A DNA stretch of 64,000 nucleotides from an uncultured Lachnospiraceae bacterium. Its GTDB lineage: Bacteria > Bacillota > Clostridia > Lachnospirales > Lachnospiraceae. Positions within the stretch are counted from its first letter, which is position 1; every line of letters begins with the position of its first letter. A program made the position numbers and the translations under genes. The stretch lies in the NCBI GenBank assembly GCA_902781655.1, contig CACZJZ010000004.1, positions 1 to 64,000 of the forward strand, given 5' to 3'. A model generated the notes under the pieces. That model had not been told where the DNA came from and did not search any database. It was given only the letters and a program-made list of their open reading frames with translations. This document shows positions 1-64,000 of this stretch, piece by piece.

Positions 1-112
1 GCTTCAAGTATAAAATACTATGCTGAAGAATCTTTCGACATCGAAGAAAACTCAAGCAACAAAGAAAAACTTCGGCATAGTTTTTTCTTCGGCATAGTCA
101 GTGTTATCCTGA

Positions 113-484
113 ATTCGGCATAATTCCGACAGGGGCGGGGAATTCGCTCATCCGGACGACCTGGAGTGCGGCATTGATAACGTGATCCGTACCAGTATCT
201 ACTACTGTGACCCGATGTGTTCCTGGCAGAAACCTCATTGCGAGAAGAATCATGAATATATAAGAAAGATCTGTCCGAAAGGAACATCCTTTGACAACTT
301 CACTCAGTATGACATTGATCGCATGATGAGCCATATCAACTGTGCTCCAAGGGAAAGTCTGGGAGGACTAACTCCCTATGCACTGGCAGAAATGATGCTG
401 TCCAAGACACTGATGAAAGCTTTCGGGCTTCGAAAGATCGCACCGGATGATGTTATCCTTACGCCGGATCTTCTGAAGAAGTAA
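113..484 (+). pseudogene. IS30-family transposase, 3' remnant
   Basis: The frame opens right after a stop at 110-112 and encodes only the C-terminal third of an IS30-type DDE transposase. The segment SDRGGEF contains the second catalytic Asp. CSWQKPHCEKNHEYIR contains the third acidic residue in the family's usual context, followed by the LTPYALAEMML-type end. The N-terminal helix-turn-helix and the first catalytic Asp are missing, so the protein cannot be active. A GTG at 182 would give a 100-residue product but lies inside the catalytic domain and is not a credible start. The family assignment is firm; the truncation is read directly. Confidence 0.85.
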
Positions 485-521
485 ATGCCGTCCCTGCCAT
501 CTCTCTGGAGAAGGCCGGGGT

Positions 522-753
522 TCGGGGCAGAGCCCCGATCGTTTACGGGTTCCAATGAGGTTCTCTCTTTCGGTGTATGATGGCGGAGGACATCACGGGG
601 AAGGCTCCTTGCGGCTGTTCAGCTCCCCGTGATCGGCGGAGCTGATATACACCGAAAGACAAGCCTGTCAAGTGGACCATGGAATAATGGGGCATGGGCC
701 CCGCTATGCCGTGAAAACCACTTGACAGGCGCAGCGGAAGAACACCTTCCGCT
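522..753. repeat. Cluster of strong inverted repeats (structured non-coding segment)
   Basis: Several perfect inverted repeats follow one another: 522-528 with 532-538 (7 bp), 567-578 with 647-658 (12 bp), 592-601 with 624-633 nested inside it (10 bp), 664-675 with 718-729 (12 bp) and 733-740 with 746-753 (8 bp). No open frame here looks like a protein. The arrangement could fold into a multi-hairpin RNA, or it could be a palindrome-rich end of a mobile element. It directly follows the IS30 remnant. Confidence 0.6.
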
Positions 754-821
754 AGTCACCCGATAACCATGAACAGATCTGCGGATTAAGAGACACGAAG
801 CCATACCGGCAACACCAGGCA

Positions 822-1005
822 TGTGGAACTTAGTCTTGCAGGATCACCTTCCACAGGCCGGCGACCGCATACTCTTTTTTAACAGAATCAGGTCGTCAAC
901 GGGCTAAGTTCTACATTAATAGCCTTTATGACTGCTGTCAAACTCTCTGTTTATGGAACTTAGTCTTCAGTGTGGAATTTAACTTTACATGTGGAATTTA
1001 ACTTT
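822..1005. repeat. Short repeated motif, likely mobile-element end
   Basis: The motif TGTGGAAYTTARYYTT or a close variant occurs at 822-837, 952-967, 971-986 and 990-1005, with a shorter inverted copy at 904-914. The last two copies are identical over 16 bp and 19 bp apart. Such arrays resemble terminal repeats or transposase-binding sites. I infer that this is a degenerate insertion-sequence end, possibly of the IS30-type element. Confidence 0.5.
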
Positions 1006-1123
1006 TCACTCAACTGGTATTTGATGCCTTCTTTTTCTGCGACATCTTTCTGAGAAAACACGTAAAGATTCCTTACATGCTGACGGTAACGTTTCTGAAA
1101 CTGGATCACTATAAATGCCATAT

Positions 1124-1171
1124 TGATGGAATTCTTCACTATTTATTTTTGCATCATGATGGAATTCTTCA
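1124..1171. repeat. 15-bp direct repeat, 33 bp apart
   Basis: TGATGGAATTCTTCA occurs at 1124-1138 and again at 1157-1171. The rest of 1006-1437 shows no convincing gene on either strand. Short open frames there have no recognisable domain and no ribosome binding site. Confidence 0.5.
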
Positions 1172-1431
1172 ATTATTATATGTAATCCGCTAAAAGCACT
1201 AAAAAACTCCAAAAAAAGAGCCGGACAGACAAGCAGGCGTCTCAGCCTGCCATCTTATCCAGCTCTCTGTATCCAATCGTGTAGATTACCCCCAACAAGC
1301 AGAAGCTATCCTGCCACAGCATGACTTTCCCCATCCGTTCATCCTGATTTCCTCCTTGTCCGGTTCCACTATACTCTGTACCACCAGGGCAGAACCGTAT
1401 GCCCCGCGTCTGGTATGGAACCCTGCGAAAT

Positions 1432-1479
1432 GAAAAACCGCGGGGGACTGTCTCCAGCCAGTCCCCCGCGGCGATTTTT
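1432..1479. terminator. Bidirectional intrinsic terminator
   Basis: A perfect 13-bp GC-rich stem (1438-1450 with 1459-1471) has an 8-nt loop. It is flanked by AAAAA on the left (1432-1436) and TTTTT on the right (1475-1479), so it can terminate in both directions. It would end the minus-strand DUF3793/flavodoxin/regulator transcript. Confidence 0.85.
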
Positions 1480-1586
1480 ATTCTAGACAGCTGTTGTCCA
1501 GAGTTACAACTAATGTTTATATGTCCTGTCTAACTCTCAGTTTTACTGAATTGCTGCCCATTATTTTTTATTTCGTCTCCTGAATG

Positions 1587-1872
1587 TTACGGATTCTTTT
1601 CCCCTGTATTCCACTGATCAGTCTGTCCGCCTGTCACCGGTTTCAGTCCAGCCTGCATCTTCCGAAAGCTGTCTTCGCTTATCAAATGCTCCACGGCACA
1701 GGCTTCCTTCTCCGCCGTCCTCCAGCTTGTGCAGGGCGACGGAGACACTGGGCTTGGAGTAGTGCAGCTGTGCCGCGATATCCGTGGATCGGCAGGCACC
1801 TTTCTCACGGATGACGACCAGAATTGCTTCGAGATAATCTTCTTTTGACCTTCCGTGTTCACCACTGTTCAT
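1587..1872 (-). pseudogene. DtxR-family metal-dependent repressor, broken
   Basis: The first frame encodes a typical DtxR/MntR N-terminus: SKEDYLEAIL, then the winged-helix recognition segment YSKPSVSVALHKLEDGG. It then loses homology and stops at 1618. The neighbouring frame picks up ACAVEHLISEDSF, the motif that begins the metal-binding dimerisation helix of the family, and runs to 1587. About 40 residues normally lie between these motifs (wing end and the start of the linker helix), so an internal deletion of roughly 120 bp that also shifted the frame is the simplest reading. The junction lies near 1702-1716. No clear ribosome binding site precedes the ATG at 1872. Intact relatives control iron or manganese uptake, which fits the flavodoxin and DUF3793 neighbours. 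Confidence 0.75.
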
Positions 1873-1934
1873 GGAAATATGCCGATGTCCGGCGGACAGA
1901 CCTTACGACAGAAAATCATGGATCAGACAGACTG

Positions 1935-2357
1935 TCACGCGAGTGCTCCGCCCAGGGCGCGGCATTCCGCGAGTGCCGTGTCATCCGGCGCGTTCATGCA
2001 GGTGACGCTGTCACACGCCAGATGGATTCCTGCCGCCTCACAGTCACCTTCCCAGGTATGCATCCATTCTCCTCCTCCCCAGCCCCAAGAGCCGAAGAGC
2101 GCGGCCTTTTTGTGCGTCAGAACCGGAACTACCGCGTCCCACATCGGCTGGAATTCTGTCTCCTCCAGCTGTTCAGCGCCCATCGCCGGGCAGCCCAGCG
2201 CAACGCCATCGTACTCCTCCGCCTTTGCCGGCGTGAATTGGGACGGCCCAAGAATATCTACTTCCGCGCCCGCGGCCTTTGCTCCTTCCGCGACCGCCTC
2301 CGCCATAGCTGCGGTATTTCCGGTTCCGCTCCAATAGACCACTGCAACCTTACTCAT
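1935..2357 (-). CDS. Flavodoxin (short-chain)
   Basis: This 140-residue protein has the FMN phosphate-binding loop YWSGTGNT near the N-terminus and the GSWGWGGGEWM segment of the second flavin loop. Its length matches clostridial short-chain flavodoxins. It is a soluble one-electron carrier that replaces ferredoxin when iron is scarce. AGGAGG stands 7 nt before the ATG, inside the end of the preceding DUF3793 gene, and the genes are 18 nt apart, so they are co-transcribed. The likely regulator just downstream is broken. Confidence 0.93.
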   Translation of the reverse strand: MSKVAVVYWSGTGNTAAMAEAVAEGAKAAGAEVDILGPSQFTPAKAEEYDGVALGCPAMGAEQLEETEFQPMWDAVVPVLTHKKAALFGSWGWGGGEWMHTWEGDCEAAGIHLACDSVTCMNAPDDTALAECRALGGALA

Positions 2358-2375
2358 ACTGTTTTCCTCCTTACG

Positions 2376-2990
2376 TCAGACCGCTTTTTTGGCCGGTCCT
2401 GAATCACTGTCGCCTCTCGAACGGGCTGTCTTTCCTCTGACCGTGAGTCTTTCCAGCGGCACCCCACGTGCCAGCTGCTTCCTGTAACAATCTGTACAGC
2501 ACCGGTATTTCCGAAATGTCCGCCTGGCACCGTCGACATCCCCGTATACCTTCCAATATCCGGTGCATTTGCAATGACGGGGCCCCTGCAGGATGAACCC
2601 CTCCACGTCCTCCGGCGGATACCCGAGAAAAAGCCCGATCTCATGCGGAAAGCCCCCTGTTTCACGCTCCCTGCTGATTCTGTCAGCCAGCCGCAGAAGG
2701 CAGGCCGCTGTGCTGCAGATCTGGTAGCCATCCTGCCGAAGCAGCCTGCCCACCTGCGGTTCCTGAAAATCGCCGCGCAGTCTCTCTGGACGATACAGAT
2801 ACAGGAGCGCCCTCCCTCTGCAATACTGCAGGGGAATCAGGCACAAATCCGTTCCGGCAAACCTGCGGTTGTATTCCCGGATCTGGCGGCGCATCTCCTC
2901 TTCTCCGGCAAAATTCTGACCGAACAGACAGCCCGTCTTGAGTCCGGCCAGAGTCGGAGAGGCATATTCCACAATCTCTTTGTCTGACAT
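2376..2990 (-). CDS. DUF3793 family protein
   Basis: This 204-residue cytoplasmic protein carries the family's marks: HEIGLFLGYPPEDVEGF near residue 115 and the Cys-rich CKCTGYWKVYGD segment followed by RKYRCCTDCYRK. The conserved cysteines suggest metal or cluster handling, but the biochemical role of the family is unknown. In many clostridial genomes these genes sit beside flavodoxins, ferrous iron transporters and DtxR-type regulators, as here. It is the first gene of its transcript, and a palindrome overlaps its promoter. Confidence 0.85.
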   Translation of the reverse strand: MSDKEIVEYASPTLAGLKTGCLFGQNFAGEEEMRRQIREYNRRFAGTDLCLIPLQYCRGRALLYLYRPERLRGDFQEPQVGRLLRQDGYQICSTAACLLRLADRISRERETGGFPHEIGLFLGYPPEDVEGFILQGPRHCKCTGYWKVYGDVDGARRTFRKYRCCTDCYRKQLARGVPLERLTVRGKTARSRGDSDSGPAKKAV

Positions 2991-3078
2991 GTCAATGCTC
3001 CCTGCCGCACGGCAGCGGCCCGATGGCTGCCCGCTGTTTTGATTCTGTCAGGCTTGCCTCGCCCTCTTGTATTCGTCG

Positions 3079-3113
3079 TTTATAACTTTAGTTTGTTATT
3101 TCTAACTTGTCAA
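3079..3113 (-). promoter_or_regulatory. Promoter of the DUF3793/flavodoxin operon with operator-like palindrome
   Basis: On the minus strand a perfect TTGACA (3108-3113) is followed after 17 nt by TAAAGT (3085-3090). The inverted repeat ATAAC-N8-GTTAT (3082-3099) covers the -10 element and spacer, and TTAG/CTAA half-sites overlap it. That is the expected position for a DtxR-type repressor site, although the consensus is not a close match. The leader is about 88 nt. Confidence 0.5.
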
Positions 3114-3163
3114 GTAAAAAGAACAGAGGCGCATCTGTTCTGACGCCTCTGCCCTCTTTCCTC

Positions 3164-5289
<2,126 letters not shown>

Positions 5290-5318
5290 AGAGGATATCC
5301 CCGCCACGGTTTCCCGTT

Positions 5319-6608
5319 TTAATGCTCAAACCGGCTGTACCGCTCGCGGTCCTCCCTGCGGAGGAAGCCGTGAACCAGTGTGCCTTCCGCCGTGTATTCC
5401 TTCACCTTCACATCCGAGGAATGCATCAGATCAGTCAGAACGCGCCCTTCCGTATAGGGAATGAGGAGGGTGCATTCCGTTCTCCCCGCATTCACCTTGT
5501 TCTCAATGAGATCCACAAGCCGGCTGATATCATCCGGGTTCTTCGCGCTCATCGTAAGCCGGCCATCCTCGGCCGTGATGCCCTGCACGTTCACATCGAA
5601 CCAGCCGCCGCGGAAAGAAAGTCCCGCAGCGTCTGCCTTGTTGAACACATAGATCCGCGGAATCTCTCCCGCGCCGATTTCCTTCAGCGTATCCACCGTG
5701 ATTTTCAGATCTTCCCGGTATTCCGGATCCGAGACATCGCTCACGATGCAGAGAATATCCGCGTATTTTACCTCATCGAGCGTGGAACGGAAGGCCTTAA
5801 CCAGCGTAGTCGGCAGGTTGCTGATAAACCCGACCGTATCCGACAGCAGAAACGGGCGCCGCCCGCCGTCAGGGCGGATGCTGCGGACCGTCGTGTCAAG
5901 GGTGGCAAAGAGCATGTCCTGCTCAAGCACCTTTTTGTCTTCCTCTGTGCCGTACGCATCCAGCATCCGGTTGAGAATCGTGGATTTCCCGGCGTTCGTG
6001 TAGCCGACCAGCGCCACCAGCGGAATACCCGAGGCATTGCGGCGTTTTCTCTGTGTCATCCGCTCCCGCTCCACGACCTCCAGTTCTCCACGGAGAGCGG
6101 CGATGCGGTGTTCGATGCGGCGGCGGTCCAGCTCGATCCGGGTCTCCCCGGCACCCTTGTTGGAGAGCGCGCCGCTCGCGCCGCCCTGCCTGCCAAGCTC
6201 CTTATGCAGCCCGGCGAGACGCGGCAGCATATACTGCAGATTAGCGGATTCCACCTGCAGCCTCGCCTCCCGCGTACCTGCCCGCTCCGCAAAAATCCGC
6301 AGAATCAACGCAGTGCGGTCGATGATCTCCCGGTCAAGCGCATCCACCAGATTCTTCATCTGCATCGGCGTGAGTGTGTTATTGAACAGAATCACGTTCG
6401 CCTGCTCCATTTCCGCCGCCGCCCGGATCTCCTGTATTTTACCAGATCCGATGTATGTCCCGGGATTGACCGCGCTGCCATCCTGCACAAAGGTGTCGGC
6501 CACCTCCATCCCGGCGGCCTCCGCAAGCGCCTTCATTTCTCTCATGGACTTGTCAAAACCGGCATCCGCCGCGAAGCGCATGCCGGCCAGAATTGCTTTT
6601 TCCGCCAA
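5319..6608 (-). CDS. hflX: GTPase HflX
   Basis: HflX is a ribosome-associated GTPase that splits stalled or heat-damaged ribosomes. The protein has 429 residues. The N-terminal HflX domain has GTYIGSGKIQEI and the signature GAGETRIELDRRRI. The G domain follows with P-loop GYTNAGKST, switch LDTTVRSI, DTVGF and NKAD. The start is a TTG with GGAGG 8 nt upstream, and no better ATG is nearby (the next Met is residue 10). It sits between the CE2-like esterase and the phosphoesterase with short gaps. Confidence 0.95.
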   Translation of the reverse strand: MAEKAILAGMRFAADAGFDKSMREMKALAEAAGMEVADTFVQDGSAVNPGTYIGSGKIQEIRAAAEMEQANVILFNNTLTPMQMKNLVDALDREIIDRTALILRIFAERAGTREARLQVESANLQYMLPRLAGLHKELGRQGGASGALSNKGAGETRIELDRRRIEHRIAALRGELEVVERERMTQRKRRNASGIPLVALVGYTNAGKSTILNRMLDAYGTEEDKKVLEQDMLFATLDTTVRSIRPDGGRRPFLLSDTVGFISNLPTTLVKAFRSTLDEVKYADILCIVSDVSDPEYREDLKITVDTLKEIGAGEIPRIYVFNKADAAGLSFRGGWFDVNVQGITAEDGRLTMSAKNPDDISRLVDLIENKVNAGRTECTLLIPYTEGRVLTDLMHSSDVKVKEYTAEGTLVHGFLRREDRERYSRFEH

Positions 6609-6648
6609 AAAGAAACCTCCAATTTCGCTCTTCGCAGCCCTCGCGGCT

Positions 6649-7785
6649 CTACCTCTGCACTGGAGACTGGCTGATTTCCCGAATCCGCTTCACAAGAATC
6701 TCCGCGGCATGACGGTGTGCCGGCTCCCCGGGATGCATCCGTGAGCCATATTCACCCGGCGCAGTATTCGCCAGTTCCAGCGCCTCCACCCGCCGGTCTC
6801 CGGTCTCAGCGGCAAACTGCGCCACCGCGTCCGAGATCTCCGGATAAAGCGTGGAAGCAGAGTCCGTGCCACCCAGCATGCCATACGCCCAGATGAGGTA
6901 TGCCCCCGGATTGTCGCGCCGGAGCATGTGCAGGAAGGCAAGAACATCCTTCTCAAACAGCTTTCGGTCCGCCGGTTCAAATAATCCGTACTCGTTCCGG
7001 TGCATTTTGTACTGCTTTCCCGTCTCCGGATCCACATAAGGCGGCGTTCCGAACGCGCCCTGATCATTTGTCCCGAGATTGACAACCACGACATCCGGCT
7101 GCCAGGAGGCAAAATTCCACCGGTCCTGCGCGCCGCAGGCCGCATAGCTATCCCGATCCAGGAATCCGCAGAGTGTCTCGTAATAGCGCGGGATCGTCTG
7201 GTTCGGATCGTTGTCCCAGGAGCAGTGCACACCCCAGCCGCACTGACTGAAGACGCGATATTCCGCATTCAGTGCCTGCGCGGTGTAAAAGGTGTAGTTA
7301 TTCACGCAATCCATGCATTGACCAGACCAGTCCATATCAAGATAAGCGCCGCACATTCCCTCCCCGGTGGTGATGGAATCCCCCAGGAATTCGATCTTCA
7401 TCGCGTAATCCTGCAGCGGTTCGAAGGTGCCGTCCGTCTCCACTCCGGTGATCTGCAGAAGCATTTTCCGGTCACTCCCCATCGGCTGGGTATCCCGCAG
7501 AATCATCACATTCCTCACAAGGCCGGGTTCCAGTCCGCGAAACAGGCACAGACGGTGGTGTCCCGGCGTCAGCATCAGACGCTGCGTGCGTGCATGGTTG
7601 ATCAGCACATCCACCCAGGGTTCAAAGGTGTCAAAATCCGCCTCGACATCGATCCAGCATTCAGAGCCTTTTACATTCAGCTCCAGCCCTGAGGCATTCC
7701 AGAACAACGTCAGCGGCGTGAGACTGCCGTTGGTGCGGCCGAGCACCCGCAGATGCGGGATTTCCGTCAGTTTATATTCTCTCAT
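6649..7785 (-). CDS. SGNH/GDSL esterase, carbohydrate esterase family 2-like
   Basis: This 378-residue protein has an N-terminal beta-sandwich of about 130 residues followed by an SGNH hydrolase domain, the layout of CE2 acetyl-esterases. Key residues are the nucleophile Ser in FLGDSITTGEG, the GTND block and the late HP...H segment near RMHPGEPAH. CE2 enzymes remove acetyl groups from xylan, mannan or other sugars. There is no signal peptide, so it probably acts on imported acetylated oligosaccharides. GGAGCGAAG precedes the ATG. Confidence 0.85.
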   Translation of the reverse strand: MREYKLTEIPHLRVLGRTNGSLTPLTLFWNASGLELNVKGSECWIDVEADFDTFEPWVDVLINHARTQRLMLTPGHHRLCLFRGLEPGLVRNVMILRDTQPMGSDRKMLLQITGVETDGTFEPLQDYAMKIEFLGDSITTGEGMCGAYLDMDWSGQCMDCVNNYTFYTAQALNAEYRVFSQCGWGVHCSWDNDPNQTIPRYYETLCGFLDRDSYAACGAQDRWNFASWQPDVVVVNLGTNDQGAFGTPPYVDPETGKQYKMHRNEYGLFEPADRKLFEKDVLAFLHMLRRDNPGAYLIWAYGMLGGTDSASTLYPEISDAVAQFAAETGDRRVEALELANTAPGEYGSRMHPGEPAHRHAAEILVKRIREISQSPVQR

Positions 7786-7840
7786 CTTCGCTCCTCGCCA
7801 ATGCTAAATCCGAACATTCGGTTTTGCCGGATATGGCTCC

Positions 7841-8437
7841 TCAGTTCAGTTCATCCAGTGTCTTGCCATACGGCGGCAGAAAATCCCGGACAAAATCCCT
7901 CACCTCCGGCATCTCTTCCATCATCTTCTGCAGCGCGCCCCAGATCGTCTGCCTCGCGGTTCGGAACTCGCTGTTCCCGGCGTTTTCCTCTTCAATACAC
8001 TTGATATAGGCTGAAATTTTGTCGGCAGCCTTGACCAGTCTCCGCATCCGGATCTCCTCCGCGTCCTCCGCATCCGCATGGAAGATCGCGGCGTACGTCG
8101 GGCGCAGATCATCCGGCAGGCGGTCAAGCAGACGATCCTGCGCAACCGCCTCCACAGCCTTGTAGGCATCCCGAATGCTGCTGTTGTAGTACTTCACCGG
8201 TGTCGGCATATCTCCCGTCATGATTTCAGAAGCGTCATGATAGAGTCCGATGACCGCCGCCCGGTCCGCGTCGAGATGGCCTCCGTACCGGGTGTTCCCG
8301 ATGGTGCAGAGCGCGTGTGCAATCATGGCGGTCTCCAGCGAGTGCTCCGAAAGTGTCTCCGCCCGCGAGGAGCGCATCAGTGCCCATCGCTCAATATATT
8401 TCATCCTGGAAACCGTTGCAAAAAAGTTATAGCTCAT
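7841..8437 (-). CDS. yfbR: HD-domain 5'-nucleotidase, YfbR-like
   Basis: This 198-residue protein resembles YfbR, a deoxyribonucleoside 5'-monophosphatase. HD-superfamily metal ligands appear as SEHSLETA, LYHDASEI and the later Asp in KAADKISAYIK. The RMKYIERW segment near the N-terminus is typical of the family. The frame extends ten codons upstream, but the ATG at 8437 has a GGAG at a suitable distance and matches the family start. It follows telA with a 41-nt gap and may be co-transcribed. Confidence 0.85.
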   Translation of the reverse strand: MSYNFFATVSRMKYIERWALMRSSRAETLSEHSLETAMIAHALCTIGNTRYGGHLDADRAAVIGLYHDASEIMTGDMPTPVKYYNSSIRDAYKAVEAVAQDRLLDRLPDDLRPTYAAIFHADAEDAEEIRMRRLVKAADKISAYIKCIEEENAGNSEFRTARQTIWGALQKMMEEMPEVRDFVRDFLPPYGKTLDELN

Positions 8438-8478
8438 GTTTCTGCTCCATGCAGGCGTTCGCTGCATCCGCGCCGTCC

Positions 8479-9675
8479 TCAGCGTCTCGCGGCCTCGAGC
8501 AGCTTGTCCTTCAGCTGTGCCTCGATATTTGCCAGCTCTCCCTCGGCCTCCTGCCGCTTCTGTTTCCCTTCCGTCTGAATCTGCAGAATTTCATCCATGG
8601 CGGAAATCAGCGTTTCATTGGTATGCTTCAGTGTCTCGATGTCGACAATACCCCGCTCCGATTCCTTTGCGCTGGCGGTCGCAGCCGTTTTCAGCGCATC
8701 GGCATTCTTCATGAGCAGCTGATTGGTCATGTCGTTCACCTCGCGCTCCGCCCTGGCCGCCCGGGTGCTGTGTTCCAGGCCGATGGCAATGACCATCTGA
8801 TTCTTCCATAGAGGAATCGTGTTGACGATCGTGGATTGAATCTTCTCCGCCATCTCGGTGTCCGAGGCCTGCACCATCCGGATCTGCGGCGCGGTCTGCA
8901 TTGCGATCGTGCGGGTCAGCTCCAGGTCGTACAGTTTCTTCTCAAAGCGGGTGCACTGGGCAGCAAGGTCCCGGGCAGCCTGCGCATCCTCTGCAAGTCC
9001 AGACTGCTGCGCCTTAGCTTCCAGTTCCCGGAGCTGTCCCTCCCTGATCTCGCTCAGCTTCTTCTTCCCGGCCGCAATGTACATCGTCAGTTCCTTGAAA
9101 TAGCCCAGATTCAGATCATACATCCGATCCAGCACATCCACGTCCTTGAGAAGCTGCACCTGATGCTTCTCGAGTTCCGTCTGCACGGCCGTCACGTTGG
9201 TTTCCACCTTGCTGTATTTTGCCTTCAGTGTCTCCGCCTTATTGACCTGCTTCCTGAAGAGCGCCCGGAGACCCTTCTCGTTCTCCTCAATATCAAACGA
9301 CTTCAGCTGGGTTACAAGGCCGGTGAGCATCTCTCCCACTTCGCCCACGTCGCTGGTCCGGACATTGTCGATCGTCTTCTGGGAAAAATCCGCGAGCTTT
9401 TTCTGTGTGCCGACGCCATAGTTTAAAATCGCGGCGGTGTTTGTCACATCGATCTGCTCCGCGAACGCATCCACCTGCTTCCGCTCTTCCGGTGTGAGAG
9501 AAGCTTCCATGTCGGGAGTGGCTGCCACTTTCCCCGAATCTGCCGTCTCCCCGGGGACCGTTTCCCCAGCAGCCACGGTCAATTCCTGTCCTTCCCGATT
9601 TTCCTCCGGTGCGCCGAAGACAAGATCCGGCGCTGCAGGTGCCTCATGAATCGTTTGTTTGAACTGATCTTCCAT
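8479..9675 (-). CDS. TelA-family protein (toxic anion resistance)
   Basis: This 398-residue mostly helical protein matches the TelA/KlaA family, named for tellurite resistance. Its usual role is unclear, with links to envelope and antimicrobial stress. The N-terminal 70 residues are acidic and low in complexity. The rest is predicted coiled coil, with the family-typical DLNLGYFKELTMYIAAGK and QTAPQIRMVQ segments. The ATG at 9675 is chosen because AGGAGG precedes it. The gene overlaps the end of the XpaC-like gene by 32 bp, so the two are translationally coupled. Confidence 0.88.
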   Translation of the reverse strand: MEDQFKQTIHEAPAAPDLVFGAPEENREGQELTVAAGETVPGETADSGKVAATPDMEASLTPEERKQVDAFAEQIDVTNTAAILNYGVGTQKKLADFSQKTIDNVRTSDVGEVGEMLTGLVTQLKSFDIEENEKGLRALFRKQVNKAETLKAKYSKVETNVTAVQTELEKHQVQLLKDVDVLDRMYDLNLGYFKELTMYIAAGKKKLSEIREGQLRELEAKAQQSGLAEDAQAARDLAAQCTRFEKKLYDLELTRTIAMQTAPQIRMVQASDTEMAEKIQSTIVNTIPLWKNQMVIAIGLEHSTRAARAEREVNDMTNQLLMKNADALKTAATASAKESERGIVDIETLKHTNETLISAMDEILQIQTEGKQKRQEAEGELANIEAQLKDKLLEAARR

Positions 9676-10951
9676 ACTGCCCCTCCTGCCGCGTTCCTCG
9701 CGGCTCCTCTTCATCTGTCCCTCGCGGTATCTCCGTCAGGCCGTCCTGTGCCATCATGGTTTTCATCACATTGATATCCGAGGCGATATCCCAGGCCTTT
9801 TCCTGAAACATCTGATCCAACAGCTTTTCAAACGCACCATTGATGACATCCATGGAGCGCAGAATCTCGTTTCTCGTCCCGACGATGTTCTCGCCCGCGT
9901 CCGGCTGGCGGGAGAGTTCCGCATACGCCCGGATCAGTTTCTCCGTGGTCGGCAGATAATACTGCATCAGTCTGCGGCAGTCTCCTGCGCAGGACGGATC
10001 CCTGCGCACCTGTGTGAAGATTCTCCGGCAGATATCTTCCAGACGATACAGTTTGCCGGACATCGGATCTTCCTCCGGGATTTCGTCATTGACCCCGCGG
10101 ATACGCAGGATGGAGGCATTTCCATCCCGGATGAGCGATTCCACTGCATCCGCATCGAAATTCTGCCGCACATCTGCCGTCCCGCCTGCGTCCGCCTGTG
10201 AGCCATCTGCGGAAAACGCCGCAGAGTCTGCCCCTTCCTGCTGCTCGCGGACCTTTCTCGCCCGCTCGGCCTCCTGATACTGCTTGAATGCCCGGTCCGT
10301 CAGCATGATAGTTGTCCTGTGCAGATCGAATGTCGCCCTGGGAAGCAGACCGTCCCGTTTCATGCGGAGCAGATCTTTCCGTACCGTCTCCTCCGGATAC
10401 CCGGTCTTCTCCGCAAGTTCCCGGATTGCAATATACTCCCGGTCTCCGATCACCTGTCGGTATTCTTCAAACCGCTTCAACCTGTCCCTGCCTTTCCGCC
10501 CTCTGCGCGCCAGCATACCGCATCCCGTGGCAGCTGCTGCACTCAAAACAAATCCTGCCACAGCTGCTGTCAGCAGCGGCGACTGGCCGGAAAAGACCCA
10601 TCCAGCCGCCGCCATGCCCAGAGAAAGCACGCCGAATACCGCAGCGCCGCCATACCCGGCCACCATCCGGACGATATCCGGCACCTGGCTGGGCGTCCGA
10701 TCCGTGAAATCTGTCCGGGCAGGCACCGGTCTGCCTGCTGCCGCCTCTCCGCCTCCCATCTGTTGCCTGTCGGCGGAAGCCTTTCCGGCCCGGTTTATCC
10801 GCAGATCAAACTGAGAGGTCACCCGGGATACAGATTGCTCCACATCCTCGCTCAGGTGGGAGAAATTGCCCGTCCGGGCTGCTTCAGACACCGCGTTTCC
10901 GATATCGCCGGCGGCCTGTCCGGCCTCATTGATCAGCTCCTCTAAATTCAT
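9644..10951 (-). CDS. XpaC-like membrane protein
   Basis: This 435-residue protein matches the XpaC family, named for hydrolysis of 5-bromo-4-chloroindolyl phosphate in Bacillus; its true function is uncertain. After an N-terminal soluble region there are two hydrophobic segments (about residues 95-140). A winged-helix-like segment follows (IAIRELAEKTGYPEETVRKDLLRMK). The C-terminal helical domain comes after an acidic linker. XpaC and TelA are a recurrent pair. AGGGAG precedes the ATG at 10951. The start overlaps the end of the preceding 104-residue gene by 26 bp. Confidence 0.85.
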   Translation of the reverse strand: MNLEELINEAGQAAGDIGNAVSEAARTGNFSHLSEDVEQSVSRVTSQFDLRINRAGKASADRQQMGGGEAAAGRPVPARTDFTDRTPSQVPDIVRMVAGYGGAAVFGVLSLGMAAAGWVFSGQSPLLTAAVAGFVLSAAAATGCGMLARRGRKGRDRLKRFEEYRQVIGDREYIAIRELAEKTGYPEETVRKDLLRMKRDGLLPRATFDLHRTTIMLTDRAFKQYQEAERARKVREQQEGADSAAFSADGSQADAGGTADVRQNFDADAVESLIRDGNASILRIRGVNDEIPEEDPMSGKLYRLEDICRRIFTQVRRDPSCAGDCRRLMQYYLPTTEKLIRAYAELSRQPDAGENIVGTRNEILRSMDVINGAFEKLLDQMFQEKAWDIASDINVMKTMMAQDGLTEIPRGTDEEEPRGTRQEGQYGRSVQTNDS

Positions 10952-11240
10952 GGTATTCTCCCTGCACGTCGTTGAGCCAGGCGATGGCTTCCTGAAGTCC
11001 TTCCTCCGTAAAGGCAAATTCCCTTGTCTGAATCTCCTCCTCCGGCGTCACGGCAAAATTCCACGGCCCCTGCCATGCGGATGCCCGGAGCACTCCGGCG
11101 GGCCGCTTCTCCGGTGGAATGAAATGGACATTTTCGAGCGGTTCCCTCGCGACCCGGTAATTCATGCCTCCGTCCGAACCAAAATACGGCTCCCCGTACT
11201 CATAATATTCAATCCGGAACAGTTCCTTCTCTCCGATCAT
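10926..11240 (-). CDS. Conserved-looking small protein before xpaC/telA
   Basis: I do not recognise this 104-residue protein. It is rich in aromatic residues (FRIEYYEYGEPYFGSDGGMNY), has a PPEKRPAGVLRASAWQGPWNF segment, and ends in an acidic helical stretch. No signal peptide or membrane segment is visible. The frame runs on upstream antisense-like into the GH27 gene, but the ATG at 11240 has AAGGAA upstream and lies outside that gene. The 26-bp overlap with the XpaC-like gene makes co-translation likely, so it probably works in the same process. Confidence 0.7.
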   Translation of the reverse strand: MIGEKELFRIEYYEYGEPYFGSDGGMNYRVAREPLENVHFIPPEKRPAGVLRASAWQGPWNFAVTPEEEIQTREFAFTEEGLQEAIAWLNDVQGEYHEFRGADQ

Positions 11241-11281
11241 AAATTCCTTGCCCCATGCCGTGCCTTTGCGGCATCCACCTC

Positions 11282-12640
11282 TTACCGCGGCAGAAATCTC
11301 GTCTTGTATACACGCACTCCGTGAGCCGGAACCAGTGCGCGGAGCTCGCCGTTCTGCATTGCGGCTGCCTCCCCGCCCCAGGATTCCACAAACCGTCTGC
11401 CTTCCAGATCTGATTTTGACATGCCCGGGATCTCCTGATACAGCCCGGCCTCCTCCAGATCTTTCTCTGTGACAGCAATCTCCCGCTCTTCCTCGGAGAG
11501 GTTGAACAGTCCAAGAGAAATTTCTTTCTCCTCCTGGCAGACATTCATCCACACAGCCTGCCTGTCGTCGCGAAGCACCTGTGTTCCGTGGTGCTTTCCG
11601 TCCAGCATGGACAGCAGATCGCGGTTGGTCAGAAGTGTCAGCGTCCAGTCGTCCATCTGCGTGAGATCAGCGCCGATCATGAGCGGCGCGCCAAACATGC
11701 ACCAGAGGCTCATCATCGTCTTCTGCTCATCTTTTGTGAACGCTGTCATCCGCTCATTGTGATCCTGGAACTTTCCGCCGATCATACCCACGGGAAGCAT
11801 ATCACAGTCCGGATAGCAGCCCGGCTTCACGTGATCCAGCCAGGTCTCACAGCGCCAGAACATCGGCTTGAGAAGCTCCCAGCTGTCCCAGAAGTCATCC
11901 GTAATGCGCCACATATTGGCATTGTGCGCATACTCATAGGCGCGCGGCAGCTGCGCCGGTCCCGGGGACAGAGAAAGCACTATCGGCCGCCCCGTCTTCA
12001 TGATCGCCCGGTGGATCATCCGGGTTTCTTCCCATCCCGTGAACGTATTGTGATTTGATTCCCGGTAGGTCCATGTGTCGCAGATATCGTCGCATTTGAT
12101 GAAGTCCACACCCCAGTCCGCATACATCTGCATCAGGGAATCGTAATAAGCCTGTCCTGCCGGCGTATTCTTCACGCCGTACATATCCGGATTCCAGCCA
12201 CAGATTGAACTTGGCTCCGCAATTTTGTCCGCTGTCTCCTCCGTGCCCAGAACCCGGCAGTGGTCATGTGCCGCCTTTCTCGGAATGCCGCGCATGATGT
12301 GAATGCCGAACTTCAGTCCCTTTGCATGAATGTAGGCTGCCAGCTTCGTGAAACCGGTGCCGTCCGCAGAGGAGGGAAAACGCGCCGGCGACGGCTGAAA
12401 CCGGCTGTATGCATCCATTTCATTGTCTCCGAACGGAATATACTGATACTGATCGTCGGTCGCGGCGTCATTCGAATACCACTCGATATCGATCACCACA
12501 TATTGATAGCCGAATGGCAGCAGATGCTCCGCCATATAGTCGGCATTCGCCTTTACTTCCTCCTCATTCACAGCTGTGCAGTAATAATCATAGCTGTTCC
12601 AGCCCATCGGGGCAGTCGGTGCAAACTCGTTTTTATTCAT
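11282..12640 (-). CDS. Alpha-galactosidase, GH27
   Basis: This 452-residue clan GH-D enzyme begins with the diagnostic PMGWNSYD and has WYSNDA and GLKFGIHIMRGIPR. The nucleophile Asp is in FIKCDDICD and the acid/base Asp in WRITDDFWD. A C-terminal beta-sandwich follows from about residue 370. It lacks a signal peptide, so it should release galactose from small imported galactosides. The ATG at 12640 is chosen over one 20 codons upstream because family homology begins there. A GGAGG-rich stretch stands rather far (about 13 nt) upstream. Confidence 0.93.
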   Translation of the reverse strand: MNKNEFAPTAPMGWNSYDYYCTAVNEEEVKANADYMAEHLLPFGYQYVVIDIEWYSNDAATDDQYQYIPFGDNEMDAYSRFQPSPARFPSSADGTGFTKLAAYIHAKGLKFGIHIMRGIPRKAAHDHCRVLGTEETADKIAEPSSICGWNPDMYGVKNTPAGQAYYDSLMQMYADWGVDFIKCDDICDTWTYRESNHNTFTGWEETRMIHRAIMKTGRPIVLSLSPGPAQLPRAYEYAHNANMWRITDDFWDSWELLKPMFWRCETWLDHVKPGCYPDCDMLPVGMIGGKFQDHNERMTAFTKDEQKTMMSLWCMFGAPLMIGADLTQMDDWTLTLLTNRDLLSMLDGKHHGTQVLRDDRQAVWMNVCQEEKEISLGLFNLSEEEREIAVTEKDLEEAGLYQEIPGMSKSDLEGRRFVESWGGEAAAMQNGELRALVPAHGVRVYKTRFLPR

Positions 12641-12696
12641 GGGTTGTTCCTGACCTCCTCCTGTTTTCCCTTTTGATATATTCTCCACGCTATAAT

Positions 12697-13767
12697 TCAC
12701 TGCTGCCGGCCCGCCGCAGCGGCTGCGGCTGTCTCCGGCGTCGGAAGAAACAGCGGTGTCGCTGCTGCCGGTCCTGTCGGCTGCCGGTATGTGGCGTAGT
12801 TCATCTGCGGCTCTGAATTTCCGGATGAATCCGGTGAAAGCAGAAAATCGCTTCCTCCGAGATATCCCACTGGATAAAGGCAGCGGCCGGAGAAACGATA
12901 CAGTGCCAGCGTCTGCCCGCCGGCGGCCGTGTTCTCGACCGTATTCCCGATCAGCCGTATCTGCGCGGTTCCCGCGCTGACCTCCTGCGAATGGATCGTG
13001 AAGGACGCCGCATCGGGAGAGCTGCTTCGGATCACACAGTTTTCCACGGATATGGCCTGCCCGGCGGTATCCACAGCCGCTCCGCCCGTCTCCCAGTCGT
13101 GTGTGAAGAAAGCCGGCGCGTCCCCCCGCGTCTCGATCAGGCAGTTCCGAATCTCTGCCGTGAAATGAGCCCGCGTCGCGATGCCGACCGCCGTCGTCAC
13201 GTCATTGATGAAATTCACGTTATCGATCGCCAGACTCCCGCCCAGTTCCGGATCAAAATCCGCGTGAAGACAGTACCCTCCCGGCACAAGGCCGGGAACA
13301 CCGTCCGCCGTCGCATGAATGGTGAGATTGCTGACAGAACCAGTGCTGATCTCCAGCGGTGGTTCTGAATAATCGCGCCCGGACCAGGTGAGAATGCAGG
13401 CATCCCTGGATACACCGACAAGATGCAGCGTCTTGTTCTTCATATCCACGGCCTCGCGGTAAACCCCCGGCAGAATCCGGATCGTATCCCCATTTCCCGC
13501 CGCATCGACAGCGGCCTGAATCGTGGGATACGCCCCCTGCCTGGAGGCCGCGACCACCAGCGTGTGCGCCGAAGAAGCGGATTTTGCGCGCACTGCATAA
13601 ACTGGCGCCGCACAGCTCATCGATGCGCCAGTCGCGGCAGAGATCAAAAGCACTGAAGCAAGGAACCTCCGCCTCACCCCAGCAGCATGATGGAGCAATC
13701 CCTTTCCAGGCCATCGTATTCTGTTTCTTAACGTTTCCCCGCTTTTCCGGCCGATATGCCTCTTCAA
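12697..13767 (-). CDS. Secreted right-handed beta-helix protein, pectinesterase-like N-terminus
   Basis: This 356-residue protein has a basic N-terminus and a hydrophobic segment ending near CAAPVYA, a likely signal peptide. The segment YPTIQAAVDAAGNGDTIRI is the opening motif of pectin methylesterases (CE8) and related parallel beta-helix proteins. The remainder shows repeating short strands with N-rich turns (IDNVNFIND, AEIRNCLIE, VENCVIRSS). I do not see the full set of CE8 catalytic Asp/Arg motifs, so activity is uncertain. The start is TTG with GGAGG upstream. It lies next to the GH27 gene, suggesting plant-polysaccharide use. Confidence 0.7.
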   Translation of the reverse strand: MKRHIGRKSGETLRNRIRWPGKGLLHHAAGVRRRFLASVLLISAATGASMSCAAPVYAVRAKSASSAHTLVVAASRQGAYPTIQAAVDAAGNGDTIRILPGVYREAVDMKNKTLHLVGVSRDACILTWSGRDYSEPPLEISTGSVSNLTIHATADGVPGLVPGGYCLHADFDPELGGSLAIDNVNFINDVTTAVGIATRAHFTAEIRNCLIETRGDAPAFFTHDWETGGAAVDTAGQAISVENCVIRSSSPDAASFTIHSQEVSAGTAQIRLIGNTVENTAAGGQTLALYRFSGRCLYPVGYLGGSDFLLSPDSSGNSEPQMNYATYRQPTGPAAATPLFLPTPETAAAAAAGRQQ

Positions 13768-13872
13768 CCGTTCTCTCCTCCCCGCTGTCCCACTCCGGAT
13801 CCGCGACCGGAGTCAAGACAGATTTTAACACAGGAAACGTCTCAGCGGGATAAAGAAGAAGGACTCTTGTGG

Positions 13873-13878
13873 TACAAT
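13873..13878 (+). promoter_or_regulatory. Possible extended -10 for rarA
   Basis: TGGTACAAT forms an extended -10 element about 60 nt before the rarA start, in the divergent gap (13768-13936). The -35 region is not clear. Confidence 0.35.
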
Positions 13879-13936
13879 CGGAAATGGGAAATGTATGAAA
13901 GACGACGCAACATATCGAATATAGGTATATTGAAGC

Positions 13937-15283
13937 ATGAACGACAACGAACAGATTTCCTTTTTTGACCGACCGGAATCCCAGCCTCTGGCCGCCAGAC
14001 TGCGTCCCCGCACACTGGAGGAATTTGTGGGGCAGAAGCATCTCGTCGGTGAGGGCGGCGTTCTTCGCCGTCTGATCGAATCCGACAATATCTCCTCGAT
14101 GATATTCTGGGGACCGCCCGGCGTCGGCAAGACCACGCTCGCACAAATCATCGCGCACCACACAAAATCTTCCTTCATCAATTTCTCCGCCGTCACCAGC
14201 GGCATCCGGGAGATCCGCACCGTGATGCAGGATGCGGAAAACAATCGCCTCATGGGTCAGCGTACCATCGTCTTTGTCGATGAGATACACCGCTTCAACA
14301 AAGCCCAGCAGGATGCATTCCTGCCCTTCGTGGAAAAGGGCAGCATCGTGCTGATCGGCGCGACGACCGAGAACCCATCCTTTGAGGTGAACGGCGCTCT
14401 GCTCTCGCGCTGCAAGGTCTTTGTGCTGCATGAGCTGACATCGGACGATATCGTGACCCTGCTGAAACGGGCGCTGACAGATCCGAGAGGCTTCGGAAAC
14501 CAGCAAGTGGATATCTCTGAAGATATGCTGGAGACCATCGCGAATTTTGCAAACGGCGATGCCAGATCCGCACTCTCAACACTGGAAATGGTGATTCTGA
14601 ATGGAGAGATCGTCCGGACAAAAGACGGCGGGGAAAAGACCGTCGTGACAAAAGAAACTCTGGAGCAGTGCACCTCCCGCAAATCTCTGCTGTATGACAA
14701 AAAAGGGGAGGAACACTATAACCTGATCTCCGCTCTGCATAAATCCATGCGCAATTCCGATCCGGATGCGGCGGTCTACTGGCTCGCACGCATGCTGGAG
14801 GCGGGGGAGGATCCCCTTTACATCGCACGCCGCGTCGTCCGTTTTGCCTCCGAGGATGTCGGCATGGCGGATTCCCGGGCTCTCGGCGTCGCCATCGACG
14901 CCTACCAGGCCTGCCACTTCATCGGCATGCCCGAGTGTTCCGTTCACCTGACTCACGCCGTAATCTATTGTTCCCTGGCGCCCAAATCCAACGCCATGGA
15001 GACCGCATACAACAGTGCAAAGGCCGACGCGCTCCGGATGCTTGACGAGCCTGTCCCCATGAATATCCGGAACGCTCCCACCTCCCTCATGAAGGATCTC
15101 GGTTTCGGGAAGGGCTATCAGTACGCCCACGATTACGAAGGCCACATCACCGCCATGCAGTGTCTTCCGGATTCCCTCGAGGGAAAGGAATACTACGTTC
15201 CCTCCGATCAGGGATCGGAAGCGAAATGGGGAGAACGCCTGCACCAGATCCGGGAATGGAAAAAAGAGCACCGGGGAAAGTAA
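13937..15283 (+). CDS. rarA: Replication-associated recombination protein A (AAA ATPase)
   Basis: This 448-residue clamp-loader-like AAA+ protein (RarA/MgsA) acts at stalled replication forks. It shows LRPRTLEEFVGQKHL at the N-terminus, Walker A GPPGVGKTTLA, Walker B FVDEIHRFNK, sensor 1 GATTENPSF and the arginine finger region LLSRCKVF. The C-terminal tetramerisation domain includes GMPECSVHL and a typical WPEGM-like end region. Length and order are normal. The ribosome binding site is weak (GAAG). It is the only plus-strand gene in this stretch and ends in a strong terminator. Confidence 0.96.
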   Translation: MNDNEQISFFDRPESQPLAARLRPRTLEEFVGQKHLVGEGGVLRRLIESDNISSMIFWGPPGVGKTTLAQIIAHHTKSSFINFSAVTSGIREIRTVMQDAENNRLMGQRTIVFVDEIHRFNKAQQDAFLPFVEKGSIVLIGATTENPSFEVNGALLSRCKVFVLHELTSDDIVTLLKRALTDPRGFGNQQVDISEDMLETIANFANGDARSALSTLEMVILNGEIVRTKDGGEKTVVTKETLEQCTSRKSLLYDKKGEEHYNLISALHKSMRNSDPDAAVYWLARMLEAGEDPLYIARRVVRFASEDVGMADSRALGVAIDAYQACHFIGMPECSVHLTHAVIYCSLAPKSNAMETAYNSAKADALRMLDEPVPMNIRNAPTSLMKDLGFGKGYQYAHDYEGHITAMQCLPDSLEGKEYYVPSDQGSEAKWGERLHQIREWKKEHRGK

Positions 15284-15300
15284 TTTTCCCCCTCTTCGAG

Positions 15301-15340
15301 AACAGGCGCGCATCCTCACCGCGGACGCGCGCCTGTTTCT
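15301..15340. terminator. Intrinsic terminator between rarA and the Rpn nuclease gene
   Basis: An 11-bp GC-rich stem (15301-15311 with 15327-15337) is followed by TTTCTT. It lies between two convergent genes and should stop rarA transcription. The minus-strand flank is only weakly U-rich. Confidence 0.75.
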
Positions 15341-16368
15341 TACCCCTGCATCAGAGACCCCGTAATCTCTTTCTCTATTTCCTGCAATTGCTCATCTGTG
15401 ACACTCTTGTCCGTGCATTTGCGCACGACCTCGAAAGAGAGTCCCTGCTCAAACATGCTCCGGGCAGTTGCCAGCGCCGTGAACAGGACACCTTCCTCGC
15501 GGCCCTGCTCACGGCCTTCCTCGCGGCCCTGCTTATATACCTTATCGATATGGAATTCCAACACTTTCCCGCTCATATATGCATTCACTCCTTTCTTCAG
15601 ATTTGGCCAGCGCGCTGTAATCAGTGCCTTCTCCACATATTCTACCGCCTCTGCCAGTTCTATGCTTTCATAAGTGCCAATTTTGCCGTCCGCCTCTTCC
15701 TGCTGTAGAAACACAAGCAATCTGTCCAGATCACGGATGTGCTTCCTGCGCTGTGCCTCATCCCTCTCCAGCATCGCAAACTTTTGATAAACAGTAAAGC
15801 TAAAAAAGGGAATGAGAAAATATAGCCTGCGGTCAATAATGTCATCCGCTGTGTATTCCCGCATTCTGACAACTGGGACAACATATGCGGCGGCACCGCC
15901 CGGTGTGTAAATTCTGATCTTCAGTTCATTCGGCGTATTTCCCTCATCTTTCAAATATAAGAGACCAGAATATGCAAAATTCACCTCGAGCACATCGGAC
16001 TGCAGTTTTCCATTCTCCAGTGCGTCTTCCTGTGCCATTCTCGCACTGTATTCAAATATCCGGAAGATGATATTGTCGTCATGCGTACTTTGACATTCAA
16101 TATGAAATTCATTGACTGCCTGCCGCCCATACACGCGGATGTGCGAATCCGAAATTCGTTTGTCTGCGCCGGACTTCCCAAGCTCCCCCATGTGCTCGTT
16201 ATTCAGCAGTTCAATTTTTTCATCTCCCGTGTAGGTCTCAATATAGCCGGTATTCCGGAACATCTCATTCAGGAAAAGCAGGGTTGACTTCCTGCATCTC
16301 TCAATAAGCGTGCGGAACACATCATCGTAAGGGGTTGTCGGTCGCTTCTGCTTCGCCTTCTCCTTCAT
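15340..16368 (-). CDS. Rpn-family recombination-promoting nuclease / PD-(D/E)XK transposase-like protein
   Basis: This 342-residue protein has the Rpn/PDDEXK layout: a DDVFRTLIERC start, GDEKIELLNNE, and the nuclease core VNEFHIECQST, whose E-x-Q pattern is the catalytic part. The C-terminus has the highly charged run REEGREQGREEG, common in the variable tails of these proteins. Rpn proteins nick DNA and raise recombination in cells. They spread as multi-copy families and may be selfish or defensive. Base composition is lower in GC than its neighbours, suggesting transfer. It stands alone between rarA and the polymer cluster. Confidence 0.85.
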   Translation of the reverse strand: MKEKAKQKRPTTPYDDVFRTLIERCRKSTLLFLNEMFRNTGYIETYTGDEKIELLNNEHMGELGKSGADKRISDSHIRVYGRQAVNEFHIECQSTHDDNIIFRIFEYSARMAQEDALENGKLQSDVLEVNFAYSGLLYLKDEGNTPNELKIRIYTPGGAAAYVVPVVRMREYTADDIIDRRLYFLIPFFSFTVYQKFAMLERDEAQRRKHIRDLDRLLVFLQQEEADGKIGTYESIELAEAVEYVEKALITARWPNLKKGVNAYMSGKVLEFHIDKVYKQGREEGREQGREEGVLFTALATARSMFEQGLSFEVVRKCTDKSVTDEQLQEIEKEITGSLMQG

Positions 16369-16423
16369 TCTGCCAGTCCCCCCATAAAGATTACCGATGC
16401 ATCAGGGAAATCCGTGATCTGCC

Positions 16424-17995
16424 CTACTCAATCTCGTTCTTCTTATCTTCCTCGTGGTACTCCTGCTCTGTATTCACACTCCATACATTCGATCGGTCCG
16501 TCGTCCCGGCCAGAATGTCCCTGACCGCCTCAAAGCTCGTGCACATCGAATGATCGATATTATTGTAGCGATGCTGGCCGTTCCGCCCAACGCAGAACAG
16601 ATTCGGCATCGTGTCGAGGTACTCTCTCAGCTCATCCATGTGATCATAGGTGTCAAAATACGCGGGATATGCCTTCTTCACGCGCTCCACATGATAGTCG
16701 AGTACCTCGTCCGGAGAATCAATCAGCCTAAGCTTCACCATCTCCTCAATGCCCATGTGCGCAAACGAATCGTCGCTCATGCTCCACATAGCGTCGCCCT
16801 CGTTGCAGAAATATTCGAGGCCCATCCACACCGTATGCTCCAGATCCTTCACCATGTAAGGGGACCAGTTGTTATAAATCTGGAATCGTCCCATTTTCAC
16901 ACTGCGGTCATGGACATAGACCCAGTTATCCGGAACAATATTGCCGACCGTCTTCTTATCTGTTTTGTTTTCCAGATGAAGATGCGAAATCAGAACGCCG
17001 ACAGTCATATAATCGCGATACGGCAGCCCCGCCGCGATGCGCGCCGGCTCCTCCGGCACATCGTTCATGCCTGCCACGAGGTCCTTGATCGGCATGGAGG
17101 AAATGACAAAATCTCCGGTCTCCGTGAAGCGCCTTCCATCCTGTTCGTAGGTGACGGAGTCGATGACATTCTGGGCATTTCTGTGAATACCGACGACCCT
17201 CGCGTGCATCATAATCCTGCCACCGAGCTTCTCCACCTCGGCAGCGGTCACATCCCAGAGTTCACCGGGTCCCAGCTTCGGATAGGAAAATTCCTCAATG
17301 AGCGAGGTTTCGATCTTGCGATCCTTTCTGCCCTCCTTTTTCTCGATGGCGTTCTTGAGAACGGCCGAGATAGAAACACCTTTCACACGCTGTGCGCCCC
17401 ATGACGGGTCAATCTGACTCGGATGGCGTCCCCAGAGATTCTCCGTATAATGCTCAAAAAACATCGAATAAAGTTTCTTGCCAAAGCGGTTGATGTAGAA
17501 GTCCTCGAGAGAATCCTCCTTCCGTTTATGAATGCAGGATGCCAGATAGCTGAAGCCCGTCTCCATGGTATTCAGAAAACCCATGTTCCGGAAAGTCTCT
17601 GCCTTCAGCGTGATCGGATAGTCGAAGAACTTCTGATTGAAGAAAATACGGGATACCCGCCCTCTGCGCAGCATGACACGGTCCGTTTTCTCCGGATCAG
17701 GACCGCCCGGCACCATGCTCGGCGTGCGTCCAAGCAGCAGATCGTCCTTTGCCGGTGCGCCCTGTGTCGGCAGCATCTCCTGCCACCACTGATTCACCTC
17801 CGGGACCTTGGAGAAGAAGCGATGCCCGCCCATGTCCATCCGGTTGCCATGATAATTCACCGTGCGGGAGATGCCGCCGAACGCGCCGCTCTCCTCGAAC
17901 ACGACTACTTCATATTCCCCGTTTCCCTTTTTCAGAAGTTCATAGGCTGCAGTCAGGCCGGCAGGACCTGCTCCGATAATCAACGCTTTTTTCAT
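16424..17995 (-). CDS. NAD(P)/FAD-dependent oxidoreductase, UDP-galactopyranose mutase-like
   Basis: This 523-residue flavoprotein opens with the dinucleotide-binding fold [17 protein letters not shown]. It has the second GG doublet in [22 protein letters not shown] and a C-terminal FAD segment near [19 protein letters not shown]. It resembles the amine oxidase / UDP-galactopyranose mutase group found beside glycosyltransferases. A role in sugar-ring isomerisation or oxidation is inferred from context, not shown. The ATG at 17995 has AAGGAG upstream. The 44 codons before it lack homology. It is the last gene of the long surface-polymer array. Confidence 0.8.
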
Positions 17996-18162
17996 TTCAA
18001 TACTCCTTACCGCGTTTTTCCAGCAGCGACAGCAGTGCGGCGGCATCCATGCAGGAAATGTCCGAATCATGTTCCGGCAGATCGGGATGCCAGAACCGGC
18101 GGCATTTTCCGGGACAGCATGATTCATCTTTACGAATCAGTTAATTGTAACACGATAAAAAC

Positions 18163-19314
18163 TTATTTTAAAAGGAAATAGACACCCACATACACCACAG
18201 TCGGAATACAGCACACTGCCGATTTCAGCAGAATACGCCATTTTCTGTCCGCAGCCGCGATAAAAAGTCCGCACAGACCGGTCAGCATTGCCGCCAAAAC
18301 AATCGCCATGGACGAGCACAGACCGGACGCCAGATTGACGCAGAGAAGCATGCACCAGTAATAGTGCCGCGACCGAATATCCATACCCCTTTCTCCCCGA
18401 TATATTCGCAAAAACAGCAGAAAGACAGCCGGCACGATAAAATTCACGAATACAGATTTGCCCTGCCACGAGCGCATCATCAGGAACGTCTCCGGCGTGT
18501 ATATCGACGTGTTCCCCCAGATCTGCAGGATCGCACACAGGATCATGAACATCGGCAGCAGCTCCCGCCGGAACCGGCGGAACTCGCCGCCCTCGAACAG
18601 GCTGCTTGCCATCTGAAACAGCAGCAGATCGCTCAGCCCGATCATCAGCATCGGCAGAAAAGAGTGGGCGACCGCCGTGGGATGCATCGTAGATATCCGC
18701 GCCAGATACGCGACCCACATCGGGAACATGGCCATCGCATGACGAAGATCCAGCGAGGTGCTCCCGCCGGTATACGGCAGATAATGATACATGGTGTCGG
18801 TCTCCCAGCTGATGACCGATTGCACCACATAATAGGCATCATCCCCGTCAAAGAAAAGATGTGTATACGCCATGAAAAATTCGTAGAGCAGCAGGCAGAG
18901 AAATCCTCCCCACAGCACCGCCGGTATCGCCGGAGAACTTTTCGTCTCCTCCCGGAGCGTCTTCAGATCCACCACGTCCGTATCCGCTTCCAGACCGCCG
19001 GACGGTCCTCCCAGGAAGGCTGTCCAGTTCACTCCGCTGACACCGCCTGTGAGTACATACCCCGCCATCGCCATCGCGGCGGCGAGAATCGTATACAGCA
19101 GCACCAGCAGCGGAAAATTTCCGGTTTTCGTAAGCAGCAGCACCGGAAGGCCGACAAGCTCAAAAACGGCATAGGAGACGAAATATCCGGACAGCAATAT
19201 CATGCCCGGTGTGCGCCGCTTCTGCGGCAGCAGGGAACATGGCAGCATGCCGATCAGAAACGGCACCAGGATGGTCCAGCACACCAGTGCAAAGGCCTTG
19301 ATCACATATCCCAT
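18163..19314 (-). CDS. DUF6077-type polytopic membrane protein
   Basis: This 383-residue protein has about ten hydrophobic segments and a loop with AYTHLFFDGDDAYYVVQ and the acidic pair typical of GT-C-like membrane glycosyltransferases. It matches, to my recognition, the clostridial DUF6077 group found in cell-surface glycan clusters. The ATG at 19314 is used; the frame upstream runs through unrelated sequence antisense-like to the DUF6044 gene end. It likely transfers or exports sugar units at the membrane. Function is inferred from topology and neighbours. Confidence 0.65.
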   Translation of the reverse strand: MGYVIKAFALVCWTILVPFLIGMLPCSLLPQKRRTPGMILLSGYFVSYAVFELVGLPVLLLTKTGNFPLLVLLYTILAAAMAMAGYVLTGGVSGVNWTAFLGGPSGGLEADTDVVDLKTLREETKSSPAIPAVLWGGFLCLLLYEFFMAYTHLFFDGDDAYYVVQSVISWETDTMYHYLPYTGGSTSLDLRHAMAMFPMWVAYLARISTMHPTAVAHSFLPMLMIGLSDLLLFQMASSLFEGGEFRRFRRELLPMFMILCAILQIWGNTSIYTPETFLMMRSWQGKSVFVNFIVPAVFLLFLRIYRGERGMDIRSRHYYWCMLLCVNLASGLCSSMAIVLAAMLTGLCGLFIAAADRKWRILLKSAVCCIPTVVYVGVYFLLK

Positions 19315-19363
19315 AAACACCCTTTCCGGCACCCGCGGGAGAATTCCAAATGTCGGTGTGCCT

Positions 19364-21382
19364 TTACTCCAGTTCATAGACATAGACGGTATACGGCGAT
19401 GTCTCATCCGACCACTCGCCCCGCAGGCGCAGGTGCTTCTCCTCTGCATTGGTGAGCCGGATGCGGGAGAAGATGTAGCGGCAGCCCATGTCCCGGAGCG
19501 CCGTTTCATCAATGGCGATCTGACTGCTGATTGTCTGATAATGCCGCACTGCCTGAACAATGCCATCCTCGTCGCCCGAGTAGAGATAGCACCGTGCACC
19601 CCACGCGTCGAAATTCACCTCGCTCGCCGGTCTCCTTTCCAGAGCCGGCGCGATAGCCGTCCGGAACACATCCTTGTAGCTCTGATTATAGAAACCGAGA
19701 TATCCATCGAGCGTCGCAATCCCATTGTACTCCAAAACAGCCGGATGAAATCCATACGCCACAGCCCAGTCCGTGCCCGTGGTCCCGGAGGCCTGAAAGC
19801 CCTGCTCCGCCACCGCGCGGGCTGACGCTGTCCAGGCGGACGGATCGTCCGCCGTGCCATCCAGCGGATTGTCTGTATGCATATCCCGCTCCAGACTTCC
19901 GAACCGTTCCTCCGCCTCCTGCTGTGGTGTGCCCGCTGTCGAATCGAGATCCCCGGAAGAATACCCCAGATCCTTTCTGATTTTAGCAAACAGCTCCGGA
20001 GAATAAAATTCCCGCCAGGACAGATCGTCGACCGTCTGCCCCTGCATCTCCTCCTTCACGACCCCGCGCAGTGTGGCATAAAGGTCATTGTACGTGTTCG
20101 GCGTCGACAGCACCAGGGCGGCACTGAGCATTGGCAGCAGCATTGCTCCCGCCGCCGCGGCGCGGCTCTTCCTCCGTCCCGCGGCGCTCATCAGACGCAG
20201 GGCGATGAGGGTCATGGCCGCATACCACAGAAACGGGCTGAAGAAAATGGTCCTGTTAAACTGCCACCCCTTGAGCGGCGGCACCAGCCTTTCGACCATG
20301 CCGCGGAACGGCCGGAAATCGTACAGCCCATAAATCACGGCATTGAAGCCGAGCAGCAGGGCGATCAGATTATAGAGATCGTGGAAGATGCGTTTCCCAT
20401 GCCCGCGCACCACATACCGCCCATTCAGGAAGACAAAATACACGGCGCACACCGGCAGAATCAGCTTCTTCTGAACGCCGTCCGCATGAAAAATGTTGCT
20501 TACAAAGACATCCCCGATCTCTCCCAGAACCTGCGCCGGCGTGAAATCATTCTGCACCATGGTCTCCCGGATCGTGACCGCCCCGCCGCCGAGCATCGTC
20601 CGGAACAGGCGATATTCAAAGAACACACAGCCGAGCGCCATAGCCGCGGTCCCGGCAAGGAGCCTCAGCGGAAGCCTCCGGTCCCGGATCCATATCCAGA
20701 GAATGCCCAGAACCGAATAGGCGAGCAGAAAAAGGCCAAAATACGAGAAGTACGAGACAAACGGATAGACGAACAGCCCCGCCAGATACGGGAACTCTCT
20801 CCGCACACGGCTGCTTATCCATTCTTTCCAGTGCCCGTCATGCACCACGGCTCCAGCCCCGGGCCTTCTCCCCACCCGGTACAGACGGATCATCAGCCAG
20901 ACATACAGCGGGATCGAGGCAAAGCAGACGCCATAGGCCGGAAAGACATTCAGAATGCCGTACGCGAAGCCGCCGAGCAGCGCGATGGCCTGCGCGCTGT
21001 CAGAGAACGGCATCTCCTGCACAGTCTTCTCCAGGATTTCCCTCGTCAGCAGCCAGAAGCCCGCGATGGAAAGTCCGATTTTCACAAAATACAGTGTGAC
21101 ATACGCGGCAAACGGCGGGAGCAGCCAGTAGGCAAGCCCGGTCAGGGACCTCTCCGATGGCAGGACGTCCCGCGAAATGCCCCCAAGGAACAGGGAAGCC
21201 GTTCCCTGAGAGAAAAACGAACCCTGCTCCCGCAGCATCTGATACTGCGCCACAAAGAGATCCAGATTGTCATGGACCGCGATGTGAGCATTCTCCCCGC
21301 AGAGAATATAAAGAAAGGCTGCTCCTGCGAGGAACAGCCCGATCAGCATTTCGCAGATCCGTCTCAACCCTTTTCCGTCCAT
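19364..21382 (-). CDS. DUF6044-type polytopic membrane protein
   Basis: This 672-residue protein has an N-terminal hydrophobic segment, then AHIAVHDNLDLFVAQY, the marker of DUF6044. About a dozen membrane segments follow, and then a C-terminal soluble domain of roughly 220 residues ending in a compact beta-rich region. The topology recalls YfhO/GT-C glycosyltransferases, with the early acidic loop near the membrane face. Its start overlaps the end of the GT2 gene by 19 bp, so the pair is coupled and may use the GT2 product as lipid-linked sugar donor (inference). Confidence 0.72.
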   Translation of the reverse strand: MDGKGLRRICEMLIGLFLAGAAFLYILCGENAHIAVHDNLDLFVAQYQMLREQGSFFSQGTASLFLGGISRDVLPSERSLTGLAYWLLPPFAAYVTLYFVKIGLSIAGFWLLTREILEKTVQEMPFSDSAQAIALLGGFAYGILNVFPAYGVCFASIPLYVWLMIRLYRVGRRPGAGAVVHDGHWKEWISSRVRREFPYLAGLFVYPFVSYFSYFGLFLLAYSVLGILWIWIRDRRLPLRLLAGTAAMALGCVFFEYRLFRTMLGGGAVTIRETMVQNDFTPAQVLGEIGDVFVSNIFHADGVQKKLILPVCAVYFVFLNGRYVVRGHGKRIFHDLYNLIALLLGFNAVIYGLYDFRPFRGMVERLVPPLKGWQFNRTIFFSPFLWYAAMTLIALRLMSAAGRRKSRAAAAGAMLLPMLSAALVLSTPNTYNDLYATLRGVVKEEMQGQTVDDLSWREFYSPELFAKIRKDLGYSSGDLDSTAGTPQQEAEERFGSLERDMHTDNPLDGTADDPSAWTASARAVAEQGFQASGTTGTDWAVAYGFHPAVLEYNGIATLDGYLGFYNQSYKDVFRTAIAPALERRPASEVNFDAWGARCYLYSGDEDGIVQAVRHYQTISSQIAIDETALRDMGCRYIFSRIRLTNAEEKHLRLRGEWSDETSPYTVYVYELE

Positions 21383-22353
21383 GATGCCTTCCCCTCCGCG
21401 CCGGCCGATTCTTCTTCCCGGAGCAGCTCCCGATATCCGTGATGCAGCATGTTACGCTGCACCTCGAACTGCCTCCGCGTATTCCTCTCCAGATTGGAGA
21501 GAATCAGCCCGGCAAACAGAGACATGAACGCCGCCAGCATGACAAAGCAGCACACGAACAGCGTCGGGAATTTTGCCACAAGACCTGTCACGAGATAATC
21601 CCGGAAGACCGGGATGAAAAAGATCACCGAAAGCGCCGCAAGAATCAGGGAGAACCATCCGTAGAACTGCAGCGGGCGGTAATTGCGGTACAGGTTGAAG
21701 ATCGTTCCCAGCACGCGGAATCCGTCACGGAACGTATTGAGCTTTGACGCGCTTCCCGCCGGCCTGTCCCGGTATGTGATGACGACATTGTCAATCTGCA
21801 TGGCGTTGTAAACCGCGTGAATGGTCATCTCCGTCTCGATCTCAAAGCCATGGGACAGCACCGGAAACGTCTTGACAAAATCATAGCTGAACGCGCGGTA
21901 TCCTGTCATGATGTCCCGGATATTGCAGTCGAACAGATGATTGATAGCGCTTCGGACAAGAGAATTTCCCATGTTGTGAAACGGCCGCTTGTTTTCTGTA
22001 AAATACGTCGAGGAGAGTCGGTCCCCCACCACCATGTCGGCGTTGTGATGCAGCACCTTGTCCGCCATTTCCGGCGCCGCCTCCATCGGATAGGTGTCGT
22101 CGCCATCAACCATGATATAGCACTGGGCATCGATTTCCCGGAACATCCGCCGGATGACATTGCCCTTTCCCTGCATATACTCATGGCGGACGACCGCACC
22201 GGCTTCCGACGCGAGACGGGCGGTGTCGTCCGTGGAGTTGTTGTCATACACATAAACCACAGCATCCGGCAGCGCCGCCCGCGCATCCGCGACCACCTTT
22301 GTGATCGTCATCGCCTCGTTGTAACAGGGAATCAACACTGCTATTTTATCCAT
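21364..22353 (-). CDS. GT2 glycosyltransferase, polyprenyl-phosphate sugar synthase-like
   Basis: This 329-residue protein has the GT-A fold: IAVLIPCYNEAMTI, DNNSTDDT, the metal-binding VDGDDTYP, and a mid-domain GYRAFSYDF. Two hydrophobic segments near residues 230-290 anchor it. This layout matches GtrB/DPM1-like enzymes that make polyprenyl-phosphate-linked sugars for membrane GT-C enzymes. Three ATGs stand in tandem at 22359, 22356 and 22353; the last has the best spacing from the GGGGG run. Confidence 0.88.
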   Translation of the reverse strand: MDKIAVLIPCYNEAMTITKVVADARAALPDAVVYVYDNNSTDDTARLASEAGAVVRHEYMQGKGNVIRRMFREIDAQCYIMVDGDDTYPMEAAPEMADKVLHHNADMVVGDRLSSTYFTENKRPFHNMGNSLVRSAINHLFDCNIRDIMTGYRAFSYDFVKTFPVLSHGFEIETEMTIHAVYNAMQIDNVVITYRDRPAGSASKLNTFRDGFRVLGTIFNLYRNYRPLQFYGWFSLILAALSVIFFIPVFRDYLVTGLVAKFPTLFVCCFVMLAAFMSLFAGLILSNLERNTRRQFEVQRNMLHHGYRELLREEESAGAEGKASWTEKG

Positions 22354-22429
22354 CATCATCCCCCGTGCCGCGTACTCCCCGGCACCCCTTTCCATTCCGT
22401 CACAGGCTTTCCTCCGCCCTCCGCCGCGG

Positions 22430-23953
22430 TCAGAATCCCTGGTAAATAAATGCCGCGGAGCTGTATCCCGGCCCATACTCTCCGAAAATAATCACGAAGA
22501 ACAGGAGACAGAGCCAGAACAGCCATCGCACCGGCAGCTTCCTTTCCGCGATGCGGTCGCGCACACACATCACGTTTCCCTGCCGATCCGGCAGCACGGA
22601 CAGCAGGTCCACCAGAAACAGAACAAGCACCGAAATCGCGAGAATCGCCATATCCTCCCAATCCAGCCCGAGTGAGAGCAGGGAACCGTTCACCAGTATC
22701 TGCGGATTCCACCGGCTCACGCCGAGGCGGAGCATCGCACAGGCGTCCCCTGCGCTGGCCGCGTTGAAGAACACATTGCCGACATTCACCAGGATAAACG
22801 TCCGGACAATCCGGAAGAAATCCGCGCCCTTTCCCTCCATACGGATGTGGAGCGCCGGCAGCACCTTTTTCCAGAACGGGAGCGTCAGCTCGCCGGCCAC
22901 GATATAAAACCAGTGCAGCAGGCCGGACCCTATGACATATTTGATATCTCCGCCATGCCACAGGCCGACCGCCGTCCACAGGACGAACATCGCGAGAATG
23001 GTCGTGATCTCCTTGCCCGCCTTCTTTCCCAATTTCTTCCGGAGCGTCCGGGACAACTGCATCATTCCCTTTGTCCGGAGCAGCGGATAGAAAACATAGT
23101 TCCGCATCCACACGCCGAGCGTGATGTGCCAGCGCCGCCAGTACTCGGAAATCGTCCTTGAGAAAAAGGGCTGCGCAAAATTTTCCGGCAGGCGGATGCC
23201 CAGCGCCTCCGCGGCGCCGATCACGATATCCATACAGCCGGAAAAATCCGTGTACAGCTGAATCGTGAACATCACGGCACCGAACCAGATGTAGGCTCCC
23301 GGATACCGGCCATACCCCTGAAAAATGGTGTTTGCCAGCACAGCCGCCCGCTCGGAGATCACCAGCTTCTTGAAAAAGCCCCAGACCATCCTCTGCAGGC
23401 CGCGCGTCACCGTCCGGTAGTCCAGCCGGTGCGGTTTGAACAGCTCCGCGCCCGTCTCGCGGTACGTCTGAATCGGCCCCGAGACCATCGTCGGAAAAAA
23501 CATCCCGAACAGCAGCAGTTTTGCCGGATTCCTCTGCCGCTCCGCGATGCCATTGTAGACATCCATCGCGTAGCCGGCCAGCGTGAAGGTGTAATAGGAG
23601 AGGCCGAGCGGCACAGCCAGCGCCCGGATCGTGCCATCCGCCTGATGCATGCCGAATTTCAGATACTTGAGCAGCGCAAGCACACCGATGAGGAACAGAA
23701 CGTCGGCGAGCACCGCCGCGGTCCGAAGGCCCTGCTTCCCGGCTCTTTCCGCCCGTTCCATCGCCGCCGTCGAGATGAAGGTCGCCGCTGCGGCCGCAGC
23801 CGGATACAGAATCAGCCAGCCGCTGCCGGCGAACCAGTAATAGACAAGGCTGCCCGCAAACAGCAGGATCCACTGCCCCCTCTTCGACACCAGATAATAC
23901 AGCGCGAGGAGCGCCGCAAAAAAGCAAAGAAAATAGAACGAAGTGATTTCCAT
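22430..23953 (-). CDS. MBOAT-family O-acyltransferase (first copy)
   Basis: This 507-residue polytopic protein resembles AlgI/DltB. Marks are SYYTFTLAGYAMDVY, FPTMVSGPIQTY, LYTDFSGCMDIVIGAAEALG, SEYWRRWHITLGVWMRNYVF and the catalytic His in GLWHGGDIKYV. Such enzymes move an acyl group from a cytoplasmic donor across the membrane onto a glycan or teichoic acid. It starts 7 nt after the acyl carrier protein stop and shows no strong Shine-Dalgarno, so it is probably coupled to that gene. The neighbouring carrier protein is its likely donor partner. Confidence 0.92.
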   Translation of the reverse strand: MEITSFYFLCFFAALLALYYLVSKRGQWILLFAGSLVYYWFAGSGWLILYPAAAAAATFISTAAMERAERAGKQGLRTAAVLADVLFLIGVLALLKYLKFGMHQADGTIRALAVPLGLSYYTFTLAGYAMDVYNGIAERQRNPAKLLLFGMFFPTMVSGPIQTYRETGAELFKPHRLDYRTVTRGLQRMVWGFFKKLVISERAAVLANTIFQGYGRYPGAYIWFGAVMFTIQLYTDFSGCMDIVIGAAEALGIRLPENFAQPFFSRTISEYWRRWHITLGVWMRNYVFYPLLRTKGMMQLSRTLRKKLGKKAGKEITTILAMFVLWTAVGLWHGGDIKYVIGSGLLHWFYIVAGELTLPFWKKVLPALHIRMEGKGADFFRIVRTFILVNVGNVFFNAASAGDACAMLRLGVSRWNPQILVNGSLLSLGLDWEDMAILAISVLVLFLVDLLSVLPDRQGNVMCVRDRIAERKLPVRWLFWLCLLFFVIIFGEYGPGYSSAAFIYQGF

Positions 23954-23960
23954 GAGCCGT

Positions 23961-24212
23961 TCAGCTGCGCGCCGCCAGCTTCTCCGCGATGATATTGGCC
24001 ATCTCTCCGACGTTCTTCATCGTCACAATCTGACCCATCGCGAAGTGAATGCCGAATTCCTGTTCCACGGCAGCGATCAGGTTGATATGCTCGAGGGAAT
24101 CCCAGCCGTCGATATCGGCGGACGTCGTCCTGTCGTTGACTGTGATCGACTCGTCGTCGAAGACATCGCGGAACACCTCGTTCAGTCTGTCATAAATCTC
24201 ATCTCTCGTCAT
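23961..24212 (-). CDS. Acyl carrier protein
   Basis: This 83-residue acidic four-helix protein has the phosphopantetheine site Ser in GWDSLEHINLI. It is not in a fatty-acid operon: its neighbours are two MBOAT enzymes, an AlgJ-like protein and an FkbH-like protein. That makes it a dedicated carrier for a modifying acyl group, as DltC is for D-alanine. AAGGGA precedes the ATG. Confidence 0.93.
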   Translation of the reverse strand: MTRDEIYDRLNEVFRDVFDDESITVNDRTTSADIDGWDSLEHINLIAAVEQEFGIHFAMGQIVTMKNVGEMANIIAEKLAARS

Positions 24213-24296
24213 GATTATTCCCTTTCTCTTTCTCTGTATTTTCTCTATATTTTCTGTGTTCAGTTGATCTATATCCCTGCCGCGCTGTCATCATCT

Positions 24297-25457
24297 TCAG
24301 TTCTGCACGACCGGCATGATGTCCGTCAGCGTGAACCGGGCCAGATTCATCAGATAGCGCTCATTTACCTCATAGACTACCACATCCGGGTCCAGTGACT
24401 CCAGCATATCCGGCGTATAAACATAATAATACTCCATCGTCACCTTGCGGAAGTCCGACGCCACATAATCTGTCATGATCGGCGCGAACGAATCCCCGAT
24501 GAGGAGTATGCTCCGCGGATCTGCCCCCGCGTGGCTGTTCGTGTACCGATACTCCGTGGTATCCTCACTCACCTCCCGCGTGAGGCCTTCTGTGTCAGCA
24601 TACCCGGCAGGCTCCTGTTCTCCGTCCGGCCCATCCTTTATCAAAATCTGTCCGAGGTGCATCAGCCTTGCAAGATCGTAGATCTGCTGCGGCGCCGCCT
24701 CCCTGGAAACGGTGTCTAACGCCGGAAGGTCGCAATGTCCCAGCGCACTATCCAGCTCCTGTGCCGCCAGATATGCGCCGAGTCGGTTCCAGTGCGTGTC
24801 ATACTTCCGATAGAGCTGTTCCTCCGGGTGCTCCTCCCGGTAGGCCATGATCGTCTCCGCCGGATTTACAACAGGAATGCCGCGGTCCCGAAGAAAGGTC
24901 GTCACCTGATAAAGTCTGCCATCCCCGGGCTTGCCATAGGATGACGGCATCTCGTCCGCGTAAATCCGCATTTTGCCCGGAACCGCCATCACCACAAACT
25001 GTCTATCCATCGCCTCGCAGAGGTTCTGTGCAGATTTCATCTGCATCCAGATCTGCGCGAGTTCTCTGTCAGAAAAGAGGTTTGTCCCCTTGTAATCCGC
25101 CACCGGATCCTCCTCGTTGGCCTGATTCCCCCGGTAGAAGAGCCAGCCGTCCCGGCCTACCAGCACGCTCGTTGTGTTGGTGGAGTGGAGGACATAATAG
25201 TCCGTGAGTCCTCCCAACGTCAGGAGCTGGTTCCGGAATGGTAGATTTGCATTGTAATACTTCGTGGCATCCACCGGAAAGCTTCGGAGCGTCTGACGGT
25301 GCAGCTCCGGTCGCTGCACCAGCGCCGTGTTCTCATAGTCTGCCGCATCCGGCAGCGCGGCACGGAGAGGGTCTTTCAGTACTGCCCACAGCAACGGCGG
25401 TACGACAAGCAGAAGCACAAACAGAGCGATATATAATTTTGCCGTTTTATTCCGCAT
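24297..25457 (-). CDS. AlgJ/AlgX-like (DHHW-type) SGNH protein
   Basis: This 386-residue protein has one N-terminal membrane anchor (residues 8-25) and an extracytoplasmic SGNH-like domain. The nucleophile region is LLIGDSFAPIM and the acid/base pair is in YDTHWNRLGAY, the D-x-H-W motif that names the family. VLVGRDGWLFYRG is also typical. These proteins accompany MBOAT enzymes and complete or assist O-acyl transfer outside the membrane. The start overlaps the MBOAT stop by one base (TGATG). Confidence 0.88.
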   Translation of the reverse strand: MRNKTAKLYIALFVLLLVVPPLLWAVLKDPLRAALPDAADYENTALVQRPELHRQTLRSFPVDATKYYNANLPFRNQLLTLGGLTDYYVLHSTNTTSVLVGRDGWLFYRGNQANEEDPVADYKGTNLFSDRELAQIWMQMKSAQNLCEAMDRQFVVMAVPGKMRIYADEMPSSYGKPGDGRLYQVTTFLRDRGIPVVNPAETIMAYREEHPEEQLYRKYDTHWNRLGAYLAAQELDSALGHCDLPALDTVSREAAPQQIYDLARLMHLGQILIKDGPDGEQEPAGYADTEGLTREVSEDTTEYRYTNSHAGADPRSILLIGDSFAPIMTDYVASDFRKVTMEYYYVYTPDMLESLDPDVVVYEVNERYLMNLARFTLTDIMPVVQN

Positions 25458-26998
25458 CAGAACCTCGCATAAATAAACGCATGGTAGGTATTCCCCGCAA
25501 GCAGCAGTACGCTGACAGCAAACACCAGAGCGAGATACACGGCCTCCGCCGGGCTGCCGATCCATTTTCCGCGCAGCGCCGACAGCCTGCTCTGCTTCTG
25601 GCATGCACTGTCCTGCAGTACCCCGCAGCCAGACACGCCCAGAACGATGGCTGCGAGCGACTGGAGCGAAAAATAAGACGCAATCAGCGGCTGCGCATCT
25701 CTGTGGAGGAATGGCAGGAACATACATGACAGCGTCCGCGCTCCCTCTGAGATGCTGCCGGTGCGGAACAGCGCCATGCTGACGATCCACACGAGATCCG
25801 TATAGATCACGCCCAACACGCGGTGCCGGTCAAGGAATTTCCGAAAACCAAGCCGTTCCAGCGAAACGAACATACCATGCCACAGTCCCCACAGGACAAA
25901 CGCCCATCCGGCTCCGTGCCACAGGCCGGTCAGGGCGAAGACTACCATCAGATTGCAGATGGTCCTGCGCTTTCCCCTCCTGCTTCCGCCGAGCGGAATG
26001 TACAGATAATCCCGGAAGAAGGCACCCAGCGTGATATGCCAGCGCCGCCAGAATTCCGTGACCGACCCGGACAGGTAGGGATACCGGAAATTCTCCGGAA
26101 TCGTGAAGCCGAGCATCCGCCCGAGGCCGATGGCCATGTCCGAATAACCGGAAAAGTCATAATAAAGCTGCAGCGCATACAGCGCGGATCCGAGCCATGC
26201 CGACAGCCCGTTCAGCTGCGTCGGCACAGCGAAGATCCGATCCACACTCATGGCAATCAGATCAGATAGAATTGCCTTCTTGCCAAGCCCGTAGAGGAAG
26301 CGCCGAAATCCCTCCGCAAATCCATTCCTCGTCACCGCACGTGCCGTCAGCTGCGCCTCTGCATGCGAATAGGGTTCGATCGGGCCGCTTAAAATGCGCG
26401 GAAAGAACGCCAGGTACAGCGCAAGCTTCGCGGGATCCTTCTGCGCCCTGACCCTGCCGCGGTAAAGGTCGATGACATACGTCAGCGCCTGAAAGGTAAA
26501 GAAAGAAATCCCGAGCGGCTGCAAAATGCCGGTTCCGCCCTGTGCAATCCGGTCCGCCAGCCGTCCCGCTCCTACGCCGGCAAATCCTCCCGGAAGGATC
26601 CGGTCTGCTGCACCGAGCACAAAATCCGCGTACTTGAACACACCGAGCACGCCGAGATTACACAAAACCGCGAGTGCCAGCACAGCACGCGCTGCGCCCG
26701 GGTGTGCCGCGCTGCCTTCGCGCCATTTCCCGGATTCTCCATCGGACCGTCCGCCTCTGCCCGAGGGTCTGGCGCTGCCCGCGCCCGTTCCCGCCCTCTC
26801 CAGCGCAAGGCCGAACAGGTAATTGACCGCGATCATCACCAGCAGGAGCACCAGATGATCCGGGTCCCCCCACGCATAAAACAGCAGACTGATCAGGAGC
26901 AGCAGCACATTCTGAGGCCGCGTGCGGCGGACAAGCGCTGTCAGCAGACAGATTCCGGGCAGCGCTGCCCACAGAAAGAGCATTGAAGAAAATTCCAT
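25457..26998 (-). CDS. MBOAT-family O-acyltransferase (second copy)
   Basis: This 513-residue AlgI-type protein has FFTFQALTYVIDLYRG, FFPRILSGPIEPYSH, YYDFSGYSDMAIGLG, TEFWRRWHITLGAFFRDYLYIPLGG and the catalytic His in GLWHGAGWAFV. It is closer to the AlgI group than the first MBOAT, which has a different length and a GGD motif after the catalytic His. An insertion rich in Gly/Arg/Ser near residue 80 is unusual. It is tightly coupled to the AlgJ-like gene. Two MBOATs with one carrier suggest two acceptors or sequential transfer (inference). Confidence 0.93.
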   Translation of the reverse strand: MEFSSMLFLWAALPGICLLTALVRRTRPQNVLLLLISLLFYAWGDPDHLVLLLVMIAVNYLFGLALERAGTGAGSARPSGRGGRSDGESGKWREGSAAHPGAARAVLALAVLCNLGVLGVFKYADFVLGAADRILPGGFAGVGAGRLADRIAQGGTGILQPLGISFFTFQALTYVIDLYRGRVRAQKDPAKLALYLAFFPRILSGPIEPYSHAEAQLTARAVTRNGFAEGFRRFLYGLGKKAILSDLIAMSVDRIFAVPTQLNGLSAWLGSALYALQLYYDFSGYSDMAIGLGRMLGFTIPENFRYPYLSGSVTEFWRRWHITLGAFFRDYLYIPLGGSRRGKRRTICNLMVVFALTGLWHGAGWAFVLWGLWHGMFVSLERLGFRKFLDRHRVLGVIYTDLVWIVSMALFRTGSISEGARTLSCMFLPFLHRDAQPLIASYFSLQSLAAIVLGVSGCGVLQDSACQKQSRLSALRGKWIGSPAEAVYLALVFAVSVLLLAGNTYHAFIYARF

Positions 26999-27035
26999 AC
27001 CATACCCTGTGCCGCGTTCTTTGCGGCACCCTGCA

Positions 27036-28898
27036 TCAGCGGTTCACCCGGATATACCGGTTCTGGTTCGTGTACACCGCCGGAATCGTGAACTTCCACT
27101 GCGAGGCGCCCTTCCCGTCCTCTCCCAGCTTCGTAAATCCCATGCGGCCATAGAAGTCCTTTACCATCGCATTCTTGGCGGTCGGATAATAATAGCCGAA
27201 TATCTGGCGGATGTGACGGCGGCTGCACTCGGCAACCAGCGCATCCATCATCGCATACTCCATATCCCGCTTCAGCACGCGGCAGCTCATGAGCCACAGG
27301 TCGATGAGCAGCGCCCTGTCGCCCGTCTCTGCCGGCCTTCCGCCGTTCTTACGGAGCGTCTCCTCATCATCCGTGACCGTCATCGCCTCGCTACCCACAA
27401 TCAGCGACACGATACCGTTGTCCCCGAACCGGTCTTCCAGCCTTCCGTACAGCGTGACAGTCTCCGGATCCTCAGCCGCCCGGGCAATCTCCGGCTCCGT
27501 GAACCGCTTTGTCGTCAGATTGAACTGATTGCTTTTATTCGTAAGCTGCGTAATCCGCGCGTAATGCACCGGCTCAAAAGGTCTGATCTCCGCCCGCATC
27601 TCCAGCGATTTCAGATATTCCCCGTAGTCCGCAAAACTCGTCTGCGCCCTTTTGCGCTCCGCATTTGCCCGGTACATCTCGCTCTTCTTCGCATCCTCCG
27701 CCGAGAATGTCGTCACCTCGAAATACCCCGCGTGATCCAGCACACGGATGTAATTCTCCGGCCGCGGTCCGTCCACGGCGCCGTTCTCTGTGATCTCCGG
27801 TACCGCCGCGCCCGGCACCTGCTGCCGGATGATCTCTCTCTCCGCCGGATTGTCATCCACGAACACCATGCTGTCCGCACCGATGTTGAGATCGCCCGCA
27901 ATCGCGGCAAAATTGGCGCTCTTCGGCTCCCAGTTCGCGCGGATGTCCACGAAATCCTCCGGCCGGAGCACGCTCTCCGGATGCCGAAGTCCGGCAAGCG
28001 CATTCGTCTCCTCGTTCTTGGAATCCACGGTCAGCAGCACGCCGATCGATTTCTGTTCCTTCAGATACGACTGAAATTCCCGGTACGTCTCCCCCAGCGC
28101 GGTCTCCTCGCCAAGCTCAATGCCATCCACCCCGTCGTCTCCGATGACGCCGCCCCAGAGTGTGTTGTCGAGGTCGAGCACCAGCGCCTTCTTGTTTTTC
28201 CCATAGATCGACTTGATGATATTGGAGACGCTGAACGCCAGAAGCGGTATTGCCTTCATCGCGAGCGCGTACTTATAGAGACTCCAGAACGCGTCGTCAA
28301 GCCACGCATCCAGTCCGTAGGATGCCGCCAGATAATTGATATCATGGAGATAGAAGTTTTCGTGCGTGTCCGCATAAGCCGCAAACCGCTCGTTGAGCCG
28401 GCTCACGAAACGCACGCGTCCGCGGTAATCCGAAGCGTCGCGGTTTCCCTCAAGCCGCCATGCCGGATATTCAAAATTATTCTGAATGATCGGGCAGCGG
28501 AACCGTTCCGTGAGCTTCTCCCACATCCCGGCAAACCGGTCCGCCGTGCGGCCAAGCAGGGCCTCCACGTCCTCCCGGGACATGGACATCTCCGGCAGCT
28601 CCTTCAGGTTCCGGTACGTGGTGTGAATATAAATCACGTCCGGCGCAAAGCTGTCCAGCGTCTCATTGCCGAACATGGCGTCCTCATAATACTGCGCGTA
28701 CTCCGACTCATAAAACTCCGGCTCAATCCCCTGCCGCAGCAGAAATATCTCCATCATCCGGATGATGTCATGTGTCGTCGATCCGCCCAGCACCGCGATT
28801 TTCTTGTGTATGCGCGGCGTCCCGTCCGCAAGCAGTTCCCTCCTGATGCGCCTCGAGCGCTTCAGCATATCGTCAGGATCAAAAGGATAATTGTTCAT
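27036..28898 (-). CDS. FkbH-like HAD-IIIC protein
   Basis: This 620-residue protein has an N-terminal region of about 225 residues with an SGNH-like opening (IAVLGGSTTHDI). A HAD domain follows, with the nucleophile motif LVLDLDNTLWGGVIGDDG and VFVDDNPAER. The C-terminal GNAT-like region contains LTNKSNQFNLTTKR and FYGRMGF. FkbH proteins dephosphorylate 1,3-bisphosphoglycerate-derived groups while loading glyceryl on an acyl carrier protein. The ACP three genes on makes that role likely here. The ATG at 28898 has AGGAAAAAG upstream; an earlier in-frame ATG (28940) lacks one. Confidence 0.88.
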   Translation of the reverse strand: MNNYPFDPDDMLKRSRRIRRELLADGTPRIHKKIAVLGGSTTHDIIRMMEIFLLRQGIEPEFYESEYAQYYEDAMFGNETLDSFAPDVIYIHTTYRNLKELPEMSMSREDVEALLGRTADRFAGMWEKLTERFRCPIIQNNFEYPAWRLEGNRDASDYRGRVRFVSRLNERFAAYADTHENFYLHDINYLAASYGLDAWLDDAFWSLYKYALAMKAIPLLAFSVSNIIKSIYGKNKKALVLDLDNTLWGGVIGDDGVDGIELGEETALGETYREFQSYLKEQKSIGVLLTVDSKNEETNALAGLRHPESVLRPEDFVDIRANWEPKSANFAAIAGDLNIGADSMVFVDDNPAEREIIRQQVPGAAVPEITENGAVDGPRPENYIRVLDHAGYFEVTTFSAEDAKKSEMYRANAERKRAQTSFADYGEYLKSLEMRAEIRPFEPVHYARITQLTNKSNQFNLTTKRFTEPEIARAAEDPETVTLYGRLEDRFGDNGIVSLIVGSEAMTVTDDEETLRKNGGRPAETGDRALLIDLWLMSCRVLKRDMEYAMMDALVAECSRRHIRQIFGYYYPTAKNAMVKDFYGRMGFTKLGEDGKGASQWKFTIPAVYTNQNRYIRVNR

Positions 28899-28967
28899 AA
28901 TCTTTTTCCTGTGCCTTTCCCCTGGTCTTTTGTAAGACACGGGTGGATTTTGAGGCTGAATCGGTGT

Positions 28968-30368
28968 TTACGATACCGCTCCGAGCGGCTCCACTTCCCT
29001 CCGGTACACCCTCCGGAAGAATAACTGCGTCAGCGCAAACGAGACTGTCTCCGCGATCAGGAAGCACCACCATACGCGATTGACATTGCCGGTCAGCGAC
29101 AAAAGATAGGCGGCCGGAATGAGCGCGATGAGCTGTCTGGCAAGAGAAATGATCAGCGAGTAAAAGCTCTGGCCGAGTGCCTGGAACAGCGAACCCATGA
29201 CAATGCCGAAGGCTGCGATCGGGAAATGAATGGCGATGATGCGGAGCGCCGGGATTCCCATGCTTTTCATGGTCTCCGAGGCGCTGAACAAGTCGAGGAG
29301 CGGTCCCGGAATCACTTCCATCACGAATGTGCCGCACAGCATGATCGCCGCAGCGAGCTTCACGGCGAAACGGATCGCCTCATCGATACGCGGCCTGCTC
29401 TTTGCGCCGTAATTATAAGCGACGACCGGAATCAGCCCGTTATTCAGCCCGAAGACCGGCATGAAAAAGAAGCTCTGCAGCTTGAAATAGACTCCGAATA
29501 CCGCGGTCGCCGTGGATGAGAACTGTCCGAGAATCCGGTTCATGAAATAGGTCATGACCGACCCGATCGACATCATCAGTACGGACGGGATGCCTACATA
29601 ATAAATCTGCCCGATGATCTTCGCCTCCGGATGGAAAATACCAGCGAAGGAAAGATGGATTTCCCGGTTACGCCGGAGGTTGAGCGCCAGTCCCACGACT
29701 GCCGCAATGCACTGTCCGAAAACAGTCGCGTAGGCGGCACCCGCGACACCCATAGCCGGGAAACCGAGCAGTCCGAAAATCATGATCGGGTCCATGATGA
29801 TATTGACTACAGCGCCGGTCAGCTGCGACACCATGCTGTACATCGTCAGTCCCGTGGACTGCAGCAGACGCTCAAAGGTGACCTGAAAATACGCTCCCGC
29901 CGAGATGGTCATCACAATCCCCAGATACTGGCAGCCGTACTCCAGAATTTCCGGGTCTGCGGTCTGCGACGCGATGAAGGGCCGGACCACCGTGAGCCCG
30001 AGCGCCAGCGTCACCAGCGCGCTCAAAATCGCAAGAAAAATGCCGTTGCCCGCTGCCTTGTCCGCCCGGTCAAAACGCTTCTCCCCGAGCGAGCGCGACA
30101 GCAGCGAATTGATGCCGACGCCTGTCCCTGCCGCCACGGAGATGATCAGATTCTGCATCGGGAAAGCCAGCGTGACCGCCGTCAGCGCCCCCTCCGAGAG
30201 TTTTGCGACAAAGATGGAATCCACCACGTTGTACAGCGCCTGCACGAGCATGGAGATCATCATCGGTACCGACATATTGATGATCAGCTGTTTCACAGGC
30301 ATGACGCCCATCTTGTTTTCCCTGCTTTTATTACTTTCCCTGCTTCCCATGCTTTTCTCGTCTTCCAT
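28968..30368 (-). CDS. MATE-family transporter
   Basis: This 466-residue protein has the twelve-helix MATE/MVF layout with MPVKQLIINMSVPMMISMLVQALYN-type first helix, internal repeat symmetry and a FGLNNGLIPVVAYNYGA segment in the second half. It would export a drug or metabolite with ion antiport. It stands first in the polymer array, about 70 nt before the fkbH-like gene, so it may belong to the operon or merely precede it. GAGGGGAT is the ribosome binding site. Confidence 0.93.
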   Translation of the reverse strand: MEDEKSMGSRESNKSRENKMGVMPVKQLIINMSVPMMISMLVQALYNVVDSIFVAKLSEGALTAVTLAFPMQNLIISVAAGTGVGINSLLSRSLGEKRFDRADKAAGNGIFLAILSALVTLALGLTVVRPFIASQTADPEILEYGCQYLGIVMTISAGAYFQVTFERLLQSTGLTMYSMVSQLTGAVVNIIMDPIMIFGLLGFPAMGVAGAAYATVFGQCIAAVVGLALNLRRNREIHLSFAGIFHPEAKIIGQIYYVGIPSVLMMSIGSVMTYFMNRILGQFSSTATAVFGVYFKLQSFFFMPVFGLNNGLIPVVAYNYGAKSRPRIDEAIRFAVKLAAAIMLCGTFVMEVIPGPLLDLFSASETMKSMGIPALRIIAIHFPIAAFGIVMGSLFQALGQSFYSLIISLARQLIALIPAAYLLSLTGNVNRVWWCFLIAETVSFALTQLFFRRVYRREVEPLGAVS

Positions 30369-30383
30369 CCATGTATCCCCTCT

Positions 30384-31520
30384 CTATTTCATCGTCTTCA
30401 TCATTCCGCCGCGATCTGCCAGAAACTCCGGGAGTGCGTGCACCGGCGTTCCGTCCCGTTTCACCGCGGGATGCGCATAGCAGAGCGAATTGTAAATGGC
30501 CTCCTCCACCGCCTCCGCCGCCGGTGTGAATACCTCATTGATCCGCTCCTCCGGGAAAAGGCGGATCGTCCGGAAGGAAGCCGCATGACCGCTGCCGTGC
30601 TCCATCCCATCCGGTTCCTCCCCGAGGTAATTTCCGTTGGAGAAACCAATCACGACATCGCCCGACCCTGTTCCGAGGAACGACCCCGTGCGCACAAGTC
30701 CGACCTCCGCCCGCCGGATCACCCGGCCGAGCTGCCGCGCCGACAGCGGCAGATCCGTCCCGATCACAATCATGATGGAACCCACATCCGGCGTGGAAAA
30801 CGAGGCTTCACACGCCGCGCCGCGCTTTGCCTCCGCGGCTCTCCTGCGCAGCGTCCGCTCGATCTCCCGTCCCACAGGCTCCCCGCAGATCATCAGATTC
30901 TTCAGACTTCCAAAATTCGACTGCACCAGCGCGCCGATCGTATAGCTCTGCCCTCCAAAGCGGATGACGCGCGAGGCGGATCCGATGCCTCCCTTGAGGT
31001 CACAGCAGATCGTTCCCCGCCCGGCGCCGACATCTCCCTCGGCAAAATCCGGTCCGTCCGTCTCCGCCGCCCGGATGGCCGCGAGAACCTGCTCCGCGCC
31101 GACTGCCCGCTGCGCGATGTCGCTGATCTCCGAATCATTCGTCTCCCCGACCAGGCAGTTCACGCTCCGGACCTCCCTGCCGCGGGCCGCTTCCGTCTGC
31201 AGGACATAACCCACCAGCGCATCCTGCACACGTCCGACATTCAGGGTATTCGTGAGCGCGATCGGCGACTCGAGACAGCCAAGCTCCTGCACCTGAATCG
31301 TGCCGCTCGTCTTCCCGTACCCATTGATGACATGAACCGCCGCCACCGGTTTTCTCTCATAGGCGCTGCCCTCACAGGGCAAAATCACCGTCACGCCGGT
31401 ATGCACTGCTCCCTCATCCACTGTGCAGTGACCGACCCTCACGCCCGGGACATCCGTGATCCGGTTGTGTGTTCCCGTTTTACCTGCACCCGGCTTATAT
31501 CCATACTCCCGAATATCCAT
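30384..31520 (-). CDS. P1 family peptidase (DmpA-like)
   Basis: This 378-residue protein is an N-terminal nucleophile-type peptidase of the DmpA/BapA family, which cleaves N-terminal or beta-amino-acid amides after self-processing. ITDVPGVRVGH at the N-terminus, GAGRGTICCDLKGGIGS and NSNFGSL-like segments are typical. The self-cleavage site is probably the Gly-Ser in DVGSIMIVIGTD, giving a Ser nucleophile. It should be cytoplasmic. GGGAGGAA precedes the ATG at 31520. It lies between the serine dehydratase genes and the MATE gene on the same strand. Confidence 0.9.
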   Translation of the reverse strand: MDIREYGYKPGAGKTGTHNRITDVPGVRVGHCTVDEGAVHTGVTVILPCEGSAYERKPVAAVHVINGYGKTSGTIQVQELGCLESPIALTNTLNVGRVQDALVGYVLQTEAARGREVRSVNCLVGETNDSEISDIAQRAVGAEQVLAAIRAAETDGPDFAEGDVGAGRGTICCDLKGGIGSASRVIRFGGQSYTIGALVQSNFGSLKNLMICGEPVGREIERTLRRRAAEAKRGAACEASFSTPDVGSIMIVIGTDLPLSARQLGRVIRRAEVGLVRTGSFLGTGSGDVVIGFSNGNYLGEEPDGMEHGSGHAASFRTIRLFPEERINEVFTPAAEAVEEAIYNSLCYAHPAVKRDGTPVHALPEFLADRGGMMKTMK

Positions 31521-31633
31521 GAAAACTTCCTCCCTATTCCGATGCCAGACTTCTGCCCGGGCCACGTCCGCCGCAGCGTCGCATCCCTTGACGCCTGACG
31601 CCTGCCCCTGTATTTTCCTGTCCCGGCCTGCTC

Positions 31634-32506
31634 TCAGTCGCCCGTCCCGATCTTTCTCCGGATGGCCTGCCCCGCCGGCGTCATCGCCAGCCCGCCGTGC
31701 CCTGTCTCGCGCAGGTCGGCCGACATCGCATGGCCGACGGTGCGCAGCGCGTCGATCACCTCATCCGGCGGAATTTTGCTGCGGATTCCCGCCATCGCCA
31801 TGTCGGCGCTCGTCACCGCGTTCATCGCGCCGATGACATTGCGTTTGACGCAGGGGATCTCCACGAGGCCTGCCACCGGATCGCAGACGAGTCCGAGCAG
31901 GCCGGAAAGCGCCATCGCACACGCATGCGCCATTGCCTCCCCGCTTCCGCCGAGCAGATATACCGCAGCGCCTGCCGCCATGCCCGAGGCTGATCCGATC
32001 TCTGCCTGACAGCCGCCCTCCGCGCCGGACAGGCTCGCCCGCTCCGCGATCACGCCGCCGATCCCGGCCGCCACGTACAGAGCCTCGACCATCCTCTCGT
32101 CCGGCAATGACAGTTTCTCCTGCATGGAAAGGAGAACCGCCGGCATCACGCCGCACGACCCGGCGGTCGGCGCCGCCACAATCCGTTTCATGCAGGCATT
32201 GGACTCCGCCACCTTCAGGGCGCGCTCCATCACATGGGATGTGAACTCCCCGCAGAGAAGTCCTCCGTTCTCCCGGCGCACACGGATTTTGTCGGCGTCT
32301 GTTCCGACAAGGCCGCTGGCGGAATGAAGCGCCGGGTCATAGTCCCGGTCCGACGCCTTCATGGCGTCCCAGATCTCCGTCATTCTCGCAAAGGAAGCCG
32401 CCTCATCCAGCGCCTCCTCCCGGCAGTCATCAAGCTGCACCGTCTTCCAGAACGGCAGATGCGTCCTGCCGCATTCTGCCAATATTTCTTCCAGAGAATG
32501 AAACAT
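31634..32506 (-). CDS. sdaAA: L-serine dehydratase, iron-sulfur-dependent, alpha subunit
   Basis: This 290-residue subunit forms, with SdaAB, the oxygen-sensitive 4Fe-4S enzyme that turns L-serine into pyruvate and ammonia. The cluster cysteines are visible in APTAGSCGVMPA, LVCDPVAG and VEIPCVKRN. SGAEGGCQAEIGSA is also typical. The ATG at 32506 is preceded by GGAG at good spacing; upstream codons lack homology. It follows sdaAB by 41 nt in the same operon. Confidence 0.96.
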   Translation of the reverse strand: MFHSLEEILAECGRTHLPFWKTVQLDDCREEALDEAASFARMTEIWDAMKASDRDYDPALHSASGLVGTDADKIRVRRENGGLLCGEFTSHVMERALKVAESNACMKRIVAAPTAGSCGVMPAVLLSMQEKLSLPDERMVEALYVAAGIGGVIAERASLSGAEGGCQAEIGSASGMAAGAAVYLLGGSGEAMAHACAMALSGLLGLVCDPVAGLVEIPCVKRNVIGAMNAVTSADMAMAGIRSKIPPDEVIDALRTVGHAMSADLRETGHGGLAMTPAGQAIRRKIGTGD

Positions 32507-32547
32507 ATTCCTACTCCATGCAGTATTTTTGCGTCGCCGCAGAACAA

Positions 32548-33210
32548 TCACAACAGACTATAGTAAGTGACCTTCTCCACGCCCTCGAGATGCTCCAGCC
32601 AGTGCACCGATTCCTCCGGCACCTCCTGATCGCACTCGATGACCATGACGGCATGCCCGCCGCGGCCGGAGCGGTAAAGCTGCATCGTCGCGATGTTGAC
32701 CGACTTATGCTGCAGCATCGACGTGACCTCCGCGACGTGCCCGGGCTGATCCAGATTGTGCACAATGAGCGTCGGAAGATCGCCGCTGAAATTGGCCTCC
32801 AGTCCGTCGATCTCCCGGATGTTGATCCGCCCGCCGCCAACCGACTCCCCTACGACCTCCAGTTTCTTCCCGTCTGCCGCGGTCAGCACGAGTTTTGCCG
32901 AATTGGGATGCGCCCCCTCGCCCAGATCGACAGCGCCGAAATGAAAGGTCATCCCGGCCTTCTCCGCGAGCGCGAAGCTCTCCGGGATCCGCGGGTCCGC
33001 CACATCCAGTCCGAGCAGACCCGCCACCAGCGCCCGGTCCGTGCCATGCCCGCGCCCGGTGGCGAGGAACGATCCGTGCAGCAAAATATCCGCGTCCACG
33101 ACAGGCTCTCCCACCAGTTTCCGGCAGACATTCCCGATCCGGACAGCACCAGCCGTATGCGAACTCGACGGTCCCACCATCACGGGACCGACCACCTCAA
33201 ATATATTCAT
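32548..33210 (-). CDS. sdaAB: L-serine dehydratase, iron-sulfur-dependent, beta subunit
   Basis: This 220-residue subunit has the N-terminal serine dehydratase beta domain (FEVVGPVMVGPSSSHTAGAVRIG) and a C-terminal ACT domain starting near residue 145 (LPTLIVHNLDQPGHVAEVTSML-type strand-helix). The ACT domain may bind serine as a regulator. It is the first gene of the operon, with a -10 element and a 5' leader hairpin upstream. Confidence 0.96.
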   Translation of the reverse strand: MNIFEVVGPVMVGPSSSHTAGAVRIGNVCRKLVGEPVVDADILLHGSFLATGRGHGTDRALVAGLLGLDVADPRIPESFALAEKAGMTFHFGAVDLGEGAHPNSAKLVLTAADGKKLEVVGESVGGGRINIREIDGLEANFSGDLPTLIVHNLDQPGHVAEVTSMLQHKSVNIATMQLYRSGRGGHAVMVIECDQEVPEESVHWLEHLEGVEKVTYYSLL

Positions 33211-33254
33211 GAACCGCCTCCGCGTAAACGCCAGTCACTTCTCAGGGCATAGAA

Positions 33255-33290
33255 AGAGGGCGCGCCGCGCCCTCGCTTGCGGGATATTAT
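33255..33290 (-). promoter_or_regulatory. sdaAB promoter -10 and leader hairpin
   Basis: A perfect TATAAT (33285-33290, minus strand) has no good -35. Downstream in the leader an 8-bp GC-only hairpin (33255-33273) precedes CTTTCT. It could act as an attenuator or only as an mRNA structure. Confidence 0.45.
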
Positions 33291-33361
33291 AACACCAATC
33301 CCTGGAAACTGCTCCGGCCGCCCGGCCCATGCCGAAAGAGGAAGGCCAGAAAAGGCAAAAG

Positions 33362-33399
33362 AAAAAATCTGTCACACATCAAAGTGTAACAGACTTTTT
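33362..33399. terminator. Bidirectional intrinsic terminator
   Basis: A 10-bp stem with one mismatch (33368-33377 with 33384-33393) and a 6-nt loop is flanked by six A on the left and five T on the right. It ends the minus-strand lipoprotein transcript just after its stop codon. Confidence 0.8.
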
Positions 33400-33418
33400 C
33401 CCTCATTCCTATACCGTA

Positions 33419-36400
33419 TCAGTCCGCCTTGATCGAATCCGTGCGATAGATGAACTTCACTGCGTTGCCGCCGTTCTTGTCGTCGTCCGACTGCGCCGGA
33501 AGCGCTCCCGTGAAGGAGTTGTAGTCGTCGCCGGCCTCCGTCACCGCCTGCAGACGGTCAAGCACATCCTGAACATTGTCTCCGAAGAGCTCCGTCAGCT
33601 TCTGAATGCCCTCTTTGTTGTACTTGTTGAGACCATCCAACAGCTCCTGTGCGCCGTCGTCCAGACTTCCTGTGCCGTCCAGCAGCTGCACTGTGCCATC
33701 GTACAGATCCGATGCGCCGTCGTCCAGCTGCACCGCGCCGTCATACAGATCCGCCGTGCCGCTGTCGAGCTTATCCGCGCCGGTTTTCATCGAGATCCCC
33801 GGCGCCCTTTGCCAGAGTATCGAGGCCATCCTTCAACTGAGAAGCGCCGCTGTCCAGCTTGCCAGCGCCAACGGTGAGTGCCTGCGTGCCGTCCTTCAAC
33901 TGCGCCGTGCCGCTTTTCAGCGTTTCCGCTCCTTTGGAGAGCGGCTGCACACCTTCATTCTGCAATTTCGAGATGCCCGCATCCAGATCGCTGGCCCCCT
34001 TGCTCAGCTTCGAGACACTGCCTGCCAGAACAGGAAGCTGGTCGATTGCCTGAACAGATGCCTGAATCGTCAACTGATTCTCGGAAAGCTTCTGCCCGAT
34101 CTGACTTCCCGCTAAATTCAGTGTCTCGAATATGCTCTTCAGCCCGTCGCGTTCGTTTGCTTCCAGCGTTGTTAAAATCTGTGCCTCAGTGGAGATGGTC
34201 GCCACGTCGCTCTGCGCTGTGGCAGCCGCTTTCATGGCATTGCTGAGAGCCTTCGATGTATCATCATCACTTGACGGGATACCTTTTAGCTGATCCAGCG
34301 CAGTATCAAGCTGTTTCAGCGCAGCATCCAGTTGATCCTTCTGCGCCTCTAACGCCTTTCTCGTCTCGTTTGCCTGTACAGCGTCCGCATAGACCTTCTG
34401 CGCCCGGCTCAGCTCCTGAGCCGCCTTATCCCGCGCATCCTCTGCGGATTTGTTAGCTGCTTCCACAGAGGCGTCGATCTCCGGGGATTCCTCCGCGGTG
34501 ACAGTGACAGCCGTCACCGCAGGATTCGTCTGCGCGGGTTCTGCCTGCGCGGACTCCGCCACCGCGGTGCTCTCCGTAGTCTGGTCCGTCTGTGAGGTAC
34601 TCCCGGACGTTTCTATAGCTGCGCCTGCAGTCGTGCTGTCCTGCGTCGCCTGCCCGGAGGCTTCCTGTGCCGTTCCGCTCCCGGAAGACCCTTCGCTGTC
34701 CGCAGGAGCCGCGCTCTTCCCTGACGTGCTCTCCTCCTCTGCTGTGCTATCCGCATCCGTCACGGTATCCGGCAGAGCATTGGCAGCCGCCGGGGCCATT
34801 TTCTTTGCGGCGGAGGAAGTACTGCTGCCATCCACCAGCTTTGCCGCCTGATACGCCGCGTTGGCGTCGGCATAAGCCGCTGCTGCTTGCTGATACGCAT
34901 TTGTTGCATCAGCAAGGGCACTTTTCGCATCCGCCACGGCTTTGTCACTCGCACCGCGGCATGCTTCAAGTTTTGTCTTCACTTCCGCCTGTGAATCCTT
35001 CAGCGTTTTCTGCAAGGCATAGAGGCTTTGGGTATTTCCCTGTATTGCCTCTCTCTTTGCGGCATCTGTCAGATAATTATTCACTGTCTGCAGGCTGTTC
35101 GACGCCTCGACTGCCTGCGTTTTAATCGTCCCGGTCGTGCCCGAAATCTGTGCCATTCCGCTGCGAAGCGTCGATGCTGTCTCTGAAACAGCATCGCTGT
35201 CTCCGATGCTGCTCTTCACCGTATCCATCACGGACTTTACCTGATAGAGTCCGGCGATCAGCTTTGCAAGTCCGCTCTTCATCTCGCCGGCCTTTTCCGC
35301 GGTGAGACCGGAGGTCGCGGCGTTCAACTGGCCAAGGCCTCCTGACAGCTCCGAAGAACCTGCTTTCAGCGTATTCGTGCCGGTGCCAAGCTGCGAGATT
35401 CCGCCCTGGAGGGCTGCCGCGCCGTCGTCAAGACTCTTTGCGCCCGCCTGCAGCTTGCCGGAATTATCCACGAGGCTGGCCGTGCCATTCTTTAATTCCC
35501 CCGCACCGGACTGCAGCTTGCCTACGCCTGCATTCAGAGTCTCCGTGCCGGTCTTGAGCTTTGCTACGCCGTCCACCAGAGCAGCGGAACCATCCTTGAG
35601 CTCGCCCGTGCCGTCGGCCAGCTCTTTTGTCCCGTCCTTCAGCTTGCCGGCGCCATCCTTCAGATCGCCGGTGCCGTCCTTCAGCTTGCCGGCGCCGTCC
35701 TTCAGATCAGAGGCGCCGTCCTTGACCTTGCCGGTGCCGTCCTTCAGATCCTCCCCGCCGTCGATGAGCTTGTCCATCCCATCCTGCAGATCGTCCATCT
35801 GATCGGAGATCTCGCTGGTGTCGATGTCCTTCGTCAGATTGAAGCTGGACAGCACATTGCTGGATGCCATGGTCAGGGTCATATCGAGGGCAAAGTTTTT
35901 GACATCCGCCTCGATCTCCACGCTTTCCGGGATGTCGATGTCGTCGAGCTTCTTCCTGGCCTCCTCGTCCTTCGCCTTGCTCTTCATGTTGTCCCAGTCG
36001 AGGCTCTCGGTAAGGCCCGGGAACGCGACGCCGACGACAATATTGTTCTTGCCCTCGTTGATGATTCTGCCATTGGTGACGGTCACATTGCTGAACGTGT
36101 CATTCGGGAGTACCGCGCCGCTCGTCATGCAGAACGGCACCTTGATTTCCTCTTCCTTGTCTCCAACCTTCACCTTCTTAGTGGCATTGTTCGTGTATTC
36201 AAAACGGATTTTGACATGGCCGCTCTTGCCGGCGAGGTCCTCCGGTTTGATGTCCTTACCATCCAGCTGATAGGACAGCTTCACGGTCACAGGGAGTTCC
36301 TTATCCGTGGTACCCTGATAATAGACATCCGCGCCGCCGTCCGTATCCCAGGTGATGGTTCCGTCCGCATTCTCCTTGTAGCTGCCATCGCCGTTCACAT

Positions 36401-36743
36401 TGGTGATGTCCTTGAGCGTCGTGGTATCCTTCAGAGAATCCGCGCCGTCCTTATTTTTCAGCTGATTGCTGACGATCACCTTCGTCGGCGAACCCGCCGC
36501 GTCCGCGATCACATAGACGGTCTCATCCTTGCCGCTCTCGCTGCTGTGGGAGACGCCGTCCGCCTTCTCCTGCTCTGCGGTCTCCTGCTCCACCTGTTCG
36601 GCTGCCGTGGACGCTGCCTCTGCGCTCTCGTCCGAGGCCGTCTTGCCGCATCCGAAGAGTGACATGCTCATCGTGACAGCCAGCAGCACGCTCAGGACGC
36701 GTGCCTTCGTTTCCTTTCCGATGACAAGATTCCATTTTTTCAT
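33419..36743 (-). pseudogene. Giant heptad-repeat lipoprotein partner of MMPL exporter, frameshifted
   Basis: A lipoprotein signal ends in the lipobox SLFGC (Cys near residue 32). A beta-rich domain spans about residues 60-270. Long runs of the Leu-x-x-Gly heptad follow, in the style of LKDGAGKLKDGTGDLKDG, interrupted by a coiled-coil region with Ala/Ser/Thr-rich sequence (about residues 560-830). The first frame stops after about 990 residues at 33771, but the heptads continue in the next frame to 33419. Removing one A from the run of four at 33784-33787 restores one frame of 1107 codons with an unbroken repeat. It is either a real frameshift, a slippage site or a sequence error. It lies 154 bp downstream of the MMPL gene. 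Confidence 0.85.
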
Positions 36744-36897
36744 AATCTGTATTCCTCCTCACTGGCATCCGTCAGCCAGCCGCTATTGCAAAATTCCTCT
36801 CTGTGCCGTGATCTGCCGCAGGCTTTTCATCAGTCGCTTGTCAGACTGACTGTTTCCGTCAGCCTGTCTGTTCCCAATCCCGCCTGCAAAATCCGCA

Positions 36898-39027
36898 TCA
36901 GTTGTTCTGTTCTTTTCTTGCCGCGATGCGCTCCTGTGCCTTTGCCTTCACCATGGCATGCGTGGTGCCGCGGTCCGGCAGCGTAGTCTTCAGAATCAGC
37001 TTGTCGAAGATCATCAGGAAGCCCGGCAGCACGAAGATGACGCAGCCCATGCTGATCAGGGCGCCTCTCGCCATCATGATGCAGATGGAGCGGATGAGGT
37101 CGATGGTAGAGTAAATGCCGACGCCGAAGGTCGCGCCGAAGAACGACAGCGCGCTGACGAAGATTGACTTCGAACTCGTGCGGACCGCGATGCGGACCGC
37201 CTCCGATTTTGACTGACCGTTGTTGCGGCGCTCCCGCAGGTATCGCGTAGTCTCCAGGATCGCGTAATCGACGGTAGAGCCGAGCTGAATGGTTCCGATG
37301 ACGATGCTGGCGATGAACGGCACCTGAGAACCCATAAAGTACGGAACTCCCATGTTGATCAGGATGCCGCCCTCGATGACCGCCACCAGGATGAACGGAA
37401 TCGAGATCGAGCGGAACACCAGCAAAATAATGACAAAGATGATGCCGATCGAAACCGAGTTGACCATGATGATATCGCGGTTGGTCGTGGTGATCAGATC
37501 ATACGTGGCCGGCGCCTCGCCGACCAGCAGAGAGTTCGGATCGTAGCTCTTGGCCAGTGCCTTGATCGTGTCGCACTGCTGGTTGACCTCGTCCGAGGCC
37601 ACCTGGTACTGCGAACCGATCAGCAGAACCTGCCACTTGTCATTCATCAGATTGTCGCGGAGTTCATCCGGAATCATGTCGTCCGGAATGCCGGCGCCCT
37701 TCAGCGAATTGACGCCGAGAATATAGGAGACGCCGTCCACGTTTTTGATATCGTCCGCGAGCTTCTGGACATCCTTGGCCGGCAGATCCGCGCGAAGCAT
37801 TAGCATGTCGGTCGTGGACATGTCAAAGTCCTTCTCCAGCTTGTCGTTGGCGATGATGGACTCAAAGGTCTTCGGCAGCGTCCGGTCGAGGTTGTAATAA
37901 ATTGTGGCGTGCTGATTGCCGTAGGCACCCGGGATGACCAGCAGGAAGAAGATGATCAGGAACACCGGAAACCGCTTCAGCACCCAGTATCCGAGGCCAT
38001 TGAACTCCGGAATGAGCGGCTTGTGTTTTGTCTTCTGCAGAATCGGATCAAACACCAGCACCATCGATGGCAAAATCGTGATGCAGGCCAGCACACCGAA
38101 GAGCACGCCCTTCGCCATGACGAGGCCGAGGTCCATGCCCAGTGTGTAGCTCATGAAGCACAGGGCGATGAAACCGGCGATCGTGGTGACGGAGCTGCCG
38201 ATGACGGAGGAGAAGGTCGCCTGGATAGCCTTCGCCATAGCCTCATCTTTTTCATCTCCGTTCTCCAGCTGCTCCTCATAGCTGTGCCACAGGAAGATCG
38301 AGTAATCCAGCGTGACACCCAGCTGCAGGACCGCCGCCAGCGCCTTGGTCACGTAAGAGATGGAACCGAGGATATTGTTGGTTCCGAGGTTGTACAGGAT
38401 GGCGATCCCGATGCTGAGCAGGAAGACGAACGGCACCGCGAAGGAGTCCATCGAGAGCATCAGAATAATCGTCGCGAAGATCACAGCCAGAATGACGTAA
38501 ACCGGTGCCTCGCGGTCGGCCAGCTCCTGTGTGTCGATCAGAACCGGCGTAATGCCGGCGACGAAGCAGTCCTTGCCGCACAACGCACGGATCTCCCGGA
38601 CCGCCTGGGTTGTCTCGTCCGAAGCGGAGGTGTTTTCATAAACCACGAACACCATCGTGGCGTCGCCTTTGTTGAACTTGTCGTACAGCTCCTTCGGAAT
38701 GATTTCCTTCGGAACCGTGAGATCCAGAACCGAGTCATACCAGAGCACATTCTTGACATGATCGACATGCTCGATCTCTGACTTGAGATGGGATACCTGC
38801 CGGTCAGACATCCCCTCGACGATGATCTCCGAGAAGGCGCCAGACTGGAACTCATCCACCATGATATTCTGACCCTTCATGGTATCGATGTTCTGCGGCA
38901 GATAACTCAGCATATCGTAGTTGACCTTCATCCGCGAATAGCTGATCAGCGCCGGTATCAGCAAAACTACGGCCAGAATCAGGATAGGAATCCTGAGCTT
39001 GACGATCGCGTGCGAAACCTTCTTCAT
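36898..39027 (-). CDS. MMPL/RND-family exporter
   Basis: This 709-residue protein has the RND duplication: a membrane helix, an outside loop and a five-helix bundle, each twice. The LGVTLDYSIFLWHSYEEQ segment in the first half and IQLGSTVDYAILETTRYLRER in the second are the matching membrane motifs with acidic residues for proton flow. Gram-positive members export lipids or envelope molecules. The heptad-repeat lipoprotein downstream is the usual extracytoplasmic partner. GGGAGGC precedes the ATG at 39027; a start eleven codons upstream lacks a good site. Confidence 0.92.
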   Translation of the reverse strand: MKKVSHAIVKLRIPILILAVVLLIPALISYSRMKVNYDMLSYLPQNIDTMKGQNIMVDEFQSGAFSEIIVEGMSDRQVSHLKSEIEHVDHVKNVLWYDSVLDLTVPKEIIPKELYDKFNKGDATMVFVVYENTSASDETTQAVREIRALCGKDCFVAGITPVLIDTQELADREAPVYVILAVIFATIILMLSMDSFAVPFVFLLSIGIAILYNLGTNNILGSISYVTKALAAVLQLGVTLDYSIFLWHSYEEQLENGDEKDEAMAKAIQATFSSVIGSSVTTIAGFIALCFMSYTLGMDLGLVMAKGVLFGVLACITILPSMVLVFDPILQKTKHKPLIPEFNGLGYWVLKRFPVFLIIFFLLVIPGAYGNQHATIYYNLDRTLPKTFESIIANDKLEKDFDMSTTDMLMLRADLPAKDVQKLADDIKNVDGVSYILGVNSLKGAGIPDDMIPDELRDNLMNDKWQVLLIGSQYQVASDEVNQQCDTIKALAKSYDPNSLLVGEAPATYDLITTTNRDIIMVNSVSIGIIFVIILLVFRSISIPFILVAVIEGGILINMGVPYFMGSQVPFIASIVIGTIQLGSTVDYAILETTRYLRERRNNGQSKSEAVRIAVRTSSKSIFVSALSFFGATFGVGIYSTIDLIRSICIMMARGALISMGCVIFVLPGFLMIFDKLILKTTLPDRGTTHAMVKAKAQERIAARKEQNN

Positions 39028-39122
39028 ACTGCCTCCCATACCGCACCTCGTGCGCGGCACTCACCGATCTTGAAATGCCCTTATCCAGACTGCCCGGCAT
39101 TTCCATTCGGCGAAAAAATAAT

Positions 39123-39183
39123 TGACTTGCGGTCATTTACTTACAACGTGGTATGTTCTATCATAATAATGACCAAAGGTCAA
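39123..39183. promoter_or_regulatory. Divergent promoters with two matching TetR-type operators
   Basis: Two 13-bp palindromes share the form TGACY-N3-GGTCA: TGACTTGCGGTCA at 39123-39135 and TGACCAAAGGTCA at 39170-39182. A minus-strand promoter for the exporter uses TTGACC (39178-39183) and TAGAAC (39155-39160) with a 17-nt spacer, so the second operator covers its -35. A plus-strand promoter TTACAA/TAATAA (39141-39169) would start within the second operator. One regulator can thus repress both directions. Confidence 0.65.
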
Positions 39184-39245
39184 TAAACAAATTATTAAAA
39201 AGCCCCGGAAAACGGGACAATTCCGGCGATCTGAGGCAGAATCGA

Positions 39246-39953
39246 ATGAAACATGCTACAATGGAAAACATGATAAATCCGGGTCATCCCGCGAACGGAG
39301 CAGCACCATCTATGGAAATCGATCTTGCAAAGAAAAGAAACAGCGGCAAAGCCGAACAGAACAAAAAAGCAAAAAAAGAAGCCCTGACGAGCGCGGCGTT
39401 CGATCTCTTCACCTCCAAGGGCATCAACAAGACCTCCATCGCCGACATCGCAGAGCGGGCAAAGGTTGCCAAAGGCACCTTCTACCTATATTTTTCCGAC
39501 AAATATGATATCCGCAACTTCCTCATCGCAAACAAGGCGGGCGCCATCTTCCACAAGGCCAGCGCCGCTATGAATGCCAGGACATCATCGGTAAAGACCT
39601 TCGAGGACAAAATTCTCTTCCTCGCGTCCAACATCATCGACCAGTTTATCGAGGACCCGACCATCGTCCGCTTCCTCTCCAAGAACCTCAGCTGGGGCAT
39701 CTTCAAGCACGACCTCAACGCCGTCCCCGCGGAAAACGGCGTTGACTTCCGTAAACTCTATACAGACGCCCTTGCCCAGTCCGACGTCCAGTACCGCGAA
39801 CCCGAAGTCATGCTCTTCCTCATCATCGAACTCGTGAGCTCCGCCAGCTACAGCGCAATCCTCTTCCGCGAACCCTGCTCCATGCAGGATCTCAAACCAT
39901 CCCTGCTGGAATCCATACGCGGAATCATCCGCAGTTTCCAAAATTGTCCCTAA
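39246..39953 (+). CDS. TetR-family transcriptional regulator
   Basis: This protein of about 235 residues has a Lys-rich lead (KRNSGKAEQNKKAKKEAL) and the TetR helix-turn-helix: AAFDLFTSKGINKTSIADIAERAKVAKGTFYLYFSDKYD. The remainder is the helical ligand-binding domain. It is divergent from the MMPL exporter, so it most likely represses that transcript and itself through the two palindromes upstream. Several Met codons are possible (39246, 39270, 39312). The first has GAGG nine nt upstream; the last gives a start more typical of the family. Confidence 0.88.
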   Translation: MKHATMENMINPGHPANGAAPSMEIDLAKKRNSGKAEQNKKAKKEALTSAAFDLFTSKGINKTSIADIAERAKVAKGTFYLYFSDKYDIRNFLIANKAGAIFHKASAAMNARTSSVKTFEDKILFLASNIIDQFIEDPTIVRFLSKNLSWGIFKHDLNAVPAENGVDFRKLYTDALAQSDVQYREPEVMLFLIIELVSSASYSAILFREPCSMQDLKPSLLESIRGIIRSFQNCP

Positions 39954-40015
39954 CAAGATTAGCCTGTTCGGGACAATTTTTGTCCCGAACAGGCTAATCT
40001 TGTTAAAGACAATTT
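39941..40015. terminator. Very long perfect hairpin between convergent genes
   Basis: A perfect 26-bp inverted repeat (39951-39976 with 39980-40005) has a 3-nt loop. Beyond a 2-nt mismatch the pairing continues for 8 bp (39941-39948 with 40008-40015). It overlaps the stop codons of tetR and gatD. Far longer than an ordinary terminator, it may serve both directions or be a small palindromic repeat element. Confidence 0.7.
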
Positions 40016-40770
40016 CAATCCCTCTCGTCCGCCTCGAACCGGTTCATCAGTCTCCGATACACCGCGTCATGCGCCGAGAGTTCCACCGTGTCGTCCAGCG
40101 GCGCGAGGTCCGCCTTGCCATACTTTCTTATGAGCGCGGTGCGCAGGAGTTCGTCGGCAAACTGCGGATTTTTGGGCAAAACCGGTCCATGGCTGTAGGT
40201 GCCGAACACGTTGCGGTACCGGCACCCCTCCGTGCCGTCCTCTCCGTTATTGCCATTTCCCCTGATGATTCGGCCGAGCGGCTGCACATCCGGGCCGAGC
40301 CAGGTTTTGCCGCTGTGATTCTCAAACCCCACCACGACGCTCCCGCCGGATTCCTGCCCGAGTGTAAAGCAGTAATTATCGATCATCCGCACATCGGCGC
40401 CCTTCGTGTAGAAGTCCACCGCGCCCAGATACTCGCATTTCACGCCCTCGTGCGTCTCATAGTAATGTCCCAGCATCTGATACCCGCCGCAGATGGCGAG
40501 AAACGTCTTCCCGTCCTCGATGGCGGCGCGGATCTCCCCGCCCTTTCCGCTTCCCAGATCGGCAAGGAGCACCTCCTGTTCAAAATCCTGCCCTCCGCCG
40601 ACGAAGAACAAATCGAATTTGGTCAGATCCGCCTGATCGCCGATCTTCAGCATCGTCACATGGCAGTCAATGCCGCGCCACGCAAGCCGCTGCTCCAGGC
40701 AGCGGATATTGCCGCGGTCTCCATATAAGTTCAGCACCTCCGGATAGAGGTGGCAGATATTCAGCTCCAT
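40015..40770 (-). CDS. gatD: Lipid II isoglutaminyl synthase, glutamine amidotransferase subunit GatD
   Basis: This 251-residue class I glutamine amidotransferase has the nucleophile Cys in FLAICGGYQMLG and the catalytic His in GTYSHGPVL. LYPEVLNLYGDRGNI at the N-terminus is the GatD marker. It supplies ammonia to MurT for amidating the second-position glutamate of the peptidoglycan stem. It lies 26 nt after murT in the same operon. Confidence 0.95.
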   Translation of the reverse strand: MELNICHLYPEVLNLYGDRGNIRCLEQRLAWRGIDCHVTMLKIGDQADLTKFDLFFVGGGQDFEQEVLLADLGSGKGGEIRAAIEDGKTFLAICGGYQMLGHYYETHEGVKCEYLGAVDFYTKGADVRMIDNYCFTLGQESGGSVVVGFENHSGKTWLGPDVQPLGRIIRGNGNNGEDGTEGCRYRNVFGTYSHGPVLPKNPQFADELLRTALIRKYGKADLAPLDDTVELSAHDAVYRRLMNRFEADERD

Positions 40771-40796
40771 ATTATTCGCATCTCCTGTCTACGTTC

Positions 40797-42278
40797 TCAC
40801 TGCTTCTCCCAGAACGCCTTCTTGCCGGTGGCATCCGACAGCACCTTGCGGAGCGCGAGCATCGAAGTATAATTCGGCATCACAAACACCGGCAGACTGC
40901 TCTCCTGCATCATGGCAAGGAGCTTCGCGTTGTCCTTCTCCAGATGAATCCGGTTCGTTTTGACGCCAGCATACTTGAGACGCAGACGCAGTTCCTCCGC
41001 CCGGTCTCCGGAGACCCATATTTCCCGAAGGTGACTGCATGCCGCCAGCTTCTCATAGTCCGCATCCCAGATCCACGAAATATCATGCCCGTCCGCGGTC
41101 CGGTCATTGAGACAGATCACCAGCTGAAAATCCTCCGCGAGGCCGCACAGATACGCGATGGTCTGGCTGCAGCCCGCAGGATTCTTCACCAGAATCATGC
41201 GCACCGGGACGACGGCGTTCATTCCGGCGGCCGTTGCATCCGCGGCTGCCGCCGGATTGCCGCTCTCCGCCCTCGTCATAATCTTCCTCGGCAGTTCGAA
41301 TTTCTCCATGCGTCCGAACGAGCTGTGCACACCCTTCAGCGAGCGGATGATCTCCGACGGCTCTCCGCCAAATGTCACATACGCCGCGATCGCTGCCGCG
41401 GCATTGTAAATGTTGTAGACTGCGGGCAGCCCGATCGCGACAGGCCTTGTCTCCCCGCCGAACTTCATCGTCACTCTGCTGCCGTCCGCTTCCATCCGGT
41501 CAATCGACTGCACGGCAAAATCTGGTTTTGCCCGGTGATATCCGCACTTCGGGCAGACAAAATCTCCGAGATGCGCATAAGTATAGTAGCGATACTGGTA
41601 CTCCGTTCCGCAACGGATGCAGTGCAGCGCGTCTGAAATCTCTCTCGGCTTCTGATCTCCCACCGGCGTATTCAGACCAAAATATACAACCCGGTTTGGG
41701 ACATCGAGTGCCAGAGAGGAGACCAGACTGTCCTCGGCGTTGAGCACCAGCGTGGCCTGCGGCGCCTTCTCCACCCCGCTCCGAATCTGCGCCAGCGTAT
41801 TCATGACCTCCCCGTATCGGTCGAGCTGATCCCGGAACAGATTTGTCACGACGATCACGCGCGGATGGATCCGGGGCGCGACCTGCTTCAGTGCTCCTTC
41901 GTCGCACTCGATCACCGCGACCTTTTTCTTCGGGCGACCCAGCCAGTCCGCCGCGCAGCAGAACTCCGCCGTGATTCCGGACAGCAAATTCGCGCCGGAT
42001 TTATTGGCGAGCACATTTCTGCCGCTCTCCGTCAGCGCCGACTCCAGAATGTTGGCGGTCGTCGTCTTCCCATTCGTTCCCGTCACCACAATACAGTCCA
42101 CGCCATCCGACACGGTCTCAAGCACATCCTTCTGGAACTTCATTGCCACCTTGCCCGGCAGCGCCGTGCCGCCGCCCTTCCCCGTGTGCCGCAGAATAGA
42201 CCGGACACATTTGCAGGAGGCCACCGCCAGGATCGTATTCAATCGTAAAGGTTTCTTTGCCATCATTCTATCCGCCAT
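40797..42278 (-). CDS. murT: Lipid II isoglutaminyl synthase, Mur ligase subunit MurT
   Basis: This 493-residue Mur-ligase-like protein shows the ATP site VTGTNGKTTTANIL, CDEGAL, NLFRDQLDRYGE, and a four-Cys zinc ribbon (CIRCGTEY... CPKCGYH) near residues 220-245 that marks MurT. The C-terminal MurT-specific domain holds LVKNPAGCSQTI. With GatD it amidates lipid II. The start is uncertain among Met 1, 5 and 6; no strong ribosome binding site precedes the first. It is divergent from the aldo/keto reductase gene. Confidence 0.95.
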   Translation of the reverse strand: MADRMMAKKPLRLNTILAVASCKCVRSILRHTGKGGGTALPGKVAMKFQKDVLETVSDGVDCIVVTGTNGKTTTANILESALTESGRNVLANKSGANLLSGITAEFCCAADWLGRPKKKVAVIECDEGALKQVAPRIHPRVIVVTNLFRDQLDRYGEVMNTLAQIRSGVEKAPQATLVLNAEDSLVSSLALDVPNRVVYFGLNTPVGDQKPREISDALHCIRCGTEYQYRYYTYAHLGDFVCPKCGYHRAKPDFAVQSIDRMEADGSRVTMKFGGETRPVAIGLPAVYNIYNAAAAIAAYVTFGGEPSEIIRSLKGVHSSFGRMEKFELPRKIMTRAESGNPAAAADATAAGMNAVVPVRMILVKNPAGCSQTIAYLCGLAEDFQLVICLNDRTADGHDISWIWDADYEKLAACSHLREIWVSGDRAEELRLRLKYAGVKTNRIHLEKDNAKLLAMMQESSLPVFVMPNYTSMLALRKVLSDATGKKAFWEKQ

Positions 42279-42358
42279 GTATGATACTGATATGTGGCAT
42301 AAATTTTAGCAATCCGGAACTGAATTTACAATCTGCTGGGAAACAGGAGATATTTGAT

Positions 42359-43540
42359 ATGCTTTACAGAACAGACCGATATGGAAATCAGTTGTCAGAG
42401 CTTGGCTTCGGCTGCATGCGCTGGACAAAATCAGGAGGCTCTGTCGATCTTGAGAAAGCCGAAAAAGAGGTGCTCCGCGCCGTAGAACTCGGTGTGAACT
42501 ATTTTGACACCGCTTACATATACCCGGGTAACGAGGCTGCGCTCGGCGCCATCCTGGCGCGGAACCCCGGCCTGCGGGACCGCATCTGCATTGCCACAAA
42601 GCTCCCACACTACCTGATGAAATCGCGGAACCAGACGGAACACACCTTTCAGGAAGAACTCACACGGCTCGGAACAGATCACATCGACTACTACCTCATG
42701 CACATGGTCACCGACCTCGGCGCCTGGAAACGGGTCTGCGCCCTCGGCATCGAGGACTGGATTCAGGAGAAGAAAGCTTCCGGCCAGATTCGGCAGATCG
42801 GCTTCTCCTTTCACGGGCCGACGGATGAATTTTGCCGGGTTCTGAACGCCTATGACTGGGACTTCTGCCAGATCCAGTACAACTACATGGACGAACATTC
42901 TCAGGCGGGCAGACGCGGCCTTGAGACCGCGGAGGCGAAAGGCATTCCCGTCATCATCATGGAACCGCTCCGCGGCGGCCGCCTGGTAAACCTCCTTCCG
43001 GAGCGCGCGAAACAGATACTGACAGACAACCCGCACGGATGGTCCCCTGCCGAGTGGGGCCTGCGCTGGCTCTACAGCCAGAGCGGCGTCACAGTCGTCC
43101 TCTCCGGCATGAACTCCCTCGACATGGTGGAGGAAAACTGCCGCATCGCCTCCGAGGCCGCTGTCGGCACATTCGGTCCCGCCGAACAGACAGTGCTCGA
43201 CCAGGTAAAGAAAGAAATAGGCAAATCCCTCAAAGTCCCCTGCACCGGCTGCTCCTACTGCATGCCCTGCCCTCACGGCGTCGATATCCCCGGCGCCTTC
43301 CGCTGCTGGAACGAAATCTACACCGAATCCAGAAAAAGCGGCCGCACCGACTACTTCCGCGCCTCCATCCTCAGACACAAACCCACCAGCGCCTCCCTCT
43401 GCGTCGGCTGCGGCCGCTGCGAACAACACTGCCCACAGTCCATCCCCGTCCGCGCCATGCTCCGCAGCGCTGCTGCTGACCTCGAGACCCCGTGGTACAA
43501 AATCGCCCGCGCCGGCGTAAAAATACTCCGCCTCTGGTGA
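42359..43540 (+). CDS. Aldo/keto reductase with C-terminal 4Fe-4S domain
   Basis: This 393-residue protein has the AKR barrel with catalytic Asp and Tyr in NYFDTAYIYPG, Lys in ATKLPH and His in YYLMHMV. The C-terminal domain of about 110 residues carries CTGCSYCMPCPHGVDIPG and CVGCGRCEQHCPQSIPVR, two ferredoxin-type sets. Such fused reductases are common in anaerobes; their substrates are unknown. AGGAG precedes the ATG at 42359; codons upstream of it are not part of the family. Confidence 0.93.
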   Translation: MLYRTDRYGNQLSELGFGCMRWTKSGGSVDLEKAEKEVLRAVELGVNYFDTAYIYPGNEAALGAILARNPGLRDRICIATKLPHYLMKSRNQTEHTFQEELTRLGTDHIDYYLMHMVTDLGAWKRVCALGIEDWIQEKKASGQIRQIGFSFHGPTDEFCRVLNAYDWDFCQIQYNYMDEHSQAGRRGLETAEAKGIPVIIMEPLRGGRLVNLLPERAKQILTDNPHGWSPAEWGLRWLYSQSGVTVVLSGMNSLDMVEENCRIASEAAVGTFGPAEQTVLDQVKKEIGKSLKVPCTGCSYCMPCPHGVDIPGAFRCWNEIYTESRKSGRTDYFRASILRHKPTSASLCVGCGRCEQHCPQSIPVRAMLRSAAADLETPWYKIARAGVKILRLW

Positions 43541-43543
43541 CAG

Positions 43544-43558
43544 AATTGTCCCTGACAA
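43544..43558 (+). repeat. Second copy of the AATTGTCCCTRACAA motif
   Basis: AATTGTCCCTGACAA matches 39942-39956 at 14 of 15 positions, the outer part of the long hairpin there. Both copies sit at or just past the stop codon of a plus-strand gene. A 5-bp inverted repeat lies within this copy. Confidence 0.45.
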
Positions 43559-43581
43559 AACCCAGAAAGGATATCCCCGCC

Positions 43582-43974
43582 ATGAAAGACATGCTCTATC
43601 TCATTGTGGAATACATTGCAAGAATCCACGACAAAATCAACACCCTGAATGATCATACAAAGGGGTTCACCGACAAGGAACTTCACTTCATCGTGATCGG
43701 AGTCATCGGCATGACCATGGTCTTTGTGCTGGTTCCCCTGGTTCGCTGGCTTGCTGAGAGAGGCCATTACCTTTTTCTTACCTGGTTCTACGTCGTGACA
43801 GTTCTCATCGTCCTGACCTTTGCCATTGAGATTGGCCAGGGCATCACGCACACCGGAACACTCGACTTCGACGATATCGTCTTCGGCCTGGTCGGCTTCT
43901 TTTCCTTTTACGCGATCTATCTCGTCATACGATATCTGATCATCGGCATTGCGCACCTGTTCATCGGAAAGTAA
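43582..43974 (+). CDS. Small membrane protein, VanZ-like motif
   Basis: This 130-residue protein has three or four hydrophobic segments. The block AIEIGQGITHTGTLDFDDIVFG resembles the E-x-x-Q...D-x-D-D pattern of VanZ-like proteins, though it is shorter and has only this one motif. The ATG at 43582 follows AAAGGATA. It is 41 nt past the aldo/keto reductase gene and may be co-transcribed. The function is unknown; the VanZ link is tentative. Confidence 0.6.
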   Translation: MKDMLYLIVEYIARIHDKINTLNDHTKGFTDKELHFIVIGVIGMTMVFVLVPLVRWLAERGHYLFLTWFYVVTVLIVLTFAIEIGQGITHTGTLDFDDIVFGLVGFFSFYAIYLVIRYLIIGIAHLFIGK

Positions 43975-44091
43975 AAAGGGAATTTTTCATACAGGCACAG
44001 CATTGACCTCCGACTTAGCTATTTTGACAATCAACATCCTTCCGCAAGTAAATCATCACAAAATCCCAGCCTCAAACAGCAAATATAGCCA

Positions 44092-44133
44092 AAGGGATTG
44101 CCGGTCTACGAAACTCCTCACCGGCAATCCCTT
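44092..44133. terminator. Hairpin ending the GH39 transcript
   Basis: A perfect 13-bp stem (44092-44104 with 44121-44133) has a 16-nt loop. On the minus strand it lies after the GH39 stop, with only a short T run following. The remainder of 43975-44163 shows no gene. Confidence 0.5.
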
Positions 44134-44163
44134 CTCTACAAGCAGCATATACCTAAATTCAGA

Positions 44164-45657
44164 TCAAGCCATTCGAACCATGAATACAGAATCTTTCGGA
44201 AGAGTAAAGCAGATTTCCACTCCCTCGTCCTTTACTTCAAAATGAACCGATTCCGGATTCATTGTCGAGGCTTCCTTCAGTAATTTCAAACTATATCGAT
44301 CCGGATAGACAGGCGCCCCCATTTCTTCCCATGCTTTGCGCGGGTTGGCGTGGGATTCATCAATCCGATAAAGGTTCGCCTCGTGTATTTTCAGATTGTT
44401 GATCTTCACACAGACTTGTTTTTCCATGTCTGTCGGAACATCCGGCACTTGCTGATTATATGCAATCAGGCAATACCCTCCGTCTCTTCCCTTTGCCAAA
44501 AATGTACCCACTGTATCCTGCTCCTTTGCCCTCGGGTACATATCGTTCCCCAGGTTGTGAAGCATTTCGAAAGCATGAAACGTTGGCTTCTTCACCCCAT
44601 GGATGGTCTGCAAACCGAATCCGCCATGAAATTCCCCAATCTTCTGCGGAGCTTCTTCGAAGATATCCGTAAAAGTCCAGAAAGAATACCCCCTGACATA
44701 TCCAATATTATCCAGAATCGTTTTCGCGACAAAGGCAGCGCTATAGGGCACATCATGAACGGAATCCCCATTTATCGCGGATGTATTCCATTCTGTGTAG
44801 TATAGCGGATAATCCTGCGCCTCCTCACGGGCTTTCTGAATCATCTCTGTCAAAATTCCACGATGATATGTTTGAGCATTTTTATATGCGTCTTTATCTC
44901 CTTCCTTAGACTTTTCCTCAACCTTTGCAAAAAATTCCTCCAGATTCATCCCACTCTTCCAGAGAGGGTCGTCCGTCGGATAATGATGTGTCGAGACAAA
45001 ATCTAACGGCACATTATTTTTCTGGCAGAACTGGATCAGGTCAGGAATCCATGCATTCAATGCCGTAGCCGGGCCGCCAACCCGGAGCATATCGTCTGCC
45101 TTCTTTATTGCTCTGGCAGTATGCTCATACAATTTGAAATAGTCCTTCTGTGTACCGTTGAAAAAGAATTTTAAATTGGGTTCATTCCATACTTCAAAGA
45201 ACCATGTTCTTACCTCATCTATTCCATACCGATCGATAAAGTGATTCATCATCGCAGTAATAAAACGATCCCATTCATCAAAATCTTTCGGCATAGTATT
45301 GTTTGCGTTATAGTGGAACAATGTTGTGGTTCCAGAGGCAAACGCCCTGGGCATAAAGCCAATTTCCATAAATGGCTTCATCCCAATATCTAGAAGGAAA
45401 TCGAAAATATTATCAATGTTCACAAAGTTGTACAGAATTTTTCCATTTTCTTCCTGAACGACACACATGTCATCATCCAAAATCCCATGAAAGCGAAGAT
45501 ATTTGAACCCCAACTGATCATGTGCTTCCTTTAACTGCTCACGATAGTCCTCCCGCAATGCAGTATAACCATGACAAGAACCTACACAGGTTTCCCAATA
45601 GTGGTCAAAATGCTCTGTTTTTGCTTTTACATCATATTGAAAGGTCAAAGTTTCCAT
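44164..45657 (-). CDS. GH39 glycosidase, beta-xylosidase-like
   Basis: This 497-residue clan GH-A enzyme has the acid/base Glu in FEVWNEPNLKFF and the nucleophile Glu in YYTEWNTSA. A C-terminal beta domain follows. GH39 includes beta-xylosidases and alpha-iduronidases; the bacterial length and neighbours favour xyloside or related oligosaccharide hydrolysis. It has no signal peptide, so it acts on imported sugars. The ATG at 45657 has GGAAGG upstream. It is the last gene of the ABC operon and has visibly lower GC than flanking regions. Confidence 0.9.
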   Translation of the reverse strand: METLTFQYDVKAKTEHFDHYWETCVGSCHGYTALREDYREQLKEAHDQLGFKYLRFHGILDDDMCVVQEENGKILYNFVNIDNIFDFLLDIGMKPFMEIGFMPRAFASGTTTLFHYNANNTMPKDFDEWDRFITAMMNHFIDRYGIDEVRTWFFEVWNEPNLKFFFNGTQKDYFKLYEHTARAIKKADDMLRVGGPATALNAWIPDLIQFCQKNNVPLDFVSTHHYPTDDPLWKSGMNLEEFFAKVEEKSKEGDKDAYKNAQTYHRGILTEMIQKAREEAQDYPLYYTEWNTSAINGDSVHDVPYSAAFVAKTILDNIGYVRGYSFWTFTDIFEEAPQKIGEFHGGFGLQTIHGVKKPTFHAFEMLHNLGNDMYPRAKEQDTVGTFLAKGRDGGYCLIAYNQQVPDVPTDMEKQVCVKINNLKIHEANLYRIDESHANPRKAWEEMGAPVYPDRYSLKLLKEASTMNPESVHFEVKDEGVEICFTLPKDSVFMVRMA

Positions 45658-45770
45658 TTCGTGCCTTCCGCTCCTCTTTCTATCTCCCGAAATCGTACAG
45701 CTCACAAAAACACCACAACCATTCTGTTTGTCAGAAGGGTTGTGGCATTGTCATTCTGACAGTGAAAAGA

Positions 45771-46628
45771 TCACCCTTTGATTCCAGACATCTTGATGCC
45801 TTCTACGAAGTATTTTTGACAAATGAAGAATATAACCATGACCGGTATTGTCATAATCAATGCAACGGCCATCATTTGCCCGATTTTAGTTGTTCCCATC
45901 GATGAATTCAAAAACTGCAGTCCAATTGAAACTGTAAATTTGCTCGTTGTATTGATGTAAATCAAAGGATTGTAGAAATCATTCCAGTTCCAGACCAGCG
46001 ACATCACACCCACGCACATGGACACCGGCTTGACTGACGGAAGCATGACATGCGTAAACGTCTGGAATGAATTTGCTCCATCAATCATTGCCGCTTCACT
46101 CAGTTCCTTCGGAAGCGACAGGAAGAACTGCCTGTACAGAAAAATGTTGTAGGCGCCGCCGCCTAAAATACTTGGTATAATCAATGGCCAATATGTATCA
46201 ACCATGTGGAACTTATAATACAGCAGATACTGCGGGATCAGAGTAACCTGCCCAGGCAGCATCATCGTGGCCATCAGACAGGTATACCAGAACTTTGACC
46301 CCTTCGCAGGGAATTTAGCAAATCCATAGGCCACAAATGCAGATGAAAGGACGGTTGCCACGGTATTTACGATTACAAGTAGAACCGTATTCACCGTGAA
46401 TCTTCCAAAGTCTGCCGCCTGAAGTCCGTTCACAAAATTTGAAAACAGCCATCTCTTAGGCAAAATCGTCGGCGGAAAGGAATAGGCTTCCGCTGTCGAT
46501 TTAAAAGATGTGGTTATCATCCAGAAGAACGGAAATACGCACAGCACAGCGCAGAAAATCAAAATAATGTATATGATTGTATATACAATGCGATTATGCG
46601 CAGTTTTCGATTTTGTTTTTGTACTCAT
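45771..46628 (-). CDS. Sugar ABC transporter permease (MalG type)
   Basis: This 285-residue inner-membrane protein has six helices. The EAA coupling loop SEAAMIDGANSFQTFTHVMLP contacts the ATPase. It pairs with the MalF-type permease. No ATPase gene is present in the cluster, so a shared MsmK-type ATPase elsewhere is expected. GGAAGG precedes the ATG at 46628. Confidence 0.93.
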   Translation of the reverse strand: MSTKTKSKTAHNRIVYTIIYIILIFCAVLCVFPFFWMITTSFKSTAEAYSFPPTILPKRWLFSNFVNGLQAADFGRFTVNTVLLVIVNTVATVLSSAFVAYGFAKFPAKGSKFWYTCLMATMMLPGQVTLIPQYLLYYKFHMVDTYWPLIIPSILGGGAYNIFLYRQFFLSLPKELSEAAMIDGANSFQTFTHVMLPSVKPVSMCVGVMSLVWNWNDFYNPLIYINTTSKFTVSIGLQFLNSSMGTTKIGQMMAVALIMTIPVMVIFFICQKYFVEGIKMSGIKG

Positions 46629-46655
46629 AATGCACCTTCCTTGCATGCAGACTTG

Positions 46656-47558
46656 TCAGTCATCATAAAACACCCACTTGTGCTGTGTTGTTTGTATCAC
46701 TCCGGTAATGATCATAATGACGACGAACAGACACCAGGCAATGCAGGATGCATAACCCATTTTCCCATATTCAAACGCATTCTGGAAAACCAGCATAGAT
46801 ACAGTAACTGTGGAATTAACCGGTCCGCCCTGTGTCAGAATATATGGCTGATTGAACAACTGGAAGGCGTTGATGATTCCGATGACCAGATTAAAATAAA
46901 TCGTCGGTGTCGATAACGGAATTGTAATAGAAATCAATTGTTTCCAGGTGGATGCACCATCAATCTGTGCACTTTCATAATAAGATGCCGGAATATCCTG
47001 AATACCTGCAAGCATGATCAGGATCTGATTGCCCAGAGCCCACAGATTCATGACAACAATGCATGCCAGTGCAAAATGTTTATCACCAAGCCAGTTAGGT
47101 CCAGTAATTCCAAAAAACGAAAGGACATAATTAATCAGTCCATAGGAACCGTTAAAGATCCATCCCCAGAGAATCGTAACCGCTACGCCTGAGGTGATAT
47201 AGGGAAGATAAAAAATGGTTCTCCAAAGTCCAAGGAATTTAATATGTCGGCTGAGTAACCATCCAAGTAAAAAGGATATGACGAGACTCAGCGGAACATA
47301 GGCTAAAACATAACAGATCGTATTCTTAAATGCCTGAAAGAATCTGGTGTCCTGCGTAAATGCATATATAAAATTTTCAAATCCAATGAATGCGCCCTTC
47401 CCATCGAAGCTGGAATCTGTGAAGGACAAGGTTAATGATTTAATCATTGGATAAACAGTCAGAACAATGAAGAAAAGCAGCCACGGGAAAATATAGAAAT
47501 AAAAATTCCTCGTGTTTCTCTTTTCTATCGCCGACATACTTTTTTTCTTCTTATTCAT
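46656..47558 (-). CDS. Sugar ABC transporter permease (MalF type)
   Basis: This 300-residue protein has a Lys-rich N-terminus, six membrane helices and the coupling loop YESAQIDGASTWKQLISITIP. It forms the channel with the MalG-type partner 27 nt downstream. The ATG at 47558 is used; the 20 codons before it have no homology. Confidence 0.93.
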   Translation of the reverse strand: MNKKKKSMSAIEKRNTRNFYFYIFPWLLFFIVLTVYPMIKSLTLSFTDSSFDGKGAFIGFENFIYAFTQDTRFFQAFKNTICYVLAYVPLSLVISFLLGWLLSRHIKFLGLWRTIFYLPYITSGVAVTILWGWIFNGSYGLINYVLSFFGITGPNWLGDKHFALACIVVMNLWALGNQILIMLAGIQDIPASYYESAQIDGASTWKQLISITIPLSTPTIYFNLVIGIINAFQLFNQPYILTQGGPVNSTVTVSMLVFQNAFEYGKMGYASCIAWCLFVVIMIITGVIQTTQHKWVFYDD

Positions 47559-47745
47559 CGTTACCTCTGCTGCAGTGCCTGCATTTTCCGGTTCGAAACC
47601 AGAAATGAGAATAAGCAATCATTAAAATAACGACTGCCCTGTGCGCACCTTCGGTTGCCCCACCGTGAATAAAATGGTCATTCCCCGTATATAAATTATG
47701 GGGATCCGAACGGGTCCCCACAATTTATAGCTTATACTGTATCGA

Positions 47746-49149
47746 TCACTGCTTGCTGCTGAACTTGTAACCCGAGAATTCCTTCTCAATCTGCGGTGCA
47801 TACTGATCAACTACAGCCTGGGGATCCTGGCCATCCATCGTGACCGCCTGTACCATCGTGGACCAGATATCGCCGGAAGAAGAAAGCGTCCCTCCGAACG
47901 GATTTAGATGCGTCTTTCCCATGTGTTCTACATAATAACTGTTATCAAGGCCATCTCCGTCATAGGTAAGCGTTGAATAATAGTTATCTGCGACATCTTT
48001 TCCTGCCGGCATTCCAACAGTGGCCGTTTCTTTCAGCATGTCGGGATTGGCATAAGCACTTTCCTTCAGGAACTGCCAGGCCGCATCCGGATTCTTGCAG
48101 GTCTTCGTGATCGCCCATCCGGTTGCATACTGAATGTTGATTTCATTTCCATCCGGGTCACAAGGCATAGGAGCGAACCCAATGTTAATTCCATTCTCCT
48201 TGGCATCCCTGGTTACTGTAATAGCTTCGAATCCGCCGCAAGGATACATAGCAGCTTTTCCGGATACAAACAACGTCTCCGCAGGAATTGTATTCTGTGC
48301 CGTATCATCAGGCATAACGCCAGAGGAAATCAGCTTATTATAAAGTTCAAGCGACTTCACAATATTTTCGGATCCCATATTGGATGTCTTCAAATCATCT
48401 GAATACGGCGTTCCGCCTTCTGCATACAACATGATATTATTCATGACCCAGTGCTTAACAATCGCATAGGTCTGATCTGCGCCGCTTCCCTTTGCAAACT
48501 TAGTTCCCCAGTCTGCAAGGTCATCCATGGTCCAGCCTTCCTTAGGATATTCGACTCCTGCTGCGTCAAACATATCCTTGTTGTATGCCATTACAAAGCA
48601 ATTTGCCAGAAGAGGGAATCCTTCCAGCTTGCCGTCCTGATCGTAGTAACCATCGAGAACACCGGGAACCAGAACATCATCCAGATTGATTCCCTCTTTC
48701 TCGACAAACGGTCTCAAATCCATATAGTAATCCGTATTCATGCCATAATAATCCGGACTCATCTGCATGACATCGCCGGCAGAGCCTGACGAAAGCGCTG
48801 CCGAAGCCTTTTGATCCCACGTACTGTTTGCTGTAGGAATAATGGTATAATCCACCTTTAACTCAGGATGCTCTTTGATGAACACCTGAATCGCAGCATC
48901 ACGCGATTTTGCCTCGTCATCTGCGCCCCATGCCCAAATATTCAAGTTTCCTGAAAGCTGAGTCCCGCCGTCACCCTCTGTTGCGGCAGATGTATTCGCC
49001 GAATCAGAAGCTTCTGCGGATGCCGACGCGGCCTGAGAAGCAGAGGAAGACGCATTTCCCGATGCGCCAGACGTTCCACACCCTGCTGCTAAAGCAGCCG
49101 TAGTCATGATCATGCACATCAAAGCGGCTTTTTTCTGTTGCTTTTTCAT
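47746..49149 (-). CDS. Sugar ABC transporter substrate-binding lipoprotein
   Basis: This 467-residue protein has a lipoprotein signal ending in ALAAGC, a Ser/Ala-rich linker to about residue 60, and the family 1 solute-binding fold: LNIWAWGADDEAKSRD at the start, PEGWTMDDLADWG-like hinge segment and WQFLKESAY near the end. It captures oligosaccharide outside the cell for the two permeases. GGGAGG precedes the ATG at 49149. It leads the operon, divergent from the AraC regulator. Confidence 0.93.
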   Translation of the reverse strand: MKKQQKKAALMCMIMTTAALAAGCGTSGASGNASSSASQAASASAEASDSANTSAATEGDGGTQLSGNLNIWAWGADDEAKSRDAAIQVFIKEHPELKVDYTIIPTANSTWDQKASAALSSGSAGDVMQMSPDYYGMNTDYYMDLRPFVEKEGINLDDVLVPGVLDGYYDQDGKLEGFPLLANCFVMAYNKDMFDAAGVEYPKEGWTMDDLADWGTKFAKGSGADQTYAIVKHWVMNNIMLYAEGGTPYSDDLKTSNMGSENIVKSLELYNKLISSGVMPDDTAQNTIPAETLFVSGKAAMYPCGGFEAITVTRDAKENGINIGFAPMPCDPDGNEINIQYATGWAITKTCKNPDAAWQFLKESAYANPDMLKETATVGMPAGKDVADNYYSTLTYDGDGLDNSYYVEHMGKTHLNPFGGTLSSSGDIWSTMVQAVTMDGQDPQAVVDQYAPQIEKEFSGYKFSSKQ

Positions 49150-49178
49150 GTTTTTTCCTCCCAATAGCTCATTTCCCC

Positions 49179-49222
49179 TGAATGCATTTGTGCATTCAGA
49201 TCATTTGATAGAATAAATTATA
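49179..49222 (-). promoter_or_regulatory. Promoter and leader palindrome of the xyloside ABC operon
   Basis: A perfect TATAAT (49217-49222, minus strand) lacks a good -35, fitting activation by the AraC regulator encoded divergently. The leader holds an 8-bp palindrome with a 4-nt loop (49179-49198). Confidence 0.5.
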
Positions 49223-49331
49223 TGATAATAATGTGCATTTTTACATATCCAATTTTGCTCAATATTGTTGTTATTTTGTCCTGAAGACCGTAGAATCCTA
49301 ATCATCTGCAAGGCTGGCAAAAGTGTATTTA

Positions 49332-49360
49332 TTGAAAGCGATATATTCGAAATTCATACT
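49332..49360 (+). promoter_or_regulatory. Promoter of the AraC-type regulator
   Basis: TTGAAA (49332-49337) and CATACT (49355-49360) are separated by 17 nt. The leader is about 40 nt. Confidence 0.45.
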
Positions 49361-49407
49361 CGATTTGTAGAAGCTCAGAATATTCAAAGGCAAAGGGGGC
49401 GGATTTC

Positions 49408-50313
49408 ATGAACAATAGGGATATTGTGTATTATGAAGACACTTTTCAGTATCAGATAGACACGAACAAGCTGCGCGTCTGTTCCGTTTTTTATGATCAT
49501 AATGGAAATATCGCAGATTTCGACTCCCACGTTCATTCGTACTATGAAATCCGTTATTCGCTAGAGGGAACTTATACGCTCTCCATCGGAGATCATTACT
49601 ATGACGTGCCTCCAAATTCTCTGGTATTCATTTCGCCCCTTCGCGTCCATTCCATTACCCAGAACAAGGCTCCGCGTCTTCTCCAGGTGCAGGCCACTCA
49701 GAACTTTCTATCCGCAGCTGCGCTTCCTGGAAATTACGGAGCCTTAGAGCCTGCGTTTTCAGGTGGATATCTCCCCGTTACAGAACAGCTGCAAAAATTA
49801 TTACAACAGCTCATCGCACATTCCCCCGCTTCCACTCTCGACCACTACGATATTACTTTGCAAGATTATTCACAGGATCAGATTCTGTCGATATATGGAG
49901 ATCTATATAAAGTGATCGGAACTATGCTGAAAGAGGGATATCTGCGATTTAATAATGACCCCGTATTTAAAAACGCTGCGTCACAATTTTCAAATTTCCA
50001 AAAACTGGTTATGTATATCCTTACACACCCCGGTCAGGAAATGTCGTTGAAAGAAGCAGCAACGTTTACTGGCATGTCATACTACTATTTTTCAAAGACA
50101 TTCCATCACCTGATGGGAATGCCCTATACAGATTATGTCAATAAAGCGAGAGTAAATTGTGCAAAAAACATGCTTGTACAGAAGGATATGAGTATTAAGG
50201 AAATATGCTCCGAATTGAACATCGGCTCAACAAGTTATTTCAATCAACTTTTTAAAAAATATACCGGCATATCTCCTTCTCAATATCGTGATGATCGGAC
50301 ATCACAAAACTGA
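49408..50313 (+). CDS. AraC-family transcriptional regulator
   Basis: This 301-residue protein has an N-terminal cupin-like sugar-sensing domain (HVHSYYEIRYSLEG, VPPNSLVFISP). The C-terminal pair of helix-turn-helix motifs has MSLKEAATFTGMSYYYFSKTFHHLMG in the first and DMSIKEICSELNIGSTSYFNQLFKKYTG in the second. It is divergent from the sugar ABC operon and most likely activates it when a xyloside is present. AAGGGGG stands before the ATG. GC is clearly low. Confidence 0.92.
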   Translation: MNNRDIVYYEDTFQYQIDTNKLRVCSVFYDHNGNIADFDSHVHSYYEIRYSLEGTYTLSIGDHYYDVPPNSLVFISPLRVHSITQNKAPRLLQVQATQNFLSAAALPGNYGALEPAFSGGYLPVTEQLQKLLQQLIAHSPASTLDHYDITLQDYSQDQILSIYGDLYKVIGTMLKEGYLRFNNDPVFKNAASQFSNFQKLVMYILTHPGQEMSLKEAATFTGMSYYYFSKTFHHLMGMPYTDYVNKARVNCAKNMLVQKDMSIKEICSELNIGSTSYFNQLFKKYTGISPSQYRDDRTSQN

Positions 50314-50397
50314 CTAAGCAGCGGTCGCAACCTATTCCATCCATATGTAAGTTCCGTCCTGCAGACATCCTTTTCTAATTCAGGGGTAAATTCCGCC

Positions 50398-51546
50398 TCA
50401 CCGGAAACTGTTTCTTCGAAGAGACATCACGAGCGGAACAGCGAGGAGTGCCAGTCCGGTCACGACAATTGAGCGGATTCCAAACCTGTGGATGAGAAGG
50501 CTCGAGCATGAGAGTGATAAAATTCCTGACAGACTGCCGAAGATCATGTCCGTCAGGCTGTGCGCCGTGTTCCGCAAATCCTCCGGCACATATTTTGTCA
50601 CCAGCTCCCGCATCGTCGGCATCATGATTCCATAGCTCACATTCGAGAAAATCATCCCGAGAATGATGAGCATCGGCGTCCTCGCAAGGCCCGTGCAGAT
50701 CAGCTCGGCCAGAAGCGCCACCGTCATGAGCACCATGCGCATATGCGGCGAAAAACGCGCGAGCTTCCCGGAAAGCATGATGAACAGTCCCTGGAACATG
50801 ACTGCGGCAAACATGTCGATGCCAAGCACACTCACACTGCCCCCGACACTCTCCAGCAGCACCGGCTGCAGGCTGGAAACCGGATTCACCGCCATGCCGC
50901 TCAGCAGAATCACAATGACCAGATAGATGTACTGACGATTCCCGAGAAGTGCCGACGCGCCGGCCTTCCGGGTATTATTCCGAAGAAAGACCGGTTCCTG
51001 CAGGAGCATGGCGAGCGCCATCGCCGGAATGGCGAAGAGATACGAGGCAGTCACGATGATAGGATATCCGAACGCCTCCACAAGAAAGCCCGTCGCCAGC
51101 ATGGATACCGCATATCCGATCGATCCGATGCCCCGGATCACGCCGAAGCTGGCAGGGTCATAGCGGACGCTTCTCATGATCCAGACATCCAGATTGGTTC
51201 CCATCGAGCTGATAAGAAACCCATCGGCAAAATACAGGAAGCATGCCAGTGGCATATTTCGGGAGGCAAAATAAAAGGTCAGCAGAAGGATCCCCTGACA
51301 GGCTGGAAAAATCGGAAGAAATATTCTCCGGTTCGTTCCAAGACGATCGCAGAGATTTCCCCAGAAACAGCCTCCAGCCAGTGACAGCGCCTGAAAGACG
51401 GCAATCACAAGGCTCAACACGCCGCTGCCAAGCCCGCACTTCAGAAAATAGGCCGTAAGGAAACCCATGCCCGAGGCATTTCCCGCCCAGTAAAGTGCAT
51501 CCAGCGCCGCGAAGGCCGCGGCGGTTCGTTTCGTTGTCGCTTCCAT
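50398..51546 (-). CDS. MFS transporter
   Basis: This 382-residue protein has twelve predicted helices and the MFS loop GNLCDRLGTNRR after helix 2, in the style of LacY-like or nucleoside:H+ carriers. The substrate is unknown; the place beside GH20, ROK kinase and a xyloside island suggests a sugar. AGGAAAAG precedes the ATG. High GC returns here after the GH39/AraC island. Confidence 0.88.
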   Translation of the reverse strand: MEATTKRTAAAFAALDALYWAGNASGMGFLTAYFLKCGLGSGVLSLVIAVFQALSLAGGCFWGNLCDRLGTNRRIFLPIFPACQGILLLTFYFASRNMPLACFLYFADGFLISSMGTNLDVWIMRSVRYDPASFGVIRGIGSIGYAVSMLATGFLVEAFGYPIIVTASYLFAIPAMALAMLLQEPVFLRNNTRKAGASALLGNRQYIYLVIVILLSGMAVNPVSSLQPVLLESVGGSVSVLGIDMFAAVMFQGLFIMLSGKLARFSPHMRMVLMTVALLAELICTGLARTPMLIILGMIFSNVSYGIMMPTMRELVTKYVPEDLRNTAHSLTDMIFGSLSGILSLSCSSLLIHRFGIRSIVVTGLALLAVPLVMSLRRNSFR

Positions 51547-51699
51547 CTTTTCCTAACCAGAGAATACTCAACTGCTGCAAACATCAGACTGCTGATTCGT
51601 TACATATATAGAGTACATGGTCCAATTTTCGATGAAAAGAGCGGGAAAGAAAGAGGAGCGGTTTTGTCAATATTCAAACAGAAACAGGGGATCCCTGCC

Positions 51700-53187
51700 T
51701 CACCCATGCCACAATCTTTTCTCCGCAGCGCCCTTCAGCCTCCGCCGGGCAAACTGCGCCGCGGTGCTCTCATACCGCTCATCAAAACTGGCGTTGTCCC
51801 TGGAAAGCTCCGGTGTCCACGCAACCTCAGCCACGGCAGGGAGCCTCGGAAAAAGACGTTGCACCGCGGTGCTCAGATCCGGCACATATTCCGTCCAGAG
51901 CGGCGCCTCAATGCCGAGAAGGGCGCTCCGCAGCGCGGGTGTTCTGCCGCCGGCCAGCCAGTCCGGCCAGGGATCATGCTCCAGAATCGTATCGAGATTG
52001 ATGGGATGCGTGTACCGCGCCAGCTGCTCTGCAGCCTTCTCGCGGTTTCGAAGATCCTCCTCCGGGCTGATTTTCTCCCGCCCCGCACGATCCTCCGCGG
52101 AAACCCGCGACCCCGCGCGGTCGTCCGCCGCGTAAGGATAATCCATGTAATAGGCAGCCGTGTCGGAGCAGATAATTTTGTGTCCCAGCGCCGCCTGATA
52201 CTTCACATTGCCCGGGTTGCCCATCCAATACTGAATGGAGTACTGCTCCGCCTGGAAATCATTGCCCGTGAACGCGTCGCTCCAGAGCCTTGCCTCCCGC
52301 CCCTTCGCGTTCAGATATTGGATGATCCGGTCGCTGTACCAGCGCTGCAGCGTATCCTCATCCCCGAAGCCAAGCTCCCGCATCTTCGCCTGGCAATACG
52401 GGCAGCTTTTCCAATGCTCCTTCGCCGCCTCATCCCCGCCGATATGTATCGTCTTCGACGGAAACAGCTCGCACAGCTCATCCAGCACATCCGTGAGGAA
52501 CTTAAAGCACTCCTCTCGACCCGCGCAGATCAGATTGGGAAATACGCCAAAATCCGTGGCGACCGGCATTGTCTGTCCCGTGCATCCCAGCTCCGGGTAT
52601 GCCGCAATCGCCGCCGTCATATGCCCCGGAATATCGATCTCCGGAATGATCTCCACGTTCCGGTCCTGCGCGAACTTCACGATACGCCGAATCTGTCTCT
52701 TCGTATAGAATTCCGGTCTGGACGCCGCTCCGCCTGTCTGCGCGCCGATCTCAGTCAGGCGCGGATATTTCTCAATCTCCACACGCCAGCCCTGATCGTC
52801 GCTGAGATGCCAGTGAAACCGGTTGATCTTGTAAAAGGATGCCGCATCAATCAGCGTCATCACATCCGGTTCCGAAAAGAAATGGCGGCAGCAGTCCAGC
52901 ATGAATCCGCGATACGGGAAGCGCGGCGCATCCTCGATGTGGAGGCAGGGCAGCTCCGCCGGAAATTCGAGCTTTAGCTGCTCCAGCGTAATTCTTGCAT
53001 ATAGAATCCCCGCCGGCGCGCCGGTCATCTGAATGCCATCCGGTGTGATGTCAAGTTCATAGGCCTCCGGGCCTCCCGGCAGCTCGCCGACATGCTCCAT
53101 GACATTTCCCTGCCGCGCCGGCGGACAGACTCCGCCGCCCTCCCTGACCAGCGCCGGATAGGGAACCAGCTTCAGCTTCTGAACCAT
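51700..53187 (-). CDS. Beta-N-acetylhexosaminidase, GH20
   Basis: This 495-residue protein has a short N-terminal GH20b-like domain and a catalytic barrel. GFMLDCCRHF opens the barrel, HWHLSDDQGWRVEI follows, and the catalytic Asp-Glu pair is in IHIGGDEAAKEHW. GH20 enzymes use substrate-assisted catalysis on GlcNAc or GalNAc ends. With no signal peptide it should act on imported oligosaccharides from host or fungal glycans. GGAGG precedes the ATG at 53187. It follows the ROK kinase gene by 43 nt. Confidence 0.93.
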   Translation of the reverse strand: MVQKLKLVPYPALVREGGGVCPPARQGNVMEHVGELPGGPEAYELDITPDGIQMTGAPAGILYARITLEQLKLEFPAELPCLHIEDAPRFPYRGFMLDCCRHFFSEPDVMTLIDAASFYKINRFHWHLSDDQGWRVEIEKYPRLTEIGAQTGGAASRPEFYTKRQIRRIVKFAQDRNVEIIPEIDIPGHMTAAIAAYPELGCTGQTMPVATDFGVFPNLICAGREECFKFLTDVLDELCELFPSKTIHIGGDEAAKEHWKSCPYCQAKMRELGFGDEDTLQRWYSDRIIQYLNAKGREARLWSDAFTGNDFQAEQYSIQYWMGNPGNVKYQAALGHKIICSDTAAYYMDYPYAADDRAGSRVSAEDRAGREKISPEEDLRNREKAAEQLARYTHPINLDTILEHDPWPDWLAGGRTPALRSALLGIEAPLWTEYVPDLSTAVQRLFPRLPAVAEVAWTPELSRDNASFDERYESTAAQFARRRLKGAAEKRLWHG

Positions 53188-53230
53188 ACTATATCCTCCC
53201 TCCGCCTCCGCAGGCAGCACCATTTCCGGC

Positions 53231-54115
53231 TCAATGCCGGTCTGCCTCCTCGTATGCCATCTGCGCCAGCCTCAGACCTCCCATGATACCCTGATCATCA
53301 TGGAGCGATGCCGGCACAATATAATGATCCAGATCCGCCAGCTCCGGCGTCTTGATATAACCGTTCATGTACGCCGCGAATTTTGCCCGGATCAGCGGGA
53401 ACAGCTGTGTCTGATGCATGACACCGCCGCCCAGAATGATCCGCTGCGGCGAAAGCGTCATCACCTCATCAACCAGAGCCTGCGCAATATAATCCGCCTC
53501 GAGCTCCCATACCTCGTCCCGGTCAGCCAGATCTTTTGCCTTCGCGCCCCAGCGTTTCTCGATGGACGGCCCGCTGCACAGCCCCTCGAAGCAATTGTCA
53601 TGGAACGGGCACACGCTTCCGCCCGGGTCCTTCGGATTCTTCACCAGCAGAATATGCCCGGCCTCCGGATGCAGCATGCCGTGGAGCAGCTTCCCATTGA
53701 CAAAGATGCCGCCGCCGACGCCCGTCCCGATCGTGAAATACAGCACCGAGTCGAGTCCCTTTGCCGCGCCGTAGGTCACTTCCCCGAGGCACGAACCATT
53801 GACATCAGTGTCGAAGCCGACCGGTACGCCCAGCGCCTCCCGGAATGGCCCTGCAAAATTACAGTGCGCCCACGCCAGCTTCGGCGTGTCAAGGACATAC
53901 CCCCAGGTCGGCGAGTCCTTCTTCACATCGATCGGCCCAAATGTCACAATGCCAAGCGCCCCGATCCCTTTGTCCCGGAAATAATCCACCATCTTCGGGA
54001 TAGTTTCCTCCGGTGTCACAGTGGGAATGCTCACCTGCTCCTCAATGTGCCCGTTTTCGTCACCAATGGCGAGAACCATCTTTGTTCCGCCGCCTTCCAG
54101 CGATCCAAGTCTCAT
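53231..54115 (-). CDS. ROK-family sugar kinase (fructokinase-like)
   Basis: This 294-residue protein has the ATP phosphate-binding start GSLEGGGTKMVLAIG, catalytic Asp in FDTDVNGSCLGE, and the zinc-binding cluster GHILLVKNP...CPFHDNCFEGLCSGP of the ROK signature. The closest group is annotated fructokinase, but with GH20 beside it a hexosamine or fructose-type hexose is equally possible. GGGAG precedes the ATG at 54115; the 24 codons upstream are not conserved in the family. Confidence 0.9.
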   Translation of the reverse strand: MRLGSLEGGGTKMVLAIGDENGHIEEQVSIPTVTPEETIPKMVDYFRDKGIGALGIVTFGPIDVKKDSPTWGYVLDTPKLAWAHCNFAGPFREALGVPVGFDTDVNGSCLGEVTYGAAKGLDSVLYFTIGTGVGGGIFVNGKLLHGMLHPEAGHILLVKNPKDPGGSVCPFHDNCFEGLCSGPSIEKRWGAKAKDLADRDEVWELEADYIAQALVDEVMTLSPQRIILGGGVMHQTQLFPLIRAKFAAYMNGYIKTPELADLDHYIVPASLHDDQGIMGGLRLAQMAYEEADRH

Positions 54116-54209
54116 GCTGCGCTCCCCCGCGGCCCTCGCCGCGCCTTTGCTTATAATTTCGTGCAGGAAAGAGTACCATCTCCGCACGATATGACCCGCT
54201 CATATTGCC

Positions 54210-54238
54210 ATTATAGCAGACAGTTTCCGCTGTTTGCA
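54210..54238 (-). promoter_or_regulatory. Promoter of the ROK kinase / GH20 operon
   Basis: Perfect TATAAT on the minus strand (54210-54215) with TGCAAA (54233-54238) 17 nt upstream. The leader is about 90 nt. Confidence 0.55.
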
Positions 54239-54300
54239 GAGTCTATCCTGCCTGCATGATTTATGGCTGATTTGCGATTAATTCTGTGATGTGCAATATT

Positions 54301-54392
54301 ATTTAACACATTTGCGATTATTAATTTTACATATTTGTTGTTGTTTATTTTACACATTTTTGCATTTTGATATAACACATGCGCTCCGCTTA
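54301..54392. repeat. Four direct repeats at exact 23-bp period
   Basis: The units begin at 54301, 54324, 54347 and 54370: ATTTAACACATTT, ATTTTACATATTT, ATTTTACACATTT and ATATAACACATGC. The core WWTWACAYAT is kept in all four, while the remaining 10 bp of each unit vary. They lie between the divergent promoters of the ROK operon and the GPH symporter in AT-rich DNA. A decamer TTTGCGATTA is also repeated at 54271 and 54311. The layout is that of a phased regulator-binding array. No other gene is visible in 54116-54537. Confidence 0.7.
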
Positions 54393-54445
54393 AATATTCT
54401 TTCAATCACAAGTGTCTTTCCCTTCCCTCTCCGCCATACTTTACA

Positions 54446-54484
54446 CAGATGTTACATCTGCGCGGCCCCGATCCAGAGTATAAT
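54446..54484 (+). promoter_or_regulatory. GPH symporter promoter with perfect palindrome over the -35
   Basis: CAGATGTTACATCTG (54446-54460) is a perfect 15-bp inverted repeat that covers the -35 region. TATAAT follows at 54479-54484. The arrangement fits a repressor operator. AGGGGG precedes the symporter ATG. Confidence 0.65.
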
Positions 54485-54537
54485 AATTTTGTACGCCATT
54501 CGGTCAGTCCATAATTTCACATCAAGGGGGTATTTTC

Positions 54538-56040
54538 ATGAGTGCAGAGTATGCAGGCAGGAGGAATCACAGCCACAGCCTCGGGTCACGTCTCATGTAC
54601 GGGTGCGCCGAATTCTATAACGGCGGCGCGTTCGTCATCATCAATTCCTTCTTTACCGTATTTCTGGTGAAGGCGCTGGGCATGCCGACGGCACTCGCCG
54701 GCATCGTTCCGCTGATCGGCAACGTCTGGGACGCCATCACCGATCCGCTCATGGGCATCATCACGGACCGCACTGCGTCGCGGTTCGGCGCCAAGCGCTT
54801 TTACATCCTGATCGGCGCGTTCGCCACCGGCGTCTCCTTCACCCTCATCTGGGTGCCGTTCCACGCGACTTCCCCCGCGTCCATGCTCCTCTTCTACGCG
54901 CTGATGTACTGCCTCTTTTCCACCGGCTCCACCATCCTGATGGTTCCGTACAACGGTCTTCTGCCGGACATGGTGGACGACTACAATACGCGCGCAAAAT
55001 TCTCCAACATCCGCATGATCTGGTCTACTCTCGGCTCCATGGTCTGCGGTCTCGTCCCAACCTTTATCATCAGCGATCCCGTCTCCGAGGAACTCTACTT
55101 CAAGTGCGCCCTGCTCTTCGGTCTTCTGTTTATGTGCTGTGCGCTCATCACCTTCGCCGGCACCTGGGAGAAGAAGCACACGCCGGTCAAAACCAGTGTC
55201 CGCGGCACGCTCGCCAGCACGCCGACCGTCTTCCGCAGTAAGTCCTTCCGCCTGTTCATCGGCATCTACCTCTTCGGCCAGTGCGGCATGGATTTTGTCT
55301 CCGGCATGGCTGTCTATTTTGTGGACGATGTGCTGAACGGCTACCGCAATCACTACCTCACCTACCTCATGGCCGTGATCGTGATCTCGCAGCTCCTCGG
55401 CATGCTCGTCTGGGGTCCTGTCATGGTCCGGACATCCAAGAAGACGACCATCCTGATCGGAGCGCCGATCCGGATTCTCTCCACGCTCTGCCTGCTTGGC
55501 TTCGCCCATGAGGGTGCCAGCATCATCCCCGTGCTTGCGCTGACCGCCGGGATCGGCTTCGGCAATGCCGCGACCCTCACCAGCATTTTCGCCATCATGG
55601 CGGATATGCCCGATGTCGATGAACTCATCACCTCCATTCACCGCCCTGGCGCGGTCTCCGGCATGGCGACCTTTGCCCGCAAAATTTCAAGCGGCCTGTC
55701 CGCGGCCATCATTGGCTTCATGCTCTCCGCCGTCGGATATGACGAAAAACTGGCCGGTGCCGGTGCCCGTCAGAGCCTCGCGACCCAGCGCGGTATCGCA
55801 CTGACCTACGTGTTCCTCCCGGTGATTCTCTCCGCGCTGCTCTTTCTCTGCGCCTGGTATTTCCCGATGAAGGCAAAGGAATTTGATGTAGTGAAAAAGG
55901 AAATCAGCAGACGGCGCGGAGAAGATCTCCCGGAGACAACTGACGAAGAGAAGCAGATATGCGAACGCGTCACCGGCCTGCCCTACGAAGCGCTGTGGAA
56001 CCCGGCGAATGCTGCTCTCTCCGTCCGGGCGAAGGATTGA
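54538..56040 (+). CDS. GPH-family sugar:cation symporter (MFS)
   Basis: This 500-residue protein has twelve helices. The early NVWDAITDPLMGIITDRTASRFGAKR is the glycoside-pentoside-hexuronide:cation symporter motif, with the acidic residue used for cation coupling, and a later MADMPDVDELITS marks the second half. It imports a glycoside, probably the substrate of the adjacent GH20 or ROK pathway. The C-terminal tail is hydrophilic. Confidence 0.92.
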   Translation: MSAEYAGRRNHSHSLGSRLMYGCAEFYNGGAFVIINSFFTVFLVKALGMPTALAGIVPLIGNVWDAITDPLMGIITDRTASRFGAKRFYILIGAFATGVSFTLIWVPFHATSPASMLLFYALMYCLFSTGSTILMVPYNGLLPDMVDDYNTRAKFSNIRMIWSTLGSMVCGLVPTFIISDPVSEELYFKCALLFGLLFMCCALITFAGTWEKKHTPVKTSVRGTLASTPTVFRSKSFRLFIGIYLFGQCGMDFVSGMAVYFVDDVLNGYRNHYLTYLMAVIVISQLLGMLVWGPVMVRTSKKTTILIGAPIRILSTLCLLGFAHEGASIIPVLALTAGIGFGNAATLTSIFAIMADMPDVDELITSIHRPGAVSGMATFARKISSGLSAAIIGFMLSAVGYDEKLAGAGARQSLATQRGIALTYVFLPVILSALLFLCAWYFPMKAKEFDVVKKEISRRRGEDLPETTDEEKQICERVTGLPYEALWNPANAALSVRAKD

Positions 56041-56367
56041 AGGGTATCCTCCAAGACACCAGCCTTGCTGCGAACATGCCGCATTCTCCGCCACGCAGGC
56101 GCGCTTATGGTTGTCGATTATCTCTAATTTATTTGACAGATAGGCCGTATTTTTGTACAAATTCACGGGTTATTCATACCGTGTTCATATTTTGTTCATA
56201 CATCTGCGATAGGATAAAGACAGTCAGAACAGAAGTGCGGAATGTAGATAATTTTTCATAATAGCCCGGGCGCCGAAAGGCGTCCGGGCACTCCTCATTT
56301 ATAGGGACATCTGCTTATATAAGGATATCTGTTTACAATGCGGCCACGCCATGGGCTGCATGGCCGC
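56041..56367. other. Intergenic region with hairpins and an orphan promoter-like site
   Basis: No gene is visible. A plus-strand TTGACA (56133-56138) with TACAAA (56156-56161) at 17-nt spacing points towards no gene. An 11-bp GC-rich inverted repeat with one mismatch and a GAAA loop lies at 56264-56289, and a 7-bp one at 56340-56346 with 56361-56367 just past the alarmone synthetase stop. None has a strong T run. Confidence 0.45.
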
Positions 56368-57012
56368 TCACAGTTCCTCTTCCTCTCCCGCGATCTCCCG
56401 GATCTCCTCATTGAGCTTGAGCATGCTCGCGTCGAGCGCCGATACCATCTTTGCGTTCTCCAGCAGCTCATCCTGAATCTGCTGCGGAACCTCTCCGGGA
56501 AACTTGTACTGAATCTTGTGTTCCAGGCTTGCCCAGAAATCCATGGCAATTGTCCGGATTTGAATCTCCACCTTCGTATCTACAATCCTGTCCGACAGAT
56601 AAACCGGAATCAGGACGATCATATGATAGCTCTCATATCCGCTCGGCTTCGGATGCTCAATGTAATCCTTGATCGCGACGACACGGATGTCGCTCTGGTT
56701 GCTGATCATATCCGCGATCCGGTAAATGTCGGACGTATAGTCGCAGATAATCCGCACGCCCGCGATGTCATTGCAGTATTTCACCATATTCTGCAGTGTC
56801 GATTCATACCCGTGCCGCTTCAGCTTCTTCACAATGCTCTGCGGTGTCTTGACCCGCGACTTGATGTGCTCAATCGGATTATACTTGTGCACCAGCTGGA
56901 ACTCCCGGTTCAAAATATCCAGCTTCGTGGTGATCTGTTTCAGGGCAGACTCATAGATGAGCATGACCTCCTCATAGGAATCGACCCCATTGTCGTTCAC
57001 TTCCAGTTCCAT
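56368..57012 (-). CDS. Small alarmone synthetase, (p)ppGpp (RelQ-like)
   Basis: This 214-residue protein is a single-domain RelA/SpoT synthetase. It shows IKSRVKTPQSIVKKLKRHG, NDIAGVRIICDY, PSGYESYHMIV and VEIQIRTIAMDFWASLEHKIQYK, in that order, and no hydrolase, TGS or ACT domain. It makes alarmone from GTP/GDP and ATP in response to envelope or other stress. Acidic C-terminal tail. The ribosome binding site is weak. It follows glmS by 57 nt and may be read through from it. Confidence 0.93.
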   Translation of the reverse strand: MELEVNDNGVDSYEEVMLIYESALKQITTKLDILNREFQLVHKYNPIEHIKSRVKTPQSIVKKLKRHGYESTLQNMVKYCNDIAGVRIICDYTSDIYRIADMISNQSDIRVVAIKDYIEHPKPSGYESYHMIVLIPVYLSDRIVDTKVEIQIRTIAMDFWASLEHKIQYKFPGEVPQQIQDELLENAKMVSALDASMLKLNEEIREIAGEEEEL

Positions 57013-57069
57013 ATAACACCGTACCCTCTGGCGCTCCGCCAGTCGACGCCGCTTCCCGCCGCGAGGCGT

Positions 57070-58905
57070 TTATTCCACGGTCACGCTCTTTGCGAGATTC
57101 CGCGGCTTATCCACATCGCAGCCGCGGCTCACCGCGATATAATAGGCAAACTGCTGCAGCGGAATAATCGCAAGAGAATTGGTGAACCACCGGTTCGTGT
57201 TCGGAATATGAATGATATAATCCGCCGCCTTTTCAATCGCCGTATTGCCGACATTCGTCACCGCAAGCACAAATGCGCCGCGGCTCTTGACCTGCTCCAT
57301 ATTGCTGATGATTTTCTCATAGAGGTCCTCCTGTGTGGAGACTGCGGCCACCAGCGTGCCATCCTCAATCAGCGAAATAGTCCCATGCTTCAACTCACCT
57401 GCGGCATACGCCTCAGAATGAATGTAGCTGATTTCCTTCAGCTTCAAAGACCCCTCGAGAGAGATCGCATAATCCAGTCCTCTTCCGATAAAGAAGATAT
57501 CCTTCGCTGCAATATACCGGTTTGCAAAGCGCTGAATCGGCTCATGATTGTTGAGCAGCAGCTCGATCTGATCCGGAAGCCGGCGCAGATCCTCCAGCAT
57601 TCCCTGGAATGCCTCGTCTCCCAGCACACCGCGGACGCGGGCAAACTTCATCGCCAGAAGATACATCGCACAAAGCTGCGCACTGTATGCCTTGGTGGTC
57701 GCGACGGCGATCTCCGGTCCTGCCCACGTGTACATGACATGATCCGCCTCCCGGGCAATGGTACTTCCCACGACATTGACAATGCCGAGGACCCGGATCC
57801 CATTTTCCTTTGCAAGGCGCAGAGCGGCTAGCGTGTCCGCTGTCTCTCCGGACTGACTGACCACGATGAGCACGGAATGCTTCACAAAGATCGGATTGCG
57901 ATACCGGAATTCCGAAGCGAGATCGGTCTCCACCGGGATTCTGGCGAGACCCTCGATGACATACTTTCCGGTGACGCCGGCGTGATAGGCAGACCCGCAG
58001 GCGACAATGTAAATCTTCTCAATTTTCCGGATATCCTCATCGGACAGGCCCAGCTCGTCAATGACAATGTTTCCATCCTTGATGCGGGGAGAAATCGTGT
58101 CGCGGACCGTCTTCGGCTGCTCGTACATCTCCTTCAGCATGAAGTGATCATAGCCGCCCTTCTCCGCCGCGGAGGCATCCCAGTCGATGTGCGACTGCTC
58201 CACCGTGGTCGGCTCCTCATCGATTGTGAAGAATTCGATTTTATCCGGTGTCAGTTTTGAAATGATCTGATTGTCGATGTAATAGACATCCCGCGTATAT
58301 TTCAGCAGCGCGGTTGCGTCGCTCGCGGCAAAGCTGCCGATTCCGGATTTGCCGACGATCAACGGGCAGTCCTTGCGCACCGCCCAGACTTCATCCGGGT
58401 GATCGGCGAAGACGACGGCGATCGCATACGATCCCTCGAGACGGAGCATCGTATGCACGATGGCCTTCAGCGGATCGCGGCCGTACTTACCGTAGTACCA
58501 GTCCAGATTGTGCGCGATAACCTCAGTATCCGTGTCGGAGATAAACACATACCCCTTTTTCTCCATGCGCTGACGGAGCGGGATGTAGTTCTCGATGATG
58601 CCGTTCTGCACCACCGCAATGGTCTTGTCCTTGTTAAAGTGCGGATGCGCGTTGACATCGCTCGGCACGCCGTGCGTCGCCCAGCGTGTATGTCCGATCC
58701 CGGCAAAACCCGGCATGGTGGCGCCGCCCTTCGTGATATTTTCGAGCACATTCAGCCGCCCCACCGCCTTGGTGATATTGAGCTTTCCGCCGTCGTTGAC
58801 CGCCATGCCTGTCGAATCATAGCCACGGTATTCCAGCTTGGATAGTCCCTCCAGAATAATCGGAGATGCCTGTACTTTTCCTGTAAATCCAACAATACCA
58901 CACAT
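57070..58905 (-). CDS. glmS: Glutamine-fructose-6-phosphate aminotransferase
   Basis: This 611-residue enzyme makes glucosamine 6-phosphate, the first step to UDP-GlcNAc for peptidoglycan and surface polymers. The N-terminal glutaminase begins with Cys2 in CGIVGFTG, followed by YRGYDSTGMAV and GHTRWATHG. Two SIS domains follow (VACGSAYHAG, SQSGETADT, GRGLDYAISLEGSLKLKEISYI), and the end is DKPRNLAKSVTVE. Length is normal. Only 50 bp separate it from the upstream GT2 gene, leaving no room for a glmS ribozyme. GGGGAGG precedes the ATG. Confidence 0.97.
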   Translation of the reverse strand: MCGIVGFTGKVQASPIILEGLSKLEYRGYDSTGMAVNDGGKLNITKAVGRLNVLENITKGGATMPGFAGIGHTRWATHGVPSDVNAHPHFNKDKTIAVVQNGIIENYIPLRQRMEKKGYVFISDTDTEVIAHNLDWYYGKYGRDPLKAIVHTMLRLEGSYAIAVVFADHPDEVWAVRKDCPLIVGKSGIGSFAASDATALLKYTRDVYYIDNQIISKLTPDKIEFFTIDEEPTTVEQSHIDWDASAAEKGGYDHFMLKEMYEQPKTVRDTISPRIKDGNIVIDELGLSDEDIRKIEKIYIVACGSAYHAGVTGKYVIEGLARIPVETDLASEFRYRNPIFVKHSVLIVVSQSGETADTLAALRLAKENGIRVLGIVNVVGSTIAREADHVMYTWAGPEIAVATTKAYSAQLCAMYLLAMKFARVRGVLGDEAFQGMLEDLRRLPDQIELLLNNHEPIQRFANRYIAAKDIFFIGRGLDYAISLEGSLKLKEISYIHSEAYAAGELKHGTISLIEDGTLVAAVSTQEDLYEKIISNMEQVKSRGAFVLAVTNVGNTAIEKAADYIIHIPNTNRWFTNSLAIIPLQQFAYYIAVSRGCDVDKPRNLAKSVTVE

Positions 58906-58954
58906 ATCTGCCTCCCCGGGCCGGATCGCAGGCCCTCTGAACCTTGCTCTGTTC

Positions 58955-59914
58955 CTACTGCTTCTGCCCCGCCCAGTACGCGGGCGACATCGTCCACTTC
59001 CGTATGAGCGCTGCAGGCACCTTCCGATAATTTCGGCCCAGGCGGTACCCGATCAGGCGGAATCCGCACCGGACGACAAATCCCGGAATTGCCGCGCGCG
59101 CCCCCCGCTGCCGCAGAAGACCGATCACCCGGCTCACGTACTGACGGCCCTCCCCTTCTGAGGAGAGTCCGGCGAACACCTCCGGATGCTCCGTCTGCGA
59201 GACGCCCAGGTCAAAATTCCTGCGGAACTGCTGCCTCGCGGTGTAGTTATGAGAATGATACACCATTGCCTCCGCCCTGTAACAGATGCCGTATCCCGCC
59301 TTCACCGCATGGCCGGCATAAATCATGTCTTCATTGAAGACAGTGTGATTCACAAAACCACCCAGTCTTCGATAAATCGCGGTGTCATACATGGCACAGA
59401 CATTCGAGCAGAAATAGGTTTTGACACCGAGTGATTTCAGATCCGCCTCCCTCTTCACGCAGGACCGGTCCGGATAATTCAGCTCCCGGGAGATGCGCTC
59501 GTCCGGGCGGGCGTCTTCATCCGGCAGCTGCCTCGCGTAGCTCGCCGCAATATCCGGCGCCATGGCAAACCCTTTTGCCAGCTCCTCGATCAGATTCTGG
59601 CCGGCCGGCAGCGCATCCTGTGTCATGAAGACCAGATAATCTGCATCGGCACACAGGTCCGCGCCGAGCGCCCGCGTCCCGCCATGATCGAACTGGTTCG
59701 CCGGGATCTTCCGGGTGCAGATCGCCATCCCGCCGATCTCTGTGCCGATCGCCGCCTCCCGGAGCAGCCGCTCCAGCGGGGAGGAGCCGTCCGGATCGCA
59801 GGTGTCAAGCAGCAAAGCCCGGCGCACCGGAAGCGACTGCTCCGCCAGACGGCGGAGCGATTCCGTCAGTCTTCCTGTCGGATGATAAGTTGGAATGATC
59901 ACATCAATTATCAT
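58955..59914 (-). CDS. GT2 glycosyltransferase, rhamnosyltransferase-like
   Basis: This 319-residue protein has IDVIIPTYHPTGRL, DTCDPDGSSP, and the FMTQDALP Asp motif that binds the metal-nucleotide. YDTAIYRRLGGFVNHTVFNEDM holds the likely catalytic acid ED. It has no strong membrane anchor. It most likely adds a deoxysugar in cell-surface polysaccharide. The ATG at 59914 begins the conserved strand; the ribosome binding site is weak. It lies between LCP and glmS on the same strand. Confidence 0.88.
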   Translation of the reverse strand: MIIDVIIPTYHPTGRLTESLRRLAEQSLPVRRALLLDTCDPDGSSPLERLLREAAIGTEIGGMAICTRKIPANQFDHGGTRALGADLCADADYLVFMTQDALPAGQNLIEELAKGFAMAPDIAASYARQLPDEDARPDERISRELNYPDRSCVKREADLKSLGVKTYFCSNVCAMYDTAIYRRLGGFVNHTVFNEDMIYAGHAVKAGYGICYRAEAMVYHSHNYTARQQFRRNFDLGVSQTEHPEVFAGLSSEGEGRQYVSRVIGLLRQRGARAAIPGFVVRCGFRLIGYRLGRNYRKVPAALIRKWTMSPAYWAGQKQ

Positions 59915-60012
59915 TTGATTCTCGTGTCCGCCGTCTTTCCATGAAATTCCGGTCGCACTATACAGCAAGGGAGCCCCGGCGGGCTCCCTTGCCAGAAATT
60001 GCATCCAAATCA

Positions 60013-61614
60013 TCAGCCGACTCCGGCTGTATCCCCTGCCACCTTGTCACTGATTGTCTGGACCTGCGAAGATACCTGATAATTGTCATCTCCGAAGAGG
60101 AACTGATGCAGCCAGGACACATTCTTGTCAAGATCTCTTGGAATGACGCAGCTCTGTCCGACGCCGCCGATCTGCACATTTCCGGTCGTGCGCAGCTCCT
60201 CTGTCGGGAAGCCTCCCTGATCGACAATGTTGTACTTGCTGATATTGGTCAGCAGCGGAATGATGTCGTCCGTGAGGTCGAGGGACGTATAAATCTCACT
60301 GAACACATCCGTCGCCGCCTGCGACAGCGCGGAAGGATCCATCGTCTTGGCCTTTTCCATCGCCGCCATCAGCACCTCCCGCTGCCGCTCCGTACGCTTG
60401 AAGTCATCCCCCGCCGTGTATCGGATGCGGCAGTAAGCTGTCGCCTGCAGCCCGTTCAGATGGTCCGTGCCCGTTCCGGTGACTTCCTCGTACGGATACC
60501 CCAGCTCCTGCGACATCGTCAGCTGATAGCTGTTCAGATGCGGCAGCTCCGAATCGTCCACATCGATATCCACACCGCCGACATCGTCGATCACGTCTGT
60601 CAGCCCCTGGAACCCGATTGTGACAAAATCCGTGATGTTCATATCCAGATTCTGATTCAGCACGCTGATCGCCTGCTCCGGACCGCCCTTGGCGTACGCC
60701 GCGTTGACCTTCGTATAGTCCGGTTTGGACTCTGTCCCTGTGTTGAGGTACGTATCGCGGTATACCGAGACAAGCTTGATATCCCCCGTGCTGTTATTGA
60801 TCGAAGCGATCATGATCGTGTCGCTCCGGTTGTCTCCCTTTGCCAGGTTCTTGTCGCGGGAATCCACACCGAACAGCGCGAGATTGGTGTATCCGCTCAT
60901 ACTTCCCGACTCGGTCTCCTGCACGACATTGTCATTCATATCCGCCGTGAGCTGCTTGTCGTCCAATGTGACCTTGCCGGATTTCGTCGCCTTGCTTGTG
61001 AACCAGAGCACGCCGAGGACCAGGACGAGCACCACCGCTTCCACGGCAAACAGCACCACTCTCGTCTTTTTCTTCTTTCCCCGGCCGCCCGCGGCGCCTC
61101 TTCCGGTGCTCCGCCGCGCCGGCTGGCGATAAGCGGATCCTGTATTCCGCCCGGTGCTCCGCGAAGCGGACTGCCTTCCGCCCCGCTTTGCCGAAGCGGT
61201 TCCGCCCGTTCTGCCGGAACCGCCCCTTGTCCCGCGGCCGCTCACGCCGCGTCCGCTATATCCATCTGCGTACGCATCGTAGGAGTCGTCGTAGCGGTCG
61301 TCCGCGTACCGGTCATCGTACCCATCATCCGCGTACCGGTCTTCATATCCGTCGCCATACCCATCGTCCGGGTATCCGCCGTCATGCCGATCATCCGCAT
61401 ACCGGTCTTCATATCCATCGCCTGCGTACCGGTCGTCATATCTATCATCAGCGTACCGATCATCCGCATATCCGCCATCATACTCATCGTCTGCGTACCG
61501 GTCATCCGCATATCCATCCTCATACTCCCTGGATGAACTGCCCCGGCGCGACCTGGCGTAATCCTGATAATCGTCGTAATCCTGATACCTGTCATCTCTG
61601 CGGTTTCGAGCCAT
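60013..61614 (-). CDS. LytR-CpsA-Psr (LCP) family protein with Asp/Tyr-rich N-terminal tail
   Basis: This 533-residue protein has a cytoplasmic tail of about 110 residues made of repeated YADDRYDD-like units, then a Gly/Arg/Ser basic stretch, one membrane helix (about residues 180-202) and an outside LCP domain. The LCP domain shows FGVDSRDKN, DNRSDTIMIASI, SVYRDTYL, GGVDIDVDD and RTERQREVL. LCP enzymes attach polymers from lipid carriers to peptidoglycan or proteins. GGAGAG precedes the ATG at 61614. The repeated acidic tail is unusually long for the family. The gene has its own strong promoter. Confidence 0.92.
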   Translation of the reverse strand: MARNRRDDRYQDYDDYQDYARSRRGSSSREYEDGYADDRYADDEYDGGYADDRYADDRYDDRYAGDGYEDRYADDRHDGGYPDDGYGDGYEDRYADDGYDDRYADDRYDDSYDAYADGYSGRGVSGRGTRGGSGRTGGTASAKRGGRQSASRSTGRNTGSAYRQPARRSTGRGAAGGRGKKKKTRVVLFAVEAVVLVLVLGVLWFTSKATKSGKVTLDDKQLTADMNDNVVQETESGSMSGYTNLALFGVDSRDKNLAKGDNRSDTIMIASINNSTGDIKLVSVYRDTYLNTGTESKPDYTKVNAAYAKGGPEQAISVLNQNLDMNITDFVTIGFQGLTDVIDDVGGVDIDVDDSELPHLNSYQLTMSQELGYPYEEVTGTGTDHLNGLQATAYCRIRYTAGDDFKRTERQREVLMAAMEKAKTMDPSALSQAATDVFSEIYTSLDLTDDIIPLLTNISKYNIVDQGGFPTEELRTTGNVQIGGVGQSCVIPRDLDKNVSWLHQFLFGDDNYQVSSQVQTISDKVAGDTAGVG

Positions 61615-61676
61615 ATCACTCTCCACACAGCCGCCACTCCTGTCGGCTATGACCCTGAAAACTCCATAACTGCGTC

Positions 61677-61705
61677 ATTATTGCATACTTTGCTGCCAGT
61701 GTCAA
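61677..61705 (-). promoter_or_regulatory. Promoter of the LCP gene
   Basis: Perfect TTGACA (61700-61705, minus strand) and AATAAT (61677-61682) with a 17-nt spacer, about 60 nt before the start codon. Confidence 0.7.
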
Positions 61706-61759
61706 AAGCCTGCATGGATAGGAAGCGGCGCGATGCACCACGAGAATGCGAATGCAGCT

Positions 61760-63169
61760 TCAATATGCGTTCTTGTTCACAAATCCCTTGAAAATCGTCA
61801 GAAACAGAATCTTGAAGTCAAATCCGATACTCCAGTTTTCGATATAATAGAGATCGTACTCGATGCGCTTTCGGATCGATGTGTCGCCGCGGTAGCCGTT
61901 GACCTGCGCCCAGCCCGTGATGCCGGGGCGGACCTGATGCTTCACCATGTACCGCGGAATCTCTTCCTTGAACTTTTCCACGAATTGCGGCCGCTCCGGG
62001 CGCGGTCCCACAAGGCTCATACTCCCCATCAGGACATTGAAGAACTGCGGCATCTCATCGATGCTCGTTTTCCGGAGAAACGCGCCGAATTTTGTCACGC
62101 GCGCGTCATGCCGCGTCGTCCAGCCCTTGCGCTCTTCCTCCTCTGTCTGCACGACCATCGTGCGGAACTTGTACATCATGAATGGCTTGCTGTGCAGCCC
62201 AATGCGCTCCTGCCGGTAAATGACCGGTCCCCTGCTGGTCAGCTTCGTGCCGATGGCCGCCGCCAGCATCACCGGTGAGAAAAGTACGATACAGAACAGA
62301 GAGCCGGCGATGTCAACCATCCGCTTGAGGAAAATATTCCAGCTGTTGGTGAGCGGGACATATCGGATATTGATGGTGGTCAGCCCCATCAGATCCTCCG
62401 TGTAAGGTCTGCTCGGAAACAGCGAGATATAATCCGGGATGAATTTTGTGTGCACGCCCGATTTCTCGCACTCCGCAACGATCTTCTCAAGCATCTGGTA
62501 ATCGTTCAGCGAGAGTGTGATCGCGATCTCGTCCAGCTTGTTCTCCGGAAGGATATACTGCAGGTTGGCGATGCTGCCGAGCACCCGCACGCCGCGGTAG
62601 GCCGTGCCGCGCGGCACATGGTCGTCCAAAATGCCATGGACCACGTACCCCCACTGCCCGTTTGCCAGAATGCGGTCGATATACGCCTCCGCCGCCCGCG
62701 AGTACCCGATACACAGGACATGCTTGAGATTCTTTCCGCTCCGCCTGACCCGGTACATGACCCATCGGAAGAAATAGTGCGCCGCACACGTGAGCAGAAT
62801 ATTGATGACGTAGAAGAACGCCAGAAACATCTTCGAGAAGTCGTTCATCTCGGTCAGGAAGAAGACCACGATGCAGCCGATCACGCCGATCGTGTTCGCA
62901 CGGATGATCTCGAAGAACTCATTCCGAATCCGCGTCACCCGCCTCGAGCTGTACAGATGGAACGTGGAATACAGCACCAGATACATCGGAATGATGAAAT
63001 AGAGCGCGGCAAAATACGTCCTGGCAGGATAGGCTGTCAGGCCGGGCGTAGTTGTCGCGAGCGGCGTCATGAACTTGAGGAACCAGGCGAGAGCATAGCT
63101 GAGGGCGACAAGCGTGCCGTCCATCACGATATGCAGCCGGTTGAGATAGACCTGATTGTCCTTGATCAT
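61760..63169 (-). CDS. Polyprenyl-phosphate sugar phosphotransferase (undecaprenyl-phosphate glycosylphosphotransferase)
   Basis: This 469-residue protein has about four N-terminal membrane helices, a CoA-binding-like Rossmann domain ([15 protein letters not shown]) and a C-terminal bacterial sugar transferase domain: [39 protein letters not shown], and [24 protein letters not shown]. It loads the first sugar-phosphate on the lipid carrier to start exopolysaccharide assembly. The ATG at 63169 has AAGG at eight nt; a Met 16 codons upstream lacks a site. Confidence 0.93.
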
Positions 63170-63245
63170 TCTGTTGCCTTTGACAGAGAGCAGAGGCCTC
63201 CGGCTGTCTTCTGACATTCCGGCGGGACCGGTCTGCTGTCTGCGA

Positions 63246-64000
63246 TTACTTCTGTTTCAGCCTTCTTCCGAGATTCCCCCAGAGCGCGAGCTGAATCCGG
63301 AAATAGTTGGGAAGATGCCGCACACGGAAGGGCACCTTTCCGCCTAGATACAGCGGGTGAAGCAGCGGCTTTTCCTGCTCTCCGCCGGCTTCCTCCTCCA
63401 CCATCAGCCCGGCCTCCTCCATGAGGGGCCGTTTCTCCGGAGAATCATACCGCCGCATGAGATCCTCATATTTCGCAAGCTCAATCAGATATGCGCCGCG
63501 GGCATAGCCGCTGTCATAGGACTCGCCGAGATCCTTTTGTGTGAAGTAGCGGCGCTTCACAGCGGCGCCGAACGCGGTCAGCGGCCAGTTGAGTCCCCTC
63601 TGGAGCGCCGGCATATTTTTCCACAGCAGATAGCGGTTGTTGCCGCTGGTGCAGATTTCCTTAAACGGGTTGTGCCGCGATCCGCTCGCCGCGCTTCCCA
63701 CATGATACACGACCGCCGACGGTTCATACCAGTTCACGTACCCGTAAATCCGCGCACGCCAGCCGATGTCCACATCCTCCAGATAGCAGTAATGGCGCTC
63801 GTCAAAATATCCGATTTCCCCGAAGACGCTCATCCGGTAGATTGCCGCAGCGGCACAGCACGAAAACACCGCCGACGGCCTGTTGTACGTCTCTGCCGGT
63901 CTTCCCTTGCCGCGGGCAAAGGCCCAGCCGAGCGCGCAGTATTCATCGCCCGCGTCGTCGATCACGCCATGGTCCGCGTAGGACAGCAGTTTTGCCTGCA
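63246..64000 (-). CDS. GT2 glycosyltransferase, 5' end beyond window
   Basis: The frame is open through the last base, so the N-terminus is missing. About 250 C-terminal residues are seen. AVFSCCAAAAIYRMSVFGEIGYFDERHYCYLEDVDIGWRARIYGY-type sequence holds the catalytic ED motif of rhamnosyl-type GT2 enzymes. An acidic stretch (EEEAGGEQEK) and a basic C-terminal segment follow. It belongs with the sugar phosphotransferase 76 bp downstream in an exopolysaccharide locus that continues past the window. Confidence 0.9.
   Translation of the reverse strand, partial: QAKLLSYADHGVIDDAGDEYCALGWAFARGKGRPAETYNRPSAVFSCCAAAAIYRMSVFGEIGYFDERHYCYLEDVDIGWRARIYGYVNWYEPSAVVYHVGSAASGSRHNPFKEICTSGNNRYLLWKNMPALQRGLNWPLTAFGAAVKRRYFTQKDLGESYDSGYARGAYLIELAKYEDLMRRYDSPEKRPLMEEAGLMVEEEAGGEQEKPLLHPLYLGGKVPFRVRHLPNYFRIQLALWGNLGRRLKQK

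Follow-up and report, generated by a model that had tools for sequence, protein, structure and literature searches.

FkbH, an acyl carrier protein and a DltB-like MBOAT may form a glycan acylation relay in a Lachnospiraceae genome

Several known systems come close to the locus described here. In the Dlt system (DltA-DltC-DltB-DltD), a small dedicated carrier is accompanied by an adjoining DltB-type MBOAT and a nearby SGNH-type protein, and the carried group is transferred to a surface polymer; the present locus likewise has a carrier with a DltB-type MBOAT beside it and an SGNH-type protein in the vicinity, and the same kind of transfer is predicted for it. AlgI/AlgJ O-acetylation similarly pairs an MBOAT with an SGNH protein. 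The dimethylglyceric acid glycan of Campylobacter jejuni, in contrast to the relay proposed below, is made before export. In the biosynthesis of tetronates and methoxymalonate, FkbH proteins serve as glyceryl-ACP synthases: FkbH, an ACP and 1,3-bisphosphoglycerate are considered to yield glyceryl-ACP (PMC7489565). A glyceric-acid derivative on a surface glycan is also known from C. jejuni, for which the available portion of another source reports both dimethylglyceric acid on flagellin and an fkbH-domain gene, cj1302, in the glycosylation locus, and does not link the two to each other (PMC7099621). No account of an FkbH-ACP-MBOAT module was found in CC-licensed PMC full text, a scope outside which most subscription journals fall. 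In that body of text, FkbH and MBOAT come up together for aeruginosins and suomilides; for the suomilides, loading an NRPS with glycerate is the task of FkbH, and acylation of a hexose that of a separate putative MBOAT.

The window (the whole 64,000-nucleotide stretch of DNA that was analysed, from an uncultured Lachnospiraceae bacterium) carries five consecutive minus-strand genes that a sequence-only reading had described as a glycan acylation module. Open reading frames and family profiles place all five at the following coordinates, with four further genes after MBOAT2 on the same strand:

27036-28898, minus strand: fkbH (TIGR01686; FkbH_N, PF21211), with its ATG at 28898
25457-26998, minus strand: MBOAT1, AlgI-type (PF03062, 103.8 bits)
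24297-25457, minus strand: AlgJ/AlgX-like SGNH protein (ALGX, PF16822, 68.1 bits)
23961-24212, minus strand: ACP of 83 aa (PF00550, 24.4 bits)
22430-23953, minus strand: MBOAT2, assigned to the DltB type (PF03062, 49.1 bits)
21364-22359, minus strand: GT2, polyprenyl-phosphate glycosyltransferase-like (PF00535)
19364-21382, minus strand: DUF6044 membrane protein (PF19510, 476.5 bits)
18163-19317, minus strand: DUF6077 membrane protein (PF19554, 364.7 bits)
16424-17995, minus strand: FAD-dependent amine-oxidase-like protein (NF005546, 787.2 bits against a cut-off of 418)

From fkbH to MBOAT2 the junctions are 37 bp, a 1-bp overlap (TGATG), 84 bp and 7 bp. With its 84-bp gap, the AlgJ/ACP junction departs from the tight or overlapping spacing attributed to the set. 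The entire 2.76-Mb genome was found to contain one FkbH gene, two PP-binding ORFs and six MBOATs; the FkbH, one ACP and two of the MBOATs lie within 6.5 kb, a grouping that we take to exceed chance. The GT2 scores 199.6 bits against the AglJ model, under the cut-off of 325. In the neighbourhoods of the best 80 of 173 FkbH loci, a biased set of near relatives, GT2 is close to MBOAT2 in many, DUF6044 is repeatedly present in many, DUF6077 lies near FkbH in three (L053, L065, L075) and the FAD amine-oxidase-like gene is near some. The DUF6044 membrane protein thus likely belongs to the glycan locus. Scans for promoters (19 sites against 8.0 in shuffles) and terminator-like sites (28 against 14.3) made no operon start stand out, and a tRNA scan found no tRNA.

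The FkbH passes TIGR01686 with 256.6 bits (cut-off 146.65), matches FkbH_N PF21211 with 36.8 bits, and has an architecture of FkbH_N, HAD-IIIC and GNAT-like C-domain. Its sole PDB sequence match is BF1531 (3slr, 183 bits), which is also matched by its AF2 model (pLDDT 79.8; TMt 0.86) along with many GNATs; this model and that of MBOAT2, one of them built from 13 sequences and the other from 21, are of moderate confidence. Across 144 aligned FkbHs, limited to frames of 480-700 aa, the HAD residues D241, D243, T245, S292, K325, D347 and D348 are 99-100% conserved, and Cys538 of the GNAT-like domain occurs in all 143 ungapped rows (numbering is counted from the codon at 28895; from the ATG at 28898, add 1). 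We take these HAD residues to be catalytic and the cysteine to be the acyl carrier. The active site on which the sequence-only reading depended is present in the alignment, not absent from it. The same HAD residues and cysteine are present in five FkbHs whose genes lie between those for KAS III and ACP, an arrangement that we read as that of tetronate clusters that use glycerate. Family membership thus makes FkbH the proposed glyceryl loader of the ACP.

The ACP, with the motif WDSLEHINLI, has GmACP3 of Geobacter metallireducens (2lml) as its closest solved relative by sequence (75.7 bits, the runner-up reaching 24.5), with 35 of 75 aligned residues identical. This match, together with its being one of two PP-binding ORFs in the genome, led us to reject a fatty-acid carrier, a grouping that would have spoken against the proposed route. 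The ACP tree agrees with this placement, but is short, weakly supported and poorly resolved: about 30 PF00550 loci were tried and 20 rows obtained, of which six lie past a branch of length 10, while L218 itself ends in a branch of that length; these seven rows probably represent wrong frames. As in Dlt, the small dedicated carrier lies beside an MBOAT, 7 bp from MBOAT2, and the two genes still adjoin in L239, which has no neighbouring fkbH.

In a tree of 78 of the collected MBOATs, with groups of more than 22 rows sampled down, MBOAT2 falls in a 42-row branch (support 100/100) with the MBOATs of ten Dlt-like operons, which were chosen from MBOAT2-profile matches with a nearby ACP and are Dlt-like by layout; row L185 is a second copy of the window's own MBOAT2. 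The ACP-adjacent MBOATs L116 and L118 lie outside this branch. MBOAT2 scores 490 bits with the Dlt-type profile and 232 with the generic-MBOAT profile, and its AF2 model (pLDDT 76.2) finds DltB (6bug, TMt 0.73) as its best PDB match. Judged by sequence and predicted fold, MBOAT2 is a DltB-type transferase, but it differs from Dlt proper in falling below the DltB equivalog cut-off (TIGR04091, 375 bits; MBOAT2 147.3, MBOAT1 154.7). The MBOATs of three scanned Dlt-like operons (L222, L226, L230) also fall below it (137.5-160.7), so that these operons are not proven D-alanine systems; their adenylating enzyme passes TIGR01733 and fails the DltA equivalog. A further departure from Dlt is that the window's genome has no match to the AA-adenylation model TIGR01733, and FkbH takes the position of DltA; thus neither an amino acid nor adenylation is expected. 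At 520 bits or more, a threshold picked after viewing the list and with a profile that includes the window's own MBOAT2, the MBOAT2 profile has 12 matches among 299 genomes, all in FkbH-bearing genomes, and 10 of the 12 lie on the FkbH contig no more than 5 kb away (coordinates compared by hand).

MBOAT1 is placed elsewhere, in a 14-row branch (99/99) that holds all six AlgJ-paired MBOATs of the tree, and it scores 416 bits with the generic profile and 309 with the Dlt-type profile. The AlgJ-like protein matches AlgJ in the PDB (4o8v, E 2.7e-5), its DTHW and GDSF motifs are readable, and its gene, the candidate for a DltD-type SGNH partner, overlaps MBOAT1 rather than MBOAT2. The two therefore resemble the AlgI-type MBOAT and SGNH AlgJ/AlgX partner of AlgI/AlgJ O-acetylation, but differ from that system in sitting within an FkbH-ACP operon. 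Among the best 80 of 173 loci, MBOAT1-AlgJ lies between FkbH and ACP only in the window and in L034, L035, L036 and L080 (the sequence of L033 ends after MBOAT1). Because the insert is so rare among near relatives, a single conserved five-gene unit was rejected: the sequence-only reading had joined all five genes into one module, and the conserved core is FkbH-ACP-MBOAT2. MBOAT1-AlgJ would then be an accessory AlgI/AlgJ-type pair, possibly for acetyl.

The distribution of the core was surveyed in a family sample of 299 genomes, with 72 FkbH loci (71 others over the cut-off and the window); for 10 of these loci the sequence spans less than 12 kb, and some of the FkbHs are fragments. Of the 72, 53 have an ACP no more than 600 bp from FkbH and 31 have an MBOAT no more than 3 kb from it; at the background density of 212 MBOAT matches in 60 genomes, our arithmetic gives about 1-3% expected by chance for the latter figure. 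Wherever an MBOAT was found within 9.5 kb of FkbH (32 loci), an ACP is present in that range as well; 20 of these loci have a Dlt-type MBOAT, called as such if it scores over 30 bits higher with the Dlt profile than with the generic one. Within 9.5 kb no ACP was found in 12 of the 72 loci and no MBOAT in 40; thus, FkbH-ACP does not supply an MBOAT in every case. Divergent partners are undercounted, as the neighbour profiles were built from the nearest loci. FkbH, ACP and MBOAT also occur together in three of seven annotated plasmid loci outside Streptomyces and Bacillota (Rhodobacteraceae SC52, S. meliloti RCAM1750 and Tistrella) and, by profile, in S. meliloti 1021; the FkbH match of S. meliloti 2011 is in a single piece. 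For the MBOATs of S. meliloti and SC52 the generic profile gives the highest score, and that of Tistrella does not discriminate, so the linkage there is by association only.

The kept catalytic residues and an ACP that does not resemble the fatty-acid type support the Dlt-like, FkbH-fed route of the sequence-only reading. We consider it slightly better than an even chance (roughly 0.55) that FkbH draws on 1,3-bisphosphoglycerate to put glyceryl on the ACP, that MBOAT2 exports the group to a glycan and that MBOAT1-AlgJ is accessory. As its family suggests, FkbH would take the three-carbon acid off 1,3-bisphosphoglycerate, strip the phosphate and load glyceryl, the likely transferred group, onto the ACP. 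MBOAT2, judging from its type and gene pairing, would accept the ACP-borne group at the inner face and move it across the membrane, where an SGNH protein on the outside may finish the ester on the glycan (AlgJ here; a different SGNH gene occurs in 47 of the nearest loci, the best 80 of 173). The acceptor would be a lipid-linked or cell-surface glycan made with the downstream GT2, DUF6044 and DUF6077 genes, and MBOAT1-AlgJ may act as an additional pair, possibly for acetyl, in its small set of relatives.

The relay may be correct and the group other than plain glyceryl, such as lactyl, a hydroxyacyl, methylated glyceryl or another ACP-built acid, a reading that we consider unlikely. Possible tailoring genes lie within 9.5 kb of FkbH in the best 80 of 173 loci (VOC in 46, MaoC in 11, SDR in 10 and transketolase in 4), so that the group may differ between loci; a methyltransferase lies between ACP and FkbH in Tistrella, and C. 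jejuni offers the dimethylglyceric acid and cj1302 noted above (PMC7099621). Against this, the window has no VOC, MaoC, SDR or transketolase match near FkbH and the checked catalytic residues are retained. The genome also has no PF13669 match, and since 46 of the 80 near relatives have VOC, the group here may differ from theirs.

Less probable still is that FkbH-ACP serves cytoplasmic N-acylation of an amino or nonulosonic sugar, with the MBOATs being ordinary acetyl-CoA-dependent O-acetyltransferases. In seven of the 72 loci of the family sample, GNAT and NeuB matches stand near FkbH instead, and 12 of the 32 MBOAT-bearing loci lack a Dlt-type MBOAT; however, the window has no GNAT or NeuB match near FkbH, its DltB-type MBOAT2 is 7 bp from the ACP, and of the 32 loci whose MBOAT lies within 9.5 kb, 31 have it no more than 3 kb away. 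It is very improbable that MBOAT1-AlgJ, which looks like a complete AlgI/AlgJ pair, acts on the glycan alone with FkbH-ACP-MBOAT2 as a decayed or unrelated passenger, as the frames are open, the FkbH catalytic residues are kept, and it is the core that recurs in many relatives while the insert is rare. A tetronate or other small molecule made from glyceryl-ACP, as suggested by the KAS III adjoining FkbH and ACP in Streptomyces and Methylosinus loci, is hardly credible here, and a tetronate or PKS cluster was rejected, for the genome has neither an AA-adenylation match nor one to the KAS III C-domain (ACP_syn_III_C, PF08541), and the genes scanned around the locus include nothing PKS-like, those downstream being of glycan type, alongside the MBOATs; what the locus has in common with tetronate and methoxymalonate pathways is a stand-alone ACP and an FkbH with the same catalytic residues.

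The relay through FkbH, ACP and MBOAT2 may be one instance of a widespread class of surface-glycan decoration, a tentative proposal that we hold at somewhat under even odds. In this class a glycolysis-derived acyl group would be built on a dedicated ACP without amino-acid adenylation and given to an MBOAT for export. Its parts would have come together on more than one occasion, with a DltB-type MBOAT in many Clostridia and with other MBOATs in Alphaproteobacteria as well as some Clostridia, and exchangeable tailoring enzymes (VOC, MaoC, SDR, transketolase, methyltransferase) would vary the group. If the proposed relay is true, carrier-protein-driven surface esterification would reach past D-alanine to acids drawn straight from glycolysis, and many FkbH-ACP pairs outside polyketide clusters would gain a function. 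Glyceryl-type esters would be predicted on the surface glycans of Lachnospiraceae and rhizobia, and the surface ester would be tied to glycolytic flux.

The sequence-only reading had named five minus-strand genes at 22430-28898, and all five were found:

27036-28898, minus strand, fkbH, with TIGR01686 and FkbH_N matches
25457-26998, minus strand, MBOAT1, an MBOAT gene
24297-25457, minus strand, AlgJ-like gene
23961-24212, minus strand, ACP gene
22430-23953, minus strand, MBOAT2, the second MBOAT gene

fkbH and MBOAT1 are 37 bp apart, MBOAT1 and the AlgJ-like gene overlap by 1 bp, and gaps of 84 bp and 7 bp precede the ACP gene and MBOAT2, respectively. After MBOAT2 the same strand continues with GT2, DUF6044, DUF6077 and FAD-dependent oxidoreductase genes, and a MATE transporter gene lies upstream of the fkbH module. 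Elsewhere on the minus strand (33771-36743 and 36898-39060), a protein of 990 aa that contains many DG-rich repeats is encoded beside an MMPL-family transporter.

The linkage of fkbH, ACP and MBOAT recurs across Lachnospiraceae. The family sample comprises 299 genomes, and FkbH scores above its cut-off in 63 of them; 71 other FkbH places (up to about 9.5 kb per side) together with the window give 72 loci. An ACP lies within 600 bp of FkbH in 53 of the 72 and within 9.5 kb in 60; an MBOAT lies within 3 kb in 31 and within 9.5 kb in 32, and every one of these 32 also has an ACP within 9.5 kb. Given the density of MBOATs (212 in 60 genomes), chance alone would, by our arithmetic, put one within 3 kb of roughly 1-3% of places. 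Of the 71 loci besides the window, 6 contain ORFs of more than 1,100 aa, which can serve as a rough indicator of PKS or NRPS. Searches of the window's own genome (2.76 Mb, 99.5% complete) found one FkbH, two PP-binding ORFs and six MBOATs.

Among the best 80 of 173 FkbH loci, which form the near-relative set, ACP (73) and MBOAT (65) are common within 9.5 kb of FkbH, as are VOC (46) and the SGNH family f2 (47), and AlgJ is found in 5. In this set the MBOAT1-AlgJ pair stands between FkbH and ACP only in the window, L034, L035, L036 and L080; the sequence of L033 stops after MBOAT1, and in L105 the pair is divergent, with no ACP detected. Thus, the conserved core is FkbH-ACP-MBOAT2, frequently with GT2 and DUF6044 alongside, and MBOAT1-AlgJ is a rare addition, so that the proposal of a single five-gene module holds for the core but not for the inserted pair.

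Several neighbors of this core vary. The VOC/Glyoxalase_4 gene (e.g. L055:12093-12497, minus strand) lies opposite to fkbH in 46 of 46 VOC-bearing loci among the best 80 of 173, is frequently convergent with the ACP gene, and may epimerize or reshape the ACP-bound acid; the window's own genome has no Glyoxalase_4 match. The same Pfam family occurs in Rhodobacteraceae SC52 (L243:11909-12334), there on the fkbH strand. Split transketolase genes (L102:11779-13533 and L084:4090-5838) between FkbH and the ACP-MBOAT2 part hint at a further acyl type. A second FkbH-ACP group adjoins GNAT and NeuB/PseI-like synthase genes (L117, L122, L138, L148, L156, L157 and L176), which suggests acylated nonulosonic acids.

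The active-site residues of FkbH are present on alignment. Numbered from the codon at 28895, the HAD residues D241, D243, T245, S292, K325, D347 and D348, which we take to be catalytic, are 99-100% conserved among 144 aligned FkbHs, and position 538, presumably the acyl-carrying residue, is Cys in 143 of 143 ungapped rows. All five FkbHs compared from Streptomyces and Methylosinus plasmids, where the gene is flanked by KAS III and ACP genes, have the same residues; of the 161 columns invariant in these five, the window FkbH keeps 94, among them 42 of the 48 that lie in the HAD part and 15 of the 51 that lie in the N-terminal part. The only PDB sequence match is BF1531 (3slr), over residues 22-398, and an AF2 model (21 sequences, pLDDT 79.8) has 3slr (TMt 0.86) among its structural matches, with many GNAT structures ranking below it. 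The window ACP is unlike fatty-acid carriers: its best PDB match is GmACP3 (2lml) at 75.7 bits, the next reaching 24.5 bits, and it is the other PP-binding ORF that carries a GADSLD stretch, which we read as that of an ordinary fatty-acid ACP. In the ACP tree the window ACP groups, with weak support, with ACPs of FkbH-MBOAT loci.

The two MBOATs are of different types. A tree built from 78 MBOATs places MBOAT2 in a 42-row branch (100/100) together with the MBOATs of ten operons called Dlt-like by their layout, and MBOAT1 in a separate 14-row branch (99/99) with all six AlgJ-paired MBOATs. In the three Dlt-like operons scanned, the adenylating enzyme scores over TIGR01733 and under the DltA equivalog cut-off, and the MBOATs are likewise under the DltB cut-off. 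Profile scores agree with the tree (MBOAT2, Dlt-type 490 and generic 232; MBOAT1, 309 and 416), and the structure closest to the MBOAT2 model (13 sequences, pLDDT 76.2) is DltB 6bug (TMt 0.73). The 13-sequence MBOAT2 profile gave 12 matches of at least 520 bits in the 299 genomes, a threshold chosen after the list was seen; FkbH is present in all 12 genomes, and in 10 of them the match shares a contig with FkbH and is no more than 5 kb from it. G179, source of the next match at 502 bits, has no FkbH. In genome G190, FkbH is on a different contig from the adjacent ACP and MBOAT2 genes, and the ORF that follows these two has SGNH-like motifs and no Pfam match. Against a simple picture, however, stand the 12 of 32 MBOAT-bearing family loci with only other or unresolved types (20 have the Dlt-type) and the ACP-adjacent MBOATs of L116 and L118, which fall outside the DltB-type branch.

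Beyond the family, FkbH scores above cut-off in 14 of 398 genomes sampled from the phylum and matches 113 of 72,556 plasmid records. Seven annotated plasmid loci, non-Streptomyces and non-Bacillota, were opened, and three combine FkbH, ACP and MBOAT: Rhodobacteraceae SC52 (also with VOC), S. meliloti RCAM1750 and Tistrella mobilis (also with a methyltransferase). Of the remaining four, the Niveispirillum locus has FkbH-ACP with WcbI alongside, those of Methylosinus and Burkholderia carry KAS III-type genes, and that of Rahnella carries MaoC and SDR. The records of S. meliloti 1021 and Subdoligranulum are without usable annotation; by profile, the S. meliloti 1021 locus holds ACP and MBOAT together with an FkbH that is split over two frames. 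This two-frame fkbH lies on pSymB (L241:11653-13760); the match is unbroken in other S. meliloti records. The SC52 and S. meliloti MBOATs score best to the generic profile and that of Tistrella is non-discriminating, so the linkage of FkbH-ACP with MBOAT may, judging from these scores, have arisen more than once. In Tistrella mobilis the cluster (pTM1, L253:2871-8806) consists of FkbH, ACP, MBOAT, the methyltransferase and an ORF that has an SGNH-like motif, and a methylated glyceryl group is possible there.

Profile searches of the window's own genome gave no match to an AA-adenylation domain. They also gave none to the KAS III C-domain (ACP_syn_III_C), and because the genome is 99.5% complete, FabH may be absent or divergent. 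Since one of the two PP-binding ORFs is fatty-acid-like, FkbH is the best candidate to charge the second, the window ACP. FkbH-type enzymes are held, in passages of PMC7489565, to form glyceryl-ACP from 1,3-BPG. Combining these points with the observed gene identities, residues, types and linkages, we infer a route in which FkbH would form glyceryl-ACP, MBOAT2 would pass the acyl group to a glycan outside the cell, and AlgJ or another SGNH protein would complete the ester. A related use of FkbH may exist in C. jejuni: its flagellar locus includes the fkbH-domain gene cj1302, and the glycan bears dimethylglyceric acid; the passages of PMC7099621 that report these do not connect the two. No description of this module was found in searches of open-licence full-text literature. 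As to the Dlt-like route of the sequence-only reading, the AA-adenylating enzyme that defines Dlt was looked for in the window's own genome and not found, and the module is thus not classed as a Dlt member; nevertheless, it probably works like Dlt.
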